In this document: positions 1 through 35,490 of the stretch, one piece after another
Layout: every line of letters begins with the position of its first letter
Numbering within the stretch: position 1 is the stretch's first letter
From: Methylotuvimicrobium buryatense 5G
GTDB taxonomy: Bacteria; Pseudomonadota; Gammaproteobacteria; Methylococcales; Methylomonadaceae
DNA length: 35,490 nucleotides
NCBI RefSeq assembly: GCF_000341735.1
Contig: NZ_KB455575.1
Location: forward strand, 3,094,679 to 3,130,168
Reading direction: 5' to 3'
Made by a program: the position numbers and the translations under genes
Notes under the pieces: model-generated
What the model saw: the letters and a program-made list of their open reading frames with translations, nothing else
Told to the model about the DNA's origin: nothing
The model's database searches: none

Positions 1-1530
1 TGATTCTCCCCGAGCACCATTATCCTAACCTTGCGTCCCGGGTTCTTTCCTTATGTGAACGGCGAATTTCTCAGGATTGGCAGCAACGCTTCGGTTACCC
101 CTTATTATTGCTAGAAACTTTCGTTGATCCTCAGTTGTTTCATGGCACGATTTATCGTGCTTCTAACTGGGTGCATGTCGGCGATACCCGTGGTTACCGT
201 CGGATTCGCCAAGGCTATAGCCCTAGCGCTCAACAGCCCAAGCAGGTTTTTGTTAGACCCTTGGAAAAGCGCGCTCAAACTCACTTGTCGCAACCTATGC
301 TTAGCCCCTGTTATGGCTATGGAGCACCAAAAATCATGCTAACCGCCGATCAAATGCGCACTTTACCAGAGTTCTTTCTTGATATTCCTGACCCGCGGCG
401 TAAGCAGGGACAGCGTCATTCTCTGCCGTGTATTCTGGCTCTTGCCACAGCTGCCGTGCTCTGTGGAATGGAAGGCTATAAAGCGATTGGCAGCTGGGCG
501 GATGACTTAGGCCAAAAAGCGCGAGCCCGTTTTGGCTGTCGCAAACGCAATGGGCGTTATCAGGTACCCAGTCGCACCACCTTTAGAGAAACCTTAATTA
601 GCGTCGATCCCGCACAACTCGATCTTGCGCTGCAAGGCTGGAACGAACAATTCGCCGAAGCCGACGAAGGCTTGGCCGTCGACGGTAAAACCCTGCGTAA
701 CGCGATTGATGAAGACGGTCGTCAAACACACATCCTGGGCGTCGTCGGGCATCAGACGGGACGCTGCCACACTCAAAAAAAGTCGGTGCTTTGCCTGTAG
801 AGGGAAGCGATGAACTTAAACAGACCAACGAAATCGGGATGTTCATCCCGGTTATGGATGCCCTGGCAAATATTGCCGATAAAACGATCACCGGCGACGC
901 TCTTTTAACACAGCGTAAACTGGCGCACTATCTGGTCGAAGACCGGCAGGCCCATTATGTATTTACCGCCAAAGACAACCAACCCACAGTCGCCCAGGAT
1001 ATTCGCCTGGCCTTTGAAAATCGCCAAGCGCCTGACTATAGCGAGCCCTACACCTTAACGCATGGTCGTATTGAGTCACGCTCTATTTGGACGTCTACGC
1101 TCCTGAACAACTACCTTGATTTCCCTTTCGTCGGGCAAATATTTGCCATACAACGCCATACCATCGACAAAAAAAGCGGCCAAGAAACCTTTGAGATGGC
1201 TTACGGCCTGACCAGTCATTCGCCGATGAGCGCCAACGCTGAACAAGTGCTCAAGTTCAATAGAGATCATTGGGGCGTTGAGAGTCATCATTACCTACTG
1301 GATTGGAATTGGAATGAAGATCGTTGCAGGATAAGCAAAGGCCATGGACCTGAAAACATAACCTGTCTGCGCAGATTTGCCGCAGGGTTGATTAAGTCCA
1401 TGAGTAAAGACAGTGTGGCAGCCACTACCGAAAAGCTGGCGCGTAATGTACGACGGGTATTCGATTACCTACGCATGACAGAGAATTCGAGAAAGGTTAT
1501 ATTGCGATACCAAAGTCAAGAAGTTTAGAA
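1..1530 (+). mobile_element. ISAs1-family insertion sequence, left part outside window
   Basis: The interval is nearly filled by one ISAs1-family (DDE) transposase that is already open at the first base, so the element starts upstream of the window. The right boundary is placed near the transposase stop because a different repeat (IR beginning at 1545) follows almost at once. I could not identify the right terminal inverted repeat without its left partner, so the exact end is uncertain by some tens of bases. Confidence 0.75.
3..1528 (+). pseudogene. ISAs1 transposase with DUF4338-like N-terminus, frame broken at an A7 tract
   Basis: DDE transposase of the ISAs1 family, split across two frames. 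The first frame (3-800) is open from the window edge. Its first ~100 codons resemble DUF4338 (the DruA-like domain sometimes fused to these transposases: GTIYRASNW, GYRRIRQGY). The ISAs1 part starts at the ATG at 336 (PEFFLDIPDPRRKQGQ) and contains the first catalytic Asp in AVDGKTLR. The second frame runs from 782 to 1528 and carries the second Asp (TITGDALLTQ) and the Glu region (HWGVESHHYLLDW). At 776-782 the frame-0 codons CAA AAA AAG form the heptamer A AAA AAG. A -1 shift there yields QKKVGALPVEG, the expected family sequence. The break may be a lost A, a sequencing error, or programmed frameshifting. Family assignment is firm; activity is unknown. Confidence 0.85.
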
Positions 1531-1544
1531 CGGTTTCGCCGTGC

Positions 1545-1696
1545 AGGGTTCGGTAACTCGCTTGACAGGACGCCATGAATACGTCCGTGTAGGCTTGACG
1601 GCGGCGACTAATTGCCATGGATGGCATGAATGCAGATTTTGCAGGAGCAAAAATCTGCCCTGCCTCCGACATCTGCCAATCGAGCAACCGAACCCT
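1545..1696. repeat. Palindromic repeat family A, copy 1
   Basis: The ends are an imperfect inverted repeat: AGGGTTCGGTAACTCGCTTG at the left, with its near-complement (CGAGCAACCGAACCCT) at the right. The inside holds the shared core GGACGCCATGAATACGTCC, whose GGACG/CGTCC arms can pair, and a second module with GGATGGCATGAATGC and GATTTTGC-agga-GCAAAAATC hairpins. Further copies of family A lie at 1755-1857 and 5467-5571. No open reading frame of interest lies inside. This looks like a MITE or REP-type element. Confidence 0.7.
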
Positions 1697-1754
1697 CCGT
1701 AACGTTCATGAAGGCCTGGCCATCGCCCCGGCAAATGAAAGTTCTCTGGTGGGG

Positions 1755-1857
1755 AGGGTACGGTCACTCGCCCGACAGGACGCCGTGAATACGTCCCTGT
1801 AGGCTCGACGGCGGCTTTCCCTGCCGCCGACGCCTGTCGGTCGAGCAACCGCACCCT
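1755..1857. repeat. Palindromic repeat family A, copy 2
   Basis: Inverted ends AGGGTACGGTCACTCGCCCG and, on the right, CGGTCGAGCAACCGCACCCT. The core GGACGCCGTGAATACGTCC is present, followed by TGTAGGCTCGACGGCGGC. The long GATTTTGC module of copy 1 is absent, which makes it about 50 bp shorter. It lies only 58 bp after copy 1, so the two form a pair in the gap between the ISAs1 and the pyrophosphatase gene. Confidence 0.7.
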
Positions 1858-1983
1858 CTCCGGAACCGGCATTTGCTCTGTCGAGCGCCGTATATCGAAA
1901 AATTAGATAAAGGGTCTATATCTACGAACTTTCACAGTAAAATAGAGGGGTATTTACGACCAAATCCTAAATAGGCTTGAGCC

Positions 1984-2217
1984 TGGTAATAGCAGCAATT
2001 CCCAATTTGGAGATCAAAAAGGGTGTGGGGTATGCTTGGCGAGGATGTCGGCAGCAGGGCAGATTTTTGCTCCATGCAAAATCCGCATTCACGCCATCCT
2101 TGGCGTTCGAGCTGCCGCCAAGCCCCCATGGATAGGTTTACGGCGTTCCTCGACAGGCATACCCCACACCCTAAAATCGGCGAAACTGCTCAAACTGGGA
2201 ATTGCTGTGGTAATAGA
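1984..2217. repeat. MITE-like element with perfect 9-bp target site duplication (family D)
   Basis: The 216-bp element (1993-2208) starts with CAGCAATTCCCAATTTG and ends with the complement of CAGCAATTCCCAGTTTG (16 of 17 match). A second, perfect inverted pair inside is AGGGTGTGGGGTATGC (2020-2035) and GCATACCCCACACCCT. It is flanked on both sides by TGGTAATAG (1984-1992 and 2209-2217), a perfect 9-bp target duplication, so the element inserted as a unit. The interior, read on the minus strand, resembles the modules of repeat family A (GGATGGCGTGAATGCGGATT, then GCAAAAATCTGCCCTGC). No transposase is encoded, so it would need a partner in trans. Confidence 0.82.
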
Positions 2218-2259
2218 CCGCGTTCGCCTAAGATCTGTTGTAGGCTGAACGGTCTTTTA
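2217..2259. repeat. Imperfect hairpin behind the pyrophosphatase gene
   Basis: GACCGCGTTCGCCT can pair with AGGCTGAACGGTC across a 12-base loop. A short T-run follows on the plus strand only. For the minus-strand pyrophosphatase gene, ending at 2318, it is in the right place for a transcript 3' end, but the minus-strand tail (TCTATTACC) is poor for a classical intrinsic terminator. It may simply be a REP-type hairpin. Confidence 0.4.
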
Positions 2260-2317
2260 CGGCATCAACAAGACACTTAGAACGGAATATTTTTTGCCTG
2301 AAATCGTCTTAGGCCCA

Positions 2318-4486
2318 TCACAACATCGGCGCAATTACCAATGCCACCACAGACATCAATTTCAACAGGATATTCAGCGAAGGCCCCGAAGTATCTTTGA
2401 ACGGATCGCCGACCGTGTCGCCGACTACCGCCGCTTTATGGGGTTCCGAACCTTTACGATAGGTGCGCCCTTGAATTTCCACACCGGCTTCGATCATTTT
2501 CTTGGCATTGTCCCAAGCGCCGCCGGCATTGGATTGAAAAATCGCCATCAACACCCCGCTTACCGTTACGCCGGCCAGTAAACCGCCCAACATTTCAGCG
2601 CCGCCGCCGAATCCCACGACAACCGGCGAAACAACGGCCAATAAGCCCGGAGCCACCATTTCCCGAAGCGAGGCCCGTGTTGAAATCGCGACGCATTGAC
2701 TGTATTCCGCTTTGCCGTCCGCATTATTGAAAACCAGCTGATCGGCCTCGCTCCATTGATCCAATTCCTTCCCTTCGTTGCGACGCATGACTTCGAGCGC
2801 CGCTTTCAACTCGGGGATAGAGGCAAACTGTCGTCTCACTTCTTGAATCATATCCATCGCCGCTCTTCCGACAGCCGCCATCGCTAACGATGAAAATAGA
2901 AACGGCAACATGCCGCCCAAAAATAAACCGCCCATGACATACGGTTTGGAAATATCGATACTGGAAATGTTGGCGGTGGTCATGAAAGCGGCAAACAATG
3001 CCAGCGCGGTCAATGCGGCCGAACCGATCGCAAATCCCTTACCGATTGCCGCGGTCGTATTACCGACTGCGTCAAGCTTATCGGTCCGCTCTCTCACGTC
3101 TTTCGGTAAGGCCGCCATTTCGGCGATGCCGCCGGCATTATCGGAGATGGGCCCATAAGCATCGACCGCCAATTGAATGCCGGTATTGGACAACATCCCC
3201 ACCGCCGCTATGGCAATGCCGTATAAACCGGCGAATTCATAAGCTCCAATAATGGCGGCGGCAATAATAATAATCGGTACTGCGGTCGACTGCATGCCTA
3301 CTCCGACCCCGGCAATAATATTGGTCGCGGACCCGGTCAGCGATTGCTCGACGATGCCTCTTACCGGGCGGGTTCCGGTTCCGGTATAAAATTCGGTAAT
3401 CGCGCCTATTGCCAGCCCTGATGCCAAGCCAATAATAATAGCGATGAAAACGCCCATCGAAGTGTAAACACCCGAGCCGGTTTGCCAGGATTCCGGCAAC
3501 ATCCATTGAGTGATCCCATAAGTTGCTAAAAGCATGAATAATGCCGACACCAGTTCGCCGCGATTCAAAGCTTTTTGCGGATTGCCGCCCTCTTTGATAC
3601 GCACAAACCATGTACCGATAATCGATGTCACGATACCTACAGCGGCTAGCACCAAAGGCAACAACACGGCATTCAATCCGCCGAATTCGTTGTCTGCTTC
3701 AAATCCGACTGTCCCGATCAATACCGCGCCCAGCACCATGGTGCCGATAATGGAGCCGACATAGGATTCGAAAAGATCGGCACCCATTCCGGCAACATCG
3801 CCGACATTATCGCCGACATTATCGGCGATCGTCGCCGGATTCAGTGGATGGTCCTCGGGAATCCCGGCTTCGACCTTTCCCACCAAGTCCGCGCCGACAT
3901 CGGCCGCTTTGGTGTATATGCCGCCGCCGACCCTGGCAAACAAAGCAATCGAAGACGCGCCGAACGAAAAGCCGGTAATCACCGTGACGATGCGGCCAAT
4001 TTCCCATCCCATCGAAGAAAACACGATTAGCAGCAAACTGAGTCCTAACACGCCGAGGCCGACCACGCACATGCCCATCACCGAACCGCCGGCAAAGGCC
4101 ACCCGCAATGCGCTACCGATATTCGTTCTGGCCGCTTGCGTCGTTCTGACATTGGCCTTGGTGGCAATGCGCATGCCTAAAAAACCGGCAAATCCGGAAC
4201 AAAACGCGCCTAATATGAATGATAATGCAATCATCCAGGATGAATCGTCAGACAAAGAGCCCATCCAACCCAACAAAATAGCGACTAGAACGACAAAAAT
4301 AGATAAAACCCGGTATTCCGCCTTGAGAAAGGCCATGGCGCCATCTTCGATGAAGCCTGCGATCCGTGTCATTCGTTCATTACCGGCATCCTGTTTGCTA
4401 ACCCATGCCGAACGTTTAATGATAAAAAATAGCGCTAATAACCCGAAAACCGGGGTGAAATAAGTAATCAACTGTCCTGTATTCAT
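2318..4486 (-). CDS. hppA: K+-dependent membrane pyrophosphatase (ion-pumping)
   Basis: A 722-residue inner-membrane pyrophosphatase that couples PPi hydrolysis to H+ or Na+ export, at full family length with about 16 membrane segments. The pyrophosphate-binding signature is intact ([19 protein letters not shown], then [20 protein letters not shown]) and so is the second acidic cluster ([16 protein letters not shown]). The sequence [10 protein letters not shown] has Ala rather than Lys at the diagnostic position, which family knowledge links to K+-dependent enzymes. Whether it pumps H+ or Na+ cannot be told by eye. The ATG start is supported by AAGG about 10 bases upstream. It is divergent from the aspartic protease gene across a 216-bp gap, and behind it lies a repeat field. 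Confidence 0.95.
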
Positions 4487-4702
4487 CGATGTTTGCCTTG
4501 TTTTAGTTATTAATGGTTTATGACATCGACGCTTTTTGATAGGGCATAAAAAGCGACTTAATGATTTTTTTGAGACGAACCCTTACAATCCAACGTTGTT
4601 TTGCCGCGCCTGTCAACACTTGTCTTATTAAAATTGGTTATTTGTGAAACCCGGACGCGGATTTTAGGCTCAAATTTTTTTAGCACCTTATGGCGGCACG
4701 CT

Positions 4703-5419
4703 ATGTCCGGAAAAAACTCGATCATTGCCACCCTGTTAGCGTTGATGTTAACGCTCGGCATCGCACAAGCCGATAGCCTTAAAACTCAACTCGAACAAAT
4801 CATTCATGCGCAGAGCATAACAATAAAGAATTTACACTTAGTCCAAGACGGCCCTCCCCTTCGTCTTAGCGGCACACCGGATCAACAATTAAAACGATTG
4901 CTAAGTGATTATAACTTTGTTCAATTATTTAACAATCAAGGAGATATCGAAAAAATCATCATCACCAGCATCAAGCGCTATGACAACACGCCGCCTCCTG
5001 CAGTTGTTGAAAAACCCAAGACCGACGCCAGTTATGCCATCAAAACCACCCGCAGCGGTTCGCATCATTTGGTAAAGGCCGAGTTATCGGGGCCTTACGG
5101 CACCAAACTGAAAGCCAATATGCTGATCGATACCGGCGCGACCACCCTTGTCTTACCCGCCTCGCTTCAATCCGCATTGGGTTTTACCGACAGAAATTTA
5201 CAACCTGGATTCAGCGAAACTGCGAACGGCAGAGTCGAAATTATGCAAGGCAAGCTTAAATCGGTCGTTATCGGCAAAGCTCAAGCCGATAACGTGGATG
5301 TGAGTTTCATTGCGGACGATAAATTACAATCGAGCGGCTTGCTGGGTATGAGCTTTTTAGGACGCTTCCAAATGACGTTCGACGATGCGCGCAATCAAAT
5401 CATTTTAAAACCCTACTAA
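4703..5419 (+). CDS. Periplasmic retropepsin-like aspartic protease (clan AA)
   Basis: A 238-residue protein if started at the ATG at 4703. The frame is open further upstream (to 4601), but only the 4703 start gives a clean signal peptide (positive N-terminus, then IIATLLALMLTLGIAQA). After a helical linker of roughly 100 residues comes a retropepsin-like domain with the catalytic motif LIDTGATTLVLP and the closing motif GLLGMSFLGRF. This matches the TIGR02281-type bacterial clan AA aspartic proteases, which have one domain and dimerise to form the active site. The substrate is unknown. It stands alone, divergent from hppA and convergent with the hydrolase gene; repeat family A copy 3 separates the two convergent ends. 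Confidence 0.85.
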   Translation: MSGKNSIIATLLALMLTLGIAQADSLKTQLEQIIHAQSITIKNLHLVQDGPPLRLSGTPDQQLKRLLSDYNFVQLFNNQGDIEKIIITSIKRYDNTPPPAVVEKPKTDASYAIKTTRSGSHHLVKAELSGPYGTKLKANMLIDTGATTLVLPASLQSALGFTDRNLQPGFSETANGRVEIMQGKLKSVVIGKAQADNVDVSFIADDKLQSSGLLGMSFLGRFQMTFDDARNQIILKPY

Positions 5420-5466
5420 CCTTAGGATTTCGTAATAAATAACGTCCTGGAACTATGCGCTTTGTT

Positions 5467-5571
5467 GAGGATTCGGTAACTCGCTTGGCAGGACGCCGTG
5501 AATACGTCCGTGTAGGCTTGACGGCGGCTTTCCCTGCCGCCGACACCTGCCAATCGAGCAACCGAACCCTC
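5467..5571. repeat. Palindromic repeat family A, copy 3
   Basis: Ends are GAGGATTCGGTAACTCGCTTG on the left and CGAGCAACCGAACCCTC on the right. The interior holds GGACGCCGTGAATACGTCC and TGTAGGCTTGACGGCGGC, nearly identical to copy 2. It lies between two convergent genes (aspartic protease, hydrolase), a typical place for REP-like elements that protect or terminate transcripts. Confidence 0.72.
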
Positions 5572-5604
5572 CGTAAAATAGGGAAGTTATTTACGACTAA
5601 ATCC

Positions 5605-6426
5605 TTACTCGCTAATCACTTGTTCAGCTTCATCGATAAAGTGCATCACTTCCCGCCACCACGGCAGTTCCGGAGCCAGCGGCAAGCTGTTGTGATCGGC
5701 ATTTTTGAACGACCACAGCCGTTTATGGCATTGAAGAGAGTCATATAAATTCAAGCTATAGCGATTCGGAATGATTTGGTCGTCTTCGGCAATCACCATG
5801 GCCGTATTGCCGCTGTAGCCGTGCAGGTACTTGAGATTATCGAAGCGGTCGCGAATCAGCCATTTAGCCAGAAACAACCAATAATGGTGTTGCGCAACGT
5901 TAGCCATGCTGTCGAATGGCGTCATCAGGACAATGCCTTTAATCGGGACTTTTCCGGAATGCACGATTCCCCCGACCACACCGCTACCCAGCGACTCGCC
6001 CCAAAGAAAAATGGGGTCGCCGAAATCGTCCCTCGCTTGTGTTGCGATGGCAATACCGTCGCTGATCAATCCCGATTCCGATGGCGATCCCGATCTTGCG
6101 CCGTAACCCGGATATTCCGCAACAATAACCCGGTATCCCAGCCTTTCCAATGCATTGAAGTAATAACCCCGATTGATCGCGCTTCCCGCATTACCGTGAA
6201 ACACGATAACCGTTCCTTTACTGCCCTTCATAGTCGATTTAGACATCAAGCCAAGATAGCTTTCCTTTGCCGGCCAAAGTTCCAGATTTAGCCGTTGCGC
6301 CAGCTCTTGTTGCCTAGCTAACGACTGCTTTCCGGGAAAATAAATCAGGTTTCGTTGCCATATAAATAAAGCCAGAAGAAACAACAAATAAGGCAACAGT
6401 ATCGAAAGCATTCGTTTAATGACCAT
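5605..6426 (-). CDS. Membrane-anchored alpha/beta hydrolase (BEM46-like)
   Basis: A 273-residue serine hydrolase. Residues 6-23 form a hydrophobic N-terminal anchor, so the catalytic domain probably faces the periplasm. The oxyanion-hole region HGNAGS (~77-82), the nucleophile elbow GESLGSG (Ser ~145), the acid in AEDDQIIP (~215) and the His in NADHNS (~245) are all present in the right order. The overall pattern, including EYPGYGARSG, fits the BEM46/ABHD13-like family. The substrate is unknown. It is transcribed alone; the gap upstream contains inverted repeats. Confidence 0.85.
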   Translation of the reverse strand: MVIKRMLSILLPYLLFLLALFIWQRNLIYFPGKQSLARQQELAQRLNLELWPAKESYLGLMSKSTMKGSKGTVIVFHGNAGSAINRGYYFNALERLGYRVIVAEYPGYGARSGSPSESGLISDGIAIATQARDDFGDPIFLWGESLGSGVVGGIVHSGKVPIKGIVLMTPFDSMANVAQHHYWLFLAKWLIRDRFDNLKYLHGYSGNTAMVIAEDDQIIPNRYSLNLYDSLQCHKRLWSFKNADHNSLPLAPELPWWREVMHFIDEAEQVISE

Positions 6427-6487
6427 AATAAAGCCGCATCGTTAAAATAAACCATTTGTCGCTCATCCCAAAAAGAGCAGTTGGCAT

Positions 6488-6541
6488 GTGTTGTAGACCG
6501 TTCGTGCTGAGCCAAGTCGAAGCATGAAGGGTCTACAACAC
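6488..6541. repeat. Short inverted repeat, 12-bp perfect arms
   Basis: GTGTTGTAGACC at 6488-6499 pairs perfectly with GGTCTACAACAC at 6530-6541. The 30-base interior contains the motif GTTCGTGCTGAGCCAAGTCGA, common in dispersed bacterial repeats. It lies upstream of the hydrolase gene start. Confidence 0.6.
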
Positions 6542-6578
6542 TTTCACCGGCTTGGTGAAGCCCAAATTACCCCTCACA

Positions 6579-6621
6579 CCCTTCGACAGGGCTCCCCTGA
6601 GCGCAGCCGAAGGGCTCAGGG
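6579..6621. repeat. REP-like interleaved palindrome
   Basis: CCCTTCG (6579-6585) pairs with CGAAGGG (6608-6614), and CCCTGAGC (6595-6602) pairs with GCTCAGGG (6614-6621). The two pairings interleave, so the sequence can fold in two mutually exclusive ways. The text around it (GCTCAGGGCGAACGG) is the common dispersed type seen in many proteobacterial genomes. Confidence 0.6.
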
Positions 6622-6889
6622 CGAACGGTAGCTTGAGGTACTCATCTGCTTTTTTTAGACTTATATCTTATCCATATCCTTCGCGCGGCCACATTTTCGG
6701 TTTTCTGAAACAAATTGTTCACACGCCCTGCATCTAAAACAAGATGGAACTTTGCCCCCTTTGAAAAAAGGGGGGACTGAATATTTACGCGCTAAGCATA
6801 ATCCATATTTATTTACTGTAATCCGTGGGAAAATACCTTTTTTTTCGCTCGGTAAGCAAGAGCTTACATAAAGAGGTTCCCAAACCGTA

Positions 6890-7057
6890 GAGACTGTGAA
6901 AATTATCGGCGAATACATCATAAAACAATTTATTCACCATGAAGAACATGAAAACAATGAAGAAAAAGACGATAAAATCAACAATCTAATTATTCATATG
7001 ACTATGAATTCATGTTCTTCATGGTTATTTCGCAATATTGAATATTCTCACAGTCTC
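6890..7057. repeat. Nested inverted-repeat element
   Basis: The outer arms are GAGACTGTGA (6890-6899) and TCACAGTCTC (7048-7057), perfect over 10 bp. The inner arms are ACCATGAAGAACATGAA (6936-6952) and its perfect 17-bp complement at 7009-7025. The A-rich centre could be read as a short protein but shows no coding character. The remaining sequence from 6427 to 7176 holds only the repeats listed here; I see no gene in it. Confidence 0.65.
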
Positions 7058-7176
7058 CGTAATTTCGGAAACAGCAGGGAGGATCTGAATACTTACAAAA
7101 AGCAAAACGTCAAAAATAAAAAAAATCGGTTATTTTTAGCTGGCCTGCCCTATTTTTTAACCTTAATAAACCCTCG

Positions 7177-7689
7177 ATGAACTTATTACTCAACTATCTT
7201 TCGCTTTGTTTGTTCCGACAAAACCCTATAAATTTAATCCCCGGACCATCATTCGTAATGAAGAACTTGGCGTTCTATCTTGTTTCGGGCATGATCGTCG
7301 AGGGGCTTATTTCCGATCCGGTCAGCGGTACATTGGAAGTATTGATGAGGACCATAATGGCTTTCTCATTTATCACTGTTTTTTTGCTGACGATGAAGAA
7401 ATGGCAATTTTTTAAACAAGTCTTCACTGCCATTTTTGTCTGCGAAAACTTTATCATCACCCTGGCGATTGCCGCTGAAGTGCTGGATGTTGTTATGGTA
7501 ATGAGGCATGTTGAATATCAAGAAGAAATATCAATCGGGATCAGCGTGTTTTTAGTCATTTGGTATATTGCAGTTATCAGTTATATTTTCCGTCAAGTCT
7601 TTTTGTACACGGCAACGCCAAGCGTTATTTCAGCGATTGCCTACTTTATTGCCAGTTACGGCATACCGATGCTAGTTATGGAGCTCTAA
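7177..7689 (+). CDS. Small multi-pass membrane protein, function unknown
   Basis: A 170-residue protein with about four or five hydrophobic segments (around residues 27-45, 60-75, 85-105, 118-140 and 148-168). I do not recognise a catalytic motif. The layout (NPINLIPGPSF before the first helix, even helix spacing) recalls small YIP1-like membrane proteins, but this is only a resemblance. I chose the ATG at 7177; an internal ATG at 7258 (MKNLAFYLV) is possible, and neither has a strong ribosome binding site. It is a single gene between repeat elements. Confidence 0.6.
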   Translation: MNLLLNYLSLCLFRQNPINLIPGPSFVMKNLAFYLVSGMIVEGLISDPVSGTLEVLMRTIMAFSFITVFLLTMKKWQFFKQVFTAIFVCENFIITLAIAAEVLDVVMVMRHVEYQEEISIGISVFLVIWYIAVISYIFRQVFLYTATPSVISAIAYFIASYGIPMLVMEL

Positions 7690-7737
7690 AATCATCTCAA
7701 GATTCGGGCATCTTCATGCTTTCATCGATTATCCTAG

Positions 7738-8125
7738 ACAAAGCATTTCCTGATTAGCAAGATGCTTCAGCTTGCCGAGGCCAAGTATCCGAGCAAGGAC
7801 CAGTCGTAGTCGCAAAAACTAAAATATGCTGTTACCCAAGCTCCAGCTTGGGTAACCTGTTCAGGAAGCTCTAGCTTCCCGAAAATCAAGAAAGATTGAA
7901 CGAGCGAGCGAGTCGGGTTTGATTCAGAATGTGCGGAGGTTGTGTCGGTCTCAGGAAGCTGGAGCTTCCGGGGTGTCTTTCCCAAGCTGGAGCTTGGGAA
8001 ATAGCGTGATGTGGGTTGGCCGTTTTTAGCTTGACGCGCATGGCTTGCAAACCCCGTCCTGCTAGGGGATATGCTGATCTTTGGGCTTTAGCTGAAGAAA
8101 CTTGCTAATCAGGAAGCATTTTGTC
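7738..8125. repeat. Inverted-repeat-bounded element carrying four mirrored palindromes
   Basis: The left end (7738-7762) reads ACAAAGCATTTCCTGATTAG and then CAAG. The right end (8101-8125) is its inverse with small changes (CTTGCTAATCAGGAAGC, then ATTTTGT). Inside are four palindromes with the core AAGCT-NN-AGCTT: 7831-7856 (arms GTTACCCAAGCT), 7864-7879 (arms GGAAGCT), 7954-7969 (arms GGAAGCT) and 7978-8001 (arms TTTCCCAAGCT). Their centres are spaced 28, 90 and 28 bp, so the set is mirror-symmetric. I see no coding sequence in it. Confidence 0.7.
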
Positions 8126-8154
8126 CACGAAAATCACGAAAATATTTAATTAGT

Positions 8155-8291
8155 TATACCTTTCGCACTTCAAATTTCGGCAGTACCCTAGGAGGCGCCG
8201 GGGTGCTCTTCAAAGGCTTTGCCAGCATGGACGTATTCACGGCGTCCTTTGACGGCCCCCCGGTGCCGAATTTTGATCTACGATAGGTATA
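8155..8291. repeat. TA-flanked MITE, family B copy 1
   Basis: The element (8157-8289) starts TACCTTTCGCACTTCAAATT and ends with the near-complement (AATTTTGATCTACGATAGGTA), flanked by TA on each side. On the minus strand it contains the core GGACGCCGTGAATACGTCC shared with family A. Other copies lie at 11716-11871 and 12062-12219. TA flanks and short inverted ends fit MITEs mobilised by IS630/Tc1-mariner-type transposases, which is an inference. Its right end is about 38 bp upstream of the next gene. Confidence 0.78.
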
Positions 8292-8326
8292 TTATTTTCC
8301 CCTTAACCATCACAGGAGACCCGCTC

Positions 8327-8569
8327 ATGAACATTGAACTAATACGTGACGTCCTTTTATGGTGCTCCATAATCAACTTCAGCGTGCTGCTTTTGTGGGG
8401 ACTGCTCTTTATCTCCGCTCACGATTGGATGTATCGATTACACGGGCACTGGTTTCGCTTGCCGGTCGAACAATTCGACGCCATACATTACGCAGGCATG
8501 GCGCTTTACAAAATCGGCATCATTCTGTTTAATCTCGTGCCTTATATTGCCTTGCATATCGTCGCATAA
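8327..8569 (+). CDS. DUF6868-like small membrane protein
   Basis: An 80-residue protein with two hydrophobic helices (residues ~8-28 and ~58-78) separated by the conserved-looking stretch AHDWMYRLHGHWFRLP and FDAIHYAGMALYK. This matches my memory of the DUF6868 family, whose function is unknown. The ATG at 8327 is preceded by AGGAG eight bases upstream, which decides the start over an in-frame upstream extension through the MITE. The helicase gene begins 30 bp after its stop, so the two are probably co-transcribed. Confidence 0.75.
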   Translation: MNIELIRDVLLWCSIINFSVLLLWGLLFISAHDWMYRLHGHWFRLPVEQFDAIHYAGMALYKIGIILFNLVPYIALHIVA

Positions 8570-8599
8570 GAGCACGAAAGCACAGGCAAAGGATTGTCC

Positions 8600-11527
8600 T
8601 TGAATACTTCGTTGAAAACATCATTCCTCTACCGAATCAGCCGCTTGGCCGCATTATTCGCCTCGCATGCCAATCATGACCAGTTGTCTTTAGCCGAAGA
8701 CGGCATAATCTTGCATAAAGGCGAAACACAGCTCCGAATTGCTCATCTGGCGATCGGCAGCGGCATCGTCTTGGAGCCGGGCTACTTCTGGGATGTACTG
8801 GCATTTCATCAGGAGAACAGCGAGACCGTGCGCATGGGCGGCATCGCTAAAAAACGATCGAAACGCTTGCAAACCGACTTGCAGCAAGCCAACCGCCAAT
8901 ATCTCCACGATTTTTATCAACGCCTGGTTCCGGAAATAGAAAGCGCTTATCAACAGGCGCGCCCATGGTTTTCCGGAGATCGCTATATCCGCCGAATTGC
9001 CGTACGGCAATGGCTGAAGACGCATCGAGACTTGGTCAAAGGCATTCAGCGCAAAAATATACAACGCTTTTTACCGACCGATACGGCACAAGCCCTGCAA
9101 TTCATCCGCCCTTTGTTAAACCACGGATACGACGCGGTCGAGCGCTTGAATGAAACTTATATCGAACGTCAAATCGAGGCATTTAAATCCTTTTTCGACG
9201 ACGTGGAGAGCAATCCGTTAACGACCCATCAGCGCCGCGCCTGCGTGATCGACGAACAGCACAATCTGGTATTGGCCGGCGCCGGTACCGGCAAAACCAG
9301 TACGATGATCGGCCGTGCCGGATATTTAATCAACGCAGGACTAGCAAAGCCGGAACAAATCCTGATGTTGGCATTCGCCCGCAAAGCGGCCGAGGAAATG
9401 GAGCAGCGAATACAAGCAAAACTTCGCATCGATACGCTGACCGTAAAAACCTTTCACAGCCTCGGCAAACATATCATTGCCCAGGTTGAAGGCACTGCGC
9501 CGACCATTGACAAAATGGCTGAGGACGAGCATCTTCGCACCCGGTTTGTCGACGAACAAATCCAAAGGTTGCTGCAAGACGATCAATACAAGTCTCGACT
9601 GGTAACTTATTTCTTGCACTTCAGCCATCCCTATCGAAGCGCCTTCAAATTCAAAAGTCTCGGCGAATATAACCGTTATATTCTCGAAAACGACATCCGC
9701 ACGCTGCAGGGCGAATTGGTCAAAAGCTACGAAGAATGCGAAATCGCCAACTTTCTTTATCGGCAGCGTATCGCCTACCGCTATGAGGCTAATTATCAGA
9801 TCAACACCTCGGGACCGGATTATCGCGTTTATCAGCCCGATTTTTACTTGCCCGATTACGGTATTTATATCGAACATTTCGCCGTCGACGAACATCAGCA
9901 AACGCCGCCGTTTATCGACCGGCAAAGCTATTTGGAGGCAATGGCGTGGAAACGGGCCTTGCATCGAAAACATCGGACCACCCTGATCGAAACCTACAGT
10001 TATCAGAAGCAACAAGGCATTTTGACGCAATCGCTGGAACTGCAACTGAAACAAGCCGGTGTGGTTTTCGACCCGCTGCCCAACAATGAACTGCTTCAGC
10101 AATTGCATCAATTCGGCCTTATTTCGCAACTGGGTCAATTGCTGGCTCAGATGCTGGCGCTGTTTAAAGCCGCCTATTTGAATATCAAAAGCCTGGTCGC
10201 GCTGACTAAGCAACATGAAGATCATGAACGCATGCACGCGGCGGCTTTTTTGTTTGAGCCCATTTTCGAAGCCTATCAACAGTATTTGCGCGACACCGAT
10301 ACGATTGATTTCGAAGACATGATCGGGCGGGCGATCGACTATGTCGAAGCCGGACGCTTCCGTTCGCCGTACACGCATATTCTGGTCGATGAATTTCAAG
10401 ACATATCGGCCAGCCGCGCCCGACTGATCAAGGCTTTGCTAACTCATAACCCGAACCACAGCCTGTTTTGCGTCGGCGACGACTGGCAATCGATTTACCG
10501 TTTTACCGGCAGCGATGTCACGATCACCCAGGAATTCGAGGAACATTTCGGCGATACGGCCTTGAGCATTCTGGATCAAACCTTTCGTTTCAATAACCAA
10601 ATCGGTGCGGTAGCGTCCCGTTTTGTCATGCAAAACCCAACGCAAATCGCCAAGCGAATCGAAAGCCATACCGTCATCGCACAAGCAGCCGTCTCGCTCA
10701 TCCGGACTCGGCTCGATCCGGTCGGCCTGAATGCGGCATTATCGGCAATTAATGCCAAAACCGCCGTTCAGGCTAGTGTATTGATCTTGGCCCGGTTCAA
10801 TTTTAGAAAACCGGATTTGTCGAGCTTAAAACGGCAGTATCCCAAACTTGCCATTCAATTCATGACGGTCCATGCCTCGAAAGGCAAAGAAGCCGATTAT
10901 GTGATCGTACTTGGACTGGAAAAAGGCAAAAACGGTTTTCCGTCGGAAAAAAAGACCCATCCGTTAGTGGAGCTATTACTACCGAAAGCCGAAGCATTCG
11001 ACCATGCGGAGGAAAGACGCTTATTTTATGTCGCGATGACCCGCGCTCGGCATCATGTTTACCTGATCGGAGATGCCGACAAGGCTTCCGATTTTATCCG
11101 CGAACTGGTTGATCAACGCTATGAAATTCGCATTGACGAATTTACCGGCGAGGGTTTTCAGGAGAAAGTGGCCGATATTTCCTGCCGCGAATGCGAAACC
11201 GGTTACCTAGTGCCGAAAGATAGCCGGCATGGCAGCTTTTTCGGATGCAACCAATATCCGCTATGCACGCATACCGAACCGGCCTGCCCCGAATGCGGCG
11301 GCGGTTTACGCCAAGAAGGCCGGTTTCGGGTCTGCGAAAACCGGCGCTGCGATCATGTCGAACCGGTTTGTCCTGAGTGCTGCGGCAAACTCAGCTTGAG
11401 AAAAGGCCCTTACGGGCAGTTCTGGGGCTGCTCGCATTTCCGCAAGAACTCTGAATTTTCCTGTAATCATACCGAGCAATTTATCGATCTGAAGGACGCG
11501 AAGATTGCACTGTTCCTGGAGGCGTAG
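8600..11527 (+). CDS. UvrD/HelD-like superfamily 1 helicase with nuclease-like insertion and zinc ribbons
   Basis: A 975-residue superfamily 1A helicase. The first ~200 residues resemble the N-terminus of helicase IV. Walker A is AGAGTGKTS (~228), motif II is LVDEFQDIS, and motif VI is FYVAMTRARHHVYL. Between the 1A halves (about residues 355-460) lies an insertion with YQPDFYLPD followed by IYIEHFAVDE, shaped like a PD-(D/E)xK or Vsr-type nuclease core; the usual Lys is not obvious, so it may be structural. The C-terminus carries topoisomerase-type C4 zinc ribbons (CRECETGYL, CPECGGGL, CPECCGKL). A role in DNA repair or processing is likely. The start is a TTG: AAAGGA lies six bases before the TTG at 8600; another TTG at 8594 sits too close to it. 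Confidence 0.85.
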   Translation: MNTSLKTSFLYRISRLAALFASHANHDQLSLAEDGIILHKGETQLRIAHLAIGSGIVLEPGYFWDVLAFHQENSETVRMGGIAKKRSKRLQTDLQQANRQYLHDFYQRLVPEIESAYQQARPWFSGDRYIRRIAVRQWLKTHRDLVKGIQRKNIQRFLPTDTAQALQFIRPLLNHGYDAVERLNETYIERQIEAFKSFFDDVESNPLTTHQRRACVIDEQHNLVLAGAGTGKTSTMIGRAGYLINAGLAKPEQILMLAFARKAAEEMEQRIQAKLRIDTLTVKTFHSLGKHIIAQVEGTAPTIDKMAEDEHLRTRFVDEQIQRLLQDDQYKSRLVTYFLHFSHPYRSAFKFKSLGEYNRYILENDIRTLQGELVKSYEECEIANFLYRQRIAYRYEANYQINTSGPDYRVYQPDFYLPDYGIYIEHFAVDEHQQTPPFIDRQSYLEAMAWKRALHRKHRTTLIETYSYQKQQGILTQSLELQLKQAGVVFDPLPNNELLQQLHQFGLISQLGQLLAQMLALFKAAYLNIKSLVALTKQHEDHERMHAAAFLFEPIFEAYQQYLRDTDTIDFEDMIGRAIDYVEAGRFRSPYTHILVDEFQDISASRARLIKALLTHNPNHSLFCVGDDWQSIYRFTGSDVTITQEFEEHFGDTALSILDQTFRFNNQIGAVASRFVMQNPTQIAKRIESHTVIAQAAVSLIRTRLDPVGLNAALSAINAKTAVQASVLILARFNFRKPDLSSLKRQYPKLAIQFMTVHASKGKEADYVIVLGLEKGKNGFPSEKKTHPLVELLLPKAEAFDHAEERRLFYVAMTRARHHVYLIGDADKASDFIRELVDQRYEIRIDEFTGEGFQEKVADISCRECETGYLVPKDSRHGSFFGCNQYPLCTHTEPACPECGGGLRQEGRFRVCENRRCDHVEPVCPECCGKLSLRKGPYGQFWGCSHFRKNSEFSCNHTEQFIDLKDAKIALFLEA

Positions 11528-11592
11528 CCCATGGTAGAGGCTGGGCGGCGAGAATCGCCCGGTCACGTTGTCCTTTTATCGTTTCTTCCGGG

Positions 11593-12008
11593 GTGCTTCT
11601 AATAATTGTCTGGCCTGATCGTTGCTCAAGGCCGGGGTTTTGCCTTCATTGTTATTCGCGGCCGGCTGCTTGACGCCTTTGACCGGATTGTGATTCACAG
11701 CGTTTTGTTCACATATACCCATCGTAGATCAAAATTCGGCACCGGGGTGCACGTCAAAGGACGCCGTGAATACGTCCCTGTAGGCTCTATGCCAGCTCCA
11801 TGCTGGCAAAGCCTTTGCCGAGCACCCCGGCGCCTCCTCAGGCACTGCCGAAATTTGAATTGCGAAAGGTATAAATACTCAAATAGGGAAGACAGGGCCG
11901 AGAGCTTGCGGCGGATGGTGGCGTCGGAGAATTTTTTCTCTTCAATGGTTTTTCGCAAGGCAATGACATGGGAGCGGGTGACGATATGAAACTCGGCCGG
12001 GCGGCTCC
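11593..12008 (-). pseudogene. Tyrosine recombinase remnant, split by a MITE
   Basis: The minus-strand reading frame between ~12008 and 11874 gives EFHIVTRSHVIALRKTIEE and then FSDATIRRKLSALSSLFEYL, the core-binding domain of phage-type integrases. On the far side of the family B MITE (11716-11871) the protein resumes as CEQNAVNHNPVKGVKQP and continues to ALSNDQARQLLEAP before a stop near 11593. Both ends are truncated: a stop codon lies just upstream of the first fragment, and no catalytic domain follows. The relic marks former phage or island integration next to the helicase gene. Confidence 0.82.
11714..11873. repeat. TA-flanked MITE, family B copy 2, inserted in an integrase gene
   Basis: The 156-bp element (11716-11871) has ends TACCCATCGTAGATCAAAAT and, inverted, TACCTTTCGCAATTCAAATT. 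It is flanked by TA at 11714-11715 and 11872-11873. Removing the element plus one TA restores the integrase reading ...FEYL-CEQNAV..., which proves the boundaries and the 2-bp duplication. The interior contains GGACGCCGTGAATACGTCC and a GCCAGC-tccat-GCTGGC hairpin. Confidence 0.88.
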
Positions 12009-12059
12009 CCTATCATTGTTTTGTCCTTCCCAGTCTAGACATGAACAACCGGCATTCTC

Positions 12060-12221
12060 TATACCCTTTGCTGGTCAAATTTCGGCGCCGGGGTGTCCGT
12101 CAAAGGACGCCGTGAATACGTCCATGTAGGCTCTGTGACAGCATCCCTGCTGTCAAAGCCTTTGCCGAACACCCCGGTGCCTCCATACGTCAATGCCGAG
12201 ATTTGAAGTGCGATAGGTATA
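12060..12221. repeat. TA-flanked MITE, family B copy 3
   Basis: The element (12062-12219) begins TACCCTTTGCTGGTCAAATT and ends with ATTTGAAGTGCGATAGGTA, flanked by TA at both ends. It contains the same core as the other copies and a GACAGC-atccct-GCTGTC hairpin in the position where copy 2 has GCCAGC/GCTGGC. The change in both arms keeps the pairing. It ends about 20 bp past the 3' end of the SEC-C gene. Confidence 0.8.
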
Positions 12222-12239
12222 TTCATGCTGCCGTTAGCG

Positions 12240-12512
12240 TTAAGCCAGAATACCCGCGGCACCGCAGCATTTCTTGTATTTTTTGCCGCTACCGCAGGGG
12301 CAAGGATCATTCCTACCGACTTTGTCGGACTTGGCCGGTTCCGGTGGATTTAAGGCGCGCTCCAGGTCTGTAATATCTTCCGGCTTATCCGGCTCGATAC
12401 CAATGATGTAATGCCAACCCTGCGAAGCACAGGTTTCTGCCACGTATTCGCCACGTTTACTGTTTTGCACACAAACGATAATGGGGTTCTTTTCTGAGCC
12501 CAGTCTTGCCAT
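12240..12512 (-). CDS. SEC-C motif protein (PBPRA1643-type)
   Basis: A 90-residue protein ending in [16 protein letters not shown], the SEC-C zinc-binding motif also found at the SecA C-terminus. The N-terminal part ([20 protein letters not shown], then [18 protein letters not shown]) matches the small PBPRA1643 family of SWIM/SEC-C proteins. The cellular role is not established; zinc binding is expected from four Cys in CPC...CC. It is a single gene on the minus strand, and its stop lies 20 bp from MITE copy 3. Confidence 0.88.
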
Positions 12513-12782
12513 AGTCTTAAATTATTAAGTGAATAAAAAGGAATGATTTTAACCGATTTTCGATTGCTGTAGATGAATGTTTTATCCAACGAGAAGCAAT
12601 CCAGTCGTCGGCAATGCTGATTTACATGCTTGTTCAGCGGCCAGAGATGTTGTTGTTCTCCAAACTGCAACAGAAAGGCACAGGATCGGTAATTTGAATG
12701 TGCCAGTTCCCGATTCCGAGTCTTGTTGGGAACGATAACTTCACGCTGCCCGTCTCATACGGCAATATTCGCGACGAAAGTT
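12513..12782. other. Intergenic gap, no gene seen
   Basis: Between the divergent SEC-C gene and the hypothetical gene at 12825 I see no coding sequence, RNA gene or clear repeat. A TATAAT box at 12783-12788 marks the promoter side of the next gene. Confidence 0.5.
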
Positions 12783-12788
12783 TATAAT
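12759..12788 (+). promoter_or_regulatory. Possible promoter of the 157-residue hypothetical gene
   Basis: A perfect -10 box TATAAT lies at 12783-12788, 36 bases before the ATG. The sequence at -35 spacing (ACGGCA, 12759-12764) is a weak match to TTGACA, so only the -10 half is convincing. Confidence 0.4.
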
Positions 12789-12824
12789 CCTGTTAAGACT
12801 AACGATTAAAACTTTGCGCCCATC

Positions 12825-13298
12825 ATGAAAATAAACTTCACGAAAAAAGAATACCGGATATTGCTCGATTTGATCCATATCGCCGATTGGGTCTTGCACG
12901 CACATAGCACAGATGATCGCGCCGATACCAAAGACTACAGAAATTTGATGCAAAAATTGATGTCGTACGCCAAGGAGATGGGCTTCGAGGCTCTTGTCGA
13001 TTTCGATAAAGAACGAGGGGAGTACGTCACTTCAGGTGAATTCGCAGGTGAATCCGTGGCTGAAGATTATATTGAAGAGTTCGAAGATAACACTTTTTGG
13101 AGTCAGTTAATTGGAAGGTTATCGGACCGCGACGCGATGAGACAAACCGGGGTCAATCATTTGAGCGAGATTGAAATGAGCGAACGATTTAAAGCTATCG
13201 GGGAGGCCGAGGAAAAATGGATAACGGAAATCGATAACTACGGCCTGAGCAGAATCCGTATCGATGACGACGAAACGAAACCCAATGTAGTCCATTAA
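12825..13298 (+). CDS. Hypothetical cytoplasmic protein, 157 residues
   Basis: An acidic, mostly helical soluble protein with no signal peptide or membrane segment. The N-terminus (MKINFTKKEYRILLDLIHIADWVLHAH) resembles proteins of unknown function that begin with a KEYR-LLD-I-ADW pattern; I cannot assign a role. The ATG at 12825 follows a TATAAT promoter box. The gene is convergent with lexA, and its last bases overlap the end of a 15-codon ORF on the other strand. Confidence 0.7.
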   Translation: MKINFTKKEYRILLDLIHIADWVLHAHSTDDRADTKDYRNLMQKLMSYAKEMGFEALVDFDKERGEYVTSGEFAGESVAEDYIEEFEDNTFWSQLIGRLSDRDAMRQTGVNHLSEIEMSERFKAIGEAEEKWITEIDNYGLSRIRIDDDETKPNVVH

Positions 13299-13342
13299 AA
13301 CATCCTTTCCAACTCCACCGCCACATGCCCATACTTGCCCAT
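13295..13342 (-). CDS. Possible 15-codon ORF coupled to the small lexA-operon gene
   Basis: The ATG (13342) overlaps the TGA of the 47-codon gene as TGATG, a typical arrangement for translational coupling. The predicted peptide is MGKYGHVAVELERMF. It is very short and could be chance; it is listed because the overlap is exact and it lies in the lexA transcript. Confidence 0.25.
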   Translation of the reverse strand: MGKYGHVAVELERMF

Positions 13343-13485
13343 CACCAAACCACCCCAACCAACATAATCGCCGACACCACCAGAACCTTCATACCCCAAG
13401 CAATTACGCAATCCGACCGGCGATCCTCCATAATCTCGGCCACCCTGTTCCTGACCTGATCCTGCATGTGAATTTTGCGTTGCAT
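13342..13485 (-). CDS. Small membrane peptide gene directly behind lexA
   Basis: A 47-residue ORF with a strong ribosome binding site (GAGGAG, seven bases before the ATG). The N-terminal half is charged and soluble (MQRKIHMQDQVRNRVAEI); the C-terminal part is one hydrophobic helix (residues ~32-47, VLVVSAIMLVGVVW). It starts 29 bp after the lexA stop on the same strand, so it is probably co-transcribed with lexA and SOS-controlled. I do not recognise a family. Position and shape recall SOS-linked inner-membrane peptides such as SidA or TisB, or a SulA-like role in a lexA operon, but that is analogy, not homology. Confidence 0.6.
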   Translation of the reverse strand: MQRKIHMQDQVRNRVAEIMEDRRSDCVIAWGMKVLVVSAIMLVGVVW

Positions 13486-13514
13486 AGCGGCTCTCCTCGT
13501 TTAAAGGTTTGTTG

Positions 13515-14141
13515 CTAATGTACCCGGTAACTGCGCATTTGTCCGACCAAAATACCTTGAATTTGAACTTGTTCGGGCGCATAAATTTGGGTTGTCATCG
13601 CTGAATTAGCCGGTATCAACAGCACTTTGCCCGGCGATTGTTCGATATATTTCAACGTCGCTTCGTGATTGTCGATCAACGCCACGACAATTTCCCCGTT
13701 GCGTGCGTAATCGCGCTGCTCGATCACCACCCAATCCCCGTCGAAAATGCCGGCTTCTTTCATCGAATCCCCTTTGACTTGCAAGACATAACACGGCTTG
13801 TCGCTTTTCAGCAGCGCCGGGACCGGCAGGTAATGCACATCGGCCAATGCTTCGATCGGTTTGCCGGCGGCGATTTTACCGACATAGGGCAAGGCATGTT
13901 CGCACGCGGCATAATCCCGCTGCGCCTGGGCCGTCAAACGAATGCCTGTTTGTTTGCTGCCCGAGAACGGTTCGATCAGTCCGGCATCGATCAAGGCGCT
14001 GATGTGCTTGTGCAACGATCCACGCGAAGCCATGCCCAACGATTCGCAGAGCTCATCGAGCGTCGGCGGATAGGCAAAGCGTTCGTAGTTATCGCGCAAA
14101 AACTCGAAGATTTGTCGTTGTCGGCGGGTTAATTCAGTCAT
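13515..14141 (-). CDS. lexA: LexA SOS repressor
   Basis: A 208-residue repressor-protease. The N-terminal winged helix (TRRQRQIFEFLRDNYERF, then PPTLDELCESLGMASRGSLH) binds DNA. The C-terminal S24 domain carries the self-cleavage pair Ala92-Gly93 (GKIAAGKP), the catalytic Ser126 (KGDSMKEAG) and Lys164 (ATLKYIE). On DNA damage, RecA filaments trigger cleavage and derepress SOS genes. A GAAC-N7-GAAC direct repeat lies 61 bp upstream, between lexA and the divergent umuD-like gene, and fits autoregulation. A small membrane peptide gene follows in the same direction. Confidence 0.92.
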   Translation of the reverse strand: MTELTRRQRQIFEFLRDNYERFAYPPTLDELCESLGMASRGSLHKHISALIDAGLIEPFSGSKQTGIRLTAQAQRDYAACEHALPYVGKIAAGKPIEALADVHYLPVPALLKSDKPCYVLQVKGDSMKEAGIFDGDWVVIEQRDYARNGEIVVALIDNHEATLKYIEQSPGKVLLIPANSAMTTQIYAPEQVQIQGILVGQMRSYRVH

Positions 14142-14201
14142 TGTGTCAACATCATTTGCTTTTGGGATGTTTGGCAGTTTAGCAAAAAGCGCCTAAAATG
14201 A

Positions 14202-14216
14202 GAACAAAAAGAGAAC
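14202..14216. promoter_or_regulatory. Candidate LexA operator, GAAC-N7-GAAC
   Basis: The sequence GAACAAAAAGAGAAC is an exact GAAC-N7-GAAC direct repeat, the form described for alphaproteobacterial LexA (GTTC-N7-GTTC on the other strand). It sits between divergent lexA and umuD, where a shared operator is expected. I saw no E. coli-type CTGT-N8-ACAG box in this gap. Confidence 0.6.
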
Positions 14217-14257
14217 ATAATAAGCGCCTTTCGACTTCGCCTCGCTCTCAACCTGCT

Positions 14258-14770
14258 ATGCTCATTATGCCAACGAATTTTTATTCCGCTGCTTCAAACC
14301 CGAAAACTGTGAACCTGCCGCTGTTTGCCGGCAAAGTCTCGGCCGGTTTCCCCTCGCCGGCCGACGATTACATCGAGAAAACGCTGGATCTGAACGAGCT
14401 GCTGGTGCAAAAGCCCGCCGCGACGTTCTTCGTCCGCGCGCAAGGCGAATCGATGCTCGGCGCCGGCATTCATCCGAACGATATTCTGGTCGTCGATCGG
14501 TCGCTGGAACCGGTACCGGGCAGGATCGTGATTTGCGCGCTGAATGGGGAGCTGGTCGTCAAGCGCTTGAAGCGCCGGGGCGGTAAGTGGGTGTTAGGCT
14601 CGGTCAAGCCGGAGAGACGTTCAATATGGGATGAAGCGTCAATAATAGGTGAAATTGTCTATGGCTGGTTAAGCCGAATTCCCGAGCTTATCCACTATAG
14701 CCAGGCAATTCTACCGGAATTGGCACCGATACTCGAAACGTTCCAAAAAGACGACCTTAGTCTTTTGTAA
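14258..14770 (+). CDS. umuD: UmuD-like S24 peptidase without umuC
   Basis: A protein of about 170 residues from the ATG at 14258 (14267 is another option). The frame is open to 14198, but that start would overlap the putative LexA box and add 20 residues without family counterpart. It has the UmuD pattern: cleavage site SAG-FPSPADDY, catalytic Ser in QGESMLGAG and Lys in GELVVKRLKR. The last ~45 residues (from about ERRSIWDE) depart from UmuD and add a tail (PELIHYSQAILPELAPILE). UmuD' normally activates UmuC (Pol V), but no umuC follows; the next gene is a secreted protein. It is either an orphan or works with a distant umuC. Confidence 0.82.
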   Translation: MLIMPTNFYSAASNPKTVNLPLFAGKVSAGFPSPADDYIEKTLDLNELLVQKPAATFFVRAQGESMLGAGIHPNDILVVDRSLEPVPGRIVICALNGELVVKRLKRRGGKWVLGSVKPERRSIWDEASIIGEIVYGWLSRIPELIHYSQAILPELAPILETFQKDDLSLL

Positions 14771-14866
14771 TCGAATATAAGCACTGGCCGTGAAATTTCT
14801 TGCTAACGACCGTTTAACTGATAAGTTGATTTTGCAGTGTGATTAATTAAAAGTTAACGTCAACAT

Positions 14867-14887
14867 GATTTTTAATCATTAAAAATC
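14867..14887. promoter_or_regulatory. Perfect 21-bp palindrome, operator candidate
   Basis: GATTTTTAAT and ATTAAAAATC form perfect 10-bp arms around one base. It lies 56 bp upstream of the ATG of the secreted protein gene. It is AT-rich and has no T-tail, so an operator is more likely than a terminator; the regulator is unknown. Confidence 0.45.
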
Positions 14888-14942
14888 AATAGGCTACATC
14901 ATTGATACTGCATCATTAACCTGCCACAGGAGTCCGTTCCAA

Positions 14943-15389
14943 ATGAAAAAAACAACCTCAAACCGCATGATAGCTGCTTGGTTAAGTCTCTTGTTTTCTA
15001 GTTTTTTTATGAGCCAAATTGGCTTCGCAGCTGACTATGAAGACCAATGTTTCAACGAAGTTCAAGGAAAAATTCCCTGGAATGATGAAAAAAACATGAA
15101 TTGGCGTGATGATAATATAAAGCAGTTATGCAAAGGCACTACTAAGCCGCTTGAGCCCGGTAAATGTTTCTCGAAAGTAAGATCAGAACGGGTGAATTGG
15201 GGTAAGGGTAGCCAATGGGAATGGAAAAACATCATCAACTTGTGCGCTGGCACCAATGACGCGGAGAAGACCGTTGAATGCTTTAACAAAGGGATTGCTA
15301 GCGGCGCAGACTGGAGGGATGCCATCTTAACCTGTCAACGAAACTTAAGCAGCCAAGGAAAAAGTAATAAACTAGATTGGAATCAATAA
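14943..15389 (+). CDS. Secreted Cys/Trp-repeat protein, function unknown
   Basis: A 148-residue protein with a classical signal peptide (about residues 1-29, cleaved after FAA). The mature part has three degenerate repeats of a Cys-Phe pair, a Trp near the middle and a closing Cys: CFNEVQGKIPW...QLCKG, CFSKVRSERVNW...NLCAG and CFNKGIASGADW...TCQ. Six Cys suggest one disulfide per repeat in the periplasm. I do not recognise a named family. AGGAG nine bases before the ATG decides the start. A perfect palindrome upstream may be its operator, and a hairpin with T-run 45 bp downstream ends the transcript. Confidence 0.8.
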   Translation: MKKTTSNRMIAAWLSLLFSSFFMSQIGFAADYEDQCFNEVQGKIPWNDEKNMNWRDDNIKQLCKGTTKPLEPGKCFSKVRSERVNWGKGSQWEWKNIINLCAGTNDAEKTVECFNKGIASGADWRDAILTCQRNLSSQGKSNKLDWNQ

Positions 15390-15434
15390 TTCTTTTTTTT
15401 CTGATATGACGCCTGTATTTAACTAAGCAGCGAG

Positions 15435-15480
15435 AAAAAGGGGTCAGGTTGAATTAATAACTTAAGCTACCCCCTTTTTT
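15435..15480. terminator. Terminator hairpin behind the secreted protein gene
   Basis: AAAAAGGGGT pairs with ACCCC(C)TTTTTT across a loop of about 24 bases, with the T-run directly after the stem. Because the left arm begins with A5, the hairpin could also act on the opposite strand. Confidence 0.6.
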
Positions 15481-15648
15481 GGTATTAAGCATTTCAAATC
15501 TGAACAATTGGTTCTTAGTAAGGTCTCAGCTGCATTCGATAAATGCGACAACGCCGAAAATTTTATTCGATAGTTTCAAAGATATGCTTACATTCCAAGC
15601 AAATACTTAGTCGATATATCCGGGTGATTTTTAAATAAATTCAGTTCC

Positions 15649-15678
15649 TTGCCAGAAGATCATGAAATTGATTAAAAT
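15649..15678 (+). promoter_or_regulatory. Promoter of tRNA-Thr
   Basis: TTGCCA (15649-15654) and TAAAAT (15673-15678) with 18-bp spacing resemble a sigma-70 promoter. The tRNA begins 13 bases after the -10 box, and GC-rich sequence (CCGCCGCG) between them recalls a stringent discriminator. Confidence 0.6.
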
Positions 15679-15691
15679 CCGCCGCGAAATC

Positions 15692-15767
15692 GCCGATGTA
15701 GCTCAGCTGGTAGAGCAACTGATTCGTAATCAGTAGGTAGCGGGTTCGAATCCCGCCATTGGCTCCA
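15692..15767 (+). tRNA. tRNA-Thr (anticodon CGT), with encoded CCA
   Basis: The 76 bases fold as a full cloverleaf: acceptor GCCGATG with CATTGGC (one G-T pair), D arm with GCTC-AGCTGGTA-GAGC, anticodon arm CTGAT-TCGTAAT-CAG reading CGT, and T arm GCGGG-TTCGAAT-CCCGC. The 3' CCA is encoded. It has its own promoter and terminator. The accessory island begins just downstream, so its 3' end could have served as an integration site, although I found no repeated 3' tRNA fragment in this window. Confidence 0.96.
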
Positions 15768-15778
15768 ATAAATTCATA

Positions 15779-15804
15779 GGCTTGCATAAATGCAGGCCTT
15801 TTTT
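15779..15804 (+). terminator. Intrinsic terminator of the tRNA gene
   Basis: GGCTTGCAT and ATGCAGGCC form a 9-bp stem (one G-T pair) around two bases, followed by TTTTTT. It starts 12 bases after the tRNA 3' end. The next 280 bases, to 16084, show no gene. Confidence 0.85.
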
Positions 15805-16084
15805 GTTTGTGCCTGGGTTAGGTATGGGTTAGGATTCAGGGAGAACTTCGCGGAATAGGCGAGGTGCTTTTTTCTCTTATACCTTGATACCGTCCAGAAT
15901 TTTTTCTTCTCGAATTCTCCAATTGCGTTATGGCTTTTAATTACGCTTAATGCAATTTCATTTCAAATTGTTCTCGCCTTTTGCTCTATGAATCCTGCGC
16001 GCTGCATACTGAGCGTCGGACAAAATGAACAAACGAGTTTTTTCGAAGCGCGTTTTTTCGTAGGGATTTTGGGTTCAGAGAAAT

Positions 16085-16789
16085 TTATTGCTCGACCGGT
16101 TTAGCGTCTCCACTAGTCTCATCCACTCGTTGTGCATAACGCATGACCATGTCGATTTGACCCATTACCCATTTGTGGTCGCCAGTATAGTCGATCAGTA
16201 AATCGCCCTCGGTCGATTCGATTCGTTCGAAATGGATCGTTTGTCCCTGTTGATACAGGCGCGGGCCATGATCGGCCAGCGATTCAAACAAAGCTTCCAA
16301 AAGAGGCGCCCAACCGTAATCGATCCAATATTTATCCGGCAGTTCCAGAATGTCGCCAGTTCTATTATTTATATTTTGATCGACGCCATGAGGCGAACGC
16401 CAAGGCATCATGCCTTGAATCAGGCCATGTCGTTCGCATAGCGTTTTGACGCCGATGCGTTTGTGCAGCGTCCCTAAATTGCCGCAAATTTCGCAGGTTC
16501 GATACGACAGGGATTCGGCCATGACGCGAATGCCGTTGACATAATGACTTTTCTCGGGGCCGCTGAGATACACTCGAAGCCCGCCCATTTTCTGTTTAAC
16601 CTCGACGATTTCGGCTCTCAAGTCATGGGCCTCGATCAATTCAGACATCACGTCGATCAGGTGAAACCAACCATTGTCGCAGCTCAAGCCCCAACGGAGC
16701 AGGGAATTGCTTTCGTCATGTATCAGGTTGTGCCGGCGATAGAGGGTAGGATATTTGTCAAACAGGTACTGTTCTAGAAATTTGTTCAT
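16085..16789 (-). CDS. Zinc-motif protein of unknown function, partner of the AAA ATPase
   Basis: A 234-residue protein if started at the ATG at 16789 (MNKFLEQYLFDKYPTLYRR). The frame is open to 16939, but that part overlaps the AAA gene and looks non-coding. The N-terminal half (LSCDNGWFHLIDVMSELIE, then KQKMGGLRVYL) and the middle with CEICGNLGTLH...TLCERH form a likely zinc site. This layout is common in hypothetical phage and island proteins with no known role. The C-terminal third looks specific to this protein. It follows the AAA gene by 67 bp on the same strand, suggesting one transcript. Confidence 0.7.
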   Translation of the reverse strand: MNKFLEQYLFDKYPTLYRRHNLIHDESNSLLRWGLSCDNGWFHLIDVMSELIEAHDLRAEIVEVKQKMGGLRVYLSGPEKSHYVNGIRVMAESLSYRTCEICGNLGTLHKRIGVKTLCERHGLIQGMMPWRSPHGVDQNINNRTGDILELPDKYWIDYGWAPLLEALFESLADHGPRLYQQGQTIHFERIESTEGDLLIDYTGDHKWVMGQIDMVMRYAQRVDETSGDAKPVEQ

Positions 16790-16856
16790 GATCAATTTGG
16801 TATTGAGTCGTTCGGTTCTTCTTTTGCGGCTGCGAAAATGATGCTTGGAGCTTGTG

Positions 16857-18131
16857 TCACCATATGTAACCCATCGGTTTGTCTCGTTGTGCATCGTTCG
16901 GTTTGACCAGATCGTCGTTTTGAATGGCAACTCGATCATCAGGGTTACGGTAACGACTGGCTGCAGCCGCTACCGATCGCATTAGCGCGATCTTGGTTTG
17001 CCGAGGACTAAAATCGGTTAGGGTATCTATTACCTCATCCGCCAGTTCTACATCGAAATGTTCTACAACACAGAGATGCCCAAGAACTGCCCGATAAATT
17101 GATCGGATGACGGTCGCCCGGTGCTCACTGGTAATTGCCTCGATATGGAGAACCACGAACCGCGATAGCAGCGGTGCGGAAATCCGGCCCAGATCATTAG
17201 CGGTTGCGATGACCAACAGCTGGCTCGCGTCACACGGCATATCCAATGCTTCGTCGATGAAGTTTTTTGCCGCATCCGGTTCAAGCAGCGTATATAGGGC
17301 TCCAAGTGGATTGAATTTCGAGGAGGTGCTCGCCTTATCGATTTCATCCAACACCAACATCGGATTCGCTGTTTTTCCATCCCGCAGTAGGTCTACGATA
17401 CAGCCAGTTTTGGCCTCGCTCCATGAGGAACTCATGCCAGATAAAACAAAACCTGCGGTCGTACTAGCCATGTCTAAAACGCGGCATTGGACATCCAACA
17501 ATTTTGCCACCTCACGCACCACTGCCGTTTTGCCGACGCCGGGCGGTCCCGCCAACAAAACCGGAGGGAATCGCAGATGCGGTTCGCCATGGCGAAGGCG
17601 GGCTAGATGGGCAAAATGCCCTACAAAGTCCAAAAACTCGACACAATTAGGGAAGCGGCATTTCAGATCGTTAATCTGCGTACCGAAGTTTTTCGGAATT
17701 GCTGCCAATGTGCGACGACCGTCGTCGCCGGACAGATCGAACTTTTTCAAAATGCCGCGTAGGCTCTTTTCGGAATTTTCCAGTTTGTCATAACGCGCAC
17801 GGAGCGCCGTGATATCGAATATAACAATGGAAGGTTCGGTACGCGAATTGGGGGCAGTTGGTGTGGACATGCCAGAAGGAAACGAGTTTAGGGACTTTTT
17901 TGGCAAAGCGGCCTCCAATTCCTTCGCAAAACGGTCGAAAACCGACTCTTCGGAATCGTCACTGGAAGCAACACGGTGTTTTAATAAATCATCATCCTGA
18001 AGCGGGTCCGATGTTGAGCCATAACGAATATCCTGTAGTCGCTCGAAGAAGCGATCCGATTTCGATATTAATTGCAAATGGGGCCGAAAAAATTTAAGTC
18101 CTCGTTGGCGATGCATGTTGAAAGGATGCAT
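16857..18131 (-). CDS. Lon-like AAA+ ATPase
   Basis: A 424-residue AAA+ ATPase. From the ATG at 18131 the first ~190 residues are a low-similarity, partly charged region; then come Walker A GPPGVGKT (~195-202), Walker B MLVLDEIDKAS (~257-267), sensor-1 region VIATANDLGRI, and an arginine-finger region LLSRFVVL. The AAA core resembles the ATPase part of Lon, but no protease domain follows, so it probably remodels a partner. AGAGAG five bases before 18131 decides the start over the longer frame to 18215. It is followed by the zinc-motif gene. Confidence 0.8.
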   Translation of the reverse strand: MHPFNMHRQRGLKFFRPHLQLISKSDRFFERLQDIRYGSTSDPLQDDDLLKHRVASSDDSEESVFDRFAKELEAALPKKSLNSFPSGMSTPTAPNSRTEPSIVIFDITALRARYDKLENSEKSLRGILKKFDLSGDDGRRTLAAIPKNFGTQINDLKCRFPNCVEFLDFVGHFAHLARLRHGEPHLRFPPVLLAGPPGVGKTAVVREVAKLLDVQCRVLDMASTTAGFVLSGMSSSWSEAKTGCIVDLLRDGKTANPMLVLDEIDKASTSSKFNPLGALYTLLEPDAAKNFIDEALDMPCDASQLLVIATANDLGRISAPLLSRFVVLHIEAITSEHRATVIRSIYRAVLGHLCVVEHFDVELADEVIDTLTDFSPRQTKIALMRSVAAAASRYRNPDDRVAIQNDDLVKPNDAQRDKPMGYIW

Positions 18132-18599
18132 AAAATCTCTCTTAAATGGTCTATTTGCTAGACATATTATCGCGACGAATAACCTCTGTAAATAGTGGCT
18201 ATAAAATTTCATCAAAACAAATTTTTGAATTCGGTTTGTGCAGTAAAGTTGACTGTGGTTTTGTTAGTTCAGCTCAAATTTTAGTTTGGGCGCCTATCGG
18301 ATGGCTATACCTTGAAAGCAGTCATTCACTGTTATTGTAAGCTTGCAATATTTGTCGATTTATTTGAAGTTTTTCTATTTCAGATGGTTCGTCTTTAGCT
18401 GACTCTATCAATGACGCTATATTTCGTTTTCCAATTCAAGCATTGATTTCTTTTTGTTGGTTGTAAATGTAATTTTTAACTCCCCATTTTCTCGGCAAAT
18501 AACTTAATTTTCATGATGTTCAAAGGTAGAACAGTCTAATGACAATACTCACTGGTGGTTGTCCGGTAGTAGGTAACTTTACGGAATCTGGTTCGACCC
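18132..18599. other. Intergenic gap upstream of the AAA gene
   Basis: AT-rich and without a convincing ORF, RNA gene or long repeat. It probably contains the promoter for the AAA/zinc gene pair on the minus strand. The piece around 18585-18600 (GGTTCGACCC) resembles a tRNA T arm, but nothing else of a tRNA is present. Confidence 0.45.
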
Positions 18600-18947
18600 T
18601 CATTTCAAATCCCCATCCTTGTTGTACCTTGCGCGTTCCCCCAGATGGTCGTTCTCGATCATCTCTCTAATTTCCGCGTCGTCTTTGAATACCTTCATCG
18701 TTGGAACCTTGAACTTCGTCTTCTTCCATCGTTTCATTTTCTCAAAGTTCATCAGAATCCGTTGCCCGGTGGTGTCGTCATCGACGATGAAGATGGGGCG
18801 TCCTTCCCACTTGATTCCGGGGATTATCTCATGCGTCTGTATCTCATGATTCGGGGGAAAAGCCTCCTGTATCTGGGCAATAATCTCGTCCGCATATTCG
18901 ATCCAGATCACGACCCAAGGCCATTTTATTTCTAGAGTATCTTTCAT
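18600..18947 (-). CDS. Small orphan protein, 115 residues
   Basis: The start is placed at the ATG at 18947, which has GGAAGAG a few bases upstream; a longer frame to 19031 adds 28 residues with no ribosome binding site. The protein mixes hydrophobic strands (WVVIWIEYADEIIAQIQ, PIFIVDDDTTGQRIL) with a charged C-terminus (NDHLGERARYNKDGDLK). I do not recognise it. VDDDTTGQ recalls receiver domains, but the overall length and order do not fit one. It is monocistronic and lies opposite hipBA. Confidence 0.5.
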   Translation of the reverse strand: MKDTLEIKWPWVVIWIEYADEIIAQIQEAFPPNHEIQTHEIIPGIKWEGRPIFIVDDDTTGQRILMNFEKMKRWKKTKFKVPTMKVFKDDAEIREMIENDHLGERARYNKDGDLK

Positions 18948-19323
18948 TTCTCTTCCCGAACAAATCATTGTTTGACAAAAATGAATATTTGCAATTCGGA
19001 TTATTTCATAAAATGTAATTCTATTCTGCAATCAGCGTGCCTTTTTACTAGGATGGCGCCAATCTCCAGAACAAATTGACCGCCTTCAACGACCTGGCTT
19101 TCCAACTCAACGATACAAAGAATTTTCCGTACCTGCATGATGTTGTAGCCAGGCTAATAGCTGGGCAATATCCTCGGTTGACGCAGTGTGATGAATTCGC
19201 CTCCACAGACAAATTCTCATGTCCGTTAATCCCCAAAAGCGCAGACCTGTTTCCATAATGTGGACCATAAGCGGCTTTGTGTTGCTTTGCTAAAAACGTG
19301 TGTCCTCGCAAAATAAAGATAAT
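18948..19323. other. Intergenic gap between the small orphan and the hipBA control region
   Basis: I see no convincing gene. Weak ORFs on both strands (around 19050-19340) lack ribosome binding sites and recognisable similarity, and may be a degraded gene. AT-rich repeats begin at 19324. Confidence 0.4.
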
Positions 19324-19455
19324 GATCCATATATAAAACATAAAGCATCATTATGAGTCATATATAAACCTTTTCTCACTTGCCGAAGCGTTTGGGAACT
19401 GCTAATGTGATTCGCATGTCGATCACAAGGTAGCCCTGCGATCCATTTATAAACC
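19324..19455. promoter_or_regulatory. Three direct repeats upstream of hipBA, operator candidates
   Basis: The repeats are GATCCATATATAAAAC (19324-19339), GAGTCATATATAAACC (19355-19370) and GATCCATTTATAAACC (19440-19455). The third ends 12 bases before the antitoxin start and overlaps a -10-like TTTATAAA. An inverted pair ATAATGAT/ATCATTAT frames the first. In E. coli HipB binds several spaced operators of a different sequence (TATCC-N8-GGATA); autoregulation here is inferred from position and number. Confidence 0.5.
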
Positions 19456-19467
19456 AACAGTTAAACT

Positions 19468-19806
19468 ATGGCCAAAGTATCGGCACGCACCTATTCCCGC
19501 TATAGCCGTGAAGCGATGACGCTTCTGGGCAAGCTCATCCGCGCCGCACGAATAGAGCGTAAGATGACCGCACAAGAGGTTGCCGAACGCGCCGGTATCT
19601 CGCGCGGGCTTTTGCAGCGCATAGAAAAAGGGGATCCCAAGTGTGAACTAGGGGCAACTTTTGAAGTGGCCGCCCTAGTCGGCGTCAAACTTTTTGATAT
19701 CGAAGCGACGACGCTCAATGGGCATATTCGCCAAACCGAGGACAAGCTCGCGCTTCTCCCGAAGTCTGTGCGGAAAAAAGTAAAAGTCGTTGACGATGAC
19801 TTCTAA
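19468..19806 (+). CDS. hipB: HipB-type antitoxin, XRE-family regulator
   Basis: A 112-residue DNA-binding protein. Residues ~17-72 are an XRE/Cro helix-turn-helix (LIRAARIERKMTAQEVAERA, GISRGLLQRIEKGDP). It would bind the HipA kinase and repress the operon. It overlaps the hipA start by 11 bases, as usual for these pairs. Three related direct repeats lie upstream. The C-terminal tail (LALLPKSVRKKVKVVDDDF) is longer than the core domain and may be the toxin contact. Confidence 0.85.
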   Translation: MAKVSARTYSRYSREAMTLLGKLIRAARIERKMTAQEVAERAGISRGLLQRIEKGDPKCELGATFEVAALVGVKLFDIEATTLNGHIRQTEDKLALLPKSVRKKVKVVDDDF

Positions 19807-21061
19807 CAACGCCGATAAAGAAGCCTATGTCTGGATATGGTTGCCTGAGGCAACCGAGCCGGTCGTCGCGGGCAAGCTTGAAGCCGACGATCAGGGCAAT
19901 ATTCATTTCAACTACGGCAAAAGCTATCTGGAGCGCGTCAAGGATACGCCTCCGGCTATTCCCATCTACCTGCCGGAGCTACCGCTCAAGAAGGGAGTAT
20001 TGGCACTACCGGATGGGCTGAGCATGCCCGGCTGTATCCGTGATGCCGCTCCGGACGCATGGGGACGGCGCGTCATCATCAATAAAAAGCTTGGACGGAA
20101 AGGCAAAGATACGGATACCGATGCGCTTGGCGAACTGACCTATTTACTGGAATCGGGCTCTGATCGTATCGGCGCTCTGGATTTCCAGCGCTCGCCAAGT
20201 GAATACCTCCCCCGCTCCGCAAGAAATGTCCAGCTGGAAGAATTGCTTAAATCCGCCGAACGAGTCGAGCAAGGTATTCCGCTCACGCCGGAGCTGGATC
20301 AAGCGCTCTTCCATGGAAGCTCTATCGGTGGCGCACGCCCCAAGGCCTTGATCGAAGACCAAGGCACAAAATACATCGCAAAATTTTCATCGAGCTCCGA
20401 CCTCTACAGTGTCGTAAAGGCTGAATTCATCGCCATGCGGCTAGCGGTCGCAGCCGGGGTGAAAGCCGCCCCCGTAAAGCTTGTTCAAGCCGCAAACAAA
20501 GACATCCTTCTAATCGAACGGTTTGATCGCGAAAAAACCGCCGATGGTTGGACGCGCAAAGCCATGGTGTCCGCCTTAACGCTGTTTGGCCTTGATGACA
20601 TGATGGCCCGTTACGCAAGCTATGAAACGTTTGCAGAAATCATACGACATCGCTTCGACAACCCCAAAAAAACGCTCGAAGAGCTGTTTTCTCGTCTCGT
20701 CTTTAACATCTTGTGCGGCAATACCGATGACCACGCACGCAATCACGCGGCCTTTTGGAACGGCAAAACACTCAGCCTTACACCTGCTTACGATATTTGC
20801 CCGCAAAACCGTACCGGTAATGAAGCCTCACAAGCCATGCTCATTTCCGGGAACAACAATCTGAGCAAACTCAAGTCGTGCCTTACGGCAGCACCCCACT
20901 TTCAACTCCCGCAGGATGAAGCGAAAGCCATTTTCGATAGGCATCGCGAAGCCATTGAAGCAAATTGGAACAACGTGTGCGATGAGGCCAAGCTCAGTGA
21001 GATTGATCGAAAACTGTTTTGGAAACGGCAGTTTCTGAACCCTTCAGTGTTTGAAGAGTAA
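19796..21061 (+). CDS. hipA: HipA-type serine/threonine kinase toxin
   Basis: A 421-residue protein of the HipA family. Family knowledge: the E. coli member phosphorylates glutamyl-tRNA synthetase and induces dormancy. The N-terminal subdomain ends near GCIRDAAPDAWGRRVI; the glycine-rich loop is SIGGARPKA (~176-184); the catalytic loop is GNTDDHARNHA (~308-318) with Asp and Asn; the metal-binding motif is AYDICPQ (~331-337). All key parts are present, so the kinase is probably active. The ATG at 19796 is chosen over a TTG six bases earlier. The pair sits on the plus strand among minus-strand defence genes. Confidence 0.9.
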   Translation: MTSNNADKEAYVWIWLPEATEPVVAGKLEADDQGNIHFNYGKSYLERVKDTPPAIPIYLPELPLKKGVLALPDGLSMPGCIRDAAPDAWGRRVIINKKLGRKGKDTDTDALGELTYLLESGSDRIGALDFQRSPSEYLPRSARNVQLEELLKSAERVEQGIPLTPELDQALFHGSSIGGARPKALIEDQGTKYIAKFSSSSDLYSVVKAEFIAMRLAVAAGVKAAPVKLVQAANKDILLIERFDREKTADGWTRKAMVSALTLFGLDDMMARYASYETFAEIIRHRFDNPKKTLEELFSRLVFNILCGNTDDHARNHAAFWNGKTLSLTPAYDICPQNRTGNEASQAMLISGNNNLSKLKSCLTAAPHFQLPQDEAKAIFDRHREAIEANWNNVCDEAKLSEIDRKLFWKRQFLNPSVFEE

Positions 21062-21291
21062 TGCTCATTCATTCGTCGGTTTTTGATGCTAAATCCTTTG
21101 ACAACCGCATGGGTAGCAACACTTGGAATATTGCTCGTCAAACAAACCGATCATTTTGTGGCTCATATTTTTAAATTGATGAGCCACAAGTCTTGTTGTA
21201 TTGAATCTGTGAGCATCAAACCCACTCCCCCAACTGTTCCAGTTGCTGCAGGCCGGCCGCGATCATAAAACGCTTGATTGAATCATTGGTC

Positions 21292-21945
21292 CTACAAGTC
21301 GAGGACGATCGGTTGATGCCTGAGACAAAATCTTTCATCATGCAGGCTGGCGTTGACATAGGTCGTTTCACCTTGCTTTAACACGCCATGACATTCATGT
21401 ATGTGGCCAAAGACATGAATTTTCGGCCGGACGAGTTGAACTGCATCGGCCAATGCTTCGCAGCCGACATGTTCACCAAACACCTCATCCAAAATACCAT
21501 AGGGCGGCGTATGCGTTATCAATACGTCGGTATTACTCGGAATGCCATCCCAAATCTCGGCTAATCGAGGACCGCGCGGTAGATTGAACGCCCAATCACA
21601 AAACTCCGGCTGCCAGGGCGATCCCCAAAAGTTCACGCCATTGATTTCAATGCCTGCGTCTTCAAGATAAATGGCGTTTTTGAGCAGATTTATTGCCGCG
21701 CCCTTCCCCACTATTTCAAACGGCCAGTCATGATTTCCGGCAATCACGAGTTTGCACCGATGCGGCAGCGTACCTAACCAATCGTCGAAACGTTTGACCT
21801 CGGCTAGCCTTCCTTCTAAACAGATATCGCCGGCGACGATCAGTACATCGCCGTCCGGCACCGACACTGTTTGTTGCGCATCGTGCAGGTCTGACAGGCA
21901 AACCAGGCGTAAAGCGGGTTTATTTTGATTGTCGATCAGTGCCAT
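21292..21945 (-). CDS. Calcineurin-like metallophosphoesterase (MPPED-like)
   Basis: A 217-residue soluble phosphoesterase with all motifs of the family: SDLHD near residue 18, GDICLEG, AGNHDWP, THTPPYG and FGHIHECHG. These residues bind two metal ions. The length and spacing fit the small MPPED-like type, which hydrolyses cyclic nucleotides or phosphodiesters; the substrate cannot be read from sequence. It follows the 296-residue unknown gene by 76 bp on the same strand and may be the last gene of the DISARM-side transcript. The gap after it to hipA (convergent) is about 230 bp with no gene. Confidence 0.85.
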   Translation of the reverse strand: MALIDNQNKPALRLVCLSDLHDAQQTVSVPDGDVLIVAGDICLEGRLAEVKRFDDWLGTLPHRCKLVIAGNHDWPFEIVGKGAAINLLKNAIYLEDAGIEINGVNFWGSPWQPEFCDWAFNLPRGPRLAEIWDGIPSNTDVLITHTPPYGILDEVFGEHVGCEALADAVQLVRPKIHVFGHIHECHGVLKQGETTYVNASLHDERFCLRHQPIVLDL

Positions 21946-22021
21946 TGCCGCTCCTTATGTCTTGTTGCTAGACATATTAACCTAAAAACGATCTTCCGCA
22001 AACATTTTTGAACTGCCCTTG

Positions 22022-22912
22022 TCATTTCATGAAATCTAGCAGCAACTCGCTGACAGAAAATGCGATTGGCGCTGAATTTTGAGGTGGTTTCTGTTCGATG
22101 CGCAATTCGTTCGCCGTCGCAACCATGACGCCCCATGGATCGGGGTAGCTTTTTCGAGAACCATTGGCCGCTTTGATCAAGGTCGATTCTTGGGCGATCA
22201 GCCAAACTCTTTCATTCGAAAGGTGGTCTTCTTGTTCTCGATCAACCGCATCTTCTACCTGAATTACAATAAACGCCACATCGACGATCCGATGCTCATT
22301 GAATACGACCATGATGGCATCGTAACCATAGCTCTTTTGTCGATCGCTGAGTGGATTAAAAATCCGCAGGACCGCTCCACTTTCATAGCCCAAGCTAACA
22401 GGATCGATCGCTTCAAGACGTCGCAAAACATTGTGTTTGAATGATAATTCTTGCTTATGCAGATTCTTTTCGTCTAAAACAGGACGCTGGGTACCCCGCC
22501 CTCTGGCGGTTTGACCTTCCGGCATGGCCTCACGGTAAATCTGCCAGGTCTTGAGGAGTTGCGGCCGTTTGATTTTTTTTTGGTACAGCGCTTCAGCCAA
22601 GGCGTTGAAATCGCTCTCGGTCGCAACTCGATTGATTTTTTCCAACAATTCGAGAGAGTCTGCGTTAATGCCTTCCGGAATATCCAGCGGCGTCTTTGCG
22701 TTTGCCCATCCGCCCGTTTGCAATTCGACGGCAAAACGCCCAACCCTTAAGTAACGCCAAAGCACTGAAATCCGCACACCCTCCTTCTCGGCACGGGTCT
22801 TCAGCCAGTCGCTAAAACTCTTGGCCTTTTGTTCTCGCCAAGACTGCTTGTCCTGGGTCTCAATCAGATCTTGGGCTTCTTGACGCCAGTTGAAGTTGCG
22901 GAGCTTAGACAT
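22022..22912 (-). CDS. Unknown 296-residue protein downstream of drmC
   Basis: I do not recognise this protein. The first ~110 residues are helical and charged (WREQKAKSFSDWLKTRAEKE, VLWRYLRVGRFAVEL), like a DNA-binding or adaptor domain. The second half is predicted mixed alpha/beta (YGYDAIMVVFNEHRIVDVAF, IVIQVEDAVD) and could hold a nuclease-like fold, but no complete catalytic motif is visible. It lies 139 bp after drmC and 76 bp before the metallophosphoesterase on the same strand. The position suggests an accessory gene of the defence operon, but the gap is larger than between the core genes. Confidence 0.6.
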   Translation of the reverse strand: MSKLRNFNWRQEAQDLIETQDKQSWREQKAKSFSDWLKTRAEKEGVRISVLWRYLRVGRFAVELQTGGWANAKTPLDIPEGINADSLELLEKINRVATESDFNALAEALYQKKIKRPQLLKTWQIYREAMPEGQTARGRGTQRPVLDEKNLHKQELSFKHNVLRRLEAIDPVSLGYESGAVLRIFNPLSDRQKSYGYDAIMVVFNEHRIVDVAFIVIQVEDAVDREQEDHLSNERVWLIAQESTLIKAANGSRKSYPDPWGVMVATANELRIEQKPPQNSAPIAFSVSELLLDFMK

Positions 22913-23051
22913 ATTTTGTCATTTAATCAGTCGGTAGCCTTCGCTGCCTGTTATCTTGGCCATGGAAAAAATTGAATCGTTGCCGATTTAGGATGTATTG
23001 GCGGCCTTTAAAACAAGCCCTTAGAATAAAACCTAACCAAAACATTATAAT

Positions 23052-23807
23052 TCAAATTAGATCAATCACTTTTAATTGGACGAGAGCATTCAAATGTCGA
23101 TTCAATAAAACCGGTATACGTCCGCCGCTGATCAAAATACCCGCTTCAATGTTTTTCTCCATCGCAAAACCGGTCAAATTGGCACTAGTGATAAAACAAA
23201 ATCGATCGTCAGCCAAAGCAATCTTGGCATGAACTCGCCCACCCAAATAATTTTCTGTTTTATTGATCCATGCGTAAATCAAGGCCTCGGGAACCAATTT
23301 GAGCATTTTGCCAATCACGTCGATGATCACACTACCTCCATGATCATTCGATGATTCCAGCAACATCGAAACCACCACGCCACGAGCAATGGCTGCATTA
23401 AGGGCATTGATAATCGATGACACATCATAGGCAACGAAACTTGTGATGAAAAGGGACTTTCTGGCCGACTCAATGACCTGCAACAATGCTTGTTCGGTAC
23501 GGCGAGCCGAAACGAATGGCGTCGATGGCCCTGTCCATACGAGCTCCAAGGATTGTTCCGTGTTCACTTTGTCTATCGTGTGAGATGCGGCGACCAACAT
23601 TGCGGCCAACTCGCTGCCAGTGACCTCACTAGCCTGCCATGTTGTTTTCAGCCTGTCGATCGCAGATGCCACTTGGTGCGTGCTTTCGAAGTCGGTCAAC
23701 GATACTGCTTTGGATTTGGCGTTTCGAATTCTATTGGCAATTGCGCCAACTTTCTCCCGAGGAACTAGGACCACTAAATTCGTGATGGCATCTAGTAATA
23801 TTTCCAT
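23052..23807 (-). CDS. drmC: DISARM DrmC, phospholipase D-fold protein
   Basis: A 251-residue protein of the PLD superfamily. The HKD motif HAKIALAD (His ~193, Lys ~195, Asp ~200) is followed by ITSANLTGFAMEKNIEAGI, with one HKD copy as in single-domain PLD nucleases that act as dimers. In DISARM, DrmC is the PLD component, with a variable requirement between systems. The ATG at 23807 is chosen because AAAGG lies eight bases upstream and it begins right after the drmB stop; a longer frame to 23840 overlaps drmB by 32 bases. Confidence 0.85.
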   Translation of the reverse strand: MEILLDAITNLVVLVPREKVGAIANRIRNAKSKAVSLTDFESTHQVASAIDRLKTTWQASEVTGSELAAMLVAASHTIDKVNTEQSLELVWTGPSTPFVSARRTEQALLQVIESARKSLFITSFVAYDVSSIINALNAAIARGVVVSMLLESSNDHGGSVIIDVIGKMLKLVPEALIYAWINKTENYLGGRVHAKIALADDRFCFITSANLTGFAMEKNIEAGILISGGRIPVLLNRHLNALVQLKVIDLI

Positions 23808-23808
23808 A

Positions 23809-25659
23809 TCAAAAACCTTTGAAGAAGCCAGCTTCGGCATGTTCGAAGGTCGGGATCAACAGTGACCTGTCCAAATATCGATTACCGCGTTCACACGAAG
23901 TCTCGGCCACGAAAGAGCAGGCATGGCAAGCCGCGGCATGCAGGGTTCTGTCTTTGGCCGGATCATGCTCTGAGCACAACGGATCGGAAGAACAGACTTT
24001 GGCTCGTTCCAAAGCTTGCCTCAGCAGTCGCCCTAGATTCTCGGGTTTACCAAGCTCGACCAAACCACCCAGCGTCCCATCGGAATCGGCTGCAGCCGTG
24101 TAGATCAAAATGCCCGCTTGCGGCATGTCATCGATCATGTCGGCATAGACCCGCTCACGAATACTTGCCGCGTTGTAACCGCACTCCAAAGCCAATTCCC
24201 GGATCAGAATATGCGCAAGGGTATGCAACATCGCGTAGCGAATGCCTGGGTAGTCGCCATCAGGACTCAAATGCCTGGCATTACGCCACCCTCGGTGACC
24301 ACCCAATAATATTTGATCGATGCCGGCAACGGCTTTCTTGCCTTCCCATTCCTTCAATGCCGATTCGTTGAATTGGATGAAGATTCCCTCACCATGAACC
24401 TCGCAAGCAGGCACCCATTCTGGATTAGATCGAGAAAGCGGTGCCATAGACGAATGTTCCTGTCCAATCGATTCATCAGGGGATTCGACGCGAGTGAAAC
24501 CAATCAGTGCATTGACTTCGCGCAAACGTTCCAACAGTAACACTCGACTGATTCTATCCTTGAATCCTTCCGGCACGTCAGTCGGCGTACTCATGAAATG
24601 TGGATAATCGGTAGGTGGATTGGGTGACGACAAGACTTCCCATTCTGGTCCTTTGATGTCTGCTTGTTCGACGACCTGATCGGTACCGTCACGGTGGTGT
24701 TGAATGGCAACCCATACCGTTTCGACTTCATATTTCTCTATGCCTTGCGCCTCGCCACGTTTCTTCAATGCCTTGATCGTACCTTTCAACTCCGACAGGT
24801 CTTCCGTATCGGCAAAGTCTTCCCAATAATCGGTGATGATTTGCTGCAAAGGTGAACCATTCTGCTGAGGAATCGCCAATGCCGACAAGGTCATGGGGAA
24901 CCAGCTGTTGGTGGCACCCAACAAGACTGCTCGAGGAGCTTCCGTGCAGTCATGATCGAACCAATCCAAATGCGGATGTCGTCCACGACAGCCAGGTAAA
25001 TTTTCTCTGCCGGCTTGTCCAAAGGCATGAGCCATGCTTCGAGATGCCGAACAAGTATCGCACTTGACCCAAAGATTTTCGGTTTGTAGTGATGCACCGC
25101 TTTCGAAAAATCGCAGTGTGCCTTTGCATTCGCTGGGACCACCATGCACGAAGTAATGCCAGGGGAAGTCGTCCAAGTGACCGCCGCGACAAGCCAACAG
25201 GAAACGCGCCGGTACAGCATCGGCGTCTTTGGCCTTGTCACTGCCTTTCGAACCAGTGCATCCCTTATGTACGAATTTCGTCAACTCAGGTCGATAGCGA
25301 TTTTCCTTGAGGCCGAACAGGCCGAGATCGTAAGGCGAGAGCAAGCCGCACTTCACGCAACGCAACCATCGTGGAAAAGGACGTACTGGAACTCCGATGT
25401 TGGCCTCGGCCGACCACACGTCGGCGAGTTCACTTTTCGAAAAGGGCGGCATGCGCAGACTCTCGACCTGGTCGCCCAACACCTGCCGTACGGCATTCAA
25501 TAAGCGAGCTTCATGGATGGGCTGACATCTGTCTCGCTCCCAACGGTCGATACCGGACGTTACGACCGATAGATTCGGTAAATCGATCAGGGCACCTGGA
25601 CCATAGGTCCACAACAATTGGCTCGGTCGCACCTCACCAACGGGAGTTTTTTCGCTCAT
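23809..25659 (-). CDS. drmB: DISARM DrmB (DUF1998 protein)
   Basis: A 616-residue protein at the usual DrmB length. It starts with the typical GEVRPSQLLWTYGPGALID. Cys pairs CVKC (101-104) and CDTC (200-203), and HLDDFPW (161-167), point to zinc-binding structure. The DUF1998 region lies at YAMLHTLAHILIRELALEC and near ILIYTAAADSDGTLGGL. A final Cys-rich cluster (CSSDPLCSEHD, CHACSFVAETSCERGN) ends the protein. DrmB forms the DrmAB complex with the DrmA helicase. Its ATG overlaps the drmA stop (ATGA), so the two are translationally coupled. Confidence 0.9.
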   Translation of the reverse strand: MSEKTPVGEVRPSQLLWTYGPGALIDLPNLSVVTSGIDRWERDRCQPIHEARLLNAVRQVLGDQVESLRMPPFSKSELADVWSAEANIGVPVRPFPRWLRCVKCGLLSPYDLGLFGLKENRYRPELTKFVHKGCTGSKGSDKAKDADAVPARFLLACRGGHLDDFPWHYFVHGGPSECKGTLRFFESGASLQTENLWVKCDTCSASRSMAHAFGQAGRENLPGCRGRHPHLDWFDHDCTEAPRAVLLGATNSWFPMTLSALAIPQQNGSPLQQIITDYWEDFADTEDLSELKGTIKALKKRGEAQGIEKYEVETVWVAIQHHRDGTDQVVEQADIKGPEWEVLSSPNPPTDYPHFMSTPTDVPEGFKDRISRVLLLERLREVNALIGFTRVESPDESIGQEHSSMAPLSRSNPEWVPACEVHGEGIFIQFNESALKEWEGKKAVAGIDQILLGGHRGWRNARHLSPDGDYPGIRYAMLHTLAHILIRELALECGYNAASIRERVYADMIDDMPQAGILIYTAAADSDGTLGGLVELGKPENLGRLLRQALERAKVCSSDPLCSEHDPAKDRTLHAAACHACSFVAETSCERGNRYLDRSLLIPTFEHAEAGFFKGF

Positions 25660-28600
25660 CCTTCATCCTCTTCATCTCGTTCCGTAACAGTCGAACGTGG
25701 TCTCCACTCGTACTCGTCTTCCAAGCGAGACGTGTTCATGATCAACCGCACGCCTGGCTCGACTTCCCGCATCGACATTGGCACCGTCCAATTATCCCAG
25801 GCACGAAGACCGGGCGATTTGATCAAGGCCACCGTCGTATCTTTTTGTTGACCACGCTTCTCATAAGCCAAGGTTCGGCCACCCAAACTAGCTTCCTTGG
25901 CCCAATCGTCAGCCCTTGCCTTCAAGCCATCGATCGCGAGCTGTTTCTTGGTGTTGTCCTCGACGTTACCGGCGCGAGCGGCCAATACTTCGATGACCTT
26001 GGTGACCTCAGACTGATTGGCCTGCTCCAAATGACCAGCCCCTACATTGGGACTGAAGGCTTCATGACTCAAACGCATGACACTGAGCATGGCTCCGGTT
26101 AGTCCACGATCCATGGCTCGTGGCGAAAATGGTGTGACCGATTGTGCTTCGACGTGCTTGTAGAATGTCGCGTGATAATGCTCGAAGGTCTCGTAGTGTG
26201 AGAGGTCTCTAGGACGAGCCCAGGTCAGAACAGTACAGACCAGGCCCGGCGATGCCCGTCCGACGCGGCTGGTAGCCTGAATGTACTCTGCCGTACCTTT
26301 TGGCTGACCATTGACGGCCATCAACCCCAATCGATTGACGTCGACTCCGACCGACAGCATATTGGTGGCCAATACCACGTCGATGGCTCTGACGTCACCG
26401 TCTTGCCAACGACAGACGTACTTACCCTTTTCCGCATCATATTCGGTGTTGAATTTGACTTCCAACTGATCAAGATACTTGGGAATGTCCTGGCTGGAAA
26501 CACGCGAGGTCAATTCCCGGATGTTGTTGACGCCACGTTGCCCCAATCCTGGCCGTTTTACCAGACTCATCTGAACACGATAGGATCGAGTCTGCACGTC
26601 GTCCTCGGCCAAACGTTTCATACCACCTAGCTCACGTAAGGAATTGAAATAACCGACCATGGTCATGTAAGGATCGGCAGCCGAACCAAATCGTTCGAAC
26701 AATGTCTGACCAGCCGTCAAGAATGCGGTATAGACGCGTATCAACATGGCCGGTCGAGAACTGCCCGGCGAGCAAACGCCCAAATAGCGGCGTCCCGGAC
26801 GGTCTTGGATTGGACGTTGTATCGAGAAAAAATTGTCCTCCACATCCAAACCATGAGGCGGAAACACGGCAACCTGTCGCATGAACACGTTGTTGACTTG
26901 TTCTCGTGCCTTGCGCACCGTCGCCGTCGACGCAATGATCTTGGGTCGAACGGTCAAACCATCCAATTGCCAGGCGCTCAATTCGTCGACTGCCGTTTCG
27001 TATAAGCCGACCATGGTCCCTAGTGGGCCGCTGATCAAATGAAACTCGTCCTGAATGATCAGATCCGGTGGACGTATGGGCGAAATCGTTTTGACTTTTA
27101 CCGCAGGCAGGCTTTTTTTGGCCTGGTGAGAGCCATGACAATCCGCATCGGGTAACACCAGGCCATGTCTCGGGCATTCCCGATCGGCACGACCAAAAAG
27201 AGTTCGCACTTCGCCACGCCAAGCCATCATCGCGAATTTGTCGACCGTACTGATCATCATCGTCGGTGGGCGATGATAGATTTCTTCGTCGACGACCAGT
27301 ACCGGAATACCAGGATGGGTTCGTTTACTGGATTTTCCTTTGGAGAATTCGCATTGACCTTTCTTGTCGCCACAGTAGATCACGGTCCGCAATGTATCCC
27401 GATCCACTTCGATGTCACGACCGGGTGCGATTTCCGATCCGCACCAGGGGCAACTGGTCAACTGCGCCGGCGACGCTAGTCCAGTCGTATTTTGACCAGG
27501 GTTTCGTCTCGCCTCGATGGCACGATGGCTGTCCTGGGTGGTGCCTGGCGTAACCTTGTTGCCAACCCATAGACCAATGGTAAAGGGTTCCTTGCCCAAC
27601 GATTCGTCACCCTTGTCCAACGCTTCCCGCCGTAATACGTCCATCGCACAAATCAGCGTCGTGGCACGTTGGAATTGCTGCAAAGTCAACAAACGCAAGG
27701 TATAACGCATGATCACAGCCAAACCGCGCGAACTATCATAACCACCCAAATTGGGTTGCATGCGGCGTATGGCCATGGTGAAAGCAGCCACTCCCAAATA
27801 GGCCTCGGTCTTACCGCCACCGGTCGGAAACCACAGCAAGTCGGCGTAGGCTTCGACGGGACGGGTTCGACCCTGATGCTTGGGGTCGGTCAGTGACGGT
27901 ATGGACAACAACAAGAAGGCGAGCTGAAATGGCCGCCAACTTCGATTCCCAGATATGTCGGTACTTGCCAAGGAAAGGTCTTCCTTACGCCGCATGGCCA
28001 GGGAATAAATACTCCGCACCCTTTGCGTCGCCATCGCCCGATTGGCAAACCGAAACGCAGCCAACGCCTTGTCATTGGTTTCCAAAGTGTCGATACCCTG
28101 TCTAAGGCGAACCAACACCTCGTGGCACCGATCCAATGTTTGATGGGCTTGATGGTCATGCCCGATTACATCCTGACCGATACGGACACGCTGTTCGTGA
28201 ATCCATTCAGCATAATCGTCGGTCAACACACGCAAAGCGAGCGACAATTCCGATTTTTCGAGGGTGGCCAGAGTGTGCATGTCCAGCCAACCGTTTTCCA
28301 GCATTTTTCGCATTGCTGAACGATCGGCGGGATCTTCTCCTGGTGTTTCCGTCACTGCTACCTCGTATTGGGGCATGATCACGGTGCGAATCTCGGTGGC
28401 CAGCGTCACGTCGTCACTCAGATTGGCATGGACAGCGACACCATGGCCTACGCTAAATTCGACCCGATTTCGGTAGATCATTTCCAATGCCTCGCGCTCG
28501 GGATCCATGCCGTTGGCATCCAACATGGGGCGGCGACGAAAGATAGCTCGATTGGAAGACTTGGGGGCGGCACGGATGATCATTTCAGGCTGAAACAGCC

Positions 28601-29699
28601 AAGCCGAATCGCGATTGGTTTCTGGTTCCACTTGAGCATTGACCAGAAACAGTGTCACCAAACGATCGCCATTGGCATTGGGTGCGCGAATCGAGCCCTG
28701 AATCCTGACCTCCGGTTGCTCCGGGTCGGGAGCCTGATGGGCAATGGTTCCCGTGGTCAACGGTAGTATCAACTTGCCACCACAGGGTATGCGCTGCCAG
28801 ACTTTGGCTCTGACTTCTTCTTGTTCCACCCGCACGACGTTGCCGTCCGCATCACGCACCTTGCGGTTGATGACTTTTGTTTGCCCACCATCTTCGCCGG
28901 ACAAACGTTCGTAACGTCCGAAACCGACATCGACCTCTATGGCCGACGCATCGCCCGTGACGCAAAACGTGAAGCCCATGCTGGAAGGTATCAACGACTG
29001 ATTGCTGCTGGCATCGATTTCATCGGTGGAATCCGATTCGGGTTCGACACGCCCCGTCGTACCAGCAAACTCGGCGCCGGGTTCGTGTTGGCCGGGTAGC
29101 GATGTATCTACAGACTCTTCCTCGTCTTCATCGACGAGTGATCCTTCCCAGTTTTCAGTGTCAGTCGGCGCTTGTCTGGGGGCCAATTTGCCGACCAGAT
29201 AACGATCACGAACACTCATGTCGACGATTTTTTCATGTGGTCCATCTGCCGGTCCCAGAAGATCGTCCATTACCGCCAGTTGCAGTAATTCCCGGATATA
29301 AGCGCGTTCCCGAGCGCCTTCACCGCTGCCGATGACAGGGATGTCTTCCAGACGGGTTTTCAAGACATTCGTCATTCCTTCGATGAAATCGGTCCATTGC
29401 AAACGTCCTACCGTGCCCGACCCAGGTAAGGAAAAGGACGTATCGGTCAACGGTATCTTTTCATCTAGTACCAACGATCTATCGAAATACAAGGTCGTGG
29501 TCTCGAGGTCGGAACGAATCCGCATGATCCTGGCTACTTTCGTGATGACCTGCGAATCGTCGACGATCAACAGCCAATCGTCTTCATAGATGGATCGATA
29601 CAGGGATCGTTCGCCATCAAGAAGTAGAACGTAGGGTGCCAAGATCGGGTCGACGGCAAGTCCTTTGTCTACTGCGATCCACGCGTTTATTTCAGTCAT
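25656..29699 (-). CDS. drmA: DISARM DrmA, superfamily 2 helicase
   Basis: A 1347-residue helicase, near the family's usual length. The first ~600 residues are the DrmA-specific N-terminal region. Walker A FPTGGGKT lies at 624-631, a zinc-like cluster (CPWC ~750, CGDKKGQC ~776) follows, motif II is DEFH (884-887), motif III is STAT (924-927), motif V is ATNMLSVGVD (~1111), and motif VI is QATSRVGR (1141-1148). In class 1 DISARM, DrmA and DrmB load at 5'-overhang DNA and are needed for phage restriction. It begins 61 bp after the RT-nitrilase gene and overlaps drmB by four bases. All motifs look intact. Confidence 0.92.
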   Translation of the reverse strand: MTEINAWIAVDKGLAVDPILAPYVLLLDGERSLYRSIYEDDWLLIVDDSQVITKVARIMRIRSDLETTTLYFDRSLVLDEKIPLTDTSFSLPGSGTVGRLQWTDFIEGMTNVLKTRLEDIPVIGSGEGARERAYIRELLQLAVMDDLLGPADGPHEKIVDMSVRDRYLVGKLAPRQAPTDTENWEGSLVDEDEEESVDTSLPGQHEPGAEFAGTTGRVEPESDSTDEIDASSNQSLIPSSMGFTFCVTGDASAIEVDVGFGRYERLSGEDGGQTKVINRKVRDADGNVVRVEQEEVRAKVWQRIPCGGKLILPLTTGTIAHQAPDPEQPEVRIQGSIRAPNANGDRLVTLFLVNAQVEPETNRDSAWLFQPEMIIRAAPKSSNRAIFRRRPMLDANGMDPEREALEMIYRNRVEFSVGHGVAVHANLSDDVTLATEIRTVIMPQYEVAVTETPGEDPADRSAMRKMLENGWLDMHTLATLEKSELSLALRVLTDDYAEWIHEQRVRIGQDVIGHDHQAHQTLDRCHEVLVRLRQGIDTLETNDKALAAFRFANRAMATQRVRSIYSLAMRRKEDLSLASTDISGNRSWRPFQLAFLLLSIPSLTDPKHQGRTRPVEAYADLLWFPTGGGKTEAYLGVAAFTMAIRRMQPNLGGYDSSRGLAVIMRYTLRLLTLQQFQRATTLICAMDVLRREALDKGDESLGKEPFTIGLWVGNKVTPGTTQDSHRAIEARRNPGQNTTGLASPAQLTSCPWCGSEIAPGRDIEVDRDTLRTVIYCGDKKGQCEFSKGKSSKRTHPGIPVLVVDEEIYHRPPTMMISTVDKFAMMAWRGEVRTLFGRADRECPRHGLVLPDADCHGSHQAKKSLPAVKVKTISPIRPPDLIIQDEFHLISGPLGTMVGLYETAVDELSAWQLDGLTVRPKIIASTATVRKAREQVNNVFMRQVAVFPPHGLDVEDNFFSIQRPIQDRPGRRYLGVCSPGSSRPAMLIRVYTAFLTAGQTLFERFGSAADPYMTMVGYFNSLRELGGMKRLAEDDVQTRSYRVQMSLVKRPGLGQRGVNNIRELTSRVSSQDIPKYLDQLEVKFNTEYDAEKGKYVCRWQDGDVRAIDVVLATNMLSVGVDVNRLGLMAVNGQPKGTAEYIQATSRVGRASPGLVCTVLTWARPRDLSHYETFEHYHATFYKHVEAQSVTPFSPRAMDRGLTGAMLSVMRLSHEAFSPNVGAGHLEQANQSEVTKVIEVLAARAGNVEDNTKKQLAIDGLKARADDWAKEASLGGRTLAYEKRGQQKDTTVALIKSPGLRAWDNWTVPMSMREVEPGVRLIMNTSRLEDEYEWRPRSTVTERDEEDEG

Positions 29700-29760
29700 T
29701 CAATTTTTCCATTTAAAGTCGTGATTTTTGAAGAAGTGCATCCAATATGGTCCGAGTCAT

Positions 29761-32700
29761 TCACTTAGGCGTAGTACGTCTCGCCGGAGACAAATCGAAT
29801 CCTTCCGGCACTGGTTTATAAGGGTCATCTTCACATGGCCAGCGTTTCTCACGGCTTTGAAACGCTCTCAAGTTCTCAATGTCGAGCTCGACGACGACTA
29901 GATGCTCGTTTTTGCCACCTCGCAATCGGCACAGATCTCTTTCATGATGAACTTTGGCTGGAACTCGAACCCTGCTATCGCCATACTTCCTGTTATTTAC
30001 CAACGCAATGTGAGCATGAACATCCAAGCTGGCAGATTCGACGAGTGCCGAAAACGTTTCCAAATCCTGATTCCAAGAAAGAACCATCATGCAATCGACA
30101 TAACCCTGAAAATATTTGCGATAAGAAATGTTTTGCAGCTCCGAGCAAACCAACACCCCGAAATGAAAGCCAGCGTGGTCGTATATCGGTTTTGGTCGAT
30201 AGCGGAGTCCCTCGGTCCATTTTCGACCAAATAGCTTCAACAACATTTGATCTTCTCCGGGTGCAGGCAAGCATTTGGGCTGACGTATCTGTACCGAAGT
30301 GGGAAAGCCCAATCGATCATCCATCAAAACCAAAACGGCCTCGCTATGAATCGAGTCCAAAGCCCCGATTTGATAGTCCAGTCCTGCAATCAGACTGATG
30401 TTCGCGTCTCGTAGCATCCCCGAAACGGTATCTATCCATCTTTCGGGTAGAGAAAGCTCTGGAAGTAACAAATGGGTAGGCTTTGGATAGGCAGAAATGG
30501 TCGCATTGACGATTCTTTCGATGCGGGCATATCTCTGAGGAGAAATGTCAGGGCGTCCCTTGGCTGCGGCGATATAGCTGTCGTCATTGGTCAATAAGCT
30601 ACTGATACCCAATTTGATGAGGGGCTTACTTTTCGTCCCGAGCTTCGCAAACCTTTTTTCCTGATTGGTATTTTCACTTTCAGAAATGGTGGGTGGATGG
30701 ACATCGAATCCGAGTAGATTGCCCCATACCCATATACCACGCATGGCTCGGGTATATTTGGCCCAAGCCTTGGCTGGGTTTTGGACACCGTCGCCAAAGA
30801 TAGTTTGTTCAGGAAGAAACAGCGGTATCTCTTGGGTAGAATAAGGCCGAGTTGGAAACAAGTATGGTAATAAAGAGACGTCTTTCCCTGGTTTTCCTCT
30901 CCCGGAACAGCGACCGTTGACTCTATTGACCCCTGAAGCACTTGGAATGGATGATTCATCAAGGAAATCACGTAAATCATCTTCGAAATCATACAGTCCA
31001 TGTAACTGGGTTTCGTCGACAACCGACGGGCGTTGTCTCGTCGCGTCTCGGCGTAAGTGATCTTTATAGGCCGTTTTTGCCCAATCCGCTTCTCTCAACG
31101 AAATCGACAACCTTTCGATTTGTTTAGTATCAGTACCCAAGCCAACTTTTTCACATACGGATAGCGCTGTTTCCGAAAGAGGTCTGATTCCTCCTTTTCG
31201 TTGGCTCCATCGCAGTGACCGAGTCAAGGCATCGGCACTCAGTTTTCGTACGGCATCCTCTAAACCTTCCCATATTTGTTCGATATTTCCGGAGGCCTTA
31301 TGACCATTGATCTTTATTGGAACCTCTTGAGTATGCTTCCTGAGCGTTCGAAGAGACGTAAAAACGGCATCCAATAATTTCGAAGCCTCTACCCAATCCA
31401 TCAAGGCAACGGCCAAAGACAAAAGTCTTGGCAAATAATCAATGTGGTCAAGGATCTTATCTGGGCGCAGAATGTGACTATGAGCGAACTCATAGAATTT
31501 GATGCGTTCGTCTTTCCAATCGTCGGATCGCAAATCTCTAGCAAACATTTCCACGGCACGAAGTTGGATGGACCAACCCAAGCGACGAACCGACAAACCA
31601 TCGGCACGACGCAATGTATCGGCTTCTTCGGATGGATGCGCGGCGGCCGTCAATATCTTGGCAGAAGACATGGATTCCAATCCTTTCAAAGATGGCATCA
31701 ATCGTCGCTCGCTGGATACACTACGAATCTGTGTTTCGATGTTGTCGAGTAAATCCAGTCCCGCTTGCCCTTGTAAGAAAAAGGCTTTTTGTTTGTTCTT
31801 CTGTAACGTTAGTTTCGTTGCGCCTTGAAAACCGCCAGGCAGTTTCAGCTCGATTTCTTCCGTATTACTGGCATCTTCCGGAAAACACTCGGTTCGTTTT
31901 GAAATGAAGTCCAAAAGAGCACTGGTACTTCTAAGATGGCCTGGGTCACGAAGTACCAAAAAAATATCATCGACGTATCGTCCGTAGTAAATGGGGGTCA
32001 ATCCCTGTTCTATATCGCGATCCAATGAGATCAACAATGCATTCGAAACGATCCGGGATATGGACAATCCTATTGGTAAGCCACCAATTTCGATGTCTTC
32101 AGATGAACACCCCATTTCGATGAGTTTTTGAGCCGTAAGTTTTGACCAGCCAATAAGGGCTTTGACGAATGCCTTGGTAAAGTCCAATTCCCAAGCATCG
32201 AGTTCGATGCCTGCCGATGCTAGAAAACGCTTCTTGCTGATGAAAGAAGGATCGATTTGATGATAGTAACTGGTGAAATCCATTGAGATGGCCACGACCG
32301 ATCGATCTCCTTCCAATTCCTCACGGATCGCATTCATTCCTCGTTCGCGCCACTTTCTATACAACCCGAAATACGGCATGAATGAGCCGATAGTCTCCAG
32401 GTGATAACGGCCTACATTGGTTTCAATTTCTTTGGGATCAGGTCGGTAACGGCGAAGTCTCGCACCATACGTGGATTTGGACAAAACAGTGTCATATTTG
32501 TGACCGATCAGATTGATCCAAAGCGCCGACATCACATGCATTTCGACCGGGAATTCGCCAACGAGCCTGAATTCTGGTGTGATTTCTTTGGCATTGCGAA
32601 GAAACTCAAAAGCCCTCGTCGAATCAGAAAAAAAGCAGTGTCCGCCCAATTCCGCCTTCTTATCTTCCCTGCCTTCCTTGTCTTTTTTGGGTTCGATTCC

Positions 32701-32943
32701 CAGTTTTTTGGCGGTAACACCAGGTGTCCCGATGTTTTCGATCAAAATGCTTTTGGCTTTCCCTGCGTGCAAGCGATCTAACAACTTGGACAAGTTTTCA
32801 GGCAGGTTGGACTCGTATTCGGCAAATTGACTGGCAATACAAATGGATCGTTCGAAATAGCAATCAGCCTTGGCTTTTCGATAGGCATAGAACAGGTCTT
32901 TCAATTCGATATCTAACCACGATTCCCGCATTTTCATTTCCAT
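29761..32943 (-). CDS. Reverse transcriptase-nitrilase fusion (DRT1/UG1-like)
   Basis: A 1060-residue protein. The RT core is complete: motif A AISMDFTSYYHQID (Asp222), motif B GGLPIGLS (287-294), motif C YVDD (323-326) and a motif D-like LTLQKNKQKAF. A helical middle part (~450-780) follows. The C-terminal domain resembles the nitrilase superfamily with the triad Glu829 (LLLPELSLP), Lys890 (QPKCLPAP) and Cys933 (GVLVCSELQ). This architecture is that of defence-associated RTs of the UG1 (DRT1) or related nitrilase groups. It sits inside the DISARM operon, 15 bp after the drmMI stop and 61 bp before drmA. The start may be the first, third or fifth codon (three Met), with GGAA before the last. 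Confidence 0.88.
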   Translation of the reverse strand: MEMKMRESWLDIELKDLFYAYRKAKADCYFERSICIASQFAEYESNLPENLSKLLDRLHAGKAKSILIENIGTPGVTAKKLGIEPKKDKEGREDKKAELGGHCFFSDSTRAFEFLRNAKEITPEFRLVGEFPVEMHVMSALWINLIGHKYDTVLSKSTYGARLRRYRPDPKEIETNVGRYHLETIGSFMPYFGLYRKWRERGMNAIREELEGDRSVVAISMDFTSYYHQIDPSFISKKRFLASAGIELDAWELDFTKAFVKALIGWSKLTAQKLIEMGCSSEDIEIGGLPIGLSISRIVSNALLISLDRDIEQGLTPIYYGRYVDDIFLVLRDPGHLRSTSALLDFISKRTECFPEDASNTEEIELKLPGGFQGATKLTLQKNKQKAFFLQGQAGLDLLDNIETQIRSVSSERRLMPSLKGLESMSSAKILTAAAHPSEEADTLRRADGLSVRRLGWSIQLRAVEMFARDLRSDDWKDERIKFYEFAHSHILRPDKILDHIDYLPRLLSLAVALMDWVEASKLLDAVFTSLRTLRKHTQEVPIKINGHKASGNIEQIWEGLEDAVRKLSADALTRSLRWSQRKGGIRPLSETALSVCEKVGLGTDTKQIERLSISLREADWAKTAYKDHLRRDATRQRPSVVDETQLHGLYDFEDDLRDFLDESSIPSASGVNRVNGRCSGRGKPGKDVSLLPYLFPTRPYSTQEIPLFLPEQTIFGDGVQNPAKAWAKYTRAMRGIWVWGNLLGFDVHPPTISESENTNQEKRFAKLGTKSKPLIKLGISSLLTNDDSYIAAAKGRPDISPQRYARIERIVNATISAYPKPTHLLLPELSLPERWIDTVSGMLRDANISLIAGLDYQIGALDSIHSEAVLVLMDDRLGFPTSVQIRQPKCLPAPGEDQMLLKLFGRKWTEGLRYRPKPIYDHAGFHFGVLVCSELQNISYRKYFQGYVDCMMVLSWNQDLETFSALVESASLDVHAHIALVNNRKYGDSRVRVPAKVHHERDLCRLRGGKNEHLVVVELDIENLRAFQSREKRWPCEDDPYKPVPEGFDLSPARRTTPK

Positions 32944-32958
32944 GGGCGTCTATCCATA

Positions 32959-34466
32959 TCAGGGTTTGGCTCTATAACGAATGGCATCAGACTCACCTTG
33001 AGATTCGACGTATTCGTCTTTCAATAGCTCATCGATCGCAAAAGCCCACTCATTAGGATCGGCGCCACAACCATTCAGAATGGCTGATTTGTTGAACCAG
33101 CCTTTGTGGGCTTCGAGCCAGGCAAGCATTTGATCTGAAGCGATTTTCCCCCATTGATTGCCCACTTTGACAGAGGTTGGTTCTAGAATTTGATTGTCGT
33201 TTTGATCCTCAAAGACTAGTTCTGTTTGATAAAAAGACTTACTTGTTGAAGGATGTTTGGCACGAGCAGTAATTTTTTTATCTTTTAATTGTGATCCATT
33301 CGTTGATTCAAGTTCATTCTGAAGTTTGTTTAAATTTAGCAACCTCGTTATGATTAATGATCTATTTTCTTCGGAAATAGTGAAACGTATTCCTTGTTTA
33401 GTTAAGTTGAAATTATGATTTATTTCAGTTACTGGAATTGAATACATTTCGCAAACAGCTAAATCAAGCTGTATATGCATTTCTCGCATTTTTTCTATTG
33501 CAGGTATATTGCAATTAGGATTATGAAAGCTCTGATAAATTGATGTGAGCCCGTTATCTAGCTCCTTCATGGTAGAAATTCTAAACTGATGGTAATCTTT
33601 AGAAATTTTTAATACTTTATCTGAGTTTTTTTCAAAAATTAATGGAAATGTTTCGAAGCATGTTGAAGGTATATAACGAATATCTGTTTTCATTCGAGTA
33701 GCAAAATTAGCTGCATACTCTTCATGGATTGTAGAGTTTAAGACACCCCAGCTACAATAATCATCCAATAAAACCACCACAACTGCGTTTGTATATAACC
33801 AATCTATTGAACCAAATTCAAACCATGACATGTTCGATGTATATGGCCTTATAAGCACTCGTGAAAGATTTTTCATGCCGTCATAAAGTTTTACTCGAGG
33901 CCTATGAAATTGCCACCAATTCTTTCTTCTTGGACGTTTTGCATCTGGCTGAGAAAAACGCTCTTTTAATATTTCTGTGGCCGTATGAAATTCTGACTCT
34001 GCTCTTGCTAGGGGCAGATCGGATAGAAAAATCACCCAGCGTTCAGGTTTAATTATTGAAGTAGACGTCAATTCTTTTCCACCAAGTATAGGCTTGAAAA
34101 CCACGGAATATTTTTCTTCTTCTTTAATACAGGAGCGAGCTGTCTCTTTGGATATAAAGAAATCACCAAGCAATTCCGATCCTTTGTAACAAATGGACTG
34201 GTTCTTTAAAAGTGGTTTTGGCTCAGAATTGACATCATCCAATAATCGAGGAGATATGTTTCCAACCAAAATATTATTGATATATAAGCAGCCATTCCAA
34301 TCGCCTTTAATTAAAAAAGCTACCGAAACATAAACCGAAGCAGTGCCAGGCCACTTTATATCTGTCAGAGCCGAATAAATCTTACCTGAGTCCTCTGTAA
34401 TCGGAATTAGAGATGCTTTGAGGTTTTCGCCTTCTGATATGCTATTTGTTACTAATAAGCCAATAC
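32959..34466 (-). pseudogene. drmMI: 3' part of DISARM methyltransferase drmMI, cut by IS66
   Basis: About 500 codons of the C-terminal half of a class I SAM-dependent DNA adenine methyltransferase (DrmMI/PglX/MmeI-like). The upstream end reads IGLLVTNSISEGENL, then SALTDIKWPGTASVYVSVAF, as in the post-catalytic region. The recognition part follows (NWWQFHRPRVKLYDGMKNLSRVLI, STIHEEYAANFATR, RYIPSTCFETFPL). A C-terminal winged-helix-like end includes GWFNKSAILNGCGADPNEW. The frame stays open from 32959 to the IS66 border; the TTG at 34269 is only the first start-like codon. The SAM-binding motif and NPPF/Y motif are missing. The stretch from ~33200 is clearly more AT-rich than its neighbours. 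Confidence 0.85.
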
Positions 34467-35490
34467 GTAATCGTTTAGCCCCCCCCTGTTCCTATCACGC
34501 CAAAACCGGCATAGGCAAACGAGGGACGGGTTGGTTTTTACGGCGTTCGGCCAGTGTTTGAGCAATAAACTCCCAAGGATTCAGGTCTCTCAAACGCGCG
34601 GTATCAATCACGCTCGCCAGCAAGGCAACCACGCGACTGCCTTGTGCCGTCCGCGAACCGAAGGTGATTTTGCGCAGCAATACCCAGTGCCGCAAACTGC
34701 GTTCCGCCACGTTGTTGGTCAATGGATGCGCCGGCGTTTCGACCACGCGCACGATGGCCTCCCAATCGTTGAGAAATTCGCCGGCTAATTGTCGGCTGTC
34801 AACATGCGCGATGTCTCGGTGCGTCTCGCAGAGCGAGCGCAGCAAGGTCAGCAACTGTTGATTCTGCGCCCATAAGGATTCGGCATCCGGCGGCGATTCG
34901 CGGAGTCGGTGGATGTTGCGCATCAACAGGATCATGGCCAATAACAAGGCTTCGCCGAAAGCTTGTCCTTCGCTATCCAAGCACTGATACAGTGCTCGGG
35001 CCTTGCGCACCAAGTGCGCCCAACAGCGCAAGCGCCTAGGAAAGATGCGATAGACGCTGTAGCCGTCGGTCATCAGTAAGCCGCAAAACGCTTCCCCTAA
35101 GAGCTGGTTCACGACGAGACGATGGCGTTTGCCCACTTGATAAATCACCGTCTGTGCGCTGACAAAGACCCAGAGCCAAAATAACTGCCCGGCTTCTTTC
35201 CAGGGTGTTTCATCGATATGTAAGAGGCCGGCGGCCTTGAGTTCCGCGATCAACTGCTCGTCGACGACCGGCGCAACGGCACGTCCCGCTTCATGAATGC
35301 ATTGATTGATGGTGCTGGTGCTGAGGTCGATCCCCAGCCAATCGCGCAAATAGGCTTGGATTCTGCTGCGCGATGCCCGTAGGGACAATGAGAGATAAAC
35401 CAAAAAGCTAACCAACCGAGGGCCGCACAGATGCCATTCGCTCAGGGCTACGCTCCAGCCATCTTCGTCGGCGCCTCGCCCGGGCTCGGC
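34467..35490 (-). mobile_element. IS66-family insertion sequence, right part outside window
   Basis: The proposed end is at 34467, where GTAATCGTTTAGC resembles the GTAAGCG-type IS66 terminal repeat. The transposase stop lies 25 bases inside. IS66 elements make 8-bp target duplications, so GCCAATAC (34459-34466) would be repeated at the far end. The element interrupts drmMI and leaves the window at its right edge. Confidence 0.75.
34495..35490 (-). CDS. tnpC: IS66 transposase (TnpC), 5' part outside window
   Basis: A DDE transposase of the IS66 family, 332 codons visible. The frame continues past the window edge (DEDGWSVALSEWHLCGPRLV precedes the first start-like codon at 35415). The visible parts include LLHIDETPWKEAGQ (first Asp), CGLLMTDGYSVYR (second Asp) and HPLTNNVAERSLRHWVLLRK (Glu). 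No frame break is seen, so this copy may be active. The IS66 helper genes tnpA and tnpB would be upstream, outside the window. Confidence 0.9.
   Translation of the reverse strand, partial: AEPGRGADEDGWSVALSEWHLCGPRLVSFLVYLSLSLRASRSRIQAYLRDWLGIDLSTSTINQCIHEAGRAVAPVVDEQLIAELKAAGLLHIDETPWKEAGQLFWLWVFVSAQTVIYQVGKRHRLVVNQLLGEAFCGLLMTDGYSVYRIFPRRLRCWAHLVRKARALYQCLDSEGQAFGEALLLAMILLMRNIHRLRESPPDAESLWAQNQQLLTLLRSLCETHRDIAHVDSRQLAGEFLNDWEAIVRVVETPAHPLTNNVAERSLRHWVLLRKITFGSRTAQGSRVVALLASVIDTARLRDLNPWEFIAQTLAERRKNQPVPRLPMPVLA

What the first reader, a model, noticed from the sequence alone, without database searches (positions are those of the whole stretch)
23052..34466. RT-nitrilase gene embedded in a DISARM operon between drmMI and drmA
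In transcription order the minus strand reads drmMI (3' part), RT-nitrilase, drmA, drmB, drmC, with gaps of 15 bp, 61 bp, a 4-base overlap and 1 bp. Class 1 DISARM is known as drmD, drmMI, drmA, drmB, drmC; DRT1-type RT-nitrilases are known as stand-alone anti-phage genes. Here the spacing implies one transcript and so a combined system. The RT might supply or sense a nucleic acid for the DrmAB helicase, or replace the self-marking methyltransferase.
Basis: partly seen in the sequence, partly recalled or inferred. Interest (0 to 1): 0.88.

Follow-up and report, generated by a model that had tools for sequence, protein, structure and literature searches.

The report
Reverse-transcriptase module in DISARM cargo slot
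A phage-defence reverse transcriptase fused to a nitrilase sits inside a DISARM defence operon, apparently as an interchangeable backup module of a kind that also turns up inside other DNA-methylation-based defence operons.

Summary
In detail: drmMI (3' part), a UG5-type RT-nitrilase, drmA, drmB and drmC lie on one strand with gaps of 15 and 61 bp, a 4-bp overlap and 1 bp. Beyond the window lie drmD, vsr and dcm; drmMI is split by an IS66 element. A fixed RT-DISARM system is not supported: 0 of 80 RT relatives read (best 80 of 473) have drmA/B/C nearby, and 0 of 30 other DISARM loci hold this RT. But the pairing is not random. In 29 of 85 RT loci the RT shares a co-directional block with type I RM or BREX genes; 3 more have such genes outside its block; 53 show none. 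In 11 BREX loci it directly precedes the C-half of a split pglX. Reciprocally, the drmMI-drmA junction of class 1 DISARM holds extra ORFs in 18 of 29 loci, PD-T7-1, PifA and PARIS-like genes among them; drmA-drmB in 1 of 29. Relative G513's operon matches on both sides (78-84% DNA) but not in the cargo or drmMI recognition region. Best reading: a portable class 3 DRT (DRT1-like) abortive module in a DISARM cargo slot, a second layer mechanistically separable from DISARM. Whether it guards the methylase is open.

The parts
34467..35490 (-). IS66-family insertion sequence (continues to position 36142 outside the window) splitting drmMI
   Evidence: DDE_Tnp_IS66; ends, 1676 bp and 8-bp target duplication; ten long copies at 97-100% identity in the genome, this one included
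32959..34466 (-). 3' part of drmMI (MmeI-like target recognition region), separated from its 5' part by the IS66
   Evidence: ORF 32959-34269: PDLC02643 DrmMI E 6.3e-74, MmeI_TRD 7.5e-12; 5' part L009:7810-10593 is DrmMI
29722..33055 (-). variable segment: last ~97 bp of drmMI, the 15-bp gap, the RT gene and 39 bp; not alignable as DNA with relative operons
   Evidence: DNA match with G513 stops at 33056 and resumes at 29721, 22 nt before the drmA ATG; with G470 it resumes at 29716
29761..32943 (-). UG5-type RT-nitrilase, 1060 aa: RT domain with YVDD (323-326), helical middle, C-terminal nitrilase with E829, K890, C933
   Evidence: PDLC03780 E 1.6e-285; D325, D326, E829, K890, C933 in 78 of 78 aligned sequences, V324 in 76; AlphaFold2 pLDDT 86.2, pTM 0.89; nitrilase-superfamily and RT fold matches
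25656..29699 (-). drmA (class 1 DISARM helicase)
   Evidence: NF038325 1482.9 bits
23809..25659 (-). drmB (MZB/DUF1998-type)
   Evidence: NF038324 E 3e-228
23052..23807 (-). drmC (PLD nuclease)
   Evidence: NF038319 E 2.4e-73; start codon 1 bp after the drmB stop

Best explanation
The gene is a class 3 defence-associated RT (UG5-nitrilase) carried as an interchangeable cargo module in the drmMI-drmA slot of a class 1 DISARM operon. It most likely acts as a second, abortive layer expressed together with the DNA-targeting system: DISARM attacks unmodified phage DNA; [quoted passage not shown] Shown here: identity, intact catalytic residues, operon spacing, the variable slot, and the same family inside BREX and type I RM operons. 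Inferred: co-transcription, the DRT1-like mechanism, the trigger and the layered role. In this strain the DISARM half is probably impaired by the IS66 in drmMI.
For: RT and nitrilase residues conserved in 78 of 78 sequences aligned; profile match to solved DRT1 (9yfd, E 2.3e-20, best stretch in the nitrilase); confident model with nitrilase-superfamily and RT/AbiA matches. PMC13275509 (abstract, sections 5 and 10, passages) reports template-free protein-primed synthesis for DRT1, DRT5S and DRT5L and abortive infection for DRT1. Slot: 18 of 29 class 1 loci have at least one ORF between drmMI and drmA, 1 of 29 between drmA and drmB (Fisher p 2e-6). Cargo includes PD-T7-1 (7.7e-177), PifA (1.7e-101) and an AriA-like ATPase (2.2e-26). 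Boundaries against G513 and G470. RT in one block with type I RM or BREX genes in 29 of 85 loci, against 3 with such genes elsewhere in the locus. The smallest supported RT clade with the window (7 rows) mixes DISARM 1, type I RM 2, BREX 1, other 3.
Against: The RT-DISARM pairing is seen once. 53 of 85 RT loci have no type I RM or BREX marker in the stretch held; 29 of the 80 scan loci are under 20 kb, so some partners may be out of view, but many copies seem to do without one. The DISARM here is broken by IS66. No expression or phage data. The single sequence matches DRT1 only at E 7.1e-6 over residues 926-1034, and DRT1's priming serine is reported not conserved in other class 3 DRTs. Whole-length fold matches are weak (AbiA TM 0.24-0.27 by query length, rmsd about 21 A).
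Confidence: 0.62

Rival explanations
1. Guard of the modification system: the RT-nitrilase monitors the methylase or specificity protein (DrmMI, PglX, HsdM/S) and fires when a phage anti-restriction factor disables it, like PrrC guarding EcoprrI.
For: The RT follows drmMI here, lies directly before the PglX C-half in 11 BREX loci, and follows hsdS or cargo next to it in most of 13 type I RM loci. Another cargo of the DISARM slot is PARIS-like, and PARIS is reported to sense the anti-restriction protein Ocr (PMC12839542 section 35, part 1 of 2 read). PrrC is silenced by a linked type Ic enzyme and activated by T4 Stp (PMC2610378, passages).
Against: 53 of 85 loci show no such partner. The DRT1 factor found by phage escape is the Dda helicase, necessary but not sufficient. 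No contact shown.
Confidence: 0.22
2. Integral component of a new DISARM variant: the RT makes or senses DNA for the DrmAB helicase.
For: Tight spacing inside the operon.
Against: No second case: 0 of 80 RT relatives near drmA/B/C, 0 of 30 other DISARM loci with the RT. The close relative G513 (84% DrmA) has other genes in the slot, and 11 of 29 class 1 operons have none.
Confidence: 0.06
3. Accident of defence-island shuffling with no joint function: cargo is kept only because it gains a promoter and a ride.
For: Cargo differs between close relatives; slot contents include a PIN-domain pair and an ISAs1 transposase. An RT at 99% or more identity occurs in 253 of 5426 E. coli genomes; the one context of it that was read, a plasmid, has AbiE genes but no RM or BREX gene annotated within 15 kb.
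Against: Repeated placement inside operons of one functional class, at one fixed split point in pglX, with 8-9 label changes on the tree.
Confidence: 0.1

Closest known systems
DRT1 (UG1 RT-nitrilase) and class 3 UG/Abi RTs, incl. DRT5L (taken here, not verified, to be UG5 with nitrilase)
   Same: RT plus helical middle plus C-terminal nitrilase; catalytic residues; homology to the DRT1 nitrilase
   Different: UG5 subfamily; here and in 29 of 85 loci in one block with a multi-gene defence operon
Class 1 DISARM (drmD, drmMI, drmA, drmB, drmC)
   Same: all five genes in order, with vsr and dcm upstream as in the Microvirga terrae plasmid
   Different: RT between drmMI and drmA; drmMI split by IS66
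Backup effectors embedded in BREX (nucleases, Schlafen, OLD/PARIS; PMC12839542) and GmrSD in BREX (PMC12373910)
   Same: defence gene inserted in the operon of a methylation-based system
   Different: host operon here is DISARM and the effector an RT-nitrilase; 'reverse transcriptase' and 'nitrilase' do not occur in the main text of PMC12839542, nor 'reverse transcriptase' in that of PMC12373910
PrrC in the type Ic RM operon (PMC2610378, passages)
   Same: abortive effector encoded with a modification system
   Different: PrrC is an anticodon nuclease reported to be physically associated with its RM enzyme; no association was tested here

Membership tests
Class 1 DISARM | drmD, drmMI, drmA, drmB, drmC co-directional and in order | tested here: met
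Class 1 DISARM | uninterrupted adenine methyltransferase DrmMI | tested here: not met
   IS66 splits it into a 927-aa 5' ORF and a 3' part; a separate cytosine methyltransferase ORF of 352 aa (best MTase_II 1.9e-91, DrmMII 1.9e-88) is open
UG5-nitrilase / class 3 DRT | RT domain with YxDD and C-terminal nitrilase with E-K-C | tested here: met
[quoted passage not shown]
   reported for DRT1; synthesis also for DRT5S/L
DRT1 (UG1) itself | best match to the UG1 family | tested here: not met
   RT_UG5-nitrilase E 1.6e-285 against Drt1a 5.2e-23
Fixed RT-DISARM combined system | the same gene order recurs in other genomes | tested here: not met
   0 of 80 RT loci (best 80 of 473); 0 of 30 other DISARM loci
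Cargo slot in class 1 DISARM | one junction repeatedly holds different defence genes | tested here: met
   18 of 29 at drmMI-drmA, 1 of 29 at drmA-drmB, 6 of 27 at drmD-drmMI; cargo families

The most novel reading that the evidence does not exclude
UG5 RT-nitrilases are guards of self-marking defence systems. They have been recruited many times next to the DNA methylase of type I RM, BREX (at one fixed split point inside pglX) and, here, DISARM, and they abort the cell when the modification system is disabled; the drmMI-drmA junction is a general bay for such guards.
Probability: 0.2. Interest if true: 0.85.

Novelty: new variant of a known kind. Interest (0 to 1): 0.62.

Why it matters
It turns a single odd operon into two testable general statements: class 1 DISARM has a preferred bay for extra defence genes between the methylase and the helicase, and one RT family is repeatedly placed in the methylase operons of different defence systems (type I RM, BREX, here DISARM). 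If the RT guards those systems it would link the poorly understood class 3 DRTs to anti-restriction sensing; if not, it still shows how layered immunity is assembled by swapping cassettes.

Tried and rejected
RT replaces the methylase: rejected; drmMI was broken by an IS66 with many near-identical copies and the RT has no methylase match in Pfam. RT as a DISARM-specific partner: rejected on recurrence. Viral contigs: one scan with the single protein found no relative. Phage records: no match. G107-type drmA in E. coli genomes: no match. RT next to DISARM on plasmids: 5 RT records and 85 drmA records, 60 of them listed; no RT record is among those 60. Is a split pglX common without the RT? In 369 class genomes 4 had matches to one PglX model at E <= 1e-40, 3 unsplit and 1 in pieces; whether these loci hold the RT was not read. 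DrmD-like hits near the RT in L055, L081, L121 and L220 are not DISARM: no drmA/B/C there, and L220's is a PLD_Helicase match. L081 and L121 may be ARMADA-like; not followed. An RNA-family search for an ncRNA partner was not run.

Limits and dropped rows. The one genome scan kept the best 80 of 473 relatives; 29 of the 80 are under 20 kb. G828 and Pseudanabaena were left out of the drmMI-drmA count because drmMI is not upstream there; G399 was left out because its slot is not assembled. In one search a shadow ORF hid drmB in Deinococcus and Nocardioides; the deposited annotation shows drmB directly after drmA, and I counted them as empty, so the raw script count for drmA-drmB would be 3 of 29. 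ORFs from 60 aa were counted, so small ones (G428, 79 aa) may be chance. 8 of 85 RT loci (under 950 aa) were left out of the alignment and tree; the tree has 77 loci, the window and E. coli L226. RM/BREX markers were found with references taken from these same loci, checked by PADLOC for most (the second BrxL reference only by clustering with the first), so divergent systems may be missed. Mestre 2022 (UG/Abi classification) was not held, so an earlier mention of RT-RM or RT-BREX links there cannot be excluded.
Full report
What is there. The minus strand reads drmMI (3' part), RT, drmA, drmB, drmC at the stated coordinates and gaps. Family matches are strong for all five. The RT matches the PADLOC model RT_UG5-nitrilase at E 1.6e-285 and Drt1a only at 5.2e-23. 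Its YVDD and the nitrilase triad E829-K890-C933 (triad named from general knowledge of nitrilases) are intact; D222, D325, D326, K384, E829, K890 and C933 are identical in 78 of 78 aligned sequences, the window and 77 relatives. The single protein matches solved DRT1 at E 7.1e-6; a profile of five sequences matches it at E 2.3e-20, best in the nitrilase, and Drt3a and a retron RT in the RT domain. An AlphaFold2 model (mean pLDDT 86.2, pTM 0.89) matches nitrilase-superfamily amidases over about 285 columns and, with poor superposition (rmsd about 21 A), the abortive-infection polymerase AbiA over 757-786 columns. DRT1 itself did not appear among the 50 rows shown; the structure library ends in April 2026.

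Beyond the window. The same strand continues into an IS66-family element (1676 bp, matching ends, 8-bp target duplication), one of ten long copies at 97-100% identity in the genome, then the 5' part of drmMI, drmD, a vsr-like gene and a DrmMII-like cytosine methyltransferase. The DISARM is therefore class 1 with an interrupted adenine methylase; whether it still works is unknown. The relative G399 (DrmA 95%) has drmMI without this IS at that point, but the match ends 379 bp past it and the contig 76 bp later, so its slot cannot be read.

Does the pair recur? The one genome scan confirmed 473 RT relatives and kept the best 80. None of the 80 has DrmA, DrmB or DrmC in the stretch held (tblastn, E 1e-6), nor have the five further RT loci. 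In 201 genomes of the family, 8 have the RT at E <= 1e-20 and 11 a strong drmA (27 reach E 0.001, the other 16 being weak helicase matches); only the window's own genome has both. In 369 genomes of the class, 59 reach E 0.001 with the RT model but only 3 near full length, the window's included. On plasmids, 5 records have the RT and 85 drmA. So the RT-DISARM pairing is seen once.

The slot seen from DISARM. None of the 30 others holds the RT. Where drmMI and drmA are in order (29), at least one ORF lies between them in 18 (16 with co-directional ORFs, 2 with opposite-strand ORFs only) and none in 11. The drmA-drmB junction has one in 1 of 29; drmD-drmMI in 6 of 27. The cargo includes a PD-T7-1 protein (G470, E 7.7e-177), PifA (G492, 1.7e-101), an AriA-like ATPase with a DUF4435 protein (Trichormus, 2.2e-26 and, for AriB, 4.5e-6), GHKL ATPases (G513, Microvirga), a Schlafen-AlbA protein (G513) and a PIN-domain gene (Planktothrix). 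Against G513 the DNA is 84% identical over 5.3 kb of drmD (the fetched stretch begins inside it) and the drmMI 5' part to about 320 bp before the IS; the recognition region does not align as DNA (15-38% of residues identical per 40-residue block) except for an 87-bp island at 33142-33056; the cargo does not align; and the match resumes at 29721, 22 nt before the drmA start (77.7% over 6.7 kb). G470 resumes at 29716. I infer that recognition region and cargo have both been exchanged between otherwise similar operons.

How it most likely works. PMC13275509 (abstract, sections 5 and 10, passages) reports that DRT1 makes template-free, protein-primed DNA that both assembles and silences its nitrilase, that RT and nitrilase are both needed for abortive defence, that T4 escapers map to the Dda helicase, and that DRT5S and DRT5L also synthesise DNA without template. 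I take DRT5L to be UG5 with nitrilase; this was not verified. The 15-bp gap leaves no intergenic room for an ncRNA just upstream of the RT, which fits template-free synthesis, though an ncRNA elsewhere was not searched for. The likely role is a second, abortive layer expressed with a DNA-targeting system. Backup effectors inside BREX are a published idea (PMC12839542 section 35, part 1 of 2 read), as is GmrSD in BREX (PMC12373910, passages). The guard reading rests on position, on the PARIS-like co-cargo and on the PrrC precedent (PMC2610378, passages); it is untested.

What is known and new. In the held library no paper contains DISARM, reverse transcriptase and UG5 together, or DISARM, DRT1 and nitrilase. 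The titles and abstract starts listed mention no RT in DISARM; of those papers I opened only these, as passages or sections: PMC8934634 (UG5 with nitrilase at 50% in its co-occurrence table), PMC4244168, PMC13275509, PMC12839542, PMC12632851 (no hit for the terms), PMC9142583 ('additional auxiliary genes' in DISARM are mentioned), PMC12458937 (no 'reverse transcriptase' or 'nitrilase') and PMC12373910. Mestre 2022 and the original DISARM and DRT papers were not read. The finding is a new variant of known kinds rather than a new kind.

Noticed in passing
L074, L080, L084, L087, L089, L094, L097, L103, L120, L122, L123: BREX loci with PglX encoded as two ORFs split at one fixed place, the RT being the ORF directly before the C-half in all 11; possibly a distinct BREX form. 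L085 has the C-half too but the RT further downstream.
   Followed up: partly
L227 (E. coli ET896) 7001-7255: pglX in two annotated ORFs (the first frameshifted) with a 255-bp stretch resembling the 3' end of the UG5 RT at their junction, apparently what is left after the RT was lost.
   Followed up: partly
L224, L225, L192 and window 34467: Annotated transposase genes lie inside drmMI in Nostoc C057 (IS4 family) and Acidibrevibacterium (IS5 family), and three opposite-strand ORFs (not identified; no PADLOC match for the largest) lie inside drmD in G394, besides the IS66 here; drmMI/drmD seem often hit.
   Followed up: no
window 21292-22912: Two genes after drmC on the same strand: a 296-aa protein without match in Pfam, PADLOC or NCBIfam, and a metallophosphoesterase matching PADLOC candidate PDC-S10 (2.4e-86).
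   Followed up: no
window 16085-18215: An AAA ATPase gene (452 aa) and a partner without Pfam match (284 aa) on the minus strand, near a HipA-like gene (19790-21061); possible further defence or toxin-antitoxin genes.
   Followed up: no
L121, L081: RT near DrmD-like and DrmMI-like genes without drmA/B/C; in L121 the gene just before the RT matches LmuB (9.3e-21) and McrB/McrC-like genes (my reading, not scanned) follow. May be ARMADA-type or other systems.
   Followed up: partly
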